Counted from the stretch's first letter, positions 1 through 64,000 are shown. The stretch: 64,000 nt of DNA from Candidatus Manganitrophus noduliformans (GCF_012184425.1 NZ_VTOW01000002.1:1-64000); one strand, 5' to 3'. A program made the numbers and translations. The notes: generated by a model from the sequence alone, not told the origin.

Positions 1-50
1 CATTCATCGACAGTCTGCCTCTGGCCAAGGAGAAGATGCTCGTCGCATAA
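1..50 (+). CDS. 3' end of a truncated upstream gene
   Basis: An open frame enters from the left edge and ends at TAA (48-50), giving the C-terminus FIDSLPLAKEKMLVA. It is followed by a 285-base gap with a promoter, consistent with the end of a gene. Too little is present to identify the product. Confidence 0.35.
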   Translation, partial: FIDSLPLAKEKMLVA

Positions 51-154
51 GACGATCTGACAATCAGGAGAAACCAAACATCCAGGAACCCCAACATAAA
101 ATGTCAGATCAAATCTTGGTTTTTACAGTTAAATAGTTACTACGTAAAAATAAC

Positions 155-183
155 TTGAATCTTTATTTTAATCCTGTTAGAAT
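155..183 (+). promoter_or_regulatory. Sigma-70-type promoter for the thioesterase gene
   Basis: TTGAAT (155-160) and TAGAAT (178-183) are separated by 17 bases, a good -35/-10 pair. Transcription would start near 190, leaving a leader of about 145 bases before the thioesterase gene at 336. The rest of the 51-335 gap is AT-rich and shows nothing else clear. Confidence 0.5.
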
Positions 184-199
184 GTGATCCATATCACAT
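182..199. promoter_or_regulatory. CRP/FNR-family type operator palindrome
   Basis: The stretch contains TGTGATCCATATCACA, a perfect match to the TGTGA-N6-TCACA layout bound by CRP-family regulators, with 7-base perfect arms (ATGTGAT/ATCACAT). It begins at the last base of the predicted -10 box and covers the predicted start site, so a bound regulator would be expected to repress. No CRP-family gene is in the window, so the cognate protein is unknown. Confidence 0.6.
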
Positions 200-335
200 C
201 CTCATCATTCTTCTCCGATTTGATTCCTGGTAGGCATTCCGAACTCCATCACTAAACTCCAACGGGACGACATCTTATGTTAGAGTTGATAACCCTTGAT
301 TTACATAAATTAGTATTTATACCCAGGAGAAAATC

Positions 336-815
336 ATGTCAACTCATTTAAAAACGATCTTAAAAATAAAAGAAATCCCAAACAAGAAGATCGGGAATAA
401 ATTCATCTTCCGGAGAAGGGTCTATCTTTCCGATACCAACGCTCAAGGAAACGTTTATTTTGCTAAGTACTTTGAGTGGCAGGGAGACGCACGAGAAGAG
501 TTTTTCCGCACGGCCGTTCCCATTCATGAATCCTTTTTCTCGGCTGGGTATCGGCTCCTCACCGTTGAAGCATCACTTGAATATAAGGGAGAAGCGAAAC
601 TTTATGATGAGGTCGAGATAACGATTACCGTCGGCTGGATCAGAAGAGCGAGCGCCGAACTCAAATTCATCTTTTCCAATGCAGAGACAGGAAGTACCAT
701 CGCCGTCGGAAAACAAATCATTGCTTCCGCCGAAAAAGATGGAAAACCGGTGGCAGCCCCTCAGGCGGTTCGAGATCTTCTCCTTCCTTACTGCGAGTCA
801 CCTAAAAATCCATAG
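336..815 (+). CDS. Hotdog-fold acyl-CoA thioesterase
   Basis: A 159-residue single-domain protein of the 4-hydroxybenzoyl-CoA/YbgC-type hotdog thioesterase superfamily. The motif DTNAQGNVYFAKYFEWQG (residues about 33-50) matches the active-site helix region of this fold; its spacing and wording are closest to the enediyne-polyketide thioesterases (NVYYVNYLRWQG-like), so the substrate could be a polyunsaturated or polyketide-like acyl chain rather than a simple acyl-CoA. No polyketide synthase is nearby. The start ATG has an AGGAG about 7 bases upstream. The gene stands alone with its own promoter and CRP-type site. The fold is clear; the substrate is not. Confidence 0.8.
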   Translation: MSTHLKTILKIKEIPNKKIGNKFIFRRRVYLSDTNAQGNVYFAKYFEWQGDAREEFFRTAVPIHESFFSAGYRLLTVEASLEYKGEAKLYDEVEITITVGWIRRASAELKFIFSNAETGSTIAVGKQIIASAEKDGKPVAAPQAVRDLLLPYCESPKNP

Positions 816-953
816 GAATAATTCTCTTTATCGCCAATTCTTATTTTGCGTCTAGATTTCGATTTTCAAATGTGCTACTTATAACTTCAGGAGTGTCGCG
901 TATTTCTTTTCTTTATTTTCCTATTCACGCTCACCTTAGCAAGTGCACTACTG

Positions 954-3587
954 ATGAACGCTTACGCGTTGTCTTCTTTCATTACTTTTATTTCAGTCTT
1001 CTTCATTGGAATCGGCGTCTTCCTACACAGACCCGAAGAAAGGGTGAACAGACAATTCGTCCTCTTCTCGACCGGCATCGCCGTCTGGGCCGGAGGACGT
1101 GTGCTCTATCTCACCACGCCAGATGAGGAGACTGCGTTATTTTGGGCCCGGGTTACGATTGCAGGAACGGTCTTTATCCCTTCTCTCTTTCTCCATTTTG
1201 TATCCGCCTTCCTGAAAATACGCAACCGTTGGCCGATCCTGCCCTCCTATGCAGCCTCCCTCTTCCTCTTTGTGGCCAACCTAACCCCTTGGATGGTTCA
1301 GGGGGTTTCAATCAAACATCAATCGGCCTATTTCGTTAATCCTGGCCCACTTTACCCTTTGCTTTTAGTTCTTTTTAGCGCTGACCTGTTAGCTGCCTTT
1401 TACCTTCTTCAAAGACGCTATCGACAAACATCAGGACTAGAAAAGAATCATATCCGGCTTCTCTTTTGGTCTACCCTCATCGGCTTCGCGGGAGGAACAA
1501 CTAACTTTCTACCCGATTTCAATATGGAGATCGACTCCCTGAGCGCTTACGCGACCTATCTTATTCCCTTATACGTTGCCACTCTCACTTATGCAATCAT
1601 CCGCTATCGCTTCCTTGATATCGAAATTGTTATTCAAAAAGGAGTCGTCTACTTTCTCACCCTGCTTATCACAGCGATTCCTTTTTTTCTTTTGACCGAA
1701 TTCTTTCAGCAGGTTCTCCCTCTTCATGCCGCCAATATCGCCAGCTTTCTCCTCTTCGCCGTCATTCTTCTTGTCTTCGCGAACATCAAACCGCTGACGC
1801 AGCAGTGGGTGGAGCGCTCGATTTTTCGCGAGCGGTCCCGCCATTACCAATCGATTCATGAATTCAGCCGGTCGGTCGTCCAATTTCTCCATCTTGAAGA
1901 TCTAACGGAGAAGTTTTTTACCACCTTGGTGAAGACGCTCCACCCCACTTCGATTTCTCTGTTCCTTTCAGATGGAAAGGAAAATTACCGCCTCCATCGG
2001 ACCACCGGCCATGAAGAGGGTTCAGTCGATGTTCTCATCCTTCGTGAACATCCTCTCGTAAAGAGGTTGGAACAGCAAAATCGGATTCTTTCCCTTGAAG
2101 AGCTCGAGTGGGAAGAAGCGGCGCTTCCTCTGGCCCAGCAGATGCGGGATCTCCGAAGCATTCTCTGCATTCCTTTGAGCTTCGAGACCCGTCTAATCGG
2201 GATCTGTTACCTTGGCCAGAAAGAGAACGGCCAAGCTTATTCCCAGTCCGAGCTCTTTATGCTTCAGACCCTCGCCGCAAACGCTTCGGTTGCTTTCAAG
2301 AACGCCCAGCTTTTCATGGAAGTCAGCCGATATGCGGAGCAGTTCGGGGCGATCAGCCAGGCGATTAATCTCAGCCCCGACGTCGACCAAATTTTCGATC
2401 TCCTCCTTCGAGAAATCCAAAAATACACCCCCTTCGACTGGGCGAGCATCGCCATCTACAAAGAAGAAGGAGAAGTTCACTTTTACCGGGTGAAGGGAAG
2501 AGAAGGAAATCCGCTGCCGGAGAACTACACCTGGCCCCTGACCGATCTCAACCTCCTCTCGCGCCTGACCCTGAAGCAGGAACCGCTTCTTCAGGCCGAT
2601 CTCTTCGGGGAAGATGTCACGGAGTCCGAGCGCAAACTAGCGAGAACCGGCGTACGGTCGTATCTCATTCTGCCTTTGTTGGTGCGGGGGAAATTGATTG
2701 GAACGTTGAACCTATGGAGTGCGAAGGCATTAGAGCGGCCGGCGCAGGCGCTTGAATTTGTCGTTCCTCTGACGTATCATCTCGCCCCTTTCCTGGAAGT
2801 GGCTCGGCTCTTCGAAGGAATGAAGCGGGCCAACGAGGCGCTCCGGATGAAAAGCATCGAATTGGAAGAATCCCAACGCCGGCAAACACGATTCTATTCG
2901 TTTATCACGCACGAATTGCGAACCCCTCTCAACTCAATCATCGGTTATCTCTCCTTGATCCTTAACGGAACCTATGGACCGATCGAATCAAAACAGGTCT
3001 TTCCGATGAGTCGAATCAAGGAAAACGCAAATCTCTTAGGCCAGCTGATCAACGACCTGCTCGATCTTGCCCGGATCGAATCAAAAGAGATCTCTCTCCA
3101 TCTGGAAGAGATCGAGCTGGAGCAATTCGTCACGAAAATGGCGATCAATCTCGAACCGCTCTTCCTGGAGAAGGGAACCGAGCTTCAGGTGGAGATCGAC
3201 TATCCCGGAATGCTCTACTGTGACAGCACCCGCCTGAGGCAAATCTTTCAAAACCTTCTCAGCAACGCCGCCAAATTTACGGAAAACGGTTTTGTGCGGA
3301 TCTCTGCGACGGAAATCCCGGAGCGAAACGGCGTGCTCATTCAAATCAGCGATTCAGGAATCGGCATTTCCGAAGACGACCTCCCCCACATCTTCGATCC
3401 CTTTTGGCAAGGAACGTCCGAATCCCAGCGTACCTCAAAAGGGAGCGGACTCGGCTTGGCGATCGTGAAAAAGTCGGTGGAAATCTTAAAGGGAGAAATC
3501 ACCGTCTCCAGTCATCCCGGCCAAGGAACCACATTTACCCTCTTCCTCCCGCGGCAATATCCGGGGGGCCAATTGAAAATCGCCTAA
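954..3587 (+). CDS. Membrane sensor histidine kinase with two GAF domains
   Basis: An 877-residue kinase. The first ~285 residues hold 7-8 hydrophobic helices like the His_kinase_N7TM sensor region. Two GAF-like domains follow (about 310-460 and 470-635). The dimerisation domain carries FITHELRTPLNSIIGYL with the phospho-accepting histidine at residue 653. The ATPase domain has the N box FQNLLSNAAKF (~764), G1 DSGIGI (~799) and G2 GSGLGLAI (~829), so it should be active. There is no receiver domain in the protein and no response regulator beside it, making it an orphan; the CheY-like protein at 25 kb is far away. The start has no strong ribosome binding site; ATG 954 keeps the first membrane helix complete. 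Confidence 0.88.
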   Translation: MNAYALSSFITFISVFFIGIGVFLHRPEERVNRQFVLFSTGIAVWAGGRVLYLTTPDEETALFWARVTIAGTVFIPSLFLHFVSAFLKIRNRWPILPSYAASLFLFVANLTPWMVQGVSIKHQSAYFVNPGPLYPLLLVLFSADLLAAFYLLQRRYRQTSGLEKNHIRLLFWSTLIGFAGGTTNFLPDFNMEIDSLSAYATYLIPLYVATLTYAIIRYRFLDIEIVIQKGVVYFLTLLITAIPFFLLTEFFQQVLPLHAANIASFLLFAVILLVFANIKPLTQQWVERSIFRERSRHYQSIHEFSRSVVQFLHLEDLTEKFFTTLVKTLHPTSISLFLSDGKENYRLHRTTGHEEGSVDVLILREHPLVKRLEQQNRILSLEELEWEEAALPLAQQMRDLRSILCIPLSFETRLIGICYLGQKENGQAYSQSELFMLQTLAANASVAFKNAQLFMEVSRYAEQFGAISQAINLSPDVDQIFDLLLREIQKYTPFDWASIAIYKEEGEVHFYRVKGREGNPLPENYTWPLTDLNLLSRLTLKQEPLLQADLFGEDVTESERKLARTGVRSYLILPLLVRGKLIGTLNLWSAKALERPAQALEFVVPLTYHLAPFLEVARLFEGMKRANEALRMKSIELEESQRRQTRFYSFITHELRTPLNSIIGYLSLILNGTYGPIESKQVFPMSRIKENANLLGQLINDLLDLARIESKEISLHLEEIELEQFVTKMAINLEPLFLEKGTELQVEIDYPGMLYCDSTRLRQIFQNLLSNAAKFTENGFVRISATEIPERNGVLIQISDSGIGISEDDLPHIFDPFWQGTSESQRTSKGSGLGLAIVKKSVEILKGEITVSSHPGQGTTFTLFLPRQYPGGQLKIA

Positions 3588-3612
3588 TGTTCACAGATTG
3601 AACCCCTTCCGT

Positions 3613-3762
3613 TCACGCGATCCGGCGCCCGGTCGCGAGCCGGACGACTAAAATCACCAGGGCCGCGACAAGCAACATATGCAGCGCGCCGCCGAGCGTG
3701 TAAGAGCTCACGACGCCCAGCAGCCACAACACCAATAAAATAACAATGATCGTTTCCAACAT
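3613..3762 (-). CDS. Small lmo0937-family (DUF5670-type) membrane protein
   Basis: A 49-residue protein that begins MLETIIVILLVLWLLGVVSS, continues with a hydrophobic second helix and ends in VVRLATGRRIA. Two short membrane helices with an SSYTLGG turn between them is the pattern of the lmo0937/DUF5670 family, common in environmental bacteria and of unknown function. The ATG at 3762 has GGAGG seven bases upstream; an in-frame ATG two codons earlier (3768) is too close to that site. It is divergent from malQ and convergent with the kinase gene. Confidence 0.75.
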   Translation of the reverse strand: MLETIIVILLVLWLLGVVSSYTLGGALHMLLVAALVILVVRLATGRRIA

Positions 3763-3916
3763 CTCCATTCCTCCGAGGGTGAATGCACCGACCTCCCCTT
3801 TTGTTTCAAGGGGAAATCCTCCCGCAAAATGCGATCTCTACTTTCAGTATATTCAAATCGGGTAATCCGATGCAATTCCATGGGCTCGATCGAACCGCGA
3901 ATATCCGATCGAGCCC

Positions 3917-3946
3917 TTGACACGAGACGATCCGTTTCTCTATTCT
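3917..3946 (+). promoter_or_regulatory. Promoter of the 4-alpha-glucanotransferase gene
   Basis: A perfect -35 box TTGACA (3917-3922) and TATTCT (3941-3946) are 18 bases apart. Transcription would start near 3953, which argues that translation begins at ATG 4011 rather than at the upstream in-frame TTG at 3963. Confidence 0.6.
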
Positions 3947-4010
3947 AGGAAAGATCCGGCGCTTGCGCCAAGCCGACTTTTGTGGCCATCAAACAATCAA
4001 TCCGTCATCC

Positions 4011-5651
4011 ATGAGAAATCATCCCGATCAACACACCATACGGCCCGCCTCTCTGAACCGAAAAATCTGCGGGACCATGATCCCCCTTTTTTCCATTCGG
4101 AGCGAGACGAACTTCGGAATCGGAGAGATCCTCGATCTGCTCCCGGTGATCGATTGGATGGCCGATCATCATCTCCATCTGCTCCAGATCCTTCCGGTTT
4201 ATGAAACCTCTCCGATGGAGACAAGCCCTTATCAAGCATTGAGCGGCTTCGCGCTCGATCCGATTTATCTTTCCCTGCTCGCCTGGGACGATTTCAAGAA
4301 AAGCGATGCCGCCAACCGAACCTTCTCATCCCCTTCCATACAAGAGACGCTTCACCGATTACGTGCGAATAAAGATGTCTCCTATGAAGCGATCCGCCGG
4401 CTCAAAGCCCCCCTCCTGGAGCAGACGTTCCGCTCTTTTCTCGATGAGGAGTGGAAAAAGAACACCGGCCGCGCGCGATCGCTCCAACGATTCATCGACG
4501 CGCATTCCGACTGGCTCGAGGATTACGCGCTCTTTCGTCTGTTGAAAGAAAAAAACGATTGGCGCTATTGGAAGGAATGGCCGGCCCCTTACCGGAACAG
4601 AAGTAAACCGGAGTTGAAGAAGCTTCAGGACCAGGAGGAAGAACGACTCCTCTTCTTCAAATATCTCCAATGGGCCCTCGCGGAACAGTGGAAGGAGGTT
4701 CGGGAGCATGCCAAACGGAGAAACGTTCTCCTCATGGGAGATCTCCCCTTCCTCGTCAGCGGGGACAGCGCCGATGTCTGGAGCCATCCCCATTCATTCA
4801 GCGCCGTCGATTCGGTGGGGGCGCCCCCCGACGTTTTCAACGACAAAGGACAGGACTGGGGTCTGCCTCTCTTCAATTGGAAAGTGATGGAGAAGAGGAA
4901 CTTTCTCTGGTGGCGGCTTCGGATTCGCCAGGCCCGGGAGCAGTATGATTTGATCCGGCTCGATCATGTCGTCGGATTTTATCGGGTCTGGGTGATTCCC
5001 AAAGATGGACCGCCTCATTTTGAGCCGAGCGAAGAGAACGAGCAGATAAAACGCGGCCGACAGCTTCTCAGCGCAATCATCGAAGAGGCGGGGATGTGTA
5101 TCCCGGTCGCGGAGGATCTCGGCGTCATCCCCGACTTTGTCCGCGAGACGCTCACTCGATTTGAAATCGCCGGGCATAAAGTGCTTCGATGGGAAAAACG
5201 CGACCAGGTCTACTTGGACCCGAAAGACTATCCGTTCATCTCACTGGCCACCACCGGCACCCATGACACCAGCACGCTCATGAACTGGTGGAACGAAATC
5301 TCGCTGGAAGAGCGGGCCGCGTTTCTGAGCATGCTGGATGAAGGATTGGAATTGACGCCGGAAGCGCCGTTCTCGGATCGCTTACACCAGGCGATCTTGG
5401 AGCGGCTGATTCGCTCGGGGTCGAGTCTGGTCCTCTTTCCGATCCAGGATATCCTCGGCCTTCCCGATCAGATCAATATTCCCGCGACCGTCGGCCTGCA
5501 TAACTGGCGCTTCCGACTCCCGGCCCCTCTCCACGACCTCGACCGCCTTCCTCCCTTCACGGAAAAGTTGGCCTCCTTCAGATCCCTGATCGATCGGCAT
5601 CTACGTTATGCCGGATCAGAAACGCTGATGACCCCTCCTTCACCGCCGTAA
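4011..5651 (+). CDS. malQ: 4-alpha-glucanotransferase (amylomaltase)
   Basis: A GH77 enzyme that moves maltodextrin segments between alpha-1,4-glucans in cytoplasmic glycogen/maltodextrin metabolism. The family landmarks are all present: IPLFSIRS and the GIGE turn near the N-terminus, the nucleophile region LIRLDHVVGFYRVW (~313-325), the acid in VAEDLGVIP (~365) and the transition-state aspartate in TGTHDTSTLMNWW (~414). From ATG 4011 the protein is 546 residues; an in-frame TTG at 3963 would add 16 residues but sits only ~10 bases from the predicted transcript start. Neither start has a clear ribosome binding site. A trehalose-forming synthase (treY) at 32-35 kb may share its glucan substrate. 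Confidence 0.92.
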   Translation: MRNHPDQHTIRPASLNRKICGTMIPLFSIRSETNFGIGEILDLLPVIDWMADHHLHLLQILPVYETSPMETSPYQALSGFALDPIYLSLLAWDDFKKSDAANRTFSSPSIQETLHRLRANKDVSYEAIRRLKAPLLEQTFRSFLDEEWKKNTGRARSLQRFIDAHSDWLEDYALFRLLKEKNDWRYWKEWPAPYRNRSKPELKKLQDQEEERLLFFKYLQWALAEQWKEVREHAKRRNVLLMGDLPFLVSGDSADVWSHPHSFSAVDSVGAPPDVFNDKGQDWGLPLFNWKVMEKRNFLWWRLRIRQAREQYDLIRLDHVVGFYRVWVIPKDGPPHFEPSEENEQIKRGRQLLSAIIEEAGMCIPVAEDLGVIPDFVRETLTRFEIAGHKVLRWEKRDQVYLDPKDYPFISLATTGTHDTSTLMNWWNEISLEERAAFLSMLDEGLELTPEAPFSDRLHQAILERLIRSGSSLVLFPIQDILGLPDQINIPATVGLHNWRFRLPAPLHDLDRLPPFTEKLASFRSLIDRHLRYAGSETLMTPPSPP

Positions 5652-5661
5652 AACCCGCCTC

Positions 5662-5688
5662 TTGACAACCGCCCGCGCTTCTTATAGA
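5662..5688 (+). promoter_or_regulatory. Promoter of the TetR-family gene
   Basis: TTGACA (5662-5667) is followed after 15 bases by TATAGA (5683-5688). Both boxes are good, though the spacing is shorter than ideal. The transcript would start just before the operator-like palindrome at 5701. Confidence 0.45.
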
Positions 5689-5700
5689 GTACTTAAAAAT

Positions 5701-5718
5701 AAACCAACCAGTCGGTTT
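5701..5718. promoter_or_regulatory. Palindromic operator, probable TetR self-regulation
   Basis: AAACCAACCAGTCGGTTT is an imperfect palindrome in which 14 of 18 positions are symmetric, with perfect five-base arms AAACC/GGTTT. It lies between the predicted start site and the TetR start codon at 5720. The AACCGAC-GTCGGTT style is typical of TetR-family operators, so the regulator probably represses its own transcription. Confidence 0.6.
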
Positions 5719-5719
5719 T

Positions 5720-6334
5720 ATGGGCCTGAAGGGCGAAACAACGAAGCAAAAGATCCTTGAAACAGCGTGCAACCTGTTTTATTTAAGAGGATACAACGGC
5801 ACCAGCATCGACGATATTCTCAAGGCGGCCAAGGTCAAGAAGGGAAATTTCTACTTTCACTTCAAAAGCAAGGAAGATCTCGGCTACGCGGTGATCGACG
5901 CCTACGCCGCCAGAACGATTCCGCTGCTTCAAGAAACGTTGAAACAGGATGGAAACCCCCTCCGCCGGCTCTTTTCGCTTTTTCGAAAACAAGACGGTCG
6001 GATGAAAGCCTCTCAATATCGGGGAGGCTGCCCTTGCGGAAACCTGGCGCTGGAGCTTGCAGACCACCATGACGGCTTCAGACGGCAGCTGGACGCCATC
6101 TTCGATGCCTGGGCGCGGGAGATCACGCTCATCCTAAAACAAGCGCAGAAGGAAGGGACATTGGAAGAAACGGTCAATCCGAAAGAAATGGCCCATTTGA
6201 TCGTCGCCGTGCTCGAAGGAAGCACCCTCTTGGCCAAGACCAAGAAATCGGGCGAGGTGTATCGCTCTTGCGTGAAGAGCCTTGAATCTCTGATAAATGG
6301 TTCACCGTCTAAACGAGCCGCACAAATACACTGA
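5720..6334 (+). CDS. TetR/AcrR-family transcriptional regulator
   Basis: A 204-residue repressor-type protein. Residues ~9-58 form the N-terminal helix-turn-helix (KILETACNLFYLRGYNGTSI followed by DDILKAAKVKKGNFYFHFKS), a textbook TetR DNA-binding domain. The C-terminal ligand domain has the GGCPCGNLALELAD segment shared by one TetR_C subgroup whose members often sense acyl or reactive electrophilic molecules. The start codon directly follows the palindrome and has no Shine-Dalgarno site, so the message may be nearly leaderless. It precedes the zinc-ribbon gene by 18 bases and may be cotranscribed with it. The ligand and other targets cannot be told from sequence. Confidence 0.9.
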   Translation: MGLKGETTKQKILETACNLFYLRGYNGTSIDDILKAAKVKKGNFYFHFKSKEDLGYAVIDAYAARTIPLLQETLKQDGNPLRRLFSLFRKQDGRMKASQYRGGCPCGNLALELADHHDGFRRQLDAIFDAWAREITLILKQAQKEGTLEETVNPKEMAHLIVAVLEGSTLLAKTKKSGEVYRSCVKSLESLINGSPSKRAAQIH

Positions 6335-6352
6335 TCTCATCAGGAGGACGAC

Positions 6353-6556
6353 ATGGACTGTCCACGATGCAAAAGCGTCATGATTGAAGAACGATTCCAA
6401 GATATCAACGATGATACCGGGAAGATCCACTTTTTCGGCTATCGATGCCTCTCCTGCGGGGAAATTCTCGATCCGGTCATTGCCCGCAACAGGAGTCATC
6501 GCCCGGCCCGCCCCCTGCGGGGCAGAGGAAGGCATGTCAAGCCGGTCGCGGCGTGA
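6353..6556 (+). CDS. Small zinc-ribbon protein
   Basis: A 67-residue protein with two CxxC knuckles, CPRC (residues 3-6) and CLSC (about 33-36), spaced as in a zinc ribbon, then a basic Arg-rich tail. The ATG has a strong AGGAGG upstream. Similar short zinc-ribbon proteins are common near regulators and are of unknown function; nucleic acid or protein binding is plausible. It probably shares a transcript with the TetR gene. Confidence 0.7.
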   Translation: MDCPRCKSVMIEERFQDINDDTGKIHFFGYRCLSCGEILDPVIARNRSHRPARPLRGRGRHVKPVAA

Positions 6557-6709
6557 CATGCCCCGCCGCTCCGGCATTCTAAGCCTGCGCTTTCCTGTCT
6601 AAAGACGCTTCGTCAACATCCGCCTTCGATTCACCCGCTCATCAGGGGACGTCTCCCCCCTTAGAAACCCAAGCAAAGCAATTTCATTTCGGGAGAAATA
6701 CAATAATGA

Positions 6710-6739
6710 TTGACAAATTTACGAAAGGAAGGGTAGGCT
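6710..6739 (+). promoter_or_regulatory. Promoter upstream of the radical SAM gene
   Basis: TTGACA (6710-6715) and TAGGCT (6734-6739) are separated by 18 bases, about 40 bases before the start codon. A short inverted repeat CATTGA/TCAATG lies between the promoter and the gene. Confidence 0.4.
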
Positions 6740-6776
6740 AAATCTATATTCATTGAGTTGAATCAATGAGGAAACC

Positions 6777-7814
6777 GTGATGATGAAGGGCCGGGGAAGC
6801 GCGTCCAATCCCCCAAACCGGTTTGAGAAGACGCATCGTTTTATCGAAGAAGAAGAGAGCGGAATGACTCTGCCGGTCACTCAGTTTCTTCAGGACTGTT
6901 CTCGAAGCATCATCGCTTACAACAATAGTCCGGACGTCGGTTTTGAGGCGAGCATCAACCCTTACCGCGGATGTGAACACGGATGTGTTTACTGCTATGC
7001 GCGCCCGACCCACGAATATCTCGGGTACTCGGCCGGTCTCGATTTCGAGACAAAAATCATGGTGAAGGAAGACGCCCCGCTTCTGCTGCGCAAGGAGCTT
7101 CAGCGCCCCGCTTGGAAACCCCAGGTGCTGGCGATGAGCGGCGTGACCGATCCGTACCAACCGGTTGAAGGAAAGCGCCGACTCACGCGTCAATGCCTTG
7201 AAGTCCTCCTTGAGTTCCGGAATCCTGTTGTCATTATCACAAAGAACCGGCGGGTCGTCAGAGATCTCGACCTGTTGTCCGAGTTGGCCGCTTTTCAATC
7301 TGTTGCTGTGTTTCTCTCGATCACGACGTTGAACGGCAACTTATGCGCTGTTCTGGAGCCACGGACCTCTCCACCGGATAGGAAACTCGAGGCGGTCTCG
7401 ATCCTCGCGAAAGCCGGTGTTCCGACGGGTGTTCTCGTCGCGCCTGTCATTCCCGGCTTGACTGACCATGAAATTCCGAACATCCTCCGTTCCGCCGCGG
7501 CTGCGGGCGCCGCCTTTGCCGGGGTGGTTCCTCTTCGGCTTCCCTATGCCGTTGCGCCGCTCTTCGAAACGTGGCTGGAAAGATATCTTCCGGACCAAAA
7601 AGAAAAAGTCCTCAATCGGATCCGGTCGGTCCGCGGCGGCAAACTGAACGACCCCCGCTTCGGGAGCCGTATGGAGGGAGAAGGAATATTTTCAGATCAG
7701 ATCAAGAGCCTTTTCAACCTTGCGTGCCGGAAATACGGGATTGCAGGGCGGCCTCCCCTACTCTCCACTGCGCACTTTCGCTCATCCCAACCGGTGCAGG
7801 AGCATCTTTTTTAA
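6777..7814 (+). CDS. Radical SAM protein, PA0069/Rv2578c family
   Basis: The cluster motif CEHGCVYC supplies the three cysteines (66, 70, 73 counting from GTG 6777) that bind the 4Fe-4S cluster of radical SAM enzymes. The surrounding wording (NPYRGCEHGCVYCYARPTHE, and later GVTDPYQPVE) matches the PA0069 family, which is related to spore photoproduct lyase but has no established substrate. Length, 345 residues, is normal for the family. The start could be GTG 6777 or ATG 6780; GAGG lies 5-8 bases upstream of both. Single-gene unit. Confidence 0.85.
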   Translation: MMMKGRGSASNPPNRFEKTHRFIEEEESGMTLPVTQFLQDCSRSIIAYNNSPDVGFEASINPYRGCEHGCVYCYARPTHEYLGYSAGLDFETKIMVKEDAPLLLRKELQRPAWKPQVLAMSGVTDPYQPVEGKRRLTRQCLEVLLEFRNPVVIITKNRRVVRDLDLLSELAAFQSVAVFLSITTLNGNLCAVLEPRTSPPDRKLEAVSILAKAGVPTGVLVAPVIPGLTDHEIPNILRSAAAAGAAFAGVVPLRLPYAVAPLFETWLERYLPDQKEKVLNRIRSVRGGKLNDPRFGSRMEGEGIFSDQIKSLFNLACRKYGIAGRPPLLSTAHFRSSQPVQEHLF

Positions 7815-7854
7815 TAAAAACTTTCATAAAATGCAGAATTTATCTATTTTTCAC

Positions 7855-7883
7855 TTGAAAGAAGATTAAAAATTTTGTACGCT
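7855..7883 (+). promoter_or_regulatory. Promoter of the small gene at 7943
   Basis: TTGAAA (7855-7860) and TACGCT (7878-7883) are 17 bases apart in an AT-rich gap. The -10 box is only a partial match. Confidence 0.3.
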
Positions 7884-7942
7884 TCTCAAGCGTTTCCTCG
7901 CTCTTCCGCTTGATTGCGTTCGTTCATGACAAGGAGGTTCTT

Positions 7943-8206
7943 TTGAAGAAATTGTGGTTGGAAGTGGACGTTTCCGGAACGCTCGGCGACGATGCCTGGG
8001 TCGACCTGGAACAGCCGAAGGGTTTTATCGATGGCGGCATCACGAAAGAGTCATCACAATCCGGCTGCAATCACCCGATCGATCTCCCCCATTCCGAAGG
8101 AGAATGGCGGGAAGCCTGGGTTCAGATTGAAGATCTCCACGTCGAAGATGCGATTCGTTTTTACAAGGAAAAAGAACGTGTTCTTTCGGTTGAAACGGAT
8201 GCCTGA
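7943..8206 (+). CDS. Uncharacterised 87-residue protein
   Basis: A small acidic protein with no family I can name. The start is taken as TTG 7943 because a near-perfect AAGGAGG ends five bases upstream; this gives an N-terminus reading (M)KKLWLEVDVSG. It contains one cysteine and two histidines, several Trp/Glu residues (EGEWREAWVQIEDLHVED) and no signal peptide or membrane segment, so it is probably cytoplasmic. It converges with the orn gene. Confidence 0.6.
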   Translation: MKKLWLEVDVSGTLGDDAWVDLEQPKGFIDGGITKESSQSGCNHPIDLPHSEGEWREAWVQIEDLHVEDAIRFYKEKERVLSVETDA

Positions 8207-8248
8207 GAATCGATCAATAACACGATCCTACGGTTTTCAGGTAACCTC

Positions 8249-8809
8249 TCATTGCTTGACGAAGTAGTAATTTCGATAGAAGATCAGCTCGTTAATTGAC
8301 TCCCTAATATCATCCAAAGCCAAGTGGTTTCCCTTCTTCATCGGCGGCGGTGGTCCGTTCGGATACCACCGTCGGACCAACTCCTTCAGGGTGCTCACAT
8401 CCACGTTTCGATAATGAAGATACTCGAAGAGCGTCGGCATATAGCGCTCTAAGAAGCGTCGATCGTGCCCGATCGAATTGCCGCAGAGAGGAGAGGTCCT
8501 TTCGGGGCAGTAATGCCGGATGAATTCGAGCGTCATTTCCTCTGCCTGCCTGACATCGATCGTGGACGATCCGACCCGCTTCAGAAGACCCGATTTGGAA
8601 TGGGTATCCCGGCTCCATTTTTCCATCGTCTTCAACGCCTCCGGATCTTGATGAATCGCGATGGCGGGCCCTTCGGCCAAAATATTGAGCTGGCTATCGG
8701 TAATGATGGTGGCAATTTCGATAATCGCACAACATTTGGGGTCGAGCCCCGTCATTTCGAGGTCAAGCCAAACCAAATTCGAATCATTCTGCAGATGGGA
8801 CACAAACAC
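8249..8809 (-). CDS. orn: Oligoribonuclease
   Basis: A DEDDh-family 3'-5' exoribonuclease that degrades 2-5-nucleotide RNA fragments and pGpG from cyclic-di-GMP breakdown. Catalytic residues are visible: D16 and E18 in [13 protein letters not shown]116 in [14 protein letters not shown], and H162 with D167 in [13 protein letters not shown]. At 186 residues it has the usual length for Orn. The gene is flanked by a convergent small gene and lies downstream of a methyltransferase gene on the same strand. Confidence 0.95.
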
Positions 8810-8879
8810 CTCTTTTTTTAATTTTGACCTAAAGAATTATCGTATTCGAGACGAACTGTCAAGGAAAGAAAAACAAGTT

Positions 8880-9536
8880 TCAGGCTTTCTCCGCGATGAG
8901 GTTTAGCCAGCGCCCTTTGCGCTCCCGGTTGCAGACCGTCTTCAGCGAAAGGATCTTCCAGCCGGCCCGGGTGAATACCTGAGCCAACGCATCCTTCTTC
9001 CAATAAGAAAAGTACCTCCCCGGAATCCAACCCTGCGTTGCGAATCCCTCTCCCTTTCCATGGGCGAAGGTCGCCCCGAATTTCCCGCCCGATCGAATAA
9101 GCTGTCGCAACGCGACCAAAACGCGATCCAGTTTTTTCTTTGGAAGATGAATCAGCGAGGCGGCCGCCCAGATTCCATGAAACGCGTCAAACCGGAAAGG
9201 CATCGCCTCCAGATCGGCCATGACCAGGGAAAGACGACGGGAGCGCCTGCGCGCGTGAGCGAGAAACGGCCACGTCCCGTCGAGCGCGATCGGACGGAAC
9301 CCCTCTCTTTGAAGATAACGGCTGTCCTGACCCGGACCGCAGCCGAGATCTAAAATCAGGGCCCCCTTCGGAAGAGGATCCACCCACTCTCTGAGCAACG
9401 GCGGAACACGATAGGTTCGGCCGCGGTCCCAATGCGCCAAATAATCATCCGCCCCGGCCGTATACGATGCGAGGGTTTTCCGGTTGGGCCCAAGCTCCCT
9501 CTTTTTTCGACCTTGATTTCGACGAGGCATTTGCAT
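8880..9536 (-). CDS. Class I SAM-dependent methyltransferase
   Basis: Rossmann-fold methyltransferase with motif I ILDLGCGPGQDSRYL and a following acidic residue that would hold the SAM ribose. The start at 9536 (MQMPRRNQG) is chosen because the frame upstream runs into the divergent beta-helix gene; this gives 218 residues. A basic N-terminal tail (RRNQGRKKR) precedes the fold. Substrate unknown. The family also includes ubiquinone/tellurite-type enzymes, and nothing here separates them. Confidence 0.8.
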   Translation of the reverse strand: MQMPRRNQGRKKRELGPNRKTLASYTAGADDYLAHWDRGRTYRVPPLLREWVDPLPKGALILDLGCGPGQDSRYLQREGFRPIALDGTWPFLAHARRRSRRLSLVMADLEAMPFRFDAFHGIWAAASLIHLPKKKLDRVLVALRQLIRSGGKFGATFAHGKGEGFATQGWIPGRYFSYWKKDALAQVFTRAGWKILSLKTVCNRERKGRWLNLIAEKA

Positions 9537-9601
9537 TATTTTGCAGATATCCTTGAAGCGCTCATACTCTCGTATTGAAGACAACGGAAGGGACCGAATC
9601 G

Positions 9602-10468
9602 ATGCAGCAGGAAAGCTCGGAACATACCGGCAAGGGAGACCCGAACCTGCCGCCTGCTCCCACGGCCCCTCTCTCCGCAATCATTCAGGAACCTCCTCCC
9701 AATCCGGCCGGGGGCCGCACCCTGATCGTCGATGGCGCCGATCCCCACGCCTATCCGAGGCCGAGCGCCGCGCTGAAAGAGGCCAAGCCGGAAGATCAGA
9801 TCTTCATTCGACCCGGCGCTTATGAAGATAAAATCTTTCTGATACACAAAACCGTCCGGTTGATCGGCGCGGGCCGGGATGCCGTCCAAATCTTCAGCCG
9901 CCGGGGCGGCCCGCTCTACCTTCAACACGTGCCGGAAGGGCTGATCAGCGGAATCACCTTCCGGTACATCGGGAGCGACCCACATTCGGCGATGAACGTC
10001 CTCGATTCGGTCTGCACGATCACCCAATGCCGGATCACGGAGGGGATCCTTTCGGGCCTCGTCGTCTACGGCCCCGAATGCCGGCCGACGATCACCGAAA
10101 ATGAGGTCTGCTACAACCGCGAATCCGGGATCTTTATCTTCGCCGGCGCGCGGCCCTACATTTCCAAAAACGACTGCTTCGGGAACCATCACTTCGGCAT
10201 TGCGGTGCGCGATCCGCAGACCCGTCCCGATCTGGTGCGGAATCTCTGCCGAAAGAACATGCTCAGCGGCATCCTCCTCTTCTATCATGCAGAAGCGATG
10301 ATCCTGGAGAATACCTGTCGCGATAACCACCATTGGGGACTCGTGACCACTCCGGAGTGCAAGAGCTCTCCCGATCGAGAAGCGTTGGCTTCGGCCAATC
10401 TCTTCATCCAAAATCCCCGGGGTCCTCTCTTCATTACCGAGGAGCCGCTGGCTGAAATCGGGCGGTAA
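9602..10468 (+). CDS. Right-handed beta-helix (NosD/CASH-like) protein
   Basis: The 288-residue protein shows repeated short strands with turns (GISGIT-like, ITQCRITEGILSGLVVYG, ITENEVCYNRESGIFIFAG, ISKNDCFGNHHFGIAVRD), the rung pattern of parallel beta-helix CASH/NosD domains. These bind or modify carbohydrates, or act as periplasmic maturation factors. No signal peptide is evident at the start, so location is uncertain. ATG 9602 has GGAAGGGA at good distance; an in-frame TTG at 9575 is less likely. It is divergent from the methyltransferase gene. Function unknown. Confidence 0.75.
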   Translation: MQQESSEHTGKGDPNLPPAPTAPLSAIIQEPPPNPAGGRTLIVDGADPHAYPRPSAALKEAKPEDQIFIRPGAYEDKIFLIHKTVRLIGAGRDAVQIFSRRGGPLYLQHVPEGLISGITFRYIGSDPHSAMNVLDSVCTITQCRITEGILSGLVVYGPECRPTITENEVCYNRESGIFIFAGARPYISKNDCFGNHHFGIAVRDPQTRPDLVRNLCRKNMLSGILLFYHAEAMILENTCRDNHHWGLVTTPECKSSPDREALASANLFIQNPRGPLFITEEPLAEIGR

Positions 10469-10496
10469 AACCGGCCTCCTTGCTCCGAGGAGAGAA

Positions 10497-11402
10497 TCAG
10501 GTCGACTCACTTTTCAAGACGGATCGGTAAAACCGCTGACCTTGCGCCATCATCGTTTCGGAAAGCTCGGAGAATAAAATCCCGCCGATAATCAGCCCCC
10601 CTCCCAGCATCCCCCATGTTCCCATCGTTTCCTGAAGAAAGAAATAACCCAAAGCGGCAGCCCAGAGCGGCTCGACGGTAAAGATCAGCGCGGCGCGGGT
10701 CGGCGTCGTGTCCCGCTGATAGCGGGTCTGAATATAGCCGGTCACTACCGTCGCAAGAATCGCCGTGTAGCCGAGCGCGAATAATGCCCCCTGCGTCGGC
10801 CTGAACACCGGCGGTTCGAAAAAAGGGAGGAGAATCCAGCCGCAGACGGCGGGAAAGGATATCTGGAGGAAGGTCATCAGAAGAAAATCATACCGCCGGG
10901 TCGTCCAGTCGAGCAATACGATAAACAGGCCGAACACAATGGCGCAGAGCAGGGTGAGAAGATCTCCCCGGTTCAATCCTCCCCCGGAGGGATTCGTCAG
11001 AAACCAGAGACCGACGGAAACAACAATCACTCCAACGAGATTTCCCCATCTCGGACGCCGTTTCAAAATGAGCATTTGAAAAAGAGGGGTGAAAATGACC
11101 ATCATCGTGGTGATGAAGGCCGACTTCGACGTCGTGGTCTCTTTTAAGCCGAGGGTCTGCAAGAGGAAGCCGGCAAAGATAAGAAACCCGAGAAAACACC
11201 CCCAGAAGATCGACTTTCGATCGGCACGGAGAAGCGCTTTCATGCAGAACGGAAGAAGAACAAGCGTTGCCAGGGTAAATCGGATCGACACCATCAGAAG
11301 GGGGGAGAGATCGACCAGACCCTGTTTGATGATGACAAAGGTTCCGCCCCAAATAAATGTCGTGGCAAAAAGAAACCACTCCGCTCGTCCTTTCGCCGTC
11401 AC
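10497..11402 (-). CDS. EamA/DMT-family membrane transporter
   Basis: A 301-residue protein with ten predicted membrane helices arranged as two EamA repeats. The first begins FLFATTFIWGGTFVIIKQGL and the second, after LLCAIVFGLFIVLLDWTTR, includes the typical EPLWAAALGYFFLQETMG segment. Such proteins export or import metabolites such as amino acids, nucleosides or sugars in the inner membrane. Substrate cannot be predicted. It is convergent with the beta-helix gene and follows the oxidase gene on the same strand 36 bases downstream, so the two may share a transcript. Confidence 0.88.
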   Translation of the reverse strand: MTAKGRAEWFLFATTFIWGGTFVIIKQGLVDLSPLLMVSIRFTLATLVLLPFCMKALLRADRKSIFWGCFLGFLIFAGFLLQTLGLKETTTSKSAFITTMMVIFTPLFQMLILKRRPRWGNLVGVIVVSVGLWFLTNPSGGGLNRGDLLTLLCAIVFGLFIVLLDWTTRRYDFLLMTFLQISFPAVCGWILLPFFEPPVFRPTQGALFALGYTAILATVVTGYIQTRYQRDTTPTRAALIFTVEPLWAAALGYFFLQETMGTWGMLGGGLIIGGILFSELSETMMAQGQRFYRSVLKSEST

Positions 11403-11438
11403 GGCTCGAACGTTCCTTTCAAAAAATGGTTTTATGGT

Positions 11439-12095
11439 TTAGGAAAAGCGCGCATCGCGGATTCGGCTGAGGCTCTCTTCTTTGTGAACCCGCTCGTCAT
11501 AGCCGATCTGACGAACCGCATCGGCCATCGATTTGAAATCCCCGAAGTCGGATTTAAACGCGCTCTCAAAGGGCTCCGACTCCAACTCCGGATGTTCTTG
11601 AACGTAGCGCATGTATTCATGCTCGGCGTGGTCTTCGAACTGCGCATTCAATGCGTAGCTCATGGAGGGACGTATGACATATAAAAACCAGCAAACATGA
11701 TAATAGAAAAAAGCGATGATCTGCGGAATGATCCGATAGAGGAGAAAATTCTCCCGAATCTGCAGACGATGAACCCACTCTTCCAAAATCAGGAGATGCC
11801 ACTGCTCATTATCCTGCTGAATTCGGCTCTCCTGCACCCGATCAAAAATCCTTCGGGCGAAATCGGCCTTTTTATAGGTATGGGTGATTGCGATATAAGC
11901 GACATGCTCCCAAGCCTGATAGGGAACCCGGGCGATCACCTCGAGCACCTTAAATTTACTGAGGCTTCTCCCCTTCCCGTATATTAGGTCCATCACCACA
12001 AAAAGGATCTTCGCGAGAAACCCATAATGCAGCTTCTGAGCGGACAGGGTATTTTCTTGCTCTTTCCTCAGCTGCTCGGCAGTCAGTCTTTCCAT
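11439..12095 (-). CDS. Alternative oxidase, plastid-terminal-oxidase-like di-iron quinol oxidase
   Basis: A 218-residue member of the AOX/PTOX family, which oxidises quinol and reduces oxygen to water without pumping protons. All six expected iron ligands can be matched: E52 in LEVIARVPYQAWE, E97 and H100 in DNEQWHLLILEEW, E154 in FEDHAEHEY, and E201 and H204 in YDERVHKEE. The wording LEVIARVPY and NEQWHLLIMEE-like segment resemble PTOX more than mitochondrial AOX. Two hydrophobic stretches (~60-75, ~118-140) fit monotopic membrane binding. The AAGGAAG upstream of ATG 12095 and the strong promoter at 12143-12171 support expression. Confidence 0.85.
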   Translation of the reverse strand: MERLTAEQLRKEQENTLSAQKLHYGFLAKILFVVMDLIYGKGRSLSKFKVLEVIARVPYQAWEHVAYIAITHTYKKADFARRIFDRVQESRIQQDNEQWHLLILEEWVHRLQIRENFLLYRIIPQIIAFFYYHVCWFLYVIRPSMSYALNAQFEDHAEHEYMRYVQEHPELESEPFESAFKSDFGDFKSMADAVRQIGYDERVHKEESLSRIRDARFS

Positions 12096-12142
12096 TCAAC
12101 TTCCTTCTCTAACGGAGCCATTGAAACAATCGAATCTTTACA

Positions 12143-12171
12143 ATTATAATGCCGGAGCGCTGAACGATCAA
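12143..12171 (-). promoter_or_regulatory. Promoter of the alternative oxidase gene
   Basis: Read on the minus strand, TTGATC (12171-12166) and a perfect TATAAT (12148-12143) are 17 bases apart, giving a start near 12136 and a ~40-base leader before the oxidase ATG. Confidence 0.6.
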
Positions 12172-12263
12172 CCTCCCCCTCTGCGTGATGGAGAGATCTC
12201 CGGCGGGAAGATCGGAAAAGGAAAATTAGGGCATTCAAGAGCGCTTTAATGAAATTCCCTCAA

Positions 12264-13382
12264 TTACGAAATGTTCAAAAGACGGCTCCTCCGAGGATCG
12301 ATCAGGTCGCTCAACGGGCTTTTGTAGCCGCCGAACTCTTGGATCTCCCTGAGCAGCGGAATATGCTCAATCGGTTCGTCGTCTTTTCTCTCCCATGAAA
12401 GGGTGCAGCGCGCGGTCGCCTGCTTCAGCGTCTCGATCAATGAGACACCCCCTTTCCATCCGGAGGCATCCGACGCCGAGCAGTGAAAGAGGACCCGTTT
12501 TTCCAGATCTGTCTTGTTGAAGAGGATCTCTTTGAGGGCCTCCGCCGACCAGCGCCGGGGAGCATCAAGAATGATTCTGATTTGATTTCGCTCCGACGCG
12601 TTCTTGAGCAGGTGGAGTTGAATCGTCCCCTCTTCCAGCAATGAGCGAAGCTGCTGCATCACCGTCCTCACCAACACCCCGTCGGGAAGCGAGTTGATTG
12701 AGAGCCGGGTCCGGGCCCCCTCCATCTCTGTCTGGATGTCGGCCCTCAGGATCAGCTCCCCTTTTCCATCCGCGTAGAGCGCGCGGACGGCGGTGTGTCC
12801 GCCGACCACCCCGCCGGAGGCGAAGTCGGGTCCCGGGAGAAACTCCATCAGCTCATCAAGCGGCAGCTCCGGCGATTGCCGGATCTGCTCGAAGGCGGTC
12901 CAAAGCTCTTCCAAATGATGCGGAGGGATCTGTCTTCCATCGGGCAAGCTCGCGCCGTTCAAAAGGGCGAGGGGAAGAAGCGGGGCCTTTCCGACCGGCA
13001 TGACGATATGGGAAAAACGAGAGAGCCGAAGCTCCACATATTCGGGTCCCTGTGGGACCTCATCATGCGGGTCGCCATACATACCGCGCAGCTCAAAATG
13101 GGGATACCGGCAGCGCCACGGAAGACCGAGCTGGAGGATCATCCGGTAGGCATATCCGAGGCTGTCCGGGGGATATGACTCGATCGGCTCGACGTAAGAG
13201 CTAAGGGCCTCGCAATCATATTCAAAGTCATTCTCGTCCATCTTCCAATCGTTGAGCGCCAAGACCTTGAGAATATCTTTCGCGTTAATCAAGATCCGAT
13301 CATTCGGCGCTTCCGCGCGGCAGATATCGATCAACCGCCGCTGAAGCGGGGTCAGCCCGTCTAAAAAGAGAAAATCATCCAT
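12264..13382 (-). CDS. Divergent, shortened DNA gyrase/topoisomerase IV subunit A-like protein
   Basis: The 372-residue protein follows the order of the GyrA breakage-reunion core: DGLTPLQRRLIDICRAE (like DGLKPVHRRVLYAM), then FELRGMYGDPHDEVPQ and GPEYVELRLSRFSHIVM (like [20 protein letters not shown]), IPPHHLEELWTAF (like IPPHNLTEVI) and LMEFLPGPDFASGGVV. Y115 aligns with the DNA-cleaving tyrosine, but the preceding catalytic arginine is glutamate and the YHPHGD helix is missing. The protein stops near LSDLIDPRRSRLL, without the full coiled-coil arm or the C-terminal beta-pinwheel of an 800-residue GyrA. It may bind DNA or gyrase without normal cleavage. No GyrB-type gene is near. Homology is clear by eye; function is unknown. 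Confidence 0.75.
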   Translation of the reverse strand: MDDFLFLDGLTPLQRRLIDICRAEAPNDRILINAKDILKVLALNDWKMDENDFEYDCEALSSYVEPIESYPPDSLGYAYRMILQLGLPWRCRYPHFELRGMYGDPHDEVPQGPEYVELRLSRFSHIVMPVGKAPLLPLALLNGASLPDGRQIPPHHLEELWTAFEQIRQSPELPLDELMEFLPGPDFASGGVVGGHTAVRALYADGKGELILRADIQTEMEGARTRLSINSLPDGVLVRTVMQQLRSLLEEGTIQLHLLKNASERNQIRIILDAPRRWSAEALKEILFNKTDLEKRVLFHCSASDASGWKGGVSLIETLKQATARCTLSWERKDDEPIEHIPLLREIQEFGGYKSPLSDLIDPRRSRLLNIS

Positions 13383-13484
13383 GTCGTTCCTTTCCGATAG
13401 AAGCGATTCCGCAAAAGGTTATTTTATAACACGGCTTTTGTCCTTGTCATGTTTTTTCTTCTTGAAGCGCGACGTTTTCCCCCT

Positions 13485-13513
13485 TTGAAGCGGAAGCCAT
13501 GTTATGGTATAAA
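13485..13513 (+). promoter_or_regulatory. Promoter of the dus-maf operon
   Basis: TTGAAG (13485-13490) and TATAAA (13508-13513) are 17 bases apart, giving a start near 13520 and a very short leader before the GTG at 13539. Confidence 0.6.
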
Positions 13514-13538
13514 AGAACGGGTTATTCAGGAGCCAAAC

Positions 13539-14645
13539 GTGCATTTCTGGAACAACATCTCCAAGCCGATCATCGCCCTCTCCCCCATGGACGGGGTGAC
13601 CGATCCCTGCTTTCGGCGGATCGTGGCGACCCACGGGAAACCCGACCTGATTGTGACCGAGTTCACCAGCGTGGAAGGAATCCTCCATGGCGCCGAGAGT
13701 GAGTTGGGGGGGTTGGTCTTCGATGAAATCGAGCGCCCCATTGTCGCCCAGATCTATGGCTCTAACCCGGAGTCGTTCTTTCTGATCGCTCAGCTTGTCT
13801 GCGAGTTGGGATTCGACGGCCTCGACATCAACATGGGCTGTCCCGCCAAGGCGGTTTCCTCCAAGGGATGCGGGGCCGGGCTCATCGCCGATCCCCCCCG
13901 CGCGAAAGCGATTCTCCAGGCGGCCCGGCAAGGGATCGATGCCTGGGTGGCCGGCGGCGCGCTTCCGATGGTCGATCTTCACCCCAAAATCGGTGAATGG
14001 CTCACCCGCAGAAAAGAGGTGGGACAGCTCCCCCCTTCCGAGCGGCGTCCTCTTCCCGTTTCGGTCAAGACACGGATCGGCGTCAATCGCGTCGTCATCC
14101 AAGAGTGGGTCTCCCACCTGTTGGAAGAAAAACCGGCCGCCATCTCTATCCATGGCCGAACCCTGCACCAGGGCTATCGCGGCGCTGCCGACTGGAAGGC
14201 GATCGCCGAAGCGGCCTCCATCGCGCGCGGCTCCGGCACATTGATCCTTGGAAACGGCGATATTCGATCGCTCAACGAGGCCGCCCAGCGCATTCGCGAG
14301 AGCGGCGTCGACGGGGTCCTCATCGGACGGGCCGCCCTTGGAAATCCGTGGATCTTTCGAAAAAAGAGCCTTCTCCGCGAGGCACTCAGCCATCACGAAC
14401 CGGAACTCATCCCGGACGAGCCGGCCTCTCCCCTGGAGCGGCTGGAGGCGGCGCTGGAGCATGCCCGCCTCTTTCAAGAGAGCCGTCCTCTCTCCCGGTT
14501 TGCCGAGATGAGAAAACATCTCGGCTGGTACTGCAAGGGATTTCCCGGCGCAAGCCAGCTGCGAGAGAAGCTGGTCCGTGTCCGCAACGTCGATGAGGTC
14601 GAAGCGCTGCTCGCCCCCTTCCTGAGCGAAGTTTCATACCGATGA
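13539..14645 (+). CDS. dus: tRNA-dihydrouridine synthase
   Basis: FMN-dependent enzyme that reduces uridines in tRNA D-loops using NADPH. Dus signatures in order: ALSPMDGVTDPCFRRIV near the N-terminus, the catalytic cysteine in INMGCPAKAV, SVKTRIG, ISIHGRTLHQGYRGAADW, LGNGDI and GVLIGRAALGNPWIF. The GTG at 13539 has AGGAG six bases upstream and lies just after the promoter; the frame is open further upstream to 13449, but that would precede the predicted transcript start. This gives 368 residues. The stop overlaps the maf start by four bases (ATGA), so the two are translationally coupled. Which D position it modifies is not clear. Confidence 0.92.
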   Translation: MHFWNNISKPIIALSPMDGVTDPCFRRIVATHGKPDLIVTEFTSVEGILHGAESELGGLVFDEIERPIVAQIYGSNPESFFLIAQLVCELGFDGLDINMGCPAKAVSSKGCGAGLIADPPRAKAILQAARQGIDAWVAGGALPMVDLHPKIGEWLTRRKEVGQLPPSERRPLPVSVKTRIGVNRVVIQEWVSHLLEEKPAAISIHGRTLHQGYRGAADWKAIAEAASIARGSGTLILGNGDIRSLNEAAQRIRESGVDGVLIGRAALGNPWIFRKKSLLREALSHHEPELIPDEPASPLERLEAALEHARLFQESRPLSRFAEMRKHLGWYCKGFPGASQLREKLVRVRNVDEVEALLAPFLSEVSYR

Positions 14646-15292
14646 GCCCTCCTTCCGGCGCCCGGCGAGAGATCATCCTCGCCTCAACTTCTCCCCGCCG
14701 CAGAGAGATCCTCTCCCTTCTCGGCCTCCCCTTTCGAATCGTCCCTCCCGATTTCGAGGAGATCCTCAGCGAAGGGCGGTCTATTGCCGAAGAGGTGACT
14801 GCGTTTGCCGAAGGGAAGGCCCGTTCGGTCGTCAAAGAATTTCCGGAAGGGGTCATTATCGGGAGCGACACCCTGATTGAGTGTGAAGGGGAAAAGGTCG
14901 GAAAGCCGCGCGACCCGGAGGATGCCAAGCGGATTTTGCGCCGGTTAAGCGGCCGCTCTCATCGAATTTGGACGGCGGTCTCCTTGATCGATCCGCATCA
15001 GCCCCCTACTGAAACGAGCGTAGAGACCATCCGGGTCTTGATGAAGCCTATCGCTGAGGATGAGATCGACCGTTATGTCGCGACCGGTGAGCCGCTCGAT
15101 AAGGCCGGGGCCTATTCTCTTCAGGGGGAAGGACGGCGCTTTATCGAACGGCTGGAGGGGGACTATTTGGCGGCCGTCGGACTTACCCTCAAACCGATCG
15201 TTTCCTTTCTCCGAAGGCATGCGATTGCCGTCCCGCTCGACCTGGAACGGCTCTATCGTGAAAGGGATTTCCTCAACTGGAATACGTTTTAG
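14642..15292 (+). CDS. maf: Maf-family nucleoside triphosphate pyrophosphatase
   Basis: Hydrolyses non-canonical or pyrimidine nucleoside triphosphates (dTTP/UTP or m7GTP type) to the monophosphates. The N-terminal loop ILASTSPRRREILSLLG, the catalytic aspartate region VIIGSDTLIE, the RRLSGRSHRIWTAV helix and DKAGAYSLQGEGRRFIERLEG are standard Maf motifs. Length, 216 residues, is slightly longer than usual (~195) at the C-terminus. Overlaps dus by four bases and is the last gene of that unit. Confidence 0.93.
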   Translation: MSPPSGARREIILASTSPRRREILSLLGLPFRIVPPDFEEILSEGRSIAEEVTAFAEGKARSVVKEFPEGVIIGSDTLIECEGEKVGKPRDPEDAKRILRRLSGRSHRIWTAVSLIDPHQPPTETSVETIRVLMKPIAEDEIDRYVATGEPLDKAGAYSLQGEGRRFIERLEGDYLAAVGLTLKPIVSFLRRHAIAVPLDLERLYRERDFLNWNTF

Positions 15293-15300
15293 AGGGGGGG

Positions 15301-15328
15301 TGCAAATCGGAAAATTCTGTGTTATATT
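15301..15328 (+). promoter_or_regulatory. Promoter of the structured RNA
   Basis: TGCAAA (15301-15306) and TATATT (15323-15328) are 16 bases apart, directly after maf. The -10 is good, the -35 weaker. A transcript would begin near 15335. Confidence 0.4.
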
Positions 15329-15473
15329 CACGGTTGAGGAGAGGCGACACACCTTTCCGAGTCCCCAACGCCTTGGGGGCGGCCTTCCGGGCGGCGATCG
15401 GCGCGACGATTCGGAGGGGGGCAAGGTCTGGGCCTTGCCGCAACGTTCCACGCCGGCGGAAGGAGGTGGTCCA

Positions 15474-15518
15474 GTGGGCAGTACGAACCCTACGGCAAGT
15501 GAGGTGGCGGCGTCCTGA
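15474..15518 (+). CDS. Possible 14-residue leader peptide inside the structured RNA
   Basis: GTG 15474 is seven bases after the GGAGG of an unusually long Shine-Dalgarno sequence (AAGGAGGTGGTCC) and opens a frame reading MGSTNPTASEVAAS before TGA 15516-15518. If translated it would lie upstream of the terminator hairpin and could be an attenuation leader. The peptide has no run of a single amino acid that would suggest classic attenuation. Confidence 0.25.
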   Translation: MGSTNPTASEVAAS

Positions 15519-15573
15519 TTGACGCGTCACAGTACTAGGTAGATGCTAGGGACGCACGTCCCCGGCGCCACCG

Positions 15574-15634
15574 AAACCCGGAAGCGCGGTTGCTGTAGCC
15601 GCTTTGAGATCGAAAGATCGCTTCCGGGTTTTTA
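15574..15634 (+). terminator. Intrinsic terminator of the structured RNA
   Basis: AAACCCGGAAGCG (15574-15586) pairs perfectly with CGCTTCCGGGTTT (15619-15631), enclosing a smaller hairpin GCGG/CCGC (15587-15603), followed by a T-rich tail. The large internal loop is unusual for a plain terminator. Confidence 0.75.
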
Positions 15635-15716
15635 TTTTTAAGCCCATACCGCTCCCCCCTTCTTCAGCCTTAAAATCAGTTGAAAATTGTTGATGCCAAA
15701 GGGGGGTCTCTCTGTG

Positions 15717-15722
15717 TATAAT
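15717..15722 (+). promoter_or_regulatory. -10 box of the small charged-protein gene
   Basis: A perfect TATAAT at 15717-15722, with only a weak -35 region upstream (TGATGCC). It overlaps the ATG at 15721, which therefore cannot be the translation start of the gene that follows. Confidence 0.4.
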
Positions 15723-15753
15723 GGCAGATACAAACAGTTTAAGGAGACCCAAA

Positions 15754-15957
15754 ATGTCTGAAGAAAAGGGAAAATCCGAAAAGAAACAGGACGAGACGCA
15801 AGACAAGAAAAAGGAAGAGAAAAAGAAAGAAACCACCCACATCCCCCTTCGCTTTATCCGTAACAATAACGAAGAGCTCGAGGAAGATATGAAGGAAATC
15901 TTCGATGAGGATAAGGTGACCCACCGCCAGGGATCGAGCGAGCCCGAAGCCGACTAA
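15754..15957 (+). CDS. Small, highly charged protein of unknown function
   Basis: A 67-residue protein. The first third is dense in Lys/Glu (KKKEEKKKE), followed by HIPLRFIRNNNEELEEDMKEIF and an acidic tail. No family recognised. ATG 15754 has AAGGAG nine bases upstream; the in-frame ATG at 15721 lies in the promoter. It is likely intrinsically disordered. A strong terminator separates it from the structured RNA upstream. Confidence 0.6.
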   Translation: MSEEKGKSEKKQDETQDKKKEEKKKETTHIPLRFIRNNNEELEEDMKEIFDEDKVTHRQGSSEPEAD

Positions 15958-16168
15958 ATACATCCCCTCTGGAACGCCGAAGTCACCTATCTACTCTAAT
16001 TATCTCTATTTATCTATTTATTTTTTTATTGCAACGGATCTTATCCTAAGCCCCCTTCTCCCCTACCCCTTGTTTGCTTTAAGCTTTATTTGCTACGATT
16101 AAATTACAAATAATTAAAGCGGATCTTTTCGAATTTCGGCAGGCGTTCGCATTTTCCTTCCGGTTTTG

Positions 16169-16182
16169 TCGGACTTGTCCGA
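16169..16182. promoter_or_regulatory. Perfect inverted repeat in the leader of the PRC-barrel operon
   Basis: TCGGACTTGTCCGA has perfect six-base arms around TT and could be an operator or a small hairpin in the leader. The surrounding gap (15958-16247) also holds a T-rich run with TATCTA repeats (15990-16030), a possible promoter (TTGTTT near 16071 with TACGAT near 16095) and a short CCCGGAAGGG hairpin before the gene at 16248. Confidence 0.35.
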
Positions 16183-16247
16183 ATACCCCGCGGGTCAGTT
16201 TTAGCCCGGAAGGGCAGCGCACCCTGAAAGCTTGATGAGGTATAGAA

Positions 16248-16640
16248 ATGATGGTAGAGAGGAGATTCTCTAATAACTCAGCCAGAGTAGCGATATCGTC
16301 CCTGCTCTTTTTACTGCTGTTTTGGACGACAGCGGCCTCGGCGCAGAGTGCCAATCCCCCGCCGACACAAACTCCACCCTCTTCCGTGGAAAACAGCACC
16401 CCGGGAGAAGGGATGGAAGGAAGCGCCCCCGCTGAACCTCCCCAGAGAAGTCGGGTCGACGGCTGGTTAAATCGTTCCGGCTCCGGACTTTTCATTTCAC
16501 TGACCCCCTTTGCCACGGGGGTCACCCTGTTGGTTCTTTTGCTTATTATTTTACTGCCCTTTCTCATTCGGGCGGCATACAAAGGAGGGACGAGAGGCTA
16601 TTTTAAAACCGTCCACACAGGACAGAGGAGGGTCGCATGA
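16248..16640 (+). CDS. Secreted/membrane protein with signal peptide and one membrane helix
   Basis: A 130-residue protein of no recognised family. Residues ~13-33 form a signal peptide ending ASA-Q, followed by a Pro/Ser/Glu-rich linker, then a strong membrane helix (~95-117, TLLVLLLIILLPFLI) and a basic C-terminus. GAGG precedes the start; a second ATG follows immediately. Its stop overlaps the PRC-barrel gene by four bases (ATGA), so the two products are made together and may act together at the membrane. Confidence 0.7.
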   Translation: MMVERRFSNNSARVAISSLLFLLLFWTTAASAQSANPPPTQTPPSSVENSTPGEGMEGSAPAEPPQRSRVDGWLNRSGSGLFISLTPFATGVTLLVLLLIILLPFLIRAAYKGGTRGYFKTVHTGQRRVA

Positions 16641-17734
16641 TCTCAGGGAGAGAGTTAATCGGAATGCCGATTTTTTCCTTGGATCGCGGAGAAGAAATCG
16701 GGGAGGTCGAAAATCTGATCTTCGATCCGGATCAGAGAAAAGTAGTCGGGTTTGTTCTGGAAGAGGGGGGTCTTTTTCGATCCCCCGAGGTGATCCCCTT
16801 TGAAAGCATTGAGAGCATCGGCCCGGATGCGATTGTGTTAAAACGAAGCGCGTCCTTAGAAGCGCCCTCCGATGAGATCGATCCGAAACAGATCAAAAAA
16901 GAGGGTTTTAACTTGACGGGACGAAGGGTGATTTCCAACCGCGGACACGAGATCGGAACGGTGTACGATTTGGAGATCAGTGAATCGACCGGCGGCGTAA
17001 CCGGAATTGAAGTAAGACGCGGCCTCTTCCAAGATACGGCCGAAGGGAAGAAACGGATCGATTTCGAATATATTGAGCAGATCGGAAAAGACGCCATCAT
17101 CGTATCCGAGGCGGCCCTGGAGGCCCTTGCCGCCCAGAGAGGGGGACTCACGAAGACCTACGAGAACATGAAAGAGTCTGGGGCCTCCACTTATCGGAGC
17201 GTAAAAGAGTCGAGCGTCGAATCATTGGAAAGAGTCCGGGGCAGATCGGGAACCTTCGGCGCCACCGCACGAGAGAAGAAGGAATCGTGGGGAAAAAACG
17301 CTCAGGAGCGGATGGAAGAGATGCGGGAGCGGAGTCGATCCGGCCTCGACCGAGGGAAAAGCGAAGCATCGCGCTTTTGGGAGAACTTACGGACCGGTTT
17401 CGACCGCTTTCGGAGAAAGGCAGAGGACTATTTTAATTGGCTCCATAACCGGTTCCTGCAACGCCGCATCGATCAGGCGATCGGACGCCGGGTCAGCCGA
17501 ACCATTTTAGATCCCTCTGACGATGTGATCCTCAACCAGGGAGAGATGATCACATACATCGCAATTCGACGGGCGAAGGAAGCAGGCGTTTTGGAAATTC
17601 TGCTCGATTCGGTCGTGAAAGAAAACATTTTCGCGCTCCGCCGTAAAGAGACCCAATCGGCCGCCGAGGAGATCTTCGCGAAGCGGCCTCCGCCGCCTGC
17701 GCAGACGGATGAACGGCTCCAGAAGAGCGCTTAA
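16637..17734 (+). CDS. Double PRC-barrel protein with coiled-coil middle
   Basis: Two PRC-barrel repeats lie at ~1-75 (GMPIFSLDRGEEIGEVENLI) and ~88-160 (GRRVISNRGHEIGTVYDLEI). PRC barrels bind proteins or RNA, as in RimM and photosynthetic reaction centre H subunits. Residues ~165-280 are charged and helical with repeated KESG/KESS and RERS/RSR segments. The C-terminal ~70 residues (RRVSRTILDPSDDVILNQGE, then ITYIAIRRAKEAGVLEILLD) resemble a short conserved element of RNA polymerase beta prime. Translationally coupled to the membrane gene upstream. Function unknown; a membrane-linked scaffold is a guess. Confidence 0.75.
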   Translation: MISGRELIGMPIFSLDRGEEIGEVENLIFDPDQRKVVGFVLEEGGLFRSPEVIPFESIESIGPDAIVLKRSASLEAPSDEIDPKQIKKEGFNLTGRRVISNRGHEIGTVYDLEISESTGGVTGIEVRRGLFQDTAEGKKRIDFEYIEQIGKDAIIVSEAALEALAAQRGGLTKTYENMKESGASTYRSVKESSVESLERVRGRSGTFGATAREKKESWGKNAQERMEEMRERSRSGLDRGKSEASRFWENLRTGFDRFRRKAEDYFNWLHNRFLQRRIDQAIGRRVSRTILDPSDDVILNQGEMITYIAIRRAKEAGVLEILLDSVVKENIFALRRKETQSAAEEIFAKRPPPPAQTDERLQKSA

Positions 17735-17753
17735 TTCAAGGAAGGAGTTACAA

Positions 17754-17834
17754 ATGGTATACGTATTGGCTTGGTTATTGGGGGTTCCGTTGAGCCTGAT
17801 CCTGATTTGGCTGCTGCTGACAACCGTCTTCTAA
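17754..17834 (+). CDS. 26-residue hydrophobic membrane peptide
   Basis: A short frame from ATG 17754 to TAA 17832-17834 encodes one long hydrophobic helix (MVYVLAWLLGVPLSLILIW and seven more residues). GGAAGGAG lies six bases upstream of the ATG, and a strong terminator follows within 20 bases, so it sits as the last gene of the PRC-barrel operon. It could be a small regulator of a membrane complex; nothing more can be said. Confidence 0.6.
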   Translation: MVYVLAWLLGVPLSLILIWLLLTTVF

Positions 17835-17852
17835 GGAACTCGACCCGAAACG

Positions 17853-17884
17853 AAAGAGGCGGGCCGCGGCCCGCCTCTTTTTTT
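17853..17884 (+). terminator. Intrinsic terminator, perfect 28-bp palindrome
   Basis: Bases 17853-17880 are a perfect palindrome (arms AAAGAGGCGGGCCG and its complement) followed by a T run to 17884. It ends the PRC-barrel operon on the plus strand; because it is symmetric it may also act weakly on the convergent M50 protease transcript. Confidence 0.9.
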
Positions 17885-17899
17885 GCCGAGCCATTCTAC

Positions 17900-18604
17900 C
17901 TATATCACCCACTCTCCGAAAATATATCCGGTGAAGACCGAAACAATCGGCCAGAAAAATCGCTGCATGATGCCGAACGGATCGATGAAGACGAGGACGA
18001 TCAAAAGCAACATCCCATACGGCTCGATTTGACCGATCAGCCGCGACTGGCGCTCCGGCAAGATACCGACCAAAACACGCCCGCCGTCCAGAGGAGGGAT
18101 TGGAATCAGATTGAAGACCATCAGAAGGATATTGATCGTGACCGAAAACCGAAGCATCAGAAGGAGGGGAACAAAAAACGCCGAGAGAAGCCCGTCGGAA
18201 CTCCCGAAGTTTCCAACCCCGCCGAAGGCGGAAAGTTGGGGATAGATCAGGAGGATGGCCCGGTACAACACGCCGCTGATAACGGCCAGCAGCAGGTTCA
18301 TTCCCGGACCGGCCGCCGCCACCCAGGCCATGTCGTGCTTCGGACGGCGGAGATTGAGGGGATTGACCGGAACCGGTTTGGCATAGCCGAAGATGAACCC
18401 GGTGGTCATAAACATAAGAAGCGGAATGATAATGGTTCCGAACAGGTCGGTATGAACCCAGGGATTCAGGGTGATCCGCCCCAGCATCCGGGCGGTCGAA
18501 TCCCCTTTCTTATCGGCCACCCAGGCATGCGCAGCCTCATGCAGCGTCACCGCGAAGAGAAGCGGCAAGACCATAATCGCAATTTGCTGAATCGTTTGAT
18601 TCAA
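17900..18604 (-). CDS. Site-2-protease-type M50 family membrane metalloprotease
   Basis: A 234-residue polytopic protein. Zinc ligands H22 and H26 with catalytic E23 are in the HEAAH motif of the first helix; the third ligand is the aspartate in NLIPIPPLDGGRV (~163-175). This is the compact YwhC/rseP-like form without a PDZ domain. Such enzymes cut other membrane proteins within the bilayer. Its start lies four bases after the end of pycB on the same strand, so it belongs to the same transcript, a common but unexplained neighbour. Confidence 0.9.
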   Translation of the reverse strand: MNQTIQQIAIMVLPLLFAVTLHEAAHAWVADKKGDSTARMLGRITLNPWVHTDLFGTIIIPLLMFMTTGFIFGYAKPVPVNPLNLRRPKHDMAWVAAAGPGMNLLLAVISGVLYRAILLIYPQLSAFGGVGNFGSSDGLLSAFFVPLLLMLRFSVTINILLMVFNLIPIPPLDGGRVLVGILPERQSRLIGQIEPYGMLLLIVLVFIDPFGIMQRFFWPIVSVFTGYIFGEWVI

Positions 18605-18608
18605 TACT

Positions 18609-20486
18609 TTAGTCCTTTTCCGTCCGGACTTCGACGAGCACCTCGTCCGGATTCACCCGATCTCCTTCTGAAACGTAGATCTCCTTGACCACCCCCGCGA
18701 TCGGGGTGTGAACTTCGCTCTGCATCTTCATCGCTTCCACGATCAAGATCGTCTGCCCCGCTTTGACCTTCTCACCCAATTGAACCTTGATGCCGACCAC
18801 CGCGCCGGGCATCGGCGTGGTCACATCCCCTTCATGGGCCGCCTTGGGCCGGGTCGATCGTCCCCCCGCTTTTGCATCGATCCTTCCCTCGGCGCTGGGA
18901 ACCACCTCCAGGAGCGACTCGACCATCACCTCTTCGAGCAGCCCGTCGACATAAAGGAAATACGGCCGCCCCCCTTCCCCCGGATGCCCCATCCCGCCCA
19001 CCTTCACATGAAACGTCTCCCCATGGACCTTGACATTGAATTCGCTGGGGGTGAGGAGAGGGGACGGGGGAGGCGGTATCGATTCGGTTTCCTTCTCGTT
19101 GGAAGGCGCTTCAAGCTTACTGCTAGGATCGTTCTTCTTGGCAAAAAAGTCAAGTGCGACCTTAGGAAAAAGGGTATAGGTGATAAGATCTTCGACGCCT
19201 TGAGAGATATCTTTGAGCTCCGCTTGGGAGCGGCTCAACTCCGGCTCGATCAAGTCGGCGGGGCGCCCCGTCACCACCTCTTCATCGCCGATCGCCCGTT
19301 TGCGGACCTCTTCATTAATTTCTCCCGACGGCTTTCCATAAAGTCCCTTCAAGTAATTTTTCGTCTCCGTGGTAATGACTTTATAGCGCTCCCCGGTCAG
19401 GACATTCAACGTCGCCTGCGTCCCGACGATCTGGCTGGTCGGGGTCACCAGCGGCGGATAGCCGAAATCCTTCCGAACCTTGGGGACCTCTTCCAACACT
19501 TCTTTCATTCGGTCGAGCGCCTTTTGCTCGGAGAGCTGGAGGGCGAGGTTGGACAACATCCCTCCCGGAACCTGGTAAATCATGACATGCGGATCGACGC
19601 CGGTGTAATCCGATTCGAAAGCCTTATATTTCTTCCGCACCGCTTTGAAATAATCGGCGATTTCGGCCAGCAGATTCAGGTCCAATCCCGGGTCGTGTTC
19701 GCTCCCGCGCAAGACGTGAACAATCGTCTCCACGGGGGGCTGAGAGGTTCCGGACGCAAGCGAAGAGATCGCGGTGTCGATGATATCGACCCCCGCCTCG
19801 ATCGCCTTCAAGCAGGTGGAGAGGGCCATCGCCCCGGTGTCGTGGCTGTGAAGATGGATCGGCACGCCGACCTCCCGCTTCATCTTGCCGATCAGATCAA
19901 AGGCGGCGTAGGGGGAGAGAAGCCCCGCCATATCTTTGATGCAGATCGCATCCGATCCCATGTCTTCGAGCCGTTTCGCCATATCGACGAAGAGGCCGTT
20001 GCTGTGAAAAGGGCTGATCGTATAACAGAAGCTCCCCTCGATCTTGCCGCCGTATTTGGAGGTCGCCTTGAACGCCGTCTTCAGATTGCGAAGGTCGTTG
20101 AGGGCGTCGAAAATCCGAAGGATGTTGATTCCGTTGCCGATCGCGCGTTCTATGAACCGCTCGACCACATCGTCGGCGTAGTGGCGATAGCCGACGAGAT
20201 TCTGCCCTCGAAGAAGCATCTGGAAGGGGGTTCGCGGCATCAACTTTTTAAGCTGCCTGATCCGCTCCCAGGGATCTTCCCGCAGATATCGGATCGCGGC
20301 GTCGAACGTCGCCCCTCCCCACATCTCCACGGCGGCATAGCCGACCTGATCGATCTTCGAGGCGATCGGGAGCATGTCTTCCGTCCGAAGACGCGTTGCG
20401 ATGAGCGATTGATGGCCGTCGCGAAGGGTCGTGTCCATAATCCGGATCGGCTTCGGTTTCTGCTTCGGCTTCGAATTCGGCGCCAT
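18609..20486 (-). CDS. pycB: Pyruvate (or 2-oxoglutarate) carboxylase subunit B, carboxyltransferase plus biotin domain
   Basis: The N-terminal HMGL-like TIM barrel (~12-290: RIMDTTLRDGHQSLIATR, IHLHSHDTGAMALSTCLKAI) is followed by the PYC/OadA domain and, after a Pro-rich linker, a biotinyl domain with the biotin lysine K587 in EAMKM. At 625 residues it is typical of split PycB/OadA/CfiA proteins. With the biotin carboxylase next door and no membrane OadB/OadG genes, an ATP-driven carboxylase is more likely than a sodium-pumping decarboxylase. The sequence by eye does not separate pyruvate from 2-oxoglutarate as substrate. Confidence 0.88.
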   Translation of the reverse strand: MAPNSKPKQKPKPIRIMDTTLRDGHQSLIATRLRTEDMLPIASKIDQVGYAAVEMWGGATFDAAIRYLREDPWERIRQLKKLMPRTPFQMLLRGQNLVGYRHYADDVVERFIERAIGNGINILRIFDALNDLRNLKTAFKATSKYGGKIEGSFCYTISPFHSNGLFVDMAKRLEDMGSDAICIKDMAGLLSPYAAFDLIGKMKREVGVPIHLHSHDTGAMALSTCLKAIEAGVDIIDTAISSLASGTSQPPVETIVHVLRGSEHDPGLDLNLLAEIADYFKAVRKKYKAFESDYTGVDPHVMIYQVPGGMLSNLALQLSEQKALDRMKEVLEEVPKVRKDFGYPPLVTPTSQIVGTQATLNVLTGERYKVITTETKNYLKGLYGKPSGEINEEVRKRAIGDEEVVTGRPADLIEPELSRSQAELKDISQGVEDLITYTLFPKVALDFFAKKNDPSSKLEAPSNEKETESIPPPPSPLLTPSEFNVKVHGETFHVKVGGMGHPGEGGRPYFLYVDGLLEEVMVESLLEVVPSAEGRIDAKAGGRSTRPKAAHEGDVTTPMPGAVVGIKVQLGEKVKAGQTILIVEAMKMQSEVHTPIAGVVKEIYVSEGDRVNPDEVLVEVRTEKD

Positions 20487-20494
20487 GGGTCTCC

Positions 20495-21913
20495 TTATCT
20501 TTTCGAATGGGCGGCGATCGCCGCGGCGATCGCGAGCATTTTATCCATTCGAAAATAATCGGCTGCAACGTTCAACTTGTCGAGGTGCGAATCGATATAG
20601 GTCGTATCGAAGTGGCCCGTCTGGAAATCGGGATCTTCCATGATCCGTTTGTAGAATGGGATCGACGTCTTCACCCCCCGGATGACATATTCATCGAGGG
20701 CGCGGCGCATCCGCTGCACGGCGCCATCCCAGGTGCGGGCCCGGACGGTCAGCTTGGCCAGGAGGGAGTCGTAATACGGGGGGACGACGTATCCCGCATA
20801 GACGTTTCCGTCGATGCGGATGCCGATTCCTCCCGGCGAGGAGTAGGCGGTGATTTTTCCCGGGGTCGGGATGAAATTTTTCTGCGGATCTTCGGCGTTG
20901 ATCCGGCACTCAATCGCATGGCCTCTGAGGAAGACCTGCGATTGAGGGATGGAGATCGGCCTCCCGGCGGCGATCCGGATCATCTCCTTCACGAGATCGA
21001 CCCCCGTAATCTCCTCGGTCACCGTATGCTCGACCTGGATCCGGGTGTTCATCTCGAGAAAATAATAACGCCGGCTCGAATCGACCAGAAATTCGACCGT
21101 CCCGGCGCTGGTGTACCCGACCGACCGCGCCGCCGCGATCGCCGCCTCCCCCATCTCCCGTCGAAGCCGCTCGTCCAATAACAACGACGGAGCGATTTCG
21201 ATCAGCTTTTGATGTCTTCGCTGGATGGAGCAATCGCGCTCTCCCAGGTGGATCACGTTTCCTTCCTGGTCGGCGAGAATTTGAAATTCGATATGGCGGG
21301 GGGCATGGATATATTTTTCCAGGTAGACCGCTTCTTTCCCGAAAGAGGCCTTGGCCTCCGTCTGGGCGATCGGGAAGTGTCTTTTCAGATCTTCTCGATC
21401 TTTGCAGATTCGAAGGCCGCGTCCCCCTCCGCCGGCGGAGGCCTTCAGCATGACCGGGTAGCCGATCTCGTCGGCAAATCGGACCGCATCATTCAGCGAT
21501 GCGATCGGCTCGATCAGGCCGGGAACGATCGGAACGCCGATCTCCTTCATCTTTTGACGGGCGGAAACCTTGTCCCCCATCGCCCGCATGGCGGCGGCCG
21601 GCGGTCCGATAAAGGTCAGCCCGCTCTCTTGGCAGGCCTGGGCGAACTCCGGATTCTCGGCAAGGAAGCCGTAGCCGGGATGGATCGCATCGACCCCCTT
21701 CTGCTTGGCCAGATCGATGATCCGGTAAATATTCAGATAGCCTTCGATCGGCCCCGGACCGACCAGGCAAGCCTCATCGGCTTTCCGGACATAGAGGCCG
21801 GTCGCGTCGGCCTCCGAGTGAATGGCGACCGTGGGGATGGAGAGTTCCTTGCACGCCCGTATAATCCGAAGCGCAATCTCCCCGCGGTTGGCGATCAGAA
21901 CTTTTTTGAACAT
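20495..21913 (-). CDS. pycA: Biotin carboxylase subunit (PycA/AccC/CfiB type)
   Basis: ATP-grasp biotin carboxylase: [21 protein letters not shown]-terminus, the Gly-rich loop [35 protein letters not shown] with the metal/ATP-binding residues, and [20 protein letters not shown]. The start at 21913 (MFKK) matches the family; an ATG four codons earlier is possible. It ends eight bases before pycB, so the two form an operon and probably one heteromeric carboxylase. It might also serve acetyl-CoA carboxylase, but the pairing argues otherwise. Confidence 0.9.
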
Positions 21914-21937
21914 GGAGCCTCGCAAAGAATAAGCGAC

Positions 21938-23887
21938 TTAATTCACCTGCACCAGCTTTCCCTTTTGCACCTGGATCAAGATCGGCTTCTTGAGGACCTC
22001 GCCGTCTCGGATTTCGGAAACCAGTCCGGAGACCCCCTGGAAATCTTTTGTATTTGCGAGCGCCGTCTTCACATCCCGCGAGGTCAGCGCCCCTCCTTCC
22101 AACGCCGCCAAAACCAAGCGGGCGGCATCGAATGCCTGCGCGGCGAATAAATCGGGCTCCTGTTGGAACTTCGCGCGATACTGTCCGACGAACTTGCGAA
22201 CCATTGGATCGGGGCTTCCAGCGAAAAATCCGTCGATAAAGGTCGCTCCCTCCGCATAAGGGCCGACCAACTTCAGGAACTCGGGGGTGTTCCAGCCGCT
22301 GGTCCCCAACAAGGGGACGTCTTGGATGTTGTGAAAAACCAGTTGAGGAATCATCAATCCCGCCTTGCCGGCATCCCCCGGCAGGAAGATCGCATCGAAA
22401 CCGGGCGTATAGGAGACCTCCCGCTTCCTCCTCCCCTCCTGCACGATCTCCACGACCCCGTCTTTCTTTAAATCGGCTTCTTTCAACCGCCGGATCGTCG
22501 CGGTAAAATCGGTCGCATCGACGGGATAGGGCTCGGCATGAACGACTTCGCCGCCGAGACGGCTCACCGCTTCGGAGAAACATCGGACCCATTCGGTCCC
22601 CAGCCCCTCCTTCGGGAAGAGGATGGCGAACCGCATCAGGTTCATCTGGGTGACCGCATACTCCGCGATGGAACGGCATTGAAAGCGCGCGGTGATCGCA
22701 TTTCGGAAAACCGATTTGCCGAGGGAAGGGAGCCGCGCCGCCGTGGCGGCGGGAGTGATCAAGACCAGATCGGCCCTCTCCGCCACCGGCGCAATCCGAT
22801 CGACCTCCCGGCTCAAAAGGGGCCCGACCATGGCGATCGGACGGAATTCATCGATCCATTCTTCCAGACTCTGCTGAGATCGGCTCCCATCTTCGTCCAG
22901 ATCGCGGACGACCAGACCGACCGAGGCCCCCGGCAATGCTTCCTTGAATTGCTGCAACGCCAATTGAACGCCGTTCAACGCGTTGTTCCCGAACGGGGCC
23001 AGCTGGCCGGAGAGGGGAAGCGCCACGCCGAGCAGAAAACGGTGCGCCTTGATTTTCTCCCGTATCCGGCCGATCAACCGTCTCGCCTCTCCGGCAAAAA
23101 GGTGATTCGGGAATACGGAAAGGAACCGCTTAATCTCCCGCTCCTCGCGGTAGTAGTCTCCCCGGCTGTCGTAGATCCCGATGAGCCGAACCATCGCCTC
23201 GTCGGCCGGGAAAGCGGACCCGTATTCCTTCAAGACCATCTGAAGTTCTTTCTCCGGAAGTTTTTCCCTCAGGATCGAGGTAATCGCTTCCCGCACCGCG
23301 CCGCTCGCGACCGGATCGACGATCAACTCCTTCTTCTTCATCAAGACCCGAAGCGCCTCCAGGAATTCATTCCGATCGAGATAAGCCTGGGCGACCTGCT
23401 CGTAAATCAACATCTTGGAAGATTCCTGATCGGGAAGATCGATCCAGAGGTCCATCGTCTCCCTCAGATCACCGAGCATCAGATAGAAATCGCTTAACTG
23501 GAGACGGGCCGTATCGGCCCGAGGATGTTTCGGGAATCGATCGAGGATCGTCTTCAAAGCATCGATCGCCCGCTTCATCTCCCCCCGTTTGGAATAGAGT
23601 TGCCCCAGAGCGAGATAAACATCCGGGAGAAGCGTGCTGTCCGGAAATCTCAGGACGAACTGCTCGAAAGAAGGAAGCGCCGCCTCCGCATTGCCGGACG
23701 CGGCGGCAGACGCCGCCTGATCAAAAAGCGCTTTTTCTTCCGGGGAGATAGGAGGGACGGCGCCGTCGAGGGGGGCGCTTTGATTCGACGCGGGAGGCAG
23801 ATCGGCGCGAGAAGAACCTTGCCCCATCCCGGCGGGAGGGAATAGAAGGAGGAGAACCAAACTCAAAAAAAAACTTCGTTTCGCCAA
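21938..23887 (-). CDS. TPR and periplasmic-binding-protein (LppC/Peripla_BP_6-like) protein
   Basis: A 649-residue exported protein. A signal peptide (FFLSLVLLLLFPPAGMGQG) is followed by ~200 residues of TPR-like helical repeats (LFDQAASAAASGNAEAALPS; LALGQLYSKRGEMKRAIDAL) and a C-terminal type I periplasmic-binding fold (LLGVALPLSGQLAPFGNNAL onward). This order matches the LpoA/LppC penicillin-binding-protein activator group and amino-acid-type binding proteins. No ABC permease is adjacent. It lies upstream of pycA on the same strand, 24 bases away, and could be cotranscribed. Ligand binding versus cell-wall activation is unresolved. Confidence 0.8.
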   Translation of the reverse strand: MAKRSFFLSLVLLLLFPPAGMGQGSSRADLPPASNQSAPLDGAVPPISPEEKALFDQAASAAASGNAEAALPSFEQFVLRFPDSTLLPDVYLALGQLYSKRGEMKRAIDALKTILDRFPKHPRADTARLQLSDFYLMLGDLRETMDLWIDLPDQESSKMLIYEQVAQAYLDRNEFLEALRVLMKKKELIVDPVASGAVREAITSILREKLPEKELQMVLKEYGSAFPADEAMVRLIGIYDSRGDYYREEREIKRFLSVFPNHLFAGEARRLIGRIREKIKAHRFLLGVALPLSGQLAPFGNNALNGVQLALQQFKEALPGASVGLVVRDLDEDGSRSQQSLEEWIDEFRPIAMVGPLLSREVDRIAPVAERADLVLITPAATAARLPSLGKSVFRNAITARFQCRSIAEYAVTQMNLMRFAILFPKEGLGTEWVRCFSEAVSRLGGEVVHAEPYPVDATDFTATIRRLKEADLKKDGVVEIVQEGRRKREVSYTPGFDAIFLPGDAGKAGLMIPQLVFHNIQDVPLLGTSGWNTPEFLKLVGPYAEGATFIDGFFAGSPDPMVRKFVGQYRAKFQQEPDLFAAQAFDAARLVLAALEGGALTSRDVKTALANTKDFQGVSGLVSEIRDGEVLKKPILIQVQKGKLVQVN

Positions 23888-24003
23888 TCAGACGCGCTCC
23901 TTAAAGGGGGAGGGAAGGAACATCCCCTCCAGGGAAATTTCTTGATGATAGAAGAATTGATTCACCTTGTCAAGAATCTGAATTTCCGATAGAATCTCCG
24001 CAA

Positions 24004-24888
24004 ATGGATACGCTGATCGATCGATTTCTCAATCATCTCTCGGTTGAAAAGGGACTCTCTCCCAATACCCTCTCCGCCTATGCTCAGGACCTTCAAAAAC
24101 TGGTTGAATTCGTCGAGCAAAAAGGAATTTCGGGGCCGGACCGAATCGAGCGGAAGGAGATCCTTCTTTTCCTCTCCGACCTGAAGCGGCGCGCCCTCGC
24201 GGCCGCTTCGACCGCGCGCATCCTCTCGACCCTCCGGACCTTTTTCCAATTCTTGATCACGGAGGGGGTCCTCCAACAGGATCCTTTCGCGCATATTCAC
24301 TCGCCACGCCAGGCGTTCCGCCTGCCGAAGGTGCTCCATCCAACCGAGGTCGAAGCGCTCCTGAACTTACCTAAGGGAGACAATCCGATCGGACTCCGGA
24401 ACGATGCGATGATCGAGCTTCTCTACGCCACCGGACTGCGCGTTTCCGAACTGGTCTCACTGCCGATGGGAGCCATCAATTTGGAGGCCGGGTATCTGAT
24501 CGCCTATGGCAAAGGGTCCAAGGAACGATTGGTGCCGATCGGAAAATGCGCCCGGGAAAAACTCTCGCGTTATTTGATCGCGCGGCCGCTCCTCCTTAAA
24601 ACAAAGACCACGGCCTTTCTTTTCATCAACCGGTCCGGAAAGGGAATCAGCCGGCAGGCCTTCTGGATGCAGTTAAAAGAGACGGCGCGAAAAGCCGGCA
24701 TCCGAAGATCGATTACGCCGCATATGCTTCGCCACTCGTTCGCCAGCCATCTGTTGGAAGGGGGGGCCGATCTTCGATCGGTGCAGATGCTCCTGGGACA
24801 CGCCGATATCTCCACCACGCAGATCTACACCCATGTGGCGCGGGAGCATTTGAAAAGAACACATCAGAAAACACATCCCAGAGGTTAG
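24004..24888 (+). CDS. xerD: Tyrosine recombinase XerD
   Basis: Site-specific recombinase that resolves chromosome dimers with XerC at dif. Catalytic residues are all present: R146 (ATGLRVSEL), K170 (YGKGSKERLVP), H240 and R243 (TPHMLRHSFASHLLEGGA), H266 (LGHADISTTQIYTHV) and the nucleophile Y275. The N-terminal SAM-like domain begins at residue ~4. Length, 294 residues, fits XerC/XerD; the choice of XerD is by overall wording and is not certain. No integrative element or attachment site is evident around it, so this looks like the housekeeping enzyme. Confidence 0.88.
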   Translation: MDTLIDRFLNHLSVEKGLSPNTLSAYAQDLQKLVEFVEQKGISGPDRIERKEILLFLSDLKRRALAAASTARILSTLRTFFQFLITEGVLQQDPFAHIHSPRQAFRLPKVLHPTEVEALLNLPKGDNPIGLRNDAMIELLYATGLRVSELVSLPMGAINLEAGYLIAYGKGSKERLVPIGKCAREKLSRYLIARPLLLKTKTTAFLFINRSGKGISRQAFWMQLKETARKAGIRRSITPHMLRHSFASHLLEGGADLRSVQMLLGHADISTTQIYTHVAREHLKRTHQKTHPRG

Positions 24889-24916
24889 TCAGAAAGCGGA
24901 ATTGGAAGGTAAAACT

Positions 24917-25297
24917 TTATTTAGGCAGGCACTGAGAGACGTGGAAGAGAAGCTCTTCGGGAGGCAATGACTTATCGATGAATCCCGCCCCGCCGAGTTT
25001 TTTTATTTCATGCACCGCATCAAGGTCCTTGTGAGTGCCGGTGATCACCAGGATCGGCGCATCCTTTGCAAGGTTTCCCGCTTCGATGATCCGAAGGAGC
25101 TCAAAGCCGGTCAGCCCGGGCATCTCCAGATCCATGAGAATCAAATCGAACCGCTCATGACCGAGCCGTTTGAGCGCTTCGGTCCCGTCAGCCGCTTCTA
25201 TCACTTCATAGCCGTCTTTTACAAGAATCTCGGAGAGATTCTTCCGGACGGTCTGTGAATCATCGACGACAAACACCCGCTTCCTGGATGCGCCCAT
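24917..25297 (-). CDS. CheY-like single-domain response regulator
   Basis: A 126-residue stand-alone receiver domain with the acidic pocket D12/D13 (VVDDSQTVRKN), the phospho-acceptor D56 (LILMDLEMPGLTGFELLR), the switch threonine in VITGTHKD and the lysine in FIDKSLPPEE. There is no output domain. No kinase gene is adjacent; the orphan histidine kinase at 1-3.6 kb is a conceivable but untested partner. It converges with xerD. Confidence 0.9.
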   Translation of the reverse strand: MGASRKRVFVVDDSQTVRKNLSEILVKDGYEVIEAADGTEALKRLGHERFDLILMDLEMPGLTGFELLRIIEAGNLAKDAPILVITGTHKDLDAVHEIKKLGGAGFIDKSLPPEELLFHVSQCLPK

Positions 25298-25312
25298 CTT
25301 TACTCCATCATA

Positions 25313-25723
25313 TTATTCAATCGTAATATTCAGAGCCAACTCTCCAATGTTTGCACTTCCGGCAACACAAGTACCGCCACTCTGGCTGGTTACGGTTAAG
25401 GTTGTCGAGTCAGGAATAGAAATTTCACAGGTCACATTGACGGTCGGGCTATTCGTATCGGTCACTCGGACGGTGTAATTGCCTCCGACAGGAACGCCGG
25501 AGATACTATAAGCGCCAAGACTGGATGATTCGACGGTGTCACTCTTGTTCAATTCGGTGATCGCCACTTCTCCAGACGTTGCAGGGTTTCCCTGCCCTCC
25601 CTGTGTGGTTCCCTGCGTTAAAATTCCCCGCAGGATGATCGTGACATCATCGTTGTCCCGGCCCCCCCCTCCGCAACCTGATATACTAACCATTAAAAAC
25701 AAAAAAAAGGCCAATCTTTTCAT
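25313..25723 (-). CDS. Small lipoprotein of unknown function
   Basis: The start ATG 25723 has a GGGGGAAG site upstream and opens a lipoprotein signal MKRLAFFLFLMVSISGCGGG with a clear lipobox (SISGC). The mature part is Ser/Thr/Gly-rich with a beta-strand pattern and phrases such as YSISGVPVGGNYTVRVTDT that resemble carboxypeptidase-regulatory/SpaA-like beta-sandwich repeats. About 136 residues. Lies just upstream of the CheY-like gene on the same strand (15 bases). Function unknown. Confidence 0.65.
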   Translation of the reverse strand: MKRLAFFLFLMVSISGCGGGGRDNDDVTIILRGILTQGTTQGGQGNPATSGEVAITELNKSDTVESSSLGAYSISGVPVGGNYTVRVTDTNSPTVNVTCEISIPDSTTLTVTSQSGGTCVAGSANIGELALNITIE

Positions 25724-25837
25724 GGTACTTCCCCCTTTCCGGTTAAAGAATAGCACAAAAGCGTAAATATGCAAGGGATAAGAGCGAGCGGAGTTTTGGA
25801 ATGAATGCTAAAAGGCAAGCAGGATTGCGCGGAATAC

Positions 25838-26353
25838 CTATTCGTAGGAGATGAGCGCGGTGATCGGAATCCCCTTCAGCTTGTCCCGGCCTTTTAATCC
25901 TAACAGCTCGATGACAAAGGCCACCCCCTCAATATCTCCCTCGAGTTGGCGAACCAGATTCACCGTGGTAAGGATCGTCCCGCCGGTCGCCAACAGATCA
26001 TCGACGATGAGGACCCGTTCTCCCGGAGAGATGGCGTCCCGATGGATTGCCAGACCGTCCGAACCGTACTCTAGTTTATACTTCTCTTCTATTTTATCGG
26101 AGGGAAGTTTTCCAGGTTTCCGGACCGGAATCAGGCCGGCCCCCAGCCGCTCGGCGAGCGGCGCGCCGAAGATAAACCCGCGCGACTCGATCGCCACGAC
26201 TTTATCGATCTTTTTGCCGATGAAGGGGGCCGCCAACCGGCGGAGCACCTCTTGATAAGCGACCGGCTCCTTCAAGAGGGTCGTGATATCGTAGAAAAGA
26301 ATCCCCTCTTTCGGAAAGTTCGGAACCTCGCGAATTTTTGATTTTAAATCCAA
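25838..26353 (-). CDS. apt: Adenine phosphoribosyltransferase
   Basis: Salvages adenine to AMP using PRPP. The PRPP-binding loop VLIVDDLLATGGTILT and the N-terminal VPNFPKEGILFYDITTLL are characteristic. Length 171 residues is typical. It lies 18 bases after the end of the sigma factor gene on the same strand and is probably cotranscribed. Confidence 0.96.
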   Translation of the reverse strand: MDLKSKIREVPNFPKEGILFYDITTLLKEPVAYQEVLRRLAAPFIGKKIDKVVAIESRGFIFGAPLAERLGAGLIPVRKPGKLPSDKIEEKYKLEYGSDGLAIHRDAISPGERVLIVDDLLATGGTILTTVNLVRQLEGDIEGVAFVIELLGLKGRDKLKGIPITALISYE

Positions 26354-26371
26354 TGTCCTCTCCTCGATCCT

Positions 26372-27340
26372 TTAGAGAATTTCATCCGGTCCGATCGTCT
26401 TCTCGGTGATGATGGTCCGGAGCTTCCGAAGCGCGCTCGACTCGATCTGCCGCACCCGCTCGCGCGTCAACCCAAAAACCTTGCCGATCTCTTCGAGGGT
26501 ATGCGGCTCATCCCCCTCCAGCCCGAATCGAAGGACGATCACCTGCCGCTCATTGTCCTTCAGCAACGACATCCAGCGGAGAATGTCCTCCCGCCTCCGG
26601 ACCCCCTCCGCCTTGGTGATCGGCGAAATTTGGCTGGTATCTTCGATAACATCCCGGAGGGCCGTTTCCTTGTTCGCGGCGATGGGGCTGTCGAGAGAGT
26701 AGGTCTTCCGGAGCAGCTGCTGGATGTGATCGACATCTTCCGGATGGATCTTCATTTTCTTCGAGATCTCATCCGTCTGAGGCTCCCGGCCGAGTTCCTG
26801 GACCAGATCTTCGACGTGCGAGAGATAGTGATTGACCCGCTCCACCACATGAACCGGAAGGCGGATCAGCTTGCTCTGATTGATGATCGCCCGCTCGATC
26901 GACTGGCGAATCCACCAGGAAGCGTAGGTCGAGAAGCGGAAACCTTTTCGATGATTATATTTTTCGACCGCCTTGATCAGGCCGATGTTCCCTTCTTCGA
27001 TAATGTCCGAGAAGGGAAGGCCCCGATTCATATACCGCTTGCCGATACTCACCACCAGCCGAAGGTTCGACTCGATCATCCGTTGACGGGCCGCCTCATC
27101 CCCCTTGGCGATTTTTTTGGCGAGCATAACCTCTTCTTTAAAAGTCAGCAGGGTCGAGCGGCGGATGTCTCGGAGATAGGTCTTGACCGCATCGGCGGGC
27201 GGGGCATAACGGTCTTCTTCCTCTTCATATTCGGCCGCGGGAGATTCTTCCGTTTCGGAAAAGCCCTCCCCATCGGACTCTTCGTCCGATTCCTCGCCGT
27301 CGATGTTCTCTTTCTCCTGCTCTACCCACTCTTCGCTCAT
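26372..27340 (-). CDS. Group 2 (RpoS/RpoD-like) sigma-70 family factor
   Basis: A 322-residue sigma factor. After a very acidic N-terminal ~45 residues, region 1.2 ([20 protein letters not shown]), region 2 ([20 protein letters not shown] and [17 protein letters not shown]), region 3 ([15 protein letters not shown]) and region 4 ([20 protein letters not shown]) are all intact. The large non-conserved insert of primary RpoD is absent and the total length is short, so it is likely an alternative, RpoS-like group 2 factor. The cognate promoters are unknown. Confidence 0.92.
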
Positions 27341-27403
27341 GGCCTATCCTCGTCGAAGTTTTTCTTTCATTATAGTAGAAACAAAGGAGAAGACAAGCAG
27401 AAT

Positions 27404-27685
27404 TTAAGATCGAATGGAGAACGCGTGAAATCGGTTCGAGGAAGGCCCCCAGGAGATGTCGACCGCAGTCACCTTCGATCGCGGCGGACCCTGCCGGAGG
27501 GATTGAACAAGCTCTTCAATCTTGGCCCTCTCCCCTTCTACTTCGATCTCCACCCGGCCGTCCGCCAGGTTTCGGGCATATCCCTTTAGCTGAAGGTCCG
27601 CGGCGCGCCGTTGCGTGAAATCCCGATATCCGACCCCCTGGACCTTCCCGCTCACATAGATGTGAATCGATTCGATCTGCGGCAT
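27404..27685 (-). CDS. Acylphosphatase
   Basis: A 93-residue single-domain enzyme that hydrolyses acyl-phosphates. The phosphate loop [16 protein letters not shown] contains the catalytic arginine, and the catalytic asparagine is in [17 protein letters not shown]. It lies 63 bases upstream of the sigma factor start and may share its transcript. Confidence 0.93.
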
Positions 27686-27725
27686 AAGAAAAAGGACGAT
27701 CGGTAACGATCGTCCCCTATGAAAA

Positions 27726-27802
<77 letters not shown>

Positions 27803-27818
27803 ATACTACTAGAGAACT

Positions 27819-27904
27819 ATTTTCCATTTATCATTTTCCATTGATCATTTGTCAATTGAATATCCCTTTCCAGAATGGAAAATGAAAAATAACAAATGGA
27901 AAAT
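27819..27904. repeat. AT-rich imperfect inverted repeat next to tRNA-Pro
   Basis: The left arm (27819-27842) contains two copies of a CATTTTCCATT-like word, and the right arm (27874-27904) contains their complement (AATGGAAAATG and AAATGGAAAAT), giving a long hairpin with one bulge and a ~30-base loop. It fills the gap between the alanine dehydrogenase stop and the tRNA. It could be a bidirectional transcription or processing signal, or an intergenic palindromic element. Confidence 0.5.
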
Positions 27905-27912
27905 GGCAAATC

Positions 27913-29016
27913 TTACTTTATCTTTTCAGCCTTCATCCCGAAGACTTTCGCCACCCCGGGATGGACCACCTTGCCGTCGTGGGTGTTGACGCCGGCCGCC
28001 AGGGCCGGGTCGGCTTCGATCGCCCGCTTGAAGCCGAGCTGCGCCAATGCTTCAAGATAGGGGAACGTCACCCCGGTCAACGCGAAGGTCGAGCTCCTCG
28101 GCACCGCTCCCGGCATATTCGTCACACAGTAGTGCAGGACGCCGTCGACCTCGTAGACCGGCTCCGAGTGGCTCGTCGGTCGGGAGGTTTCGAAACAGCC
28201 CCCTTGATCGATCGAAACATCGACCACCACCGACCCTTTTTTCATCTTGGAAACCATCTCCCGAGTCACCAGATGAGGGGCTTTGTCGGCCGATCGGGCC
28301 ACCGCTCCGATCACCAGATCACTCGCCGCGACCTGCTCCGCGATGACATCATGGTACGGAGGGAGGGTCACCACCTGTCCTCGAAAGAAATCGTCGAGAT
28401 AGACCCGCCGCATGGCGTTTTCATCGATCACGGTGACCGACGCTCCAAGTGCGAGGGCGACCTGCGCCGCATTCTTCCCGACGACACCCCCCCCGATCAC
28501 GGTCACCCGTCCCTTTTCCACCCCGGGCACGCCGGAGAGGAGCAGTCCCATCCCGCCCGCTTGCTTTTGCAGATACTGGACGCCGACCAGGACCGACATC
28601 CGTCCCGCGACTTCACTCATCGGCCGGAGAAGAGGACGGCTGCCGTCGGCCGACTCGATCGTCTCATAAGCGATCGACGTGACCTTTCCTTTGAGCAATG
28701 CCTCCAACAGCGCAGGGTTGGCCGCCATATGGAGATAGGTAAAAAGAAGTTGGCCGGGATGAAAGAGCCCATATTCACTCGGGAGCGGCTCTTTCACCTT
28801 GACGATCAGGTCTGCCTGATCGAAGAGCGACCCTTTCGATGTAACGATCTCGGCCCCCGCGCTCCGGTACGCGGCGTCGGGGATTCCGCTCCCCTCCCCG
28901 GCCCCGGCCTCAACTAGGAATTGATGGCCTTCTCGGTAAAGGGCGCCGACGCCGGCGGGGGTGACGCCGACGCGATATTCGTGATCTTTAATCTCTCTCG
29001 GTACGCCGACTTTCAT
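27913..29016 (-). CDS. ald: Alanine dehydrogenase
   Basis: NAD-dependent interconversion of alanine and pyruvate plus ammonia. The start at 29016 (MKVGVPREIKDHEYRVG) matches the family N-terminus; an open frame continues 14 codons upstream without support. The substrate-binding and dinucleotide regions are visible (VTVIGGGVVGKNAAQVALAL; HYCVTNMPGAVPRSSTFAL). At 367 residues it matches the usual ~370. Single gene. Confidence 0.95.
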   Translation of the reverse strand: MKVGVPREIKDHEYRVGVTPAGVGALYREGHQFLVEAGAGEGSGIPDAAYRSAGAEIVTSKGSLFDQADLIVKVKEPLPSEYGLFHPGQLLFTYLHMAANPALLEALLKGKVTSIAYETIESADGSRPLLRPMSEVAGRMSVLVGVQYLQKQAGGMGLLLSGVPGVEKGRVTVIGGGVVGKNAAQVALALGASVTVIDENAMRRVYLDDFFRGQVVTLPPYHDVIAEQVAASDLVIGAVARSADKAPHLVTREMVSKMKKGSVVVDVSIDQGGCFETSRPTSHSEPVYEVDGVLHYCVTNMPGAVPRSSTFALTGVTFPYLEALAQLGFKRAIEADPALAAGVNTHDGKVVHPGVAKVFGMKAEKIK

Positions 29017-29124
29017 CTTCTGGACGCGTACCCTAACAGTTTTGCTCAAAAAAGTCAATCGATTCGAGAGGAGAACGTAAATGCCGCCGATGAATATTTT
29101 GTCCCCCGACGGGGAGATGGCCGA

Positions 29125-29418
29125 TTAGGTCGCCCCCTTCCACTCGCCCGGCGTCGCCGCCTTGATCGTAAGGGCATGGATCTCTTTTCCCATCTCGTCC
29201 TGCAAGGCGGAGAAGACCATCCGGTTCCGATTGAGAAGGGAGATTCCATCAAAACGGTCGGAGACGACCTGCAAAACGAAATGCCCTCCCCCCGCGGCCG
29301 CCCCCGCATGCCCGGCATGTTTCCAGCTCTCATCGATGACCTCGACGAAGGTCGCCCCCAATGATTCCTTCATTTTCCGCTCGATCTTTTGCCGTGTTGC
29401 CTCACTGGCGTCGCTCAT
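29125..29418 (-). CDS. BolA-family protein
   Basis: A 97-residue BolA/IbaG-like protein. The start MSDASEATRQKIERKMKESL at 29418 follows a GGGGGAAG site. The family FVEVIDESWKHAGH segment gives conserved histidines, followed by a loop-forming Gly/Ala insertion and the helix-turn NRNRMVFSALQDEMGKEIHAL. BolA proteins work with monothiol glutaredoxins in iron-sulfur cluster handling. No glutaredoxin gene is near. Confidence 0.9.
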   Translation of the reverse strand: MSDASEATRQKIERKMKESLGATFVEVIDESWKHAGHAGAAAGGGHFVLQVVSDRFDGISLLNRNRMVFSALQDEMGKEIHALTIKAATPGEWKGAT

Positions 29419-29506
29419 TGCGCTTCCCCCATCCGACTGAGATTTGATCGCCGGCATCATAACATATCGACCTCCTCTCCTTCTACCCGGTCCGCAAGGA
29501 TTTCAC

Positions 29507-29535
29507 TTGACCCTGGTTGAAAACCACGTTATCTT
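29507..29535 (+). promoter_or_regulatory. Promoter upstream of the ArsC-like gene
   Basis: TTGACC (29507-29512) and TATCTT (29530-29535) are 17 bases apart. CCTGGT and ACCAGG arms overlap the promoter and could form an operator, possibly for an ArsR-type regulator, but no such gene is in the window. Confidence 0.4.
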
Positions 29536-29634
29536 TGACCAGGATCATCAAGGGGATTGATGCGGATCACCTTCGCAATTCGGTAAGGCAGGGGTCGTTC
29601 AGTCCCTTCGTTTAATCATCAATATAGGACCGGC

Positions 29635-30066
29635 ATGAAAAAAATTTTATTTCTCTGTGCGAGCAACGCCACACGAAGCCAGATGGCGGAAGGGATGGCG
29701 CGCAAGGCGCTCGCCGACCGTTTTGAAGTTTACAGCGCGGGAATTCAACCGATCGCAATGCACCCGCTGGCGGTCAAAATCATGAATGAGATCGGGATCG
29801 ATATTTCCGGGCAAAAAAGCAAATCGATCAACGACGTTCCCTGGAAAGAAATGGACATGATCGTCACCCTCTGCGGCACCTCTTCCAAAAGCCTTCCCAC
29901 GCTCCCCCCGACGATTGAGCGATTGCACTGGCCCGTTCCCGATCCGGTGACAATGACCTCCCACTATGGTTTCAAGAGTTCGGCGGAGGGAAAACAGATC
30001 GCCTTCAAGGAAGTTCGCGACATGCTTCAGAAGCGGATGGAAGAATTCGTGCAAGAACATAAATAA
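29635..30066 (+). CDS. Low-molecular-weight phosphatase-fold ArsC-like protein lacking the third cysteine
   Basis: A 143-residue member of the LMW protein tyrosine phosphatase/thioredoxin-type arsenate reductase family. The P-loop CASNATRS holds the nucleophile C8 and the arginine; C80 in TLCGTSS matches the second redox cysteine. The resolving cysteine of classical ArsC (C-P in NNCPILPP of S. aureus) is leucine 87 here (KSLPTLPP). The HWPVPDP acid loop is present. It may use another thiol partner, or be a phosphatase. No arsB/acr3/arsR nearby. Confidence 0.8.
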   Translation: MKKILFLCASNATRSQMAEGMARKALADRFEVYSAGIQPIAMHPLAVKIMNEIGIDISGQKSKSINDVPWKEMDMIVTLCGTSSKSLPTLPPTIERLHWPVPDPVTMTSHYGFKSSAEGKQIAFKEVRDMLQKRMEEFVQEHK

Positions 30067-30121
30067 CGAGGGTGTAGGGCGTTCCCTATCACCCTATACC
30101 ACCCCCTGCACCCTCCCGTCC

Positions 30122-31189
30122 TTAATATAACGAAAGCGGCGCATATCGCATCGGTATTCCGGTCAGGCGCTGCAGCCACTCCTCCATCCGTTCCTCCGGA
30201 AGCGGCGCCCGATTCAGACGGATTTCGATCTTATATCCCGATGGGCCGCCGACCACCCCGACCACGGCATACGCCTCTTCCCCTTCCGGCAAGAGCTGCC
30301 CGGTCCGGAATTCGCACAGATTCGCCAAGACCCTGGCCGCCGGTCCGATCGCCTCGACCATCTTCGGAAGGTCTTTTAGCGGCGCCTGGATATAACCGCG
30401 ATAAAGAAGGCGGGACAACGGCTGAAGGCGGTGAAACAACGCCAAGGCTTCGGGGGTAAAACCGGAGAAGAAGGTCCGGATGGTGGCCGGACGCACCCCC
30501 CGTTTTGAGATCAACCGCGCCGCCGGCACCAGCAACTGATAGGGATCGGCGACGATCTGCTCAAATTGGCAGGGGCCGAATGCATCGGGCCAGGAGCAGG
30601 AAACGGGCCAAGCCGGATCTTCGGAAGAGAGGGAGAGGCTCCCCTTCTCCCACTCCACGAAGAGAGGAAGATCCAACACCTCCACCGCCGCCGCAAAGAG
30701 GGAGGCCCGCTCGCTCAACCAAGAAAACCGCCGTTGATCGCCTCGCCGCTCTCCGGGGGTGATGATCTCGTTGGGGGTCAGGCGAACACGGATGAAGCCG
30801 TGATCTTGGCGGAAGCCGATCCAGAACATCGCCTCATGCTGGTGCAGCCGTACCTTCAGCTCGGGCGGAATCGACCAGGGGTGACTGAGGGAGAGATAAG
30901 CCTCCATCGAAAGATGCCGGCGAAAGAGATCATAATGGCTTCCCGCCAGAACGAAAAAATCCCCTTCCCATCGATCGTTGACCTGGACCAAAGTCACCTC
31001 ATCCACCGGCCACGCCTCCAACCGGTTGATCTCATCGAGCGTCTTGACCCAAAACTCTTCAAAGTAGCAAGAAACCTCTTTATCGATCCCCTTTACGTCG
31101 AGTCCGCGTTCCGAGAGAGACCGGGAAAGGGCGACCACCGCATCAAAACCGATCGCCTCCTGGGATTCCCATCGACGTTCGCGCATCAA
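30122..31189 (-). CDS. Uncharacterised 355-residue protein
   Basis: No family recognised. The protein is rich in Trp, Leu and Arg, has no signal peptide or membrane helix, and has a mixed alpha/beta look. It ends convergently with the ArsC-like gene, 56 bases away, where a GGGTGTAGGG/CCCTATCACCC inverted repeat (30072-30096) may terminate transcripts. It begins one base after the stop of the gene at 31191-31880, which suggests cotranscription with that gene and with treY. Confidence 0.65.
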   Translation of the reverse strand: MMRERRWESQEAIGFDAVVALSRSLSERGLDVKGIDKEVSCYFEEFWVKTLDEINRLEAWPVDEVTLVQVNDRWEGDFFVLAGSHYDLFRRHLSMEAYLSLSHPWSIPPELKVRLHQHEAMFWIGFRQDHGFIRVRLTPNEIITPGERRGDQRRFSWLSERASLFAAAVEVLDLPLFVEWEKGSLSLSSEDPAWPVSCSWPDAFGPCQFEQIVADPYQLLVPAARLISKRGVRPATIRTFFSGFTPEALALFHRLQPLSRLLYRGYIQAPLKDLPKMVEAIGPAARVLANLCEFRTGQLLPEGEEAYAVVGVVGGPSGYKIEIRLNRAPLPEERMEEWLQRLTGIPMRYAPLSLY

Positions 31190-31190
31190 T

Positions 31191-31880
31191 TTATTCTTTC
31201 AGATAAACGTGGAAGAGCGATTCGAGGGCGCCGACGGAATCTTCCGTCGACTCGTGGAGGGTAAAGGCGAAAACATCGAGATTGGCCAAGGCATTGAGAT
31301 TGGCGTCCTCATTCGAGGCCGTTTGGAGGCGGCGCAGCAAGCCGATGTTAACCCCATTGATCTCTCGGTAAATTTTCGATAGACCTTCAAAAGCGAACTC
31401 GGCGGAAAACCCTTTTTTCTTTCGAAAATATTGCGCCAGAAGATACATCCCGGCCGATCGGAAAACCGTCTCGTCGATCGAAGCGAAGGGGAGATGAAAA
31501 CGGACCATCGGGCGAAGCCGGTCGAGCACGGGACAACCGCTTGTCACCATGTAAATTCCGAGAATGGAGTAGAGGCCGTTCTGCGCCGCGGTCCGCTTGA
31601 AGACGATCCGGTCCTCGGTCGTCACCACGATATCGGCCTCCTGGTAGGAGATCACATTCTTGAACGAATCGACCAGGCCGGCGATGTTCACCGCGACGGG
31701 ACAGTAGTCGGTCCGGGTTCGATCGAGCGGGCAATTCTCACAAGGGGCATAGTCAAGGCGGGCCCAGCCGGGATAGGTCGGAGCGGGGTTCTGCATCGCC
31801 AACGATTCCGGATCGAGCGCGATATCGAACGTCTTCATCGTCCCATCGGCAAAAGCAAACGCGTATCGATACGTGACCAT
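31191..31880 (-). CDS. Uncharacterised Cys-containing protein (DUF6901-like)
   Basis: A 229-residue soluble protein. The N-terminal ~50 residues (MVTYRYAFAFADGTMKTFDI) are followed by a cysteine cluster CENCPLDRTRTDYCPV (~50-65) and a later TSGCPVLDRLRPMVRFHLPF, which could together bind a metal. The C-terminal half is helical. I recall this arrangement from the DUF6901 family but cannot confirm it. GGAGAG lies five bases upstream of ATG 31880. It sits between treY and another unknown gene on the same strand. Confidence 0.65.
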   Translation of the reverse strand: MVTYRYAFAFADGTMKTFDIALDPESLAMQNPAPTYPGWARLDYAPCENCPLDRTRTDYCPVAVNIAGLVDSFKNVISYQEADIVVTTEDRIVFKRTAAQNGLYSILGIYMVTSGCPVLDRLRPMVRFHLPFASIDETVFRSAGMYLLAQYFRKKKGFSAEFAFEGLSKIYREINGVNIGLLRRLQTASNEDANLNALANLDVFAFTLHESTEDSVGALESLFHVYLKE

Positions 31881-31971
31881 TCCCTCTCTCCGAGTCATTC
31901 TAAAAAATGGTACTGGGATTTCAAAACGAAGTCAAGGAAACTCGTCGGTTCGAGTCGCGGGGATTTTCTCT

Positions 31972-34900
31972 TTATGCTTCCGGCTGCTTGCTTAGAAGAC
32001 CGAGAGGGAATGTCTTGAAGATCGAATGAAAAGGGAGGACGGTTTTCCCGTTCTTCTCCTCCGCCTCTATTCGCTCCCCGGTCAGCACATTCAGATAGGC
32101 CGCGCCGGGCTCTTCCCCTTCGAGAAGAAGATCGACCCCCTCCCACACCGCTCCGATCGGATCATCCAAACGCCCATCCATCCATACGGAGAGAAAACGC
32201 GGGGCGGCTACGACCACCCGTTCCTGATTCAATTTCCTGGAAAAGGCGATCAGATGCTCCTTGCCCGGCCCGATCACCTCATGCGGAAGGTAGGCTCCGT
32301 TTAAAAACAGGCGGCGATGCGCGCGGCGGAAATTCATCGCCCGCCAGGTCACGAAAAGTTTAATCGTCCCCTCTTCTTTTTCTCGAAGAAGACGCTGGAT
32401 CAGCGAAGGGGAGGGGAGATCGGACATCACCTCCTTTTTGAGCCCCTCCAGGCGTCGCATCCGGGAAGGATAGTCGATCGGCCGCCGGTTGTCGGGATCG
32501 ACCAGGCTTAAATCGAACAGCTCGCAGCCTTGATAGAGATCGGGAACCCCCGGAGAGGCGATCTTCAGCAACAGCTGCGAGAGGCTGTTGAAGATCCCGA
32601 AATGGGCCACTTTCCTTTGCAGTGTCCGGAAGTCGGCCAAGAAAGGGCCCGATCGACCGGGATCTAAAATCGCCTCGATGAAGGCCGACAGGGCCTGATC
32701 ATATGCCTCGTTGGGGCTGATCCAGCTGGTATTCACCTTCGCCTCCTTCGAGGCTTTCATCATATAGGCCTGAATCCGCTTCACGAATTCTTGATATTCA
32801 CCCGATGAAGGCTCCCCGAACGGCCAGGCGCCGAGCAGCGTTTGATAGAGAAGATACTCCTCGTTGGCGTCGGGCGCCGGATCTCCCTCCAGTTCCGACT
32901 TCTTCGCGCGGTTGAGATCGGCCCATCGCGTCGCCGCCGCCTGCCACGCGTCCGGCATTTCGGAGAGCACATTGATCCGGGCGCGGACATCCTCGCTCCG
33001 TTTCGTATCGTGCGTCGATGTGGCGAGCATCGAATAGGGCCACCGCTCCAGCCGCTCCGCATTCTGCGCATGAAAATCGGAAATCGAGATGCCGAAGGTC
33101 TGCGGGTCTCCTCCCACCTCGTTCAACGAGACCAGTCGGTTGTAGACATAAAAGGTAGTATCTTCCAACCCCTTGGCCATGATCGGGCCGGTGCACTGTT
33201 GGAATTTTTGGACGAAGGCGAGTTGCTCCATCCGATCCTCCTCGGTGAAGTATTCGGGATGCTGCATGAGGAGGATCCGCTTGAGGTAATCGAAGATGGA
33301 GATGTCGGTCGCCGGGCTTCGCTGTTTGGCCTTCGTCACCGCCATCTCGATGAATTTCCGGTCGTGCTCTTCGAGGCGTTCCAGCCTGGTGATATACGTC
33401 CGGTAGATCGGAAAACAGGCGATCACCTCGCGGATCGCGTCCCGCAGGCTGTAGAGGGTAAAATCGCGCGAGAGCCGGTCTTTTTCGGAGAGCCGATTCA
33501 GCTGGTGGGAGAGGACATTGATCTCGCTCGCCATCGTGGTGTTCATGATGAATTTCTTCCGTTCGTAGACAATATCGAAGAAGCGGCCCTTCCTTCCGTT
33601 GAAGTCGGCGTAAATCTCGTCGAACCGCTTGGCATGGCGGCTGTCGACGAAGAGAGCATTCACGGCATTGAGATATTCATACCCGACCGTCCCATGCACC
33701 GGCCACCGCTCCGGCAGCCGCTCCCCTTTGCTGAGGATTTTCTCGACGATCACATAATAGGGCAGCCGCACCCCCGGCCGGGTCCGGCTCGCCAAAAAGC
33801 GATCGGCCGCCTCGGCCAGACGCTCCTCGACCCTTTTTCTCTCCTCTTCCGGCATTTCCTCCGGGATCTGCCTCATACCGCGAAGGACAAAACAACGCTT
33901 TTGAAGCCGCCGAAAGTAATCGACCGGATCGTACAAACCGTCGGGGTGATCGACCCGAAGTCCGTCGAGCTTTCCCTCTTGGATGAATTGGAAGATCAAC
34001 CGGTGCGTCTCCTCGAAAACCTCCTTCCGCTCCATCGCGATGGAGGCGAGCTCGTTCACATCGAAGAAGCGCCGGTAGTTGATCTCGTCCGAAGCGACCC
34101 GCCAGTAGGAGAGGCGGTAGGACTGATCGTTGAGAAGCTGATCGAGCAGGTCGAAGCTCCGCGGGTCCCCCTTCCTCCCGTTGAAGAGCGCCACATTCGC
34201 GTCGATGAACTGCCGAATTTTCCCCTCTGCCTGATAGAGTTTCGCCAACCGTCGCTTGATCCAGTCGATCTGGCGGCGCTCTTCCGCGACCCGCTGGGGA
34301 TCGGACTGGATTTCAGCGGGAAGATGGAGCAGGGCAAGCGTGATCCCGTGATACTCCTGAAGGCTCTCCGGATCATCGCCCATCTCCTTCTCCAACGCCT
34401 CCAAGCGGTGCCTCAAGAGCCTCGGATAGGTCCGGGGGGAAATCGGGAAGCGGTTTTCGTAATAGGTCACCCAGAACGCCCCCTCGAAGAAAACCAGCTT
34501 CAGCTCTTGATTCTCCAGGACCTTGCCGTACTGATCGCCCAACACGGGAAGGAGGACTTTTCCGCTCAACTCTTTTTTGATCGGATGCCAGTCGATATCG
34601 AAATAGTGGGCGAAGGGAGAGTTCCGCCCGTTTTCCAAAACATCGAGCCACCATTGGTTTTCCGTCACCCCCATATGGTTCGGCACGATGTCGAGGATGT
34701 GCCCGAGATCATGCCGTCGCAGCGCGTCGACCATGCCGGCATGATCGGCCTCGCTCCCGATTTCCGGATTCAGCGCATTATGATTACAGATGTCATATCC
34801 GTGAAGGCTCTTCGGCCGCGCCTGTAGATAGGGAGAGGCATAAAGGTGGGTGATGCCGAGATCGTTCAGATACGGGATGATCTGCGCGGCATCCGAAAAT

Positions 34901-35034
34901 CGAAACCGGTGATTGAATTGCGCCCGATAGGTTGCGGCGGGGGCGATCTCAATGTCCGAAAATCGGGCGATGAAAGCGTGAATGAAAGCATCGATCCGAT
35001 CTTTCCCGAACGGCGGAGTCTGCGACATCGTCAT
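31972..35034 (-). CDS. treY: Maltooligosyl trehalose synthase (TreY)
   Basis: GH13 enzyme that converts the reducing end of maltodextrins to trehalose. TreY landmarks: AATYRAQFNHRFRFSDAAQI N-terminal strand, SPYLQARPKSLHGYDICNHN, DIVPNHMGV, GLRVDHPDGLYDP with the nucleophile region, YVIVEKIL acid region and GTVGYEYLN, and SPGVPDLYQGCEL near the end. The frame is open to 35067; ATG 35034 or 35028 is preferred because the first 11 residues are not family-like. About 1020 residues, slightly longer than usual. treZ is not in the window. Confidence 0.92.
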   Translation of the reverse strand: MTMSQTPPFGKDRIDAFIHAFIARFSDIEIAPAATYRAQFNHRFRFSDAAQIIPYLNDLGITHLYASPYLQARPKSLHGYDICNHNALNPEIGSEADHAGMVDALRRHDLGHILDIVPNHMGVTENQWWLDVLENGRNSPFAHYFDIDWHPIKKELSGKVLLPVLGDQYGKVLENQELKLVFFEGAFWVTYYENRFPISPRTYPRLLRHRLEALEKEMGDDPESLQEYHGITLALLHLPAEIQSDPQRVAEERRQIDWIKRRLAKLYQAEGKIRQFIDANVALFNGRKGDPRSFDLLDQLLNDQSYRLSYWRVASDEINYRRFFDVNELASIAMERKEVFEETHRLIFQFIQEGKLDGLRVDHPDGLYDPVDYFRRLQKRCFVLRGMRQIPEEMPEEERKRVEERLAEAADRFLASRTRPGVRLPYYVIVEKILSKGERLPERWPVHGTVGYEYLNAVNALFVDSRHAKRFDEIYADFNGRKGRFFDIVYERKKFIMNTTMASEINVLSHQLNRLSEKDRLSRDFTLYSLRDAIREVIACFPIYRTYITRLERLEEHDRKFIEMAVTKAKQRSPATDISIFDYLKRILLMQHPEYFTEEDRMEQLAFVQKFQQCTGPIMAKGLEDTTFYVYNRLVSLNEVGGDPQTFGISISDFHAQNAERLERWPYSMLATSTHDTKRSEDVRARINVLSEMPDAWQAAATRWADLNRAKKSELEGDPAPDANEEYLLYQTLLGAWPFGEPSSGEYQEFVKRIQAYMMKASKEAKVNTSWISPNEAYDQALSAFIEAILDPGRSGPFLADFRTLQRKVAHFGIFNSLSQLLLKIASPGVPDLYQGCELFDLSLVDPDNRRPIDYPSRMRRLEGLKKEVMSDLPSPSLIQRLLREKEEGTIKLFVTWRAMNFRRAHRRLFLNGAYLPHEVIGPGKEHLIAFSRKLNQERVVVAAPRFLSVWMDGRLDDPIGAVWEGVDLLLEGEEPGAAYLNVLTGERIEAEEKNGKTVLPFHSIFKTFPLGLLSKQPEA

Positions 35035-35164
35035 CCCGGCTAAGAAGAGAGAAACGGCTGAAAACAAACCTCAGGAGAGAACATTCCCAGCTTTTATGAT
35101 CGCATATTTAAAGGAGGCGGAACAAGGGAGAGGAAAGATAATCGGGCGAGGGGGGGGCCGGCCC

Positions 35165-36709
35165 CTACTCCCATTCGATGGTGCTGGGGGGCTTGGAGGA
35201 GATGTCGTAAACGACCCGGTTGATCCCTTTGACCTCGTTGATGATCCGGCTGGAGATCCGTTTGAGAACGTCGTGCGGGATGTCGGCCCAGTCGGCGGTC
35301 ATCCCGTCCTGGCTGGTGACGGCGCGCAGCGCGATGGCATTCTCATATGTCCGCTCGTCCCCCATCACCCCGACGCTGTGAACCGGCAGATAGACGGCGA
35401 AGGCCTGCCAGATCGCATTGTAGAGACCGGCTTTCCGGATCTCTTCCTCGAAAATGGCGTCGGCCTCGCGCAATCGATCGAGCCGTTCCTTGGTGATCTT
35501 CCCAAGGACCCGCACCGCCAGGCCCGGACCGGGGAAGGGATGCCGATAGAGCAGCACCTCCGGAATGCCGAGCTCGACCCCCAGCCGCCGGACCTCATCT
35601 TTGAAGAGCATCCGAAGCGGCTCGACCAGCTTGAGGCGCATCCGTTTCGGAAGTCCGCCGACGTTGTGATGGGTCTTGATCGTCGCGGAGGGACCTTTCA
35701 ATGAAACACTCTCGATGACGTCTGGATAGAGGGTCCCCTGCACCAGGAAATCGACCTTGCCGACCTTTTTGGCCTCCTCGTCGAAGACCCGGATGAACTC
35801 CTTCCCGATGATCTTCCGCTTCCGCTCCGGATGGCTGTCGGCCGAAAGCCGTTTGAGAAAGCGATCGGAAGCATCGATGAAGCGGATGTTCAGCTTGAGA
35901 TTTTTCTTGAAGGTATCGAGGACCCGCTTCGCCTCCTCCTTCCGCAAGAGGCCGTTATCGACAAAGATGCAGGTCAGCCGCTTTCCGATCACCCGCTGGA
36001 CGAGGACGGCCGCCACGCTGGAGTCGACCCCGCCGCTGAGGGCGCAAATCGCCTTCCCCGCTCCGATCTGCGCCGCAATGGTTTTCTCCGCTTCTCTCAA
36101 GAAGGAGCCCATGTCCCACGTCGGTTTGCAGCCGGCGATGTGATAGAGGAAGTTCTGAAGGATCTCTCTTCCCTGCGGGGTGTGGACCACCTCCGGATGG
36201 AACTGGAGGGCGAAGAAATTCCGCCGCGGGTCTTTCATCGCGGCGGCGGGGGAGTTGTCGGTCCGGGCGATCGCTTGGAACCCGGGAGGAAGCGTTTCGA
36301 TCCGATCGCCGTGGCTCATCCAGACGGAGGTTCGGTTCGGCAATCCTTTAAAGAGATCGGAGGAGTCATCGATCAGCAGGTCGGCCCGGCCGTACTCCCG
36401 CTTTGTCGCCCGGGCCACCTTTCCGCCGAGAAGATGGGTCATCAACTGCATCCCGTAGCAGATCCCCAAGATCGGAACGGAAAGCTTGAAAAGGCCCGGA
36501 TCGCAGAGGGGGGCTTTTCTATCGTAGACGCTAGACGGTCCGCCGGAGAGAATGATCCCGCTCGGCTGCGCCGCTTCAATCTCTTTCAGCGGAAGATGAT
36601 ACGGGACGATCTCGGAGTAAACCCTGCTCTCCCGCACGCGGCGGGCGATGAGCTGGGTATACTGCGATCCGAAATCGAGGATAAGAATTTTAGGTGTGGA
36701 CGATGACAT
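35165..36709 (-). CDS. guaA: GMP synthase (glutamine-hydrolysing)
   Basis: Converts XMP to GMP. The class I glutaminase domain ([34 protein letters not shown] with the nucleophile cysteine; the His-x-Glu in [10 protein letters not shown]) is fused to the ATP pyrophosphatase domain ([20 protein letters not shown]-loop) and C-terminal dimer domain ending IEWE. 514 residues is normal. It follows guaB on the same strand with 30 bases between, forming the usual guaB-guaA operon. Confidence 0.97.
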
Positions 36710-36739
36710 CAGACCTGTGTGGCGGAAAATCGAGCGCTG

Positions 36740-38242
<1,503 letters not shown>

Positions 38243-38285
38243 TTATTATTATCATAACTGGGTATCGAGGTCAAGGGAAGGAGTT

Positions 38286-38330
38286 AAAATAAAAGAGCCC
38301 CGCAGGAAGGCTCCCGCAGGGCTCTTCGGG
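38286..38330 (-). terminator. Intrinsic terminator after the cold shock gene
   Basis: On the minus strand GAGCCCTGCGGGAGC pairs with the following CCTGCGGGGCTC and is followed by TTTTATTTT. It separates the cold shock transcript from the gua operon. Confidence 0.8.
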
Positions 38331-38342
38331 GTTGTTCGTCCG

Positions 38343-38546
38343 CTACGCAGCCAGACTGACGTTGATCGCCTGCGGGCCCTTTTTCCCCTGTTCAACTTCG
38401 AATTGAACCTTTTGGCCCTCTTCGAGCTTTCGATAACCCTCCCCCTGAATCGCTGTGTAGTGAACAAACACGTCGCCGCCATCATCGCGAGTGATAAACC
38501 CAAACCCTTTGTTGGCGTCGAACCATTTGACGCGCCCTTTAATCAT
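38343..38546 (-). CDS. Cold shock protein (CspA family)
   Basis: A 67-residue single-domain OB-fold RNA chaperone. RNA-binding motifs RNP1 (KGFGFI) and RNP2 (VFVHY) are intact, and the protein begins [20 protein letters not shown]. The start ATG 38546 has AGGAGGAAGG upstream. Roughly 190 bases of untranslated sequence with no other gene precede it, in keeping with the long regulatory leaders of csp messages; no specific cold box was recognised. Confidence 0.95.
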
Positions 38547-38802
38547 GGAGCCTTCCTCCTCAGTTCTCTCTTGATTGACCTTGTTCTTTGGCAGAAAGAA
38601 CACTGCCGCTTGTTTGAAACAAATCTCTATTACCAGCGCCGATTTTCCGTCGGCGACTTCGGACAGAAGCCGGGAGGCTCTCCGAACAGCCTCTAGAAAG
38701 CTTCCTCAAACAAGATCAATTCACCCTAGCATAAGGCAAAAATGGAAGTCAACGCGCTCGAAAGGATGGAAAGGAAGATCACATTGGATGGCTAAAAATG
38801 AA

Positions 38803-40203
38803 TCAGTCGTGATGATCTTTGTCGCCGTTCGGATGATCATGGTCGTCTACATGCGGCTTCTTTTTTGGGGAGTCGCTCATCTTGGAAGGGGCCGGCTTGG
38901 CCGGCGCCGGATCATGGGGGTGATCCCCTTCTTCTTCGTCGTGGTGGTCGGCCTCCTCCGGATGATCGTGATCGTCCACATGAGGCTTCCCTTCAGAGTG
39001 GCTCCCCATCTGAGAGGGCGCCGCCTCGGGTGAATCGGGATCGTGGGAATGATCCTCCTCCTCGTGGGGATGATCCCCTTCGTCGTGGTGGTCCCCCTCC
39101 TCTCCCATGACGGCGCCCTCCTCCTCATGGGTATGCCCCTCATGCTCCTGCGCGGGCACGGCCCATCCGTAGACAGTGAGGGCGATCAAGGAGAGGCCGA
39201 AGAGGGCGCCGAGGCTCAAGATTCCTTTGCGGGCTCCCAGGCGCCGCTCCTGTCCGCGATCCAACAAGGGAACCAACGCCAAGAAGCCGAAGAGAATCAT
39301 CGTGATGTAGAGAACGGCGCCGACCCCCCAGATATTCTCGAACAGATACATCCAGAGGAACGGCCAGGGGGGCTTGACCGGATCTCCATGCCCGGAGGGG
39401 GCCTCTCCAAGCGGCGCGCGAACAAAAACGGCCATCAGCGCCAGGAACCCGTAATAAGCGACGGAGAGAAGAAGAATGCTCCGGGCATGCTCGCTGAACC
39501 GGCCTTTGACCTCCTGCGGCGGCACTTCCGGCGCATTCGACCATTTCCCCCAGGGGGTGGGGGCCAGATTGAAAATGTGGATCAGGTAGAAATGACCCAT
39601 CAGAAGAAGAACGATCAGGACCGGGTAGACGGCGATATGCGACACATAAATCCGCAGGTTCATCGGGCTGCTTCCGGGCCACTCCATCATGATGGCCCCG
39701 ACCGGACCGAGCATCCGCAACAAGCCCTTTAAATGACTCAGCGCATCGGCTCCCTCCTGATCCCATTTCAGGACTGTTCCGGAGAAGTAGGACCCCATCA
39801 ACATGACCCCGAGAAGGGCGACGCCGATCCACCAGGTGACCTGGCGCGGATGTTTGTAGGCGCCGGTGATGAAGACCCGGCTGGTATGAAGGATCAGGGC
39901 GAAGATCACCCCCTGCGCGAACCAGTAATGAAGCGCGCGAAGATAGCTCGCCCAGTTGATCCGTTGAATTTGCTCTAAACTCTTGTAGGCTTGCTGAGGA
40001 AGGGGATTATAGAGCTGCGCCAGGACAAAACCGGTGAGGACCAACAGGACAAAACCGATGAAGGCGACCCCGCCGAAAGTATAAAGCGCTGAGCGGCCAT
40101 GCTCGGGGACGGGAAAATCGAGGTGCCTTAATCCGAGCCAGGTGTCGAGCCATCCCCACCGGGAGGGCTCCGTCGCTGATTTTCCCGAGGCTGGCGAGGG
40201 AAT
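38803..40203 (-). CDS. b6-type cytochrome b with C-terminal His/Asp/Glu-rich tail, probable ATT start
   Basis: Quinol-oxidising membrane cytochrome b. The N-terminal part upstream of the first TTG (40044) is clearly coding: WGWLDTWLGLRHLDFPVPEH then a Gly-rich helix start are family-typical. The only well-placed start is ATT at 40203, six bases after GGAGG (40214-40210). Haem ligands pair as H-x13-H (LHYWF...LHTSR) and H-x14-H (SHIAVYP...GHFYLIH), the latter spacing typical of b6 rather than bc1. The last ~110 residues are soluble, with a duplicated unit ending KPHVDDHDHP. Follows a ferredoxin gene by 50 bases. No Rieske protein is in the window. Confidence 0.82.
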   Translation of the reverse strand: MPSPASGKSATEPSRWGWLDTWLGLRHLDFPVPEHGRSALYTFGGVAFIGFVLLVLTGFVLAQLYNPLPQQAYKSLEQIQRINWASYLRALHYWFAQGVIFALILHTSRVFITGAYKHPRQVTWWIGVALLGVMLMGSYFSGTVLKWDQEGADALSHLKGLLRMLGPVGAIMMEWPGSSPMNLRIYVSHIAVYPVLIVLLLMGHFYLIHIFNLAPTPWGKWSNAPEVPPQEVKGRFSEHARSILLLSVAYYGFLALMAVFVRAPLGEAPSGHGDPVKPPWPFLWMYLFENIWGVGAVLYITMILFGFLALVPLLDRGQERRLGARKGILSLGALFGLSLIALTVYGWAVPAQEHEGHTHEEEGAVMGEEGDHHDEGDHPHEEEDHSHDPDSPEAAPSQMGSHSEGKPHVDDHDHPEEADHHDEEEGDHPHDPAPAKPAPSKMSDSPKKKPHVDDHDHPNGDKDHHD

Positions 40204-40253
40204 GATTTTCCTCCAACAGATGAGGGAATAAGAAATCAGAGAGTGACGATTTT

Positions 40254-40769
40254 TTATTCTGCTTCAAAGATCCGCTTCACCAGGGCGGCGAGTCGATCGG
40301 GATCGTTTGCGACCGCTTCAACCTCTTTCTTTGCGTCCGCCACGAAGGGGATCGCCGTATCGGGGAGGATCGCGGAGAGCCCCTGCAGCCGGGCCCGCTT
40401 CTCCACCATCATTCGGATGATTTCCCGTACGGCGGGGTCGAGCGCATCCAGCTCTCGGAGGGCCCCGCGGCTCCACTCCATCTCCTGATCCGGAACGCGG
40501 ACGACAACGTCCCCCTGAATTTTCGCCTGGCAGGAGAGCCGAAACGGCGCGGTCAGTTGGGCCTCTTCGAGCATGTTCTCTTCATCCAGATCGATCTCCG
40601 TCAGATTCGTCACCCCCTCCACCACCCAAATCCGGCAGGTGCTGCAGGTCGCGAAACCGCCGCAGTCGTGCCGCATCTGAAGACCGAGCTTTTCAGCCGC
40701 GTCGAGGAGGCTGGTTCCGTCCGGAATCTCCCCGCTTTTCCCGTATGGATAAAAGGTAACCTTGGACAT
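40254..40769 (-). CDS. 2Fe-2S ferredoxin with C-terminal helical extension
   Basis: The N-terminal ~95 residues are a plant/adrenodoxin-like 2Fe-2S domain with cysteines in HDCGGFATCSTC and RLSCQAKI. The remaining ~70 residues (LDALDPAVREIIRMMVEKRA, FVADAKKEVEAVANDPDR) resemble the PCP_red-type helical domain seen in some ferredoxins and in protochlorophyllide reductase. Upstream of and probably cotranscribed with cytochrome b, so it may exchange electrons with it, for example in reverse electron flow; that role is inference. Confidence 0.85.
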   Translation of the reverse strand: MSKVTFYPYGKSGEIPDGTSLLDAAEKLGLQMRHDCGGFATCSTCRIWVVEGVTNLTEIDLDEENMLEEAQLTAPFRLSCQAKIQGDVVVRVPDQEMEWSRGALRELDALDPAVREIIRMMVEKRARLQGLSAILPDTAIPFVADAKKEVEAVANDPDRLAALVKRIFEAE

Positions 40770-40865
40770 GTCCTGTTCTCGAAGAATTTGGCGAAGAATA
40801 AGGGAAATTATAACGTATCAGGGTATTGAAATCAATGGGAACGGCTTCATTTCGATCCGTCCGGA

Positions 40866-41102
40866 TCACGCGGGCGATTTTCCGTTGCCCCCCTCGTTTG
40901 GCCGATCATTTGAGTCGGCGTCCTGCCCTTCGGAGGATTCGGCTTCTTTCTCCGCTTCCTCCTCAGACTGCGCCGGGATTCGATAATCTCCGCTGGCCCA
41001 TCGGCCCAGATCGATCAGTTTGCATCTCTCCGAGCAGAAAGGCCGGTAGCGGCTCTCCTTCCAATCGATCTTTTTTTTACAGGTAGGGCAGACTGCTTTC
41101 AT
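40866..41102 (-). CDS. yacG: YacG-like DNA gyrase inhibitor, zinc protein
   Basis: A 78-residue protein starting [14 protein letters not shown] with CPTC and, 15 residues later, [22 protein letters not shown]: the CxxC-CxxxC zinc site and helix of YacG, which binds GyrB and blocks gyrase. The C-terminal half is acidic and disordered. Start ATG 41102 has GAGAGG upstream; the open frame further upstream overlaps the neighbouring gene and lacks support. Confidence 0.92.
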
Positions 41103-41190
41103 AGGGGCCTCTCTCAGGCGCGACCGATCTTTTACGCAGATTTGTTGATCGGAAAAGAGTTCGGAGAAAATTCGGCATTCCAGAGATGAT

Positions 41191-42030
41191 TTATTTAGGA
41201 CGGTTGACGAGGCTCGTCTCCCTTTTTGAGAGGATCGCATTCGACAAGCGATTCCCCTCCCTTCTGGAGGAGAGGATGGCGGTGATGCTGCCGATTTTAA
41301 TCTTCGACTGCATCATCACCGGGATCCGTTTCTCATCCTCGGTAAACCAGATAAAGACATCCCCTTTGTCCATGAAGAGCCCTTCGTATTGGACCTTCGC
41401 CTGGACCTTAATCGTATTGAAGGTTCCGACCGGCGTCGTCACCCGCTCCCTCGCCACCCCGCGAATCTCCAACAACCAATTTTTCTCGCTCTCATGGACA
41501 TTGATGAAAACCGAACGCCCCACGTCGATCGTGTTCTTCACCCTGAAAAAATAAAGGGAGCTCAATGAATCTTGAACCTGAGGAGGAACCTCGAAGACCT
41601 TTTCCTTGTTGTTTTTAAACTGCACCGCCCGGTGCTGAATCTGGTCAAATGAAATCACTTTTTCTCTTCTTCGCTTTCCTTGATGTTGCTTGACCTTGAT
41701 GAAATGCGAGTAGAATCCTTCGACATCGATATACGATTCGACCCGATCATCCACCGGGTAAAAAAGCGAGACAAAATCGTTCGACTGGGCGGTGGAGACG
41801 ATGTGGTAGACCTCGCGGCCTTTCAGCCTTGTTTTCTCCATCACCTCCATGACGGCGATTCCCGCTTTCGCGCCGAAATAGGTAATATCGTAGGTAAGGC
41901 GCTCACCCGGTCCGAAAGAGGAGTTGGCGAGATGATGTGATGAAGGGGGAACGGAAATCGGCTCTGTCGCCTCTATCGGAGAAATAAACAGCAAGCAGGC
42001 AAAGAAAATCAATGTGACCCAAAACTTCAT
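41191..42030 (-). CDS. Exported DUF3108 protein
   Basis: A 279-residue protein with an N-terminal signal peptide ([19 protein letters not shown]) and a DUF3108 beta-rich domain: [20 protein letters not shown], a [20 protein letters not shown]-like segment, and [20 protein letters not shown] near the end. DUF3108 proteins are periplasmic/outer-membrane-associated and of unknown function. Adjacent to yacG on the same strand. Confidence 0.85.
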
Positions 42031-42239
42031 CGCGTCCTTTGTGATCGGTGCTTATTAACGCGTCCCTGCAGGACTGAATAAACGGACCGCTTGGTAACCT
42101 GCCTTCGGCGACATCCAATGATCACTGCCGACACCGGATGCTCCGGGAGAATGCACGTTTTCCCGCCGTCTCCTTGAGATCCCAGAAAAGATGCAATCGT
42201 CAGGAATTCTATAAAAATACCAGACGTTCCGGAAAAAGG

Positions 42240-42836
42240 TCAAGACGAAAGTGACCCCGGATGGGTTCCCGCTTGTAGTAGAATCCCAGCAATCCCTCCG
42301 ACCCAATTAAAGAAGATATCTCGAAGGTCGAAGACCCGATTTGGCAAGATCCATTGGATGATTTCATCGCCGACCCCGACGGTAAAGACAAGCCCCAGGG
42401 CCACCCCGATTCCCCCTTGAAACAACCGGCCCCACCGGCCCGGTCGATTCTCTCCCGTCGGGAAAGGATCTAAAGCAGGGGAGTGGGCGGATGGGTGATG
42501 CCCCGAGCGCCGAAGCGGTTGTGCGGCGCGGAGGACCAAGTAACCCAAACCGGCATACTGAATGAGGTGAATCCGCTCCTCGGGCATTGCGATCGGACTG
42601 ACGACGAGCACTAAAGCGATGGCGACAAAGATGAGCGTCGGTCTTCGAGCAAATTCGGTTTTCGCCCGCCCGATTGAGGCAAGAAGGGTCACGGCGATTC
42701 CAGCCAGGATCAGATTCATCGAGAGGCTGAAAGAAGACCCGAGCACCCCTTTGACCAGATTCAGCAGAGGTCGCCCGAACGGGAGGGTTGCATAGAGAAG
42801 GAGCGTATAAACGGCGACGCCGATCCATCGGCTCAT
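42240..42836 (-). CDS. VanZ-like membrane protein
   Basis: A 198-residue protein with about five hydrophobic helices; residues ~85-175 include PIAMPEERIHLIQYAGLGYL and GVGDEIIQWILPNRVFDLRD, which match the VanZ/YbgC-like fold whose conserved E..H..Y and DE..Q..R residues line a membrane pocket. Its start overlaps the stop of the upstream metallo-hydrolase gene by four bases (ATGA), so the two are translationally coupled. Function of the family is unclear; some members affect glycopeptide resistance and cell-surface phospholipids. Confidence 0.75.
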   Translation of the reverse strand: MSRWIGVAVYTLLLYATLPFGRPLLNLVKGVLGSSFSLSMNLILAGIAVTLLASIGRAKTEFARRPTLIFVAIALVLVVSPIAMPEERIHLIQYAGLGYLVLRAAQPLRRSGHHPSAHSPALDPFPTGENRPGRWGRLFQGGIGVALGLVFTVGVGDEIIQWILPNRVFDLRDIFFNWVGGIAGILLQAGTHPGSLSS

Positions 42837-43822
42837 CGCCGCCGCTCCGTTCGAACACGGACCGATCGGCCGTCGCTGGTGATCGTAATCGTCCCCTCCA
42901 AATCGGTCCGGTGCAGGTGCGCCCCCGCCCGCCGGTACATCTCAAGCACTTCTTCTTTCGGGAGGCCGTAGGGATTCGGGCCGATGCTTAAAATCGCCCG
43001 CTCCGGACGAACCGCCTGAACGAAAGGTTCTATCGACTCTCCCCCATGATGCGGAATTTTGGCCACATTGGCCTTTAACTTCGGACCATAAATCGCCAAG
43101 AGCTCCCGCTGCACCTCAGGACCGATATCGGCCGTGAAGAGGAATATCATTTCGCCATGGATGACCTTGACGGCAAGGGAATCTTCATTGGGGTCTCCCC
43201 GCAACGCTCCGGGATGGAGCGCCTCCAGCCGAACAGAATCAGAAAGCGGAATGATCTCGCCGCGGCGGACGACGCGATACGGACGGCGCTCGATTTTACG
43301 GAGAACGGTTTCGACCTCCGGCTCCACCGCTTTTGGAAATAGGGGGAGGAGTATCATCCCCGTCCGCTCTTTCTTAGAAGAAAAGGGAAGAAGTTGATCG
43401 AAAACCGGGCCGAGGCCGCCGGCATGATCCGGATGAAAGTGGGTGACCAGAAGCGCATCAAGCCGATCGATCCCCATCTGCCGAAGGAGAGAGGCGACGC
43501 GAGGACCCTTCTCCGGCCTCCCCCCATCGATCAGAACCGCTCCCCCTTCCGGAAGACGCAGCACGATCGCCTCTCCGTATCCGACATCGAGGAAGCGTAT
43601 CTCTAAAGGAGGCGGTGAATCGGCGTGAATGGAATCGATACAGAAAAAGAAGAAGAGATAACAGCAGAAGAGAGAAATACGGTTGAAGCGCGACTGTTGG
43701 AAGGAAGCTCCTCCTACGAGGCTCCGCGGCCTGCCAAGACGACGAAGATGGTTTTGATGAAAATTTTCAGGTCGAGCTTTAAAGACCAGTTGTCGATGTA
43801 GTGGAGGTCGAGCTCCATCCAT
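42833..43822 (-). CDS. Secreted ComEC/Rec2-like MBL-fold hydrolase
   Basis: Metallo-beta-lactamase fold domain of the ComEC type: LEIRFLDVGYGEAIVLRLPE, ALLVTHFHPDHAGGLGPVFD with the HxHxDH metal motif, and FTADIGPEVQRELLAIYG. Before this is a signal-peptide-like stretch (ISLFCCYLFFFFCIDSIHA). No ATG, GTG or TTG lies in frame just before the signal peptide; the nearest is ATG 43822, inside the end of the sugar transferase gene. The true start may be a rare codon. Likely periplasmic; could hydrolyse nucleic acid or other phosphate esters. Coupled to the VanZ-like gene. Confidence 0.75.
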   Translation of the reverse strand: MDGARPPLHRQLVFKARPENFHQNHLRRLGRPRSLVGGASFQQSRFNRISLFCCYLFFFFCIDSIHADSPPPLEIRFLDVGYGEAIVLRLPEGGAVLIDGGRPEKGPRVASLLRQMGIDRLDALLVTHFHPDHAGGLGPVFDQLLPFSSKKERTGMILLPLFPKAVEPEVETVLRKIERRPYRVVRRGEIIPLSDSVRLEALHPGALRGDPNEDSLAVKVIHGEMIFLFTADIGPEVQRELLAIYGPKLKANVAKIPHHGGESIEPFVQAVRPERAILSIGPNPYGLPKEEVLEMYRRAGAHLHRTDLEGTITITSDGRSVRVRTERRR

Positions 43823-45135
43823 TTTTTGAAATCGGTAATCTTGTTCCGGCCATTGACCTGCCAAAGGCAGGTTAACCCCGGCTTCATGGAGAGCCGCCGC
43901 CGCTGCCACCGCTCGTATTTCGCAACTTCTTCAGGCAAGGGAGGGCGCGGGCCGACGATGCTCATGTCGCCGCGAAGGACGTTGTAGAGCTGGGGGAATT
44001 CGTCGAGGCTGGTTCTGCGGAGAAGGCGGCCGACCCAGGTGGTGCGGGGGTCTTTGAGAATCTTAAATGCCGGCCCCTTCATCTCGTTCAGATGCTCAAC
44101 GTCATTTCTCATCCCCTCCGCGTTCTCCAGCATGGACCGGAACTTGTAGAGGGTGAACTGCCTCCCGTTCAAACCAATTCGGGTCTGTCGGAAAAGAACC
44201 GGTCCGGCCGATGTCAATTTGATCATCAAAGCGATGAGCAATGAGAGGGGAAGAAGCGCGAGCAGTACAACGGAAGCGATGATGAGATCAAAGACCCGCT
44301 TCGCCGCCAGGAGCACTTCGTCATGCGGGGTGGTCGTGAAAGTCAATAGCGGCACTCCGTGAAGATCTTCGAGGTGAACTTTCGCGATCATATGGGGGAA
44401 AAAGTTGACCGCCACGCGGGTCCGAATCCCCTGCTCTTCGCAGAGGAGGAAGATTTCTTCGAGCTCTTCCAGTCTTTTCCGAGAAACGGCAAAGATTAAT
44501 TCGTCAACAACAACTCTCTGGAGCATCGATGGAAGATCTGCAACATGCCCTAGAACGGGGACTTTTCCGACTTTCTCGATCTTTATTTCCTGATTATCCG
44601 AAACAAAACCGATCAGCTTTAATCCCCAGTGTTTGTTTTTCCCGATGATTTCCGCCACCTCTCTGGCCCGTCTTCCCGTCCCGACGATCAGGATATTTCG
44701 ATAGTTATAACCTCGTTTTCTGGCGGCCCGGATGAAGGTTCGAAGTGTCAATCTCTCTAGAAAAATGAAAAGAAAACTGAGACATCCAAATGAGATGATG
44801 AAAAGACGGCTGATATAGTCGGCTTTGGCGGCAAAGACGATCGCCATGAGAAGGAGCGTTCCCAAGGAGGAAACCTTGGCCAGGTTCCAGACTTCCCGCC
44901 AGAAGGTTTTCGTCCTTTGGGATTCATAAAAGCCGATATAGTAAAAAAGGGACGACCAAAGGGGAACGACTACATAGACGAGCCACAGATACCTATCAAA
45001 CGAGAAGAGCTTTCCGTAGGGTTCTGAAAAATAGGAATCCCGAAGGAGAAATGAAAGAAAGAACGCCCCGATGAGTAACGCGACATCTGTCAGGTAAACC
45101 CAGAGTGAGATAAGTTTTGCTTTCTGCCTTAACAT
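43714..45135 (-). CDS. Polyprenyl-phosphate sugar phosphotransferase (WbaP/WcaJ-like)
   Basis: Starts glycan assembly by moving a sugar-1-phosphate to undecaprenyl phosphate. The N-terminus has four to five membrane helices (LWVYLTDVALLIGAFFLSFL onward), a Rossmann-like CoA-binding domain (NILIVGTGRRAREVAEIIGK) and the C-terminal catalytic Bac_transf domain with RVFDLIIASVVLLALLPLS, FRQTRIGLNGRQFTLYKFRS, and RTSLDEFPQLYNVLRGDMSI. Length 473 residues is typical. The downstream metallo-hydrolase frame overlaps its 3' end. Confidence 0.92.
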   Translation of the reverse strand: MLRQKAKLISLWVYLTDVALLIGAFFLSFLLRDSYFSEPYGKLFSFDRYLWLVYVVVPLWSSLFYYIGFYESQRTKTFWREVWNLAKVSSLGTLLLMAIVFAAKADYISRLFIISFGCLSFLFIFLERLTLRTFIRAARKRGYNYRNILIVGTGRRAREVAEIIGKNKHWGLKLIGFVSDNQEIKIEKVGKVPVLGHVADLPSMLQRVVVDELIFAVSRKRLEELEEIFLLCEEQGIRTRVAVNFFPHMIAKVHLEDLHGVPLLTFTTTPHDEVLLAAKRVFDLIIASVVLLALLPLSLLIALMIKLTSAGPVLFRQTRIGLNGRQFTLYKFRSMLENAEGMRNDVEHLNEMKGPAFKILKDPRTTWVGRLLRRTSLDEFPQLYNVLRGDMSIVGPRPPLPEEVAKYERWQRRRLSMKPGLTCLWQVNGRNKITDFKKWMELDLHYIDNWSLKLDLKIFIKTIFVVLAGRGAS

Positions 45136-45276
45136 TGGACCTCACTAACATACCAAAAAGTAAAATAACACGATTGATTTTCAACATGCAATAGAGATCT
45201 TCAACCTAACCCGGCATTGCCGAAACCGAAAAGACGTTAAACACTCGTGAATCGTTAAACGGATTCCATTTCTGAA

Positions 45277-46368
45277 TCAATGGAATGTTTGAAACTTTTC
45301 GTTCACGTAACTTTTTATTTTTTCTTTGAACACTTCTTTATCAAACTGTTCTGCGTGCCGCCGGATGTTCTGAGGGTCAAACGACATCTTCTCAAAACGA
45401 TGAATCGCATCGATCAGATCTTCGGTGGTTTTGCCTCTAAAAAAGGTCCCTGTCAGTCCGTCTACGACAGTTTCCAATGCCCCTCCCCGTCCATAAGCAA
45501 TCACGGGCCGGCCGGAGGCCATCGCCTCAACAGGGGCGATTCCGAAATCTTCCTCTCCAGGGAATATAAAAGCCCTGCAATTCCCTAGATATTGTGCTAA
45601 TTCTTCATCCGAAACCCGGCCGAGGAAAACAATATTCTTCTTTGCCATTTTTTTGAGTTTTTCCTCATACGGACCCGTGCCAATGACGACCAATGGCAGA
45701 GATAGCCGATTGAAGGCATTGATGACGAGATCGATCCGTTTGTATGTATTCAATCGCGAAACAACCAAGAAATAGTCGTCCTGCTTTTCTGAAATAGAGA
45801 ATCGGGATAAATCAACGGGAGGATAGATTAAATCGGCTTGGCGGGAATAGAGCCTTCCTATTTTCCGGCAAATATGGCGAGAGATCCCGATATAGTGATG
45901 GACACGGTCAATGGTTTTGAGATCCCAGTTTCTCAAGCGCCAAAGCGCCAAAGGCAAAATCATTTTATAAAATCGATTAAACTCTTCTTGGGCAAGGTAC
46001 GATTCCGTCTCCCAGACAAATCGCATCGGTGTATAACAATAACAGATATGACAAGTCCCTTGCGGCATGGAAGCCCCTTTCGCAAAGGCGCTGCTGCTAC
46101 TGAGAATGACATCATATCCATTCAGGTCAAAACTTTCTATTGCAATCGGGTATAGGAGCAGATATTTCTTGAAGTGCCGGTCGAGAGATGGAAGACGCTG
46201 CATAAAGGAGGGGCGGATGTCCATCCGTGAGAAGACCGGCGGGAGCTTCTCGGGAAGAAAAATTGATGTATAAATCGGTGCATCTGGAAACACCTCGTGC
46301 ATGGCCTCAACCACCCTTTCCGCCCCGCCGTATTGATTGAGATAATCATGGATGATGGCTATTTTCAT
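45277..46368 (-). CDS. Glycosyltransferase, GT4 family
   Basis: Retaining GT-B enzyme starting MKIAIIHDYLNQYGGAERVV. The sugar-nucleotide loop lies in GEEDFGIAPVEAMASGRPVI with the E-x7-E pair. The start at 46368 overlaps the stop of the preceding gene by four bases (ATGA); an in-frame ATG four codons upstream also exists. The wording WDLKTIDRVHHYIGISRHICRK is seen in mannosyltransferases such as WbaZ, fitting the GDP-mannose supply in this locus, but sugar specificity is a guess. Confidence 0.85.
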   Translation of the reverse strand: MKIAIIHDYLNQYGGAERVVEAMHEVFPDAPIYTSIFLPEKLPPVFSRMDIRPSFMQRLPSLDRHFKKYLLLYPIAIESFDLNGYDVILSSSSAFAKGASMPQGTCHICYCYTPMRFVWETESYLAQEEFNRFYKMILPLALWRLRNWDLKTIDRVHHYIGISRHICRKIGRLYSRQADLIYPPVDLSRFSISEKQDDYFLVVSRLNTYKRIDLVINAFNRLSLPLVVIGTGPYEEKLKKMAKKNIVFLGRVSDEELAQYLGNCRAFIFPGEEDFGIAPVEAMASGRPVIAYGRGGALETVVDGLTGTFFRGKTTEDLIDAIHRFEKMSFDPQNIRRHAEQFDKEVFKEKIKSYVNEKFQTFH

Positions 46369-47513
46369 TTGGGAAGACAAGTAGACTCATTTGAATAAAC
46401 ATTCTGGTAAAGGATTTTCAGAATTTCTCTTGCTGTTATCTCCCAGCCAAAACATTGCGCTCTTTCAAAGCCTTTAGTGACCAATAATTCTTTTAAGCCT
46501 GGCTTTGTAACTACCTGGAATATCCCTTCTGCTATAGATTCAACCCGGTAAGGATCGACATAAAAAGCCGCCTCTTGACAGACTTCCGGTAAACTTGAGA
46601 GGTTAGAGGTAATCACCGGACATCCACATCCCATTGCTTCCAACAAAGGTAAACCAAAACCTTCATAAAGCGAAGGAAAAACAAGGGCCGCTGCTTCCGA
46701 GTAGAGACTCGGTAAATCTTGTTCAGGGACATAGCCCATAAAAATTACTTTTTCTTTTAGAGAAAGCTGTTCGATTTTTTTCTCAAGGAGAGGGTAAAAT
46801 CTAGAGTCTTTTTTCCCGGCAATCACAAATTTGAAATCATTTAAATGTAAACTACCGAAAGCTTCGATACTTTTTTCCAAGTTCTTATAGGGCCTCAAGT
46901 CCCCGACGAAAAGAAGGTATTTAGTAAAACCATATTTTTTTCTTATAATTCCCTTCTCTTGAGGGTGGAACTTTTTTTTATCAAATCCAACTGGAACAAC
47001 ATGGATCGGCTTATCATAAGACTTATAGAAATTAAGGACATCTTTCTTGGTATTTTCAGAGTCACAGATCACCGCACATGAATTTTTTAAAAGGAGCGGT
47101 AAATTATAAAGATAGTGGTATTTTAACCTTGGGAATAATTCCGGGAATTTAATAGGTATTAAATCATGAATAGTTATAATCTGCTTTGCATATGGGAATA
47201 GGATCCCTTCCGGAACAGTAGAGTACAATAAAGAGGCATTTTGATTTCGGAGTCTTAATGGCAAAGTTTGCAACCAGAGAATTCTTGCTAAGTGCCCCTT
47301 AAATCCCAGTTCTGGGGAAATCGGGCTTTTAACCTGATTAACTCGATTAGGATAAAGATCTTTTAATTGTTTTGAATTTGAAAAAACAATAAAATCAAGT
47401 TCATAGGAATACTTTAACAGTTCGGTCAGTACTTCGCTTGTATAAATACCTAGACCAGTTGGCCTGTCATGTGTAAAAGTTGCGTTTATAGCTATTTTCT
47501 GTTTGATTTTCAT
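46365..47513 (-). CDS. Glycosyltransferase, GT4 family, AT-rich gene
   Basis: A 382-residue GT-B enzyme: IAINATFTHDRPTGLGIYTS N-terminus, HDLIPIKFPELFPRLK acceptor loop, LLFVGDLRPYKNLEKSIEAF and the donor motif PSLYEGFGLPLLEAMGCGCP with the E-x7-E pair. The base composition is much richer in A/T than the flanks, and the wording is most like mannosyltransferases of O-antigen clusters. Overlaps the next gene by four bases. Directly downstream of the IS remnant. Confidence 0.85.
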   Translation of the reverse strand: MKIKQKIAINATFTHDRPTGLGIYTSEVLTELLKYSYELDFIVFSNSKQLKDLYPNRVNQVKSPISPELGFKGHLARILWLQTLPLRLRNQNASLLYSTVPEGILFPYAKQIITIHDLIPIKFPELFPRLKYHYLYNLPLLLKNSCAVICDSENTKKDVLNFYKSYDKPIHVVPVGFDKKKFHPQEKGIIRKKYGFTKYLLFVGDLRPYKNLEKSIEAFGSLHLNDFKFVIAGKKDSRFYPLLEKKIEQLSLKEKVIFMGYVPEQDLPSLYSEAAALVFPSLYEGFGLPLLEAMGCGCPVITSNLSSLPEVCQEAAFYVDPYRVESIAEGIFQVVTKPGLKELLVTKGFERAQCFGWEITAREILKILYQNVYSNESTCLPK

Positions 47514-47660
47514 AGAATTAGCTTATGGAGGTGGAGATCCTAAAAGAGATCGTAGGTAGTTTTATCTTTGTGAAAAAAATCGGGAGGACAGTCTTTGCTT
47601 GCATATGGAGGGTAGTTCCTGTATGAGAATGAGGTTGATCCAAAGCAATTAAGAACCCAC

Positions 47661-48777
47661 GGGACTGTCCAAAATTTTGTGTAAACCAGACCGGTTCCTA
47701 GTGAGGCCACAATCTCAGGAATGCGGTCTTTGAAAATGAGTTTCAATTGTCCGAGCTTCACTGCCCACCCGGTTTTACCGGGGAAGCGCCCCTCTTCGGG
47801 CTGCTTCGGCGTTCTCCAGGTTGGAGGCTCGATAGATTTCCTTCAGGTCCACTGTAAATTCTTTCTGATATTTAGATGCGATATAACGAAGCGAGGCTCG
47901 GATCTGATGCACGATACACAATTGAACCATCGTCTGGGGAAAAATATTCGCAATCGCCTCCGGAAATCCTTTGAGTCCATCCACACAGGTGATTAAGATA
48001 TTCTTGACTCCGCGGGCCTTTAAATCGGTTAAGACCGCCTGCCAGAAATGGGCCCCTTCCGATTCGGAGAGCCAGATCCCCAATACATCGCTTTTGCCTT
48101 CTATATCAATGCCAAGACAGGTGTAAGCCGCCTTGGAGATGATCTTGCCTTCCTGCCTGACTTGTAAAAAATGGCGTCCATAAACAGGACAGGATACACA
48201 TCGCACAGCGGCCGGGTCTGCCATTGATGGATCCCTTCTAAAATCTTATCAGTGACTTTAGAAATCAGAGCGGCAGAGACAGTGGTTCCGTAAAACTCCT
48301 CCAACTGGGACTGGATGTCCCGAGTGGTCATCCCACGGGCGTACATGCCGGTGATCCGGCGCTCTAGATCCGGATCAAAGCTCTGATGCTTTTGAATAAT
48401 TGAGGCTCAAAGCTCCCTTTCCGATCACGCGGCACTTCAAGCTCAACCTCGCCAGATGATGTTTTATTGTCTTCTTCGAATACCCGTTCCGGCTATTGTC
48501 GTTCTCACGGTCCACCTTCTTATAGGGCTCAACCTAAGTGGGCTTCCTGTTCCGCTTTTAATATCTGCTCCACCGTGCTCTTGATGATTTCATGAACCAC
48601 GCCATTCGCTCCGGTCAGATCAGACCAAGACAACGACTTTACATTCTTTAGTCTCTCCTGCACTTTGGAAACATCAAATAATTTCTCATCCTGCTCCATC
48701 TCCAGCTCCTCATTGGGATTTAGACAGCAGTCTATCCCATTTGGCTTTGCTGGTTACACAAAATTATAAACACTCCC
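47661..48777. mobile_element. Decayed IS256-family insertion sequence
   Basis: Terminal inverted repeats are visible: GGGACTGTCCAAAATTTTGT at the left end (47661) and, reading inward from 48777 on the minus strand, GGGAGTGTTTATAATTTTGT at the right. Flanking bases GAACCCAC (left) and CAACCCTA (right) share AACCC at the same offset, possibly a worn 8-base target duplication. The element is ~1.1 kb, shorter than an intact IS256 member (about 1.3 kb or more), because the transposase gene inside has lost an internal segment. Confidence 0.85.
47715..48699 (-). pseudogene. IS256-family transposase, multiple frameshifts and an internal deletion
   Basis: The N-terminus MEQDEKLFDVSKVQERLKNV starts at ATG 48699. 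The frame then breaks at a TGA after EAHLG, shifts again near the IQKHQSFDPDLERR segment (48385-48400) and again at FMDAIFYK/VRQEGKIISK (~48170). The DDE region is partly present (GIDIEGKSDVLGIWLSESEG, ITCVDGLKGFPEAI) but the segment with the last acidic residue is missing; the C-terminal end WAVKLGQLKLIFKDR follows directly after NLENAEAA. Clearly inactive. Confidence 0.88.
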
Positions 48778-48904
48778 CAACCCTAGTAAACCTGTTATCA
48801 GAATTACAATTAGGTCAATCCTTTTTTAACAAAGAAAACCTTCATAGGACTTTCCTTTTCATTCATTTATTTCAATACCATGATTGTTCAAAACAGTGAA
48901 TACT

Positions 48905-50155
48905 TCATACAATTTCTATTTCAGGAAAAGGGAAGATCATTTTCCCGCCATTAGCCAGATATTCCTTTTCTCGTTGGAGGATTCCAGCCTTAAAATGCCA
49001 TGGAAGGACAAGAAAATAATCTGGCTTCATTGCACGCGCATCTTCTTCAGAAAGAATGGGGATATGTGTTCCCGGAGTGAAGCAGTTAAACTTGTCCGGG
49101 TTAACGTCCGCGATTGCAGGAATATCTTTCTCAGTAAACCCACAGAACTGTAGGACCACATTTCCCTTTGTCGATGCGCCATAACCCAGTATTTTTTTCC
49201 CGTCGGCATTGAGAGCACGAATTAACCGTATTAGGTCTTCACGATGCCGAAATACTCTCTCTTCAAAATCCCGATATGGCTTGGGTGTATTTAAGCCCAT
49301 ACGCTCTTCCTGCTCCAAAAGCCAGTTAATCACCGAATGATTGATTTTGATATTTCGGTTCGAAGCTTTTATCGCCGTAACCGCAAAACTCCCGCCATTG
49401 ACCGCATTCATCATGACATCCATCAGCTTGAGTCCAGCTATCTCGATAATTTTCTTAACAACACCGAGCGAGTAATACTCCAAATGTTCATGGCAGATCG
49501 TATCATATGAATTAAGGCGCAACATCGATGGCATGTAACTTTGCTCAAAATGCCAAATTCCATCGTCTGCCAGAATAGACTCAATCTGTCTTGCAAACTC
49601 CACAGGTGCTTCCAAGTCGTAGAACATAGCAATGGAGGTCACAATTCGGGCGGGACGCTTCTCGACAGAATGATAAACTTCAGAAGAAAAAAAGTCAGGA
49701 ACTAGTTTGATCTCCTTCGTATAATATTGCTGGAATTTTCTTCCGGTCGGATCGATGCCGATTCGTTGAATTCCGCTTACGGAATATGCTTTTAAGGTGG
49801 TTCCATCATTGCTCCCGATATCTAGAACAATGTCGCCCGATTTTAACGCGATCATCCTTTCAAGACACCTCACCTTTTCGGAAAGATGATTGACCATAGA
49901 TTGGTTGAGTCCAGAACGGTAGCCGTAGTTCTCACCATACATCTCATTCGATGAGTATGAATGGCGCAATTGCAGGAGCCCGCTGTTAGGGCACCAGACG
50001 AGTTCTAAAGGTCCTGCCGTAATTTGATCTGACTTATTCTTGGGGAACACTCCCGTCAACACCTGATGCCCCAGATTTAACACTGACACCAGATGGTTGC
50101 TTCCACTCACCCGGCAACCAGGAATCTCTCTATAAGCAGCCATATAACCTCGCAC
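48905..50155 (-). CDS. Sugar C-methyltransferase-like SAM enzyme
   Basis: A 416-residue protein with the three-part layout of NDP-sugar C-methyltransferases such as TylC3 and NovU: N-terminal zinc-type domain (CRVSG and WCPNSGLLQLRH; one of the usual cysteines is serine), SAM domain with IVLDIGSNDGTTLKAYSVSG, and the C-terminal Methyltransf_14 domain (KKILGYGASTKGNVVLQFCG). EHLEYYSLGVVKKIIEIAGL is also typical. It may add a methyl branch to a 4-keto sugar made by Gmd. Lies beside the IS remnant in the AT-rich part of the locus. Confidence 0.85.
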   Translation of the reverse strand: MRGYMAAYREIPGCRVSGSNHLVSVLNLGHQVLTGVFPKNKSDQITAGPLELVWCPNSGLLQLRHSYSSNEMYGENYGYRSGLNQSMVNHLSEKVRCLERMIALKSGDIVLDIGSNDGTTLKAYSVSGIQRIGIDPTGRKFQQYYTKEIKLVPDFFSSEVYHSVEKRPARIVTSIAMFYDLEAPVEFARQIESILADDGIWHFEQSYMPSMLRLNSYDTICHEHLEYYSLGVVKKIIEIAGLKLMDVMMNAVNGGSFAVTAIKASNRNIKINHSVINWLLEQEERMGLNTPKPYRDFEERVFRHREDLIRLIRALNADGKKILGYGASTKGNVVLQFCGFTEKDIPAIADVNPDKFNCFTPGTHIPILSEEDARAMKPDYFLVLPWHFKAGILQREKEYLANGGKMIFPFPEIEIV

Positions 50156-50237
50156 CTTAATAAATCATTTAACTCTCTTGCCTTTCCCTAATTAGCCCAA
50201 CCGGCTCAATCATAGGAAAAGTTTAAAATTCGACTCT

Positions 50238-52820
50238 TTATCCTTGCATCAGTCGATCTAGTTCAATGACATTTTTCGTGAAGCCCTCAAATGAGTGTAA
50301 CCCTCTGACGAAATCCAGCACATTTTCTTGATGCTTTAAAACCTCATTCCTATTTTCCGCCGTATAAATAACATAATTAGAAAAAGAATCTATATCAGCA
50401 AAGGGCGCAATCAGCAGGTGCCTTGAAATTTCTCCAAGTTCATTCGTTATCAGTGGATTCTCCATGGCTACGATAGGACAGCGATACTCCAAGGCCTCCA
50501 AGACCTGTGTGGGAAAATTTCCCTCAAACTCTGAGGTGAACGCCAAGCAAACTGCATTTTTGTAGAGCCAAGATAGCGTGCTGTCACTTATACCAGGAAA
50601 AAGGTGAATAGATGGCTCAAGTCTTTCTTTCCTGATCAGATCCCATAAGGGAGGTGGTATATCCCCACAGGTAAAAGTCAATTCAAGAAGAAGATCAGGG
50701 CGCAATTTATTAATCAGAATCCAGGACCGGATTAGCAAATCGAGGCGCTTGTTTGGATGAGGTTGAGTTGGGTAAAATATAAATTTTTTCTCGGACAGTT
50801 TGCTGATAACTTTATGGTCTGATTTTTCCTCGCCAACATCTTTTCTTATACTCAAGAAAGGCATAGGAAAGGCGACAATTTTTTCCTTGGGTACTCTCAG
50901 TGGACAATTAGGCAAATATTCCGTGGTAAACGCTGAATTGGTCAAAACCCTTGTCGAAAGCCCGACTACCTTACGCCCCACCTCCAGATGGGAACCATCT
51001 TCAGGGAAATAGTTCCTTCCCTTGAAAAGATAAGGCATGTAATCCGGAATATACGATAAAACACGATCAAAACCAGCCGTCAGCACTTCTGGAAAAAGGT
51101 AGTAATGTGGTATGATGACATACCTCCATGGTGCCGACCGTGTTCCGCACACTCGAACGTGATTTTGGGGTTGCTCCCTTATTTTTTTTCTTAGAACGCT
51201 ATTTTTTATAGCAAGGACCTTGTTAGTTAATTTAATAACCTTAGCCCTAAGACATGCCGCGCTATAAACCGCTTTATTTTGAATACGAAGTAAGACACGA
51301 TATAAACCCACGAGGATCAGTTCAATTAAATTTAGGGTTGACGGATTATGTATATGCCGATCTCGGATACTCCTGAAAAATGAGGACCTTCCAACAAAGA
51401 ATTTAAGGACCTTTGAAATAATTCCTTCATTCTTTTTAATCGCCACTTCTTGGGCTTTCGTAACTCCTATTCCTAAATCGTCTACTGAGACGACCGAAAC
51501 TAAATCGGGGTTATCACACTGAGATGAATAGAAACCGTGTGTGTTAATGAGATCATCAGACCACGCTGTCACAACGACGGGAACATTAACTGAAGTGAGT
51601 GCCCTGACAAATTGCCTCATAACACGCGGGATACCATGCATCGTACTATATTCCCCGTTCGAAAAGACATACGCGCCCCTGAAATGGGCGAATAGCAATA
51701 CGGGCGATGGCGCAAATCTCTCGCTGCTTTTCTTGTTAATAGCCGCTGAGGCACTCTTCGGTGGGCCTGTCCCATCTAAAATCTCGGAGATTACCCTTCT
51801 GAAAACCGGCAAACCAAATGATTTTGAGTATCTTTCAACGATGGGAGGCTGGCTTGCTATGATTTCGGTCACGAATTGACTGTCGCCCTTTATTAATAGT
51901 TTTGCTTTCCTTAGTGCTTCATCTTCGTTCCATACTAAACCAGGCGTTTTTGCATTAAAATATCGATGCAATAGCGATCCAGAAAAATATAAGACCGGTC
52001 CCCCAAAAACCATCATCTCGATTGGTGGTAAAAAACACACGTTACGCTCACGGTATGTGTAAAGATATCCTGAAAGAAAAAGAAACTCCTCTAAATACCT
52101 TTCTCTCGGCAGGGTGCCCACAACATTCGGATCAGCATTTTCTTCGAGCTGGGCTCCAAAATAGCGAAAACATCTTTGCTCAAAATATGCTTTTAGATAA
52201 TTAAAATGTCCCTGATAATAAGGATTGGTTATGTTTGGGCAAGTCAATCCAATATGAGGTTTCTTCGGTTTTCTATGCTCCCATTTTCCCTGAAGCGCAA
52301 ATACATCGTCTGTCAGCCAGTATGGACAGACTTTTAATTTGTTTTTTAACCAATGCTGTTCATCAGAAGCTGTTTCCTCGCAGTGTGGAACAAACCAGAA
52401 GTTTTCACGTTCCTGAATAAGTTTATATCCCCCGTTGTGCAAAAGACTTTCGCTTAAAATTCCGATTTGCCCATACGTTCTATAAATTATAGTCTTCTTA
52501 AAAACTTCTAATATAGAGACGAGCCAGTCAGGATTAATCGTCACAATTATTGCATCGAAATATTCATTTAATATCTCCGCAACCTCATTACTAATCGAAT
52601 TGTAAAAAAAGTTATACTTCGATAATTTTTCATAGATGTCCTCGGGCAAACTCGATTCACTCTGAGTCCAATTTAATTCCGCCGATTGGTCTTGAACATT
52701 GCTTAAATATGGTGGATTAAATACCTCATATCCCATCTCGCGCAAGGCAGGCAATTCAGTCCGCACCAACACCTTATGCATGCCGAGCCAAAATATTCTT
52801 TTCTTATTCATTGTGTTCAT
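50238..52820 (-). CDS. Two-module glycosyltransferase
   Basis: An 860-residue protein. The N-terminal ~335 residues resemble CgeB/DUF3880-type GT-B halves (PHIGLTCPNITNPYYQGHFN, VCFLPPIEMMVFGGPVLYFS). After a Lys/Ser linker, residues ~360-860 form a GT4-like unit with YPTQPHPNKRLDLLIRSWIL and the donor motif TSEFEGNFPTQVLEALEYRC. Between the two is a long loop with Arg/Leu-rich helices (~470-560). Two catalytic modules in one chain suggest a bifunctional polymerising or disaccharide-adding enzyme, as in other ABC-dependent O-antigen loci, but specificity is unknown. Confidence 0.78.
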   Translation of the reverse strand: MNTMNKKRIFWLGMHKVLVRTELPALREMGYEVFNPPYLSNVQDQSAELNWTQSESSLPEDIYEKLSKYNFFYNSISNEVAEILNEYFDAIIVTINPDWLVSILEVFKKTIIYRTYGQIGILSESLLHNGGYKLIQERENFWFVPHCEETASDEQHWLKNKLKVCPYWLTDDVFALQGKWEHRKPKKPHIGLTCPNITNPYYQGHFNYLKAYFEQRCFRYFGAQLEENADPNVVGTLPRERYLEEFLFLSGYLYTYRERNVCFLPPIEMMVFGGPVLYFSGSLLHRYFNAKTPGLVWNEDEALRKAKLLIKGDSQFVTEIIASQPPIVERYSKSFGLPVFRRVISEILDGTGPPKSASAAINKKSSERFAPSPVLLFAHFRGAYVFSNGEYSTMHGIPRVMRQFVRALTSVNVPVVVTAWSDDLINTHGFYSSQCDNPDLVSVVSVDDLGIGVTKAQEVAIKKNEGIISKVLKFFVGRSSFFRSIRDRHIHNPSTLNLIELILVGLYRVLLRIQNKAVYSAACLRAKVIKLTNKVLAIKNSVLRKKIREQPQNHVRVCGTRSAPWRYVIIPHYYLFPEVLTAGFDRVLSYIPDYMPYLFKGRNYFPEDGSHLEVGRKVVGLSTRVLTNSAFTTEYLPNCPLRVPKEKIVAFPMPFLSIRKDVGEEKSDHKVISKLSEKKFIFYPTQPHPNKRLDLLIRSWILINKLRPDLLLELTFTCGDIPPPLWDLIRKERLEPSIHLFPGISDSTLSWLYKNAVCLAFTSEFEGNFPTQVLEALEYRCPIVAMENPLITNELGEISRHLLIAPFADIDSFSNYVIYTAENRNEVLKHQENVLDFVRGLHSFEGFTKNVIELDRLMQG

Positions 52821-52952
52821 TTAAAAATAAGGCGAGAAGTTTTTAGCCAGCCTTTCATTTTTATAAAATTATTTATGACCAATATCACCGATCGCATATC
52901 TTGAGGCGGAACCTCTAAGGACTGATTGTACATGACTGTTCTATTTGATTGG

Positions 52953-54011
52953 TCATCTTTTTTCAATTGTTCTCACAGATTGCTTAACGAAAAGATTTGC
53001 CCTGCGTAGTGGCTCCGTAATGCGCCAGGACAGGCTGCTATATACCGCTTTGAGTTCTAACTCACGAACTTCTAAGCTTTGCCGAAAATGCGAAGCCATT
53101 TTTTTTGCCTCAGCAAGCTCCTTCTCAACCACTTGAAGATCCACTCGTGACTCAAATAAACTCTTCTCAAGACAAGCAACGTGCTCTTGAATGATTTTTA
53201 GTTTTTCACGCAAATCACCACTTTCAATTTGCAATTTAGCAACTTCATTTTCCAGTTCCTCAACACGCTTCTGCGTGCGAGTGGCCTCGGCCTCTAGTTT
53301 CTGGACCTGTTGACCCGCCAACCATTCAGAGTGGCGAATAAAGTGATCAAAATAATTTGGAGGTTTAGACAATATTTCCTTAAGCGGTGCTTTTCGTTCA
53401 TCAGCCAGATAGTACCGATTGAGCCCATCGAAGCAGGCAAATTCATAACCACGGCTAGTCAACAAGTCTTCCCATTGCTCATATGTAGGAACAGTCGAGT
53501 TCGGTTCAGTGGACTCAAGCAATATAACCCAAGGTCTAATGCGTGTCAGATCAATCCCAGCCAAAACTGCGCGTTCAGCCCCTTCCACATCGATCTTCAA
53601 AAAGTGAACTACAGTAACATTAAGCTCATCGCAGATTTTATCCAGACGCCGAGCGGGTACTTGGCATTCCCGAATAGTGAAACCTGCTAAGGAATGCTTT
53701 GATGCAAAAGTGGCGTTAAATGTCGACATTCCGGTGTCGACAACCTCATAGAACTGTAAAATTCCATTCTCTGCAGCCGCTGCCACTTTTAAATTTTGAT
53801 CTTGAGGGCGATCTGCAATTAGTTTATTAAACCAGTAATCAATCGGTTCGATATTGATGCCGCGCCACCCACGCTCATAAAAGGCCTTGGTCACCGAATC
53901 GACCACCGGGTCCTGGGCGCCTACGTCAATATAAAAACCGGCACCTATATCACCTAATGCGCGATAGAGGATCACATCTTCATAGTTTTGGGCGTAGGAA
54001 ATGAACGTCAT
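52953..54011 (-). CDS. FkbM-family methyltransferase with C-terminal coiled coil
   Basis: Residues ~1-215 are an FkbM methyltransferase: ISYAQNYEDVILYRALGDIG, FYIDVGAQDPVVDSVTKAFY (SAM loop) and VHFLKIDVEGAERAVLAGID. Residues ~225-325 are a long coiled coil (LEAEATRTQKRVEELENEVA, KLQIESGDLREKLKIIQEHV, AEAKKMASHFRQSLEVRELE), ending in SLSWRITEPLRR, a motif common at the ends of such proteins. The gene overlaps wzt by 32 bases. By analogy with WbdD, it may cap the chain with methyl and measure its length through the coiled coil; this is inference. Confidence 0.88.
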   Translation of the reverse strand: MTFISYAQNYEDVILYRALGDIGAGFYIDVGAQDPVVDSVTKAFYERGWRGINIEPIDYWFNKLIADRPQDQNLKVAAAAENGILQFYEVVDTGMSTFNATFASKHSLAGFTIRECQVPARRLDKICDELNVTVVHFLKIDVEGAERAVLAGIDLTRIRPWVILLESTEPNSTVPTYEQWEDLLTSRGYEFACFDGLNRYYLADERKAPLKEILSKPPNYFDHFIRHSEWLAGQQVQKLEAEATRTQKRVEELENEVAKLQIESGDLREKLKIIQEHVACLEKSLFESRVDLQVVEKELAEAKKMASHFRQSLEVRELELKAVYSSLSWRITEPLRRANLFVKQSVRTIEKR

Positions 54012-55233
54012 GCGTATGAACCTCTATAATGGGTGGAACCCAGGCGTTGCCAACGAAGATTGGTTTGTCTAGATTAGTCACTGTAAATACCAGCGCCAAG
54101 TCTTTCCATTCATAGTTATTAACAAGGTGAGTATCAGTACTAACTAATGCTGTAGAAATCGAGTAACTGCCGGGACCAAAATTCATGGGAAACTGTATTC
54201 GATATAGAATCGACTGACCATGCAGCACGCCTTTAAGTTCTTGTTTTGTATGATACGTGTTGGTCCCATAGACGTACTGGCCAAGCCGGTCTTTGATAGC
54301 ATATCCCAGTACCAAACACGGAATGTCGGCATATGCCTTCACATTTACGCGCAACTCTACAGGCTCTCCAACATTGACAAATTCAACTCGTTTACCCGCA
54401 GTATTGAAAAGGGCGATTTCTTCAACACGTGCCTCGCCCGTACCGGATATAATTTGTGTTTTGCCGCTTTCATGCTGCAAAAGCTGAACACTTTGATTCT
54501 CTTTTTCTGCAATCAGGGCATTGTAGAAGTCCATCACCGCTTCAGGGTTGCTGTCCTGAATAACGCGGCCTTTCTCCAGTAGAATAGCTCGATCACACAA
54601 GGTTTGCACCGCCGACTTGTCGTGCGAAACGATCAGAAACGTGGTACCTTGCTCCTGAAATTCCTTGATGCGCCGAAAGCTTTTATGTTGAAAGTACGCA
54701 TCACCCACAGAAAGCGCTTCGTCGACAATCAGGATCTCCGGTCTGAATGCGGTTGCGACAGCAAAGGCGACACGCATCTGCATCCCGCTGGAATACGTCC
54801 GCATCGGTTGGTTAAAATACTCCCCAATCTCAGCAAACTCCTCGATTTCTGGCATTATTGCCTCAATCTCCAAGGAAGTAAATCCCATTAAACCTGCCGA
54901 GTGGCAGGCATTTTGTCGTCCTGTTAATTCCGGGTTAAAACCCATACCCAATTCCAGGATAGCAGCTATACGGCCATTGATTTGTACGTTTCCTTCAGTA
55001 GGTCTCAGTGTTCCCGTAATAAGTTTAAGAAGAGTGCTCTTACCAGCGCCGTTCTGACCAACAACCCCCACGGCCTCTCCCGGTTCAACAGTAAAAGAGA
55101 TGTTTCGAAGTACCCAGTGTTCGGCTAAAGGGCGGATAGGTAAGCCAAACCAAGAAAGAACTCTGCCCCATTCACTCGCATAGTGACGGAATGCTTTCCC
55201 AAGACCAGTGACACAAAGCGTTCCCTGACTCAC
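53980..55233 (-). CDS. wzt: O-antigen ABC exporter ATP-binding protein with C-terminal binding domain
   Basis: The N-terminal ~240 residues are an ABC ATPase: Walker A GQNGAGKSTLLKLITG, signature YSSGMQMRVAFAVA, Walker B ILIVDEALSVGDAYF. Residues ~260-417 form a Wzt_C-type beta-sandwich (EEIALFNTAGKRVEFVNVGE, GYAIKDRLGQYVYGTNTYHT), which in E. coli O8/O9a Wzt recognises the capped non-reducing end of the glycan. Overlaps wzm by four bases and the FkbM gene by 32, so all three are one unit. Confidence 0.93.
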   Translation of the reverse strand: MSQGTLCVTGLGKAFRHYASEWGRVLSWFGLPIRPLAEHWVLRNISFTVEPGEAVGVVGQNGAGKSTLLKLITGTLRPTEGNVQINGRIAAILELGMGFNPELTGRQNACHSAGLMGFTSLEIEAIMPEIEEFAEIGEYFNQPMRTYSSGMQMRVAFAVATAFRPEILIVDEALSVGDAYFQHKSFRRIKEFQEQGTTFLIVSHDKSAVQTLCDRAILLEKGRVIQDSNPEAVMDFYNALIAEKENQSVQLLQHESGKTQIISGTGEARVEEIALFNTAGKRVEFVNVGEPVELRVNVKAYADIPCLVLGYAIKDRLGQYVYGTNTYHTKQELKGVLHGQSILYRIQFPMNFGPGSYSISTALVSTDTHLVNNYEWKDLALVFTVTNLDKPIFVGNAWVPPIIEVHTHDVHFLRPKL

Positions 55234-56024
55234 AAGACATCCACTATTTCTGGACTGGCTTTACGAAACATGTATAGTGCCATAATCAGCAATATGGCCG
55301 CAAAGATGGATACCCAGCCCAATCCCCCCCAGTATGGTGTTTTCCCAAAAACTAAAACGTTTTGGTAGGCTGTTACAATTGGATACATTGGGTTCAGACT
55401 AAGCCAACCTCTGAATCTTTCCGGAATAATACCGGACATATAAACAATTGGGGTAAGCCAAAACCAAAACTGAAAAATAACAGGTACAATCTGCCCCACA
55501 TCGCGAATGAACACATTGAGTATTCCCAAAATTAAGCCAAGACCAATTGCTAACGCAATATTCAAAGCGATCAAAGTAGGCAACAAGAGAAGTGATCTAC
55601 CTGGAATATGATCAAACAAAGAGAACACAACTAGGGTAGCTAAAAGGAGCGCAATATTACTGACAAGCGCACTCCCAGAAACGATCAATGGCAAACAGAT
55701 CTTTGGAAACACGAGCTTCTTTAAAAGGTTGCCATTTTCCAAAAATATATTTAAACAACGCATTACAATTTCAGAAAATAAAGACCATGCTAACATTCCC
55801 GCCATCAAATAAGAGGCATATCCATAGGCGCTCTCGATCCCTGGGAGTTTTGTTGATAATACTACCGACAAAACAAATGCATATATAGCAACTTGGGCAA
55901 GGGGATGAAGTAACATCCAAACCAGGCCTAATTTGCTTCGAGCATAGCGAGCTAAAAGCTCTGTCTTTATTGAAGAAATAATAAATTGCCTGTAATGCCA
56001 AGCTCCTTTAAAAGTTCCCTTCAT
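55230..56024 (-). CDS. wzm: O-antigen/polysaccharide ABC exporter permease
   Basis: A 264-residue ABC-2 type permease with six membrane helices, beginning with the amphipathic HYRQFIISSIKTELLARYAR segment and KLGLVWMLLHPLAQVAIYAF. The sequence pattern PIVYMSGIIPERFRGWLSLN is typical of Wzm/TagG. It works with Wzt to move the lipid-linked glycan across the inner membrane. Overlaps wzt by four bases. Confidence 0.93.
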   Translation of the reverse strand: MKGTFKGAWHYRQFIISSIKTELLARYARSKLGLVWMLLHPLAQVAIYAFVLSVVLSTKLPGIESAYGYASYLMAGMLAWSLFSEIVMRCLNIFLENGNLLKKLVFPKICLPLIVSGSALVSNIALLLATLVVFSLFDHIPGRSLLLLPTLIALNIALAIGLGLILGILNVFIRDVGQIVPVIFQFWFWLTPIVYMSGIIPERFRGWLSLNPMYPIVTAYQNVLVFGKTPYWGGLGWVSIFAAILLIMALYMFRKASPEIVDVL

Positions 56025-56202
56025 GACTAATCCGAATTAAAAGTAAATGCCAAAGGAACGTTAAAAATAGTCCAGATTGAGAAAACTAGAGTTTCTGATA
56101 GTGAGGTTCAGCGGGAGGCTCGGTTTATTTGAAATTAGCGCTAAGATCATTCCCAAAAACCCGATATCCTACAATTAGCTATAAATTTTAGACATGAGTG
56201 TT

Positions 56203-57195
<993 letters not shown>

Positions 57196-57207
57196 TTAAG
57201 TTCTCTT

Positions 57208-58551
57208 CTAACGGATGAGCTTTGCTAAAAGTCCATTCACGTATTCTTGAATTTCAGTAACCCTGATCCCACTGCTCGCTTCAAACCGCAATACCAATGC
57301 CGGCTGGGTATTCGAGGCTCGAATCAATCCCCAACCATCCTCGAACAAAACCCGAACGCCATCGATATCGACCGTCTTATATTTGCCGGAGAAATATTCC
57401 CGGCACTTTTCGACCACTGCGAACTTCCGATCATCCGGACAATCGACCCGAATCTCCGGGGTGACATAGGTCTTAGGGAGGTCAATGAAAAAAGACGAAA
57501 GAGGCCGATTCTCCTTCACAAGAATCTCCACCAGCCGACACCCTGCATAAATCGCATCATCATACCCAAAATACCGATCTGCAAAAAAGAGATGGCCGCT
57601 CATCTCCCCGGCCAACAGCGCCCCGGTTTCTTTCATTTTGGATTTGATCAAAGAGTGCCCGGTCTTCCACATGATCCCGTTGCCGCCGAGGCGTGAAATT
57701 TCATCATAAAGGACTTGAGAAGCCTTAACTTCGGAGATGATGGTCGCTCCTGGATTTCGTTTGAGAATATCAGTCGCGAAAAGGAGGGTGAGCTTATCCC
57801 CCCAAATGATCTCCCCCTTTTCATCGACGGCGCCCAGCCGATCTCCATCCCCATCAAACGCAATGCCGACATCCGCCCGTTCTTTCCGGACACATTCAAT
57901 AAGGTCAGCAATATTTTCGGGAACGGTTGGATCGGGATGATGATTTGGGAATCGGCCATCCGGTTCGCAATAGAGCGGAATCACTTCACATCCCAACTTT
58001 TCCATAATCCGAGGAGCGATGAGGGCGGCGGCGGCGTTTCCGCAATCGACCACCACTTTTTTTGACCGGAAGGAACCGAAGTGCTTCACAAAGTAGTTGA
58101 GGTAAACAGAGAGAAAATCGCGTTCAAAGGTCAGTTCCCCCTTCCCCCGGTCGAAATCGCCGCTCTCCGCCATCGTGCGGACTTGCTGGATCTCGGCGCC
58201 GAAGAGGGTCCCTTTCCCGCGGCAGAGTTTGAACCCATTGAATTCGGCCGGATTGTGGCTGGCGGTGATCATCACCCCGCCGTCGACTTGCAAGTTGAAG
58301 AGAGAAAAATAGAGGACCGGTGTCGGACAGGCGCCGATATCGACCACATCGATACCGGTCGAGAGGAGTCCCGCCAACAATGCTTCCCGAAGCGAAGGGC
58401 TGCTGAGACGAATATCATAGCCGAGCGAGATCTTTTTTCCGCCGGATCGGCGGATCAGCGTGGCGAAGGCCTTCCCGATCTCTTCGGCTACCTTCTCGGT
58501 CAGGACAGTTCCGTAAACCCCTCGGATGTCATACTCTCTAAAGATCGACAT
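57208..58551 (-). CDS. manB: Phosphomannomutase/phosphoglucomutase
   Basis: Interconverts hexose-6- and hexose-1-phosphates. N-terminal FREYDIRGVYG, the phospho-serine loop GGVMITASHNPAEFNGFK, the metal loop AFDGDGDRLGAVDEKG, the sugar-specificity loop GEMSGHLFFADRYFG and the C-terminal RASNTQPALVLRFEA are all present. Length 447 residues. It ends the GDP-mannose supply step with manC, two bases apart. Confidence 0.95.
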   Translation of the reverse strand: MSIFREYDIRGVYGTVLTEKVAEEIGKAFATLIRRSGGKKISLGYDIRLSSPSLREALLAGLLSTGIDVVDIGACPTPVLYFSLFNLQVDGGVMITASHNPAEFNGFKLCRGKGTLFGAEIQQVRTMAESGDFDRGKGELTFERDFLSVYLNYFVKHFGSFRSKKVVVDCGNAAAALIAPRIMEKLGCEVIPLYCEPDGRFPNHHPDPTVPENIADLIECVRKERADVGIAFDGDGDRLGAVDEKGEIIWGDKLTLLFATDILKRNPGATIISEVKASQVLYDEISRLGGNGIMWKTGHSLIKSKMKETGALLAGEMSGHLFFADRYFGYDDAIYAGCRLVEILVKENRPLSSFFIDLPKTYVTPEIRVDCPDDRKFAVVEKCREYFSGKYKTVDIDGVRVLFEDGWGLIRASNTQPALVLRFEASSGIRVTEIQEYVNGLLAKLIR

Positions 58552-58553
58552 GG

Positions 58554-59975
58554 TCAGCCCTTCTTGGCCTCCACCCGCCCGTAATCATCCTGATACCGGA
58601 CGATGTCGTCTTCTCCGAGATAATTCCCGCTCTGCACCTCGATGATCTGGAGCGGCTCATCGCCCGGATTTTCCAGCCGATGCTTCACCCCCATCGGGAC
58701 AAAGGTGCTCTGGTTGGCCTGAATGGTATAAACACTCTCCCCGCAGGTGACCCGCGCCGTTCCCGCGACCACGACCCAATGCTCGCTCCGCTTATGATGC
58801 ATTTGAAGGGAAAGACGCGCCCGAGGATTGACCAGAATTCGCTTGATTTTGTAATCGCGTCCCTCTTCCAGAACGGTATAACTTCCCCAGGCGCGGATGA
58901 CTGTTCTGTGAACGCGGTGCTCATCGCCGTTGCGGCCTTTCAGCGCCTCAACGACCTTCTTGACCTCCTGCGCCTTATCCTTCGAACAGATGAGGGTTGC
59001 ATCCTCCGTATCGGCCACGACAATGTCTTTCAGCCCCACCACGGCCACGACCCGCTTTTGTCCGTAGATGATGCTGTTGGAGCTGCCGATGTTGACGACA
59101 TTTCCGGTGAGGATGTTCCCATTTTCATCCCGTTCGATCACTTCATCGAGCGCGCTCCAGGAGCCGACATCTTCCCACCCCATGTCGGTGGAGATCACGG
59201 CGAGGCGATCCGACTTCTCCAAAACGGCATAGTCGATCGAGATGGAGGGAAGCGTCGGATAAACCCGCGCAAGCGCTTCCGCTTCCTCCGCCGTTCCGAT
59301 CTTCTGTTCAATCTCCTTCAAACCCTCCGACAGCTCAGGAACAAACTGCTTGATCTCCGCCAAAATCGTTGAGATCTTCCAGAGGAAGATGCCGGTATTC
59401 CAGAAATGATCTTCTCTCTTTAGATATTGTTCGGCGGTTTCACGGTTCGGTTTTTCAACGAAGCGCTGTACGGTCGATGCACCGGGCTGATTCGGAAAGG
59501 GCTTTCCCTTTTGGATATAACCGTAGCCGGTCTCCGGCCGGGTCGGCTTGGCGCCTAAGGTGACAAGATAACCTTCATCGGCAAGGCTTTCTCCCAAACG
59601 AAGCGCCTCGATAAAAACCTGCGGCTCCCTGATAAAGTGATCGGCGGAGAGAACCGCCATGACGCCGTCCTGAAAGCGCTTGCGTAGGTAGGTCGCCGCC
59701 AGGCCGATGGCGGCCGCCGTGTTCCTCCCCATCGGTTCATAGATAAAGTGAGGCCCCTCTCGGGAAGGCTTCAGCTGGAATTTGATCTGCTCCGCCTGAG
59801 AAGGGTTGGTGGCGATATAGGTCTGATTGGACGGGATCAGGTCGGCGATCCGGGACAGGGTGGCCTGAATGAGACTCTGATTGCCGAAGATCTTTAAGAG
59901 CTGCTTTGGGTATTCTTCCCGGCTGAGCGGCCAAAAGCGCGTTCCACTACCCCCTGCCAGTATCACTCCGTACAT
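58554..59975 (-). CDS. manC: Mannose-1-phosphate guanylyltransferase/mannose-6-phosphate isomerase
   Basis: A bifunctional type II PMI/GMP. The N-terminal nucleotidyltransferase has ILAGGSGTRFWPLSREEYPK and a KPNRETAEQYL-type sugar segment (~155-172). The C-terminal cupin (MHHKRSEHWVVVAGTARVTC) is the isomerase domain. With manB and gmd it makes GDP-mannose and GDP-4-keto-6-deoxymannose for the polysaccharide. First gene of this run; the promoter is at 60099-60127. Confidence 0.95.
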   Translation of the reverse strand: MYGVILAGGSGTRFWPLSREEYPKQLLKIFGNQSLIQATLSRIADLIPSNQTYIATNPSQAEQIKFQLKPSREGPHFIYEPMGRNTAAAIGLAATYLRKRFQDGVMAVLSADHFIREPQVFIEALRLGESLADEGYLVTLGAKPTRPETGYGYIQKGKPFPNQPGASTVQRFVEKPNRETAEQYLKREDHFWNTGIFLWKISTILAEIKQFVPELSEGLKEIEQKIGTAEEAEALARVYPTLPSISIDYAVLEKSDRLAVISTDMGWEDVGSWSALDEVIERDENGNILTGNVVNIGSSNSIIYGQKRVVAVVGLKDIVVADTEDATLICSKDKAQEVKKVVEALKGRNGDEHRVHRTVIRAWGSYTVLEEGRDYKIKRILVNPRARLSLQMHHKRSEHWVVVAGTARVTCGESVYTIQANQSTFVPMGVKHRLENPGDEPLQIIEVQSGNYLGEDDIVRYQDDYGRVEAKKG

Positions 59976-60098
59976 GTTGCCCTCAATCCGAAAAAGAATA
60001 GCCAGCCTTACTGCACTCAGCGTAGGAAAAGATATGTTTTAATTAATTCAATATGCCCTGGAGAAATAGACGGCATTAGGGAAATTGTAAGTCATATA

Positions 60099-60127
60099 CG
60101 TATATCAAAATGAGACGGACAATGCAA
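60099..60127 (-). promoter_or_regulatory. Promoter of the manC-manB-gmd genes
   Basis: On the minus strand TTGCAT (60127-60122) and TATACG (60104-60099) are 17 bases apart, giving a start near 60092 and an untranslated leader of about 115 bases to manC at 59975. A perfect 12-base palindrome, ATATACGTATAT, overlaps the -10 box (about 60094-60105). The rest of the 59976-60290 gap holds no gene that I can support. Confidence 0.5.
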
Positions 60128-60290
60128 GGATATCTTACGGTTCGGAACAAATTTCGGCAGGCTTGGCAGCGCGATTAAAACGCGGAATTTTCAGACGTTG
60201 CAACAGGGGGGTTCCAGTCCATTCGTCCTCGGCGCGAGGGGGCGGATTGTTCTAAAGGGAATCCACAATTCGCGGATAAATCCTACGAAA

Positions 60291-60938
60291 CTAAACTTTG
60301 CTGCAAAGCAAGAGCATGTTGTCGGAGAAAAACCGGGAAACGGGAAAAACCCGATGGATCCGAAGCCCGGCCCGCTCGATCTCCTGAAAGACCTCCTCCT
60401 TCGTCGGCCGCTTCTTTCCGCCGCTTCCGACACCGATCTTGGTTCCGATGTCCCGCCAAAAGGCCTTATAGGGATTCCGGTAGGTGTGGTCGATGATCAA
60501 CCACTGCCGGCTGACTCGGGCCATCTCTTTCAAGGCATTCTGTTTCACATCTGGGGGGAGGTGGGGCAAAAAGCGGATCGAGAGGAAACAATCGACGCTT
60601 TTATCCCTGAACGGAAGGATCTCCGCGTCGGATCGGATGTGGCCGAGGACCCTGTCATTCCCCTTCACCTTCTCCTGCGACTTCGCCATCATCTGCGCCG
60701 AAATATCGGAGCCGATCCAACGGAACCCCAAACCGGAGAGAAACGCGCCGAACCGGCCGGTCCCGCAGGGAAGATCGATAATGGTGCTCCCAGGCTTAAG
60801 AAAAGCAAGCGCTTTCATGAGCGTTTGGTGCGTCTGCTTATTCTTGAACTGCGCCCAGCGCGTTTGATATCGGGCGCCGTCGTAATGACCTGCGTATCCC
60901 ACGTCCTGATAACGCATTTTTGCCGGATATTTATCCAT
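60291..60938 (-). CDS. Class I SAM-dependent methyltransferase
   Basis: A ~215-residue enzyme with STIIDLPCGTGRFGAFLSGL motif I, IGSDISAQMMAKSQEKV motif II and a downstream LPFRDKSVDCFLSIRFLPHL segment. The start MDKYPAKMRYQDVGYAGHYD at 60938 is preferred; an in-frame TTG at 60974 is possible. It lies beside the heptosyltransferase gene and might methylate a lipid or sugar of the envelope, but this is only context. Confidence 0.75.
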   Translation of the reverse strand: MDKYPAKMRYQDVGYAGHYDGARYQTRWAQFKNKQTHQTLMKALAFLKPGSTIIDLPCGTGRFGAFLSGLGFRWIGSDISAQMMAKSQEKVKGNDRVLGHIRSDAEILPFRDKSVDCFLSIRFLPHLPPDVKQNALKEMARVSRQWLIIDHTYRNPYKAFWRDIGTKIGVGSGGKKRPTKEEVFQEIERAGLRIHRVFPVSRFFSDNMLLLCSKV

Positions 60939-61021
60939 TGCTCCTATATTCTCCTCTTTAACTGTCTCTAACAATCATTTCACGAATAACGTTTAACGAA
61001 TAACGATCTTTTCCGACAACA

Positions 61022-62158
61022 TCATGCCGGTAGAAACCGGATCATGCTCGGTTGCCGCGACATCGCATCCAGATGGAGCAGATAACGATCGATCTCGACG
61101 ATGACCTCCTCTGCGGTCGTCTCCTCCAGGCAACGACTCCGCTTGCTTCCCCCGCAACCATCCTGTCCGCAGGGAAGGCAGGAGAAATCTTTTGCGAGCG
61201 TCGTATGACCCGCCCCCCATGGCCTCCAGATCTCGGCGACGGACGGCCCGAAGAGAGCGATCACCGGCGTTGCCATTGCCGCAGCGATATGCATGGGGGC
61301 GCTGTCAACACCGAAAAAGAGATCGGCCCGCCGAGAAAGAGCCGCCAGTTCCCTCAAGCTGGTCTGACCGACCAGGTTCATCGGCCGGCGCTTCGAAAAA
61401 GAGAGGATCCGCTCGATCTTCTCCCGCTCGGCCGGGGCCGGTCCTCCCGTTACCACCACATCAACATTCCTCTCCCCGATCAGATGATCGATCACGGCCC
61501 CCATCGCATCGTCCTGCCAGCATTTAAAAAACAATCGGGAGGTCGGATGGATCTGGACGAGATAGCGCCCCTCCTGCTGTCGCGCTTCCGACCAACCTTG
61601 CGCCGTCAGCAATGAGACGACCCGATCCTCCTCTTCTTTCGAAAAGAAGAGCTGCGGCCGCTTCTCGATCGGTTCATAACCGAGCGAACGAATCGATTCG
61701 AGATGTCGCTCGACCGCGTGGGTATGCGGCGTCGGCACGCGATAGCGATGAGTGTAGATCAGCCGCATCAATAAGGGGAACCGCTCCCTGGGGAGAAGCC
61801 CTAACCGACGAGGGGCGCCGGAGAGAAGCGACAGGAAAAGACCCCGGTCTCCCGTTGTCAGATTGACCGCCAAATCGGCCTTCGTCTCGCGGATCTCGCT
61901 TAACATGAGGCGCTCCCGCCACAGCCGCTCCATTAAGGGAAGTCCTTTCCATTTCGGATCGACCACGACGATTCGATCGACGAATGGATTTCCCTCCAGG
62001 ACCGGCGCCGACTCCTTGAAAACAACGACCGACAGGCGCGACCCGGGAAAGGCTTCCTTGAAGGCACGGATTGTCGGAGTCGCCAGAAGAACGTCCCCGA
62101 TCTGCCGGAAAAGCATGAGCAAGACGCTCTTGATCGCCTCTGGTCGGAAATCGATCAT
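61022..62158 (-). CDS. Glycosyltransferase family 9, heptosyltransferase-like
   Basis: A 378-residue GT9 protein. N-terminal SVLLMLFRQIGDVLLATPTI and RAFKEAFPGSRLSVVVF, and C-terminal FFGVDSAPMHIAAAMATPVI then ALFGPSVAEIWRPWG, are the family's donor and acceptor signatures. A Cys-rich tail, DFSCLPCGQDGCGGSKRSRC (~335-355), is common in lipopolysaccharide heptosyltransferases. Supports a lipopolysaccharide-bearing outer membrane. Confidence 0.9.
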   Translation of the reverse strand: MIDFRPEAIKSVLLMLFRQIGDVLLATPTIRAFKEAFPGSRLSVVVFKESAPVLEGNPFVDRIVVVDPKWKGLPLMERLWRERLMLSEIRETKADLAVNLTTGDRGLFLSLLSGAPRRLGLLPRERFPLLMRLIYTHRYRVPTPHTHAVERHLESIRSLGYEPIEKRPQLFFSKEEEDRVVSLLTAQGWSEARQQEGRYLVQIHPTSRLFFKCWQDDAMGAVIDHLIGERNVDVVVTGGPAPAEREKIERILSFSKRRPMNLVGQTSLRELAALSRRADLFFGVDSAPMHIAAAMATPVIALFGPSVAEIWRPWGAGHTTLAKDFSCLPCGQDGCGGSKRSRCLEETTAEEVIVEIDRYLLHLDAMSRQPSMIRFLPA

Positions 62159-62195
62159 TCTTGTCCCGTTTCCCGCAGCGCCATCCGAAGTCCGA

Positions 62196-62741
62196 TCACA
62201 TCCGGATCATCATCAACGCCAAGATGACCACGATTCCCAGCCAGGTTCGATGCTCCCGATGTTTCAAAACCAACCCCCAGTCGAACCCGGTTTCAACCTG
62301 CCGCCACGCGCTCCAACGGGGGAAGAAACGGGGAACCGACTCGGCATAGGCGGAGAACTGCGAGCCGAAACGGGCCGAGAGCTTCTCCTCTTCCCGCAAA
62401 ATCGTGAAATGATAGATCAATGCAAAGAACATCAAAAACAAGAGGAGAAGACCCCAGCTGCGCCCCATCAAAATAAAGCCGAACCCCATCATCCCGCTTC
62501 CGAGATAAAGGGGATTTCGGGTGAAAGCATAGGGGCCGGTCGTCGCCAGTTCCTGATTCTTCCGGATATGTCCCGACGACCACGTTCGGATCGCTTCCCC
62601 CAAAATGACAAAGGGCGCCCCCGCGGCGATGGAAAGGAGGGTCGGCCTGGAGAGAAACCAAAGGGCGCCCCCCAACAACAGGCTGACGATAATCCGATTC
62701 CGGCTGACGATCGCCCCGATACTACCGATGATCTTTCCCAT
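62196..62741 (-). CDS. Isoprenylcysteine carboxyl methyltransferase-like membrane protein
   Basis: A ~181-residue protein with five to six hydrophobic helices and the ICMT/PEMT signature GPYAFTRNPLYLGSGMMGFG, then LREEEKLSARFGSQFSAYAE (EE and Y residues of the SAM/lipid site). The start MGKIIGSIGAIVSRNR at 62741 is preferred; it overlaps the end of the GT2 gene by 20 bases. Bacterial members methylate lipids or have unknown targets. Confidence 0.8.
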   Translation of the reverse strand: MGKIIGSIGAIVSRNRIIVSLLLGGALWFLSRPTLLSIAAGAPFVILGEAIRTWSSGHIRKNQELATTGPYAFTRNPLYLGSGMMGFGFILMGRSWGLLLLFLMFFALIYHFTILREEEKLSARFGSQFSAYAESVPRFFPRWSAWRQVETGFDWGLVLKHREHRTWLGIVVILALMMIRM

Positions 62742-63489
62742 ACCGTCCCATCTTGTAGAGCTTTGCATATTTTGCAAAGGTATAAGTACTGTAGAGCCGG
62801 CCCAACAACAGGCCGTCGCCCCCATCTCGAAAACCCTGCCGGAGAACCACCATCTTCAGAAAGGTGGCCGGCGGCCGCAGGAAGAGATCGAGGAGATTGG
62901 CCCGCTTCCCCGCCTCGAACATCTCCTCCGCCGCCAGGGTCGAATAGCGGTCCATCCGCCGGAAGTAATCCTCCAAAGAACGATAGGTGTAATGCGCCAG
63001 CGGGGATCGGAGGGTTCCGATTTCTCCGCGAATCGTCACCGACTCATGGACTTTTCTCTCGCCGAACCGGCCGGCCTCCCGCTTGAAAAAACGGAGAACA
63101 TAATCGGGATGCCACCCCCCGTGTCGAATCCAGCGTCCCAGAAAGAAATTTTTTCTTGGGATGCGGTAGCCGTCGGCGTGGCGGGGCGATTCCAGAATCT
63201 GCTCGATCTCTCCCCGAAGCTCCGGACTCACCCGTTCGTCCGCATCCAGGCTCAACACCCACGGGTGGGTCGCCAATTCGAGCGCCCGGTTTTTCTGGGC
63301 GGCATAACCCGTCCACGCATAGGAGAAAACTTTATCGGTATATTTCCCGGCAATCTCCACCGTCCGGTCGGAGCTTCCGGAATCGACGACCACAATCTCG
63401 TCGGCCCACGCCGCGCTGTCAAGACAGTCGCCGATCTCCTTCTCTTCGTTCAGCGTGATCACCGTGACGGAGAGCTTCGGACGGCTCAT
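62722..63489 (-). CDS. Glycosyltransferase family 2 (WaaE/KdtX-like)
   Basis: A 255-residue GT-A enzyme: SVTVITLNEEKEIGDCLDSA, IVVVDSGSSDRTVEIAG with the nucleotide-binding aspartates and WVLSLDADERVSPEL with the D-x-D. The remainder (YRIPRKNFFLGRWIRHGGWH; LRSPLAHYTYRSLEDYFRRM) closely matches the LPS core beta-1,4-glucosyltransferase WaaE. Overlaps the GT4 gene upstream by four bases. Confidence 0.9.
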   Translation of the reverse strand: MSRPKLSVTVITLNEEKEIGDCLDSAAWADEIVVVDSGSSDRTVEIAGKYTDKVFSYAWTGYAAQKNRALELATHPWVLSLDADERVSPELRGEIEQILESPRHADGYRIPRKNFFLGRWIRHGGWHPDYVLRFFKREAGRFGERKVHESVTIRGEIGTLRSPLAHYTYRSLEDYFRRMDRYSTLAAEEMFEAGKRANLLDLFLRPPATFLKMVVLRQGFRDGGDGLLLGRLYSTYTFAKYAKLYKMGRYGKDHR

Positions 63490-64000
63490 TGGCGCCCATC
63501 CAACAAAATTCCTTTCGTGCGGAGGATCTCCTTGTAGAACCGCTCATGTTCCCGAACCATCCCTTGAACAGAGAAATCGGTAACCGCCCGCGAACGGGCC
63601 GCCGCCGACAAAGATCGCCCCAATCCCTCATCACGCAGGAGCCGAACGATCCCCTCCTTGAGGCGCCTCGGCTCCTTCGGCTCGACAAGGAGGGCCTCCA
63701 CACCGTCGGAGACGATCTCACGCGCCCCCTCGTAATCGGCGCAGACGATCGGCAATCGGGCCGCCATTGCTTCGACCAGCGCGATCCCCTGCCCCTCCCA
63801 GAGGGAAGGAAAGACAAAAAGATCGAGGGCGCTCAAGCAATCGGGAACGTCGCGGCGGGTTCCCAGAAAAAAGACGACCTTCTCCAATCCCATCTGCTGA
63901 ACCGTCTGTGTCAACTCCTCCCGAAGCGGGCCGTCTCCGATGAGAACCAGCCGAAGATCGGGCCGTCCCTCTTCATCCATCAGAAGCCGGAAAGCGCTCA
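63486..64000 (-). CDS. Glycosyltransferase GT4, 5' end beyond the window
   Basis: The C-terminal ~170 residues of a GT4 enzyme: LRLVLIGDGPLREELTQTVQ, FPSLWEGQGIALVEAMAARL with the E-x7-E donor site, and VRDLLRDEG-like C-terminal helices. The frame is open to the window's right edge (last bases encode ...SAFRLLMDEEGRPD), so the N-terminal half is missing. Overlaps the GT2 gene by four bases. Confidence 0.85.
   Translation of the reverse strand, partial: SAFRLLMDEEGRPDLRLVLIGDGPLREELTQTVQQMGLEKVVFFLGTRRDVPDCLSALDLFVFPSLWEGQGIALVEAMAARLPIVCADYEGAREIVSDGVEALLVEPKEPRRLKEGIVRLLRDEGLGRSLSAAARSRAVTDFSVQGMVREHERFYKEILRTKGILLDGRQ

Follow-up and report, generated by a model that had tools for sequence, protein, structure and literature searches.

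An FkbM methyltransferase on an E. coli O8 WbdD-type chassis as a predicted O-antigen chain terminator and ruler beside a cap-reading Wzt

In E. coli O8, WbdD is a methyltransferase-only terminator that works without a kinase (PMC3482155). It combines a class I methyltransferase, a coiled coil and the motif SRSWRITQPLR with a tail that ends in MTSRAMSIYNELKNKN, and its gene stands in the order manC-manB/rfbK-wzm-wzt-wbdD(methyltransferase)-wbdA(GT), where GT denotes a glycosyltransferase. The WbdD proteins of E. coli O9a and K. pneumoniae O3 are likewise built of an N-terminal capping enzyme and a long coil with an S.SWR motif at its end; the O9a enzyme includes a kinase and makes an anionic methylphosphate cap. 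The O9a coil is reported to measure about 20 nm, and deletions and insertions within it change modal chain length (PMC6286764). Terminators of K. pneumoniae O7 and O12 show the fused order terminator-coil-polymerase (PMC11231755), and on the transporter side the cap-reading pocket of A. aeolicus Wzt has been defined by a complex with 3-O-Me-Man, in which His350 contacts O2 of the cap (PMC9445017).

Here we compare with these systems a locus of Candidatus Manganitrophus noduliformans contained in a stretch of 64,000 nucleotides, referred to below as the window. A minus-strand operon at 48.9-60.0 kb encodes ManC (GDP-mannose pyrophosphorylase/PMI, 58554..59975; Pfam NTP_transferase and MannoseP_isomer), a phosphomannomutase/phosphoglucomutase (PMM, 57208..58551; PGM_PMM I-IV), the GDP-mannose 4,6-dehydratase Gmd (56203..57177; GDP_Man_Dehyd, E=5e-137), the ABC transporter permease Wzm (55230..56024; ABC2_membrane, E=4e-19), the ABC transporter ATPase Wzt with its C-terminal carbohydrate-binding domain (53980..55233; ABC_tran, and Wzt_C at E=1.4e-37), a 352-aa FkbM-coil protein (52953-54011; Methyltransf_21/FkbM, PF05050, E=1.1e-29 over residues 29-191), an 860-aa GT (50238..52820; Glycos_transf_1 at residues 668-826) and a sugar C-methyltransferase (Methyltransf_13/14, 48905..50155; PF08484, E=7.6e-54). 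The three genes wzm-wzt-fkbM form a cassette at 52953-56024, the same span to which the original prediction had been attached. The first 32 nt of fkbM overlap wzt, and we take this overlap as real because relatives begin at the same Met.

G+C content is about 41-45% over most of the operon, up to 58 kb, and 41-47% across window positions 44000-58000 as a whole, versus 53-58% in most of the window, and the fkbM gene is absent from all five same-genus genomes in a search that covered 58 genomes among relatives; this difference in composition, together with same-genus genomes devoid of fkbM, suggests that the operon was acquired. Beside it, at 61022-63998, lie genes for a heptosyltransferase (GT9), a GT2 and a GT4 enzyme, and a Wzy_C-family protein, possibly an O-antigen ligase, is encoded 2 kb beyond the window (G000:C2:65945-66367). 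The Wzy_C family includes O-antigen ligases, and this neighbourhood would fit an LPS setting. On the other side, a WcaJ/WbaP-type sugar-phosphate transferase encoded at 43714-45135 is a possible initiating enzyme in place of WecA, and a Mutator-family transposase remnant (47775-48224) separates the operon from two downstream GT4 genes.

The 352-aa protein opens with a SAM-dependent FkbM (Methyltransf_21) methyltransferase domain (residues 1-214; 53370..54011, minus strand), assigned from Pfam, fold and motifs. It scores 104.3 bits against PF05050 (curated cut-off 22.7) and 70.6 bits against TIGR01444 (cut-off 37.7), and its DVGA, NIEP and KIDVEGAE motifs are nearly invariant in 22 relatives. 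Structure comparison of an AlphaFold2 model (22-sequence input, mean pLDDT 90) returned a class I fold, with Foldseek/VIA matches to many class I methyltransferases, among them the solved FkbM 2py6 (VIA Z 13.8); no WbdD entry stands among the 50 matches listed, which carries no evidential weight. In the model this domain is followed by a single unbroken helix at residues 227-325 (53037..53333, minus strand; about 14.7 nm), a break at residue 326 that coincides with the motif SLSWRITEPLR (326-336), and a second, amphipathic helix at 327-351, whose hydrophobic moment is equalled in 74 of 2000 shuffles; motif and second helix together occupy 52959..53036 on the same strand. The long helix keeps a single heptad register over its entire 99 residues, with 82% of a and d positions hydrophobic and no proline, and its regularity is matched by 0 of 5000 shuffles: the coiled coil, a putative ruler, exceeds chance. 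The anatomy given in the original prediction, an FkbM methyltransferase with a coil of some 100 residues overlapping a wzt with a Wzt_C domain and lying beside GDP-mannose genes (manC, PMM and gmd), is thus borne out, the coil also by structure prediction. An extended coiled coil carries a capping-type enzyme domain at its far end, and Wzm and a Wzt with a cap-reading domain are encoded alongside, as is conserved in relatives. The protein stops 26 residues past the coil-helix break and is devoid of the ~110-aa tail that most relatives carry.

When the wzt-fkbM stretch of the window was used to search E. coli genomes for distant DNA similarity, it matched the O8 wzt. The two loci share the order manC-PMM-wzm-wzt-terminator-GT, gmd being present only in the window, and over 399 aa the window Wzt, including its cap-reading domain, shares 56% identity with O8 Wzt. 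The likeness extends to the methyltransferase-coil-SWR module and, as predicted for the window, to a kinase-free methyl cap. The end motif reads SLSWRITEPLR in the window, SRSWRITQPLR in O8 WbdD and SRSWRMT in O9 WbdD; a profile of the post-coil module from 30 FkbM proteins matches the WbdD proteins of O8 (E=6.7e-14) and O9 (E=5.1e-7), hhalign of the FkbM tail against the O8 tail gives a probability of 97%, and the terminal MTSRAMSIYNELKNKN of O8 WbdD matches the tail of FkbM proteins. The window protein retains the SWR motif of this WbdD post-coil module, the ~110-aa tail being found in the relatives. Furthermore, the GT encoded next to FkbM in locus L045 shares 43% full-length identity with O8 WbdA. 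Homology of the catalytic domains was not found when FkbM and O8-type domains were compared by hhalign (probability 0.2%, E=0.29), and BLAST of O8 WbdD against the relatives matches only through its C-terminal part. In contrast to O8, then, the window has FkbM rather than the O8 class I methyltransferase as catalytic domain, Val instead of His350 in the Wzt pocket, a terminator without the C-terminal tail, and a neighbouring GT that is not WbdA-like; its coil, at about 14.7 nm, compares with about 20 nm for O9a WbdD (PMC6286764). These comparisons identify the window terminator as a putative O8 WbdD chassis with FkbM as the exchanged writer (capping enzyme), only the catalytic domain having been replaced. 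They lend good support to the proposal of a WbdD-like terminator and ruler beside a cap-reading Wzt; the contrast with WbdD that the original prediction drew from FkbM and the lack of a kinase stands as regards the family, which is unrelated, but not as regards the kinase, which O8 WbdD also does without (PMC3482155).

The cap-reading domain of the window Wzt (54040..54450, minus strand) was mapped from that of A. aeolicus, its best solved relative (8dku, E=4e-85), such that N325, S360, A362, V364 and W376 correspond to A. aeolicus N313, T346, A348, H350 and W362. Wzt architecture resembles that of the A. aeolicus Wzm-Wzt structures (8dku, 8dky; 3-O-methylmannose/rhamnose cap), and the methyl pocket Asn313/Ala348/Trp362 is kept as N325/A362/W376, whereas the O2-contacting His350 is absent and replaced by Val364. 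Site 350 is His in all six Wzts linked to O8-type methyltransferases, as well as in O8 and A. aeolicus, while 33 FkbM-linked Wzts with Trp362 have Val or Thr (31) or Cys or Ala (2); the split by writer reaches a Fisher p of 3e-7, a value that overstates independence, with roughly one switch in the trees. Because the domain tree places the FkbM-linked carbohydrate-binding domains next to E. coli O8 and close to one cluster, the counts are not independent, and the covariation of pocket and writer probably reflects one evolutionary event; tests of pocket residue against writer class by phylogenetically independent pairs were limited by too small a number of such contrasts. In a sample drawn by Wzt_C only (116 loci, three phyla), FkbM is linked in three, all with Val or Thr plus Trp, a pattern seen in only one of the 113 others. 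Both combinations meet in one locus, L011:6686-13290, where a wzt with Val at the site accompanies an FkbM-coil gene and a wzt with His accompanies an O8 WbdD-type methyltransferase-coil gene. The Trp signature is lost in the FkbM-linked locus L028, which has an extra FkbM gene, and pockets are altered where a second FkbM lies beside wzt (L007, L111, L038 and L028). This second FkbM is a separate gene in L007, L111 and L028; at L038:5854-7995 the second FkbM-like domain is apparently fused to the C-terminus of Wzt, and an FkbM-coil-GT fusion lies downstream.

A single scan across genome contigs yielded 51 loci. The pairing of FkbM-coil with Wzt_C, a survey of which the original prediction had proposed, recurs, the FkbM-coil gene adjoining wzt(Wzt_C) in 35 of 57 FkbM homologues, and the cassette wzm - wzt(Wzt_C) - fkbM-coil - large GT is found in Pseudomonadota, Cyanobacteriota and desulfobacterial MAGs, as well as in two further genomes from the same class as the window. 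Aligned relatives conserve the FkbM domain and an S.SWR.T.PLR motif, with a spacer of about 20 to 349 residues. The standard end motif is present in 27 of the 35 Wzt_C-linked genes, 44-349 residues past the domain (median 97), and the remainder are truncated, masked, frameshifted, or motif-less yet with a coil-like tail. In four relatives (L014, L022, L037 and L038) FkbM-coil is fused to GT modules in the same module order as K. pneumoniae O7 ORF6 and O12 WbbB, whose catalytic families are other than FkbM; the window protein, unlike these, is unfused. All 15 loci in which the neighbouring enzyme is WbdA-like have the ~110-aa post-coil tail, and six short forms that lack it have no enzyme of this kind beside them (p=0.002, whole table); the window protein would fit this tail-less short class.

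The spread in coil length, about eightfold among relatives (44-349 residues), bears on whether the coil measures anything at all. Were FkbM to cap the chain while the coil only oligomerises or scaffolds, length would be set by enzyme ratios, as it is by stoichiometry in uncapped ABC-exported O-antigens (PMC6286764), and a window protein without the recruitment tail would be in keeping with such a terminator lacking a ruler. We nevertheless regard this as unlikely: coil deletions and insertions in O9a WbdD do shift modal length (PMC6286764), the coil and its SWR end piece are retained when the catalytic domain is exchanged, and the coil is never missing in the Wzt_C-linked copies that were judged. 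The survey's heptad scan is crude and over-calls short coils, and counts were restricted to long runs and to tails anchored by the motif; on this basis every judgeable Wzt_C-linked FkbM protein has a coil, and the loss of the coil in relatives with the same wzt, which would have spoken against the original prediction, was not seen. The clearly coil-less members L041, L049 and L039 have no Wzt_C linkage, and five loci (L003, L015, L033, L036 and L051) carry FkbM-coil without Wzt_C in the flank examined, partly at contig ends.

The 860-aa GT sits in the WbdA position and is not WbdA-like, a BLAST search with O8 WbdA among the proteins of the window matching only the downstream GT4 genes, weakly. 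Its C-terminal half is GT4, residues 368-860 resembling GT4 enzymes in an AlphaFold2 model (VIA Z about 25), and its N-terminal half carries no family assignment; it may act as the polymerase, and a dual-GT polymerase is not claimed, since the middle of the model has a pLDDT below 50. A relative of this GT is encoded together with a C-methyltransferase, and without Wzm, Wzt or FkbM, at L225:7965-11832, in reversed gene order relative to window 48905-52820, and the pedigree of the GT is tied to the C-methyltransferase rather than to Wzt. The presence of the C-methyltransferase and gmd in one locus with FkbM, and of some coil-less FkbM enzymes in loci without Wzt_C (L041, L049), would suit a role for FkbM in decorating internal or side-chain sugars, the cap coming from another source, for instance the C-methyltransferase encoded at 48905-50155. 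FkbM could indeed act at sites other than the chain end, but a decorating enzyme is not expected in the WbdD slot between wzt and GT, together with a WbdD-type end module and a linked change in the cap pocket, and the GT/C-methyltransferase pair also exists without Wzt or FkbM; we consider this reading distinctly improbable. That a WbdD-like system was invented independently here, the "independent solution" of the original prediction, is the least credible account and is rejected on the tail homology to O8 WbdD (E=6.7e-14; hhalign 97%), because, although profile comparison shows no relation between the catalytic domains (0.2%), the post-coil module, Wzt, gene order and the relatives' polymerase are all homologous to O8.

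FkbM is not alone on such a coil. In the Wzt_C sample, wzt is often followed by a gene whose product joins a coil to another kind of N-terminal enzyme. The S.SWR.T.P motif is found after the coil in proteins with FkbM, with several other methyltransferase classes and with sulfotransferase-like classes, the sulfotransferase assignment falling close to or under the Pfam cut-off for some members. Arg occupies the pocket Trp site in 16 of 17 loci with sulfotransferase-like writers (p=1e-9, inflated by shared ancestry), as it does in the O9a Wzt domain 2R5O (methylphosphate cap), unlike the window with its Trp376. Sulfotransferase-like coil proteins directly follow an Arg-pocket wzt at L175:7337-8722, L122:3653-7051, L118:9519-14348, L202:4629-9005 and other sampled loci, and the combination suggests sulfate-type caps. 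A wider reading, plausible although somewhat short of probable, joins these observations into a mix-and-match system, in which the coil and S.SWR.T.P module would accept exchangeable writers (O8-type, FkbM, other class I methyltransferases and sulfotransferase-like enzymes) and the Wzt pocket would track the writer. The corresponding pocket code would pair Trp with methyltransferases, distinguishing O8-type from FkbM by His versus Val at the O2 contact, and Arg with methylphosphate or sulfate; the hydroxyl methylated by FkbM would then differ, O2 being one possibility, and a sulfated chain end would count as a novel export cap.

Overall, the 352-aa protein is likely to be a chain-terminating methyltransferase and ruler, FkbM on the O8 WbdD chassis, a reading that builds on the observed anatomy, homology, gene linkage and covariation. 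The missing post-coil tail, a neighbouring GT unlike WbdA, whose relative in L225 occurs apart from Wzt and FkbM, and the FkbM-coil genes with no Wzt_C in the flank examined weigh against it. As for activity, cap position and length control in this organism, we infer a mechanism in which the SWR motif and the amphipathic helix would tether the C-terminus to the membrane, close to the GTs that polymerise the chain, and the ~15-nm coil (a computed length, with a ruler role modelled on WbdD) would keep the FkbM active site at a distance. Once long enough, the undecaprenyl-linked chain would reach FkbM and receive a methyl directly on a hydroxyl of its terminal sugar. The neutral methyl ether would halt elongation and then be bound by the Wzt carbohydrate-binding domain, in whose pocket the Asn/Ala/Trp methyl readers are kept and Val replaces the O2-contacting His of 3-O-methylmannose readers, and Wzm-Wzt would export the capped chain. 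On our best reading FkbM would add a neutral O-methyl cap, perhaps on a different hydroxyl, and the Wzt pocket would be retuned to recognise it. O2 as its position is a guess, for which support was sought through the FkbM sugar enzyme NoeI; the literature search gave no paper connecting NoeI with FkbM.

A literature search likewise returned no paper joining FkbM with Wzt, with WbdD, or with O-antigen and coiled coil, although an earlier mention is possible. The same catalytic swap occurs in many bacteria, and if the proposed reading is true, the WbdD ruler would be a chassis on which capping chemistry and the transporter's reading pocket swap together. For many surface polysaccharides not yet characterised, cap chemistry, chain-length control and export specificity could then be predicted from sequence, and the natural writer/reader swaps would provide a concrete set for probing how Wzt recognises a finished chain.
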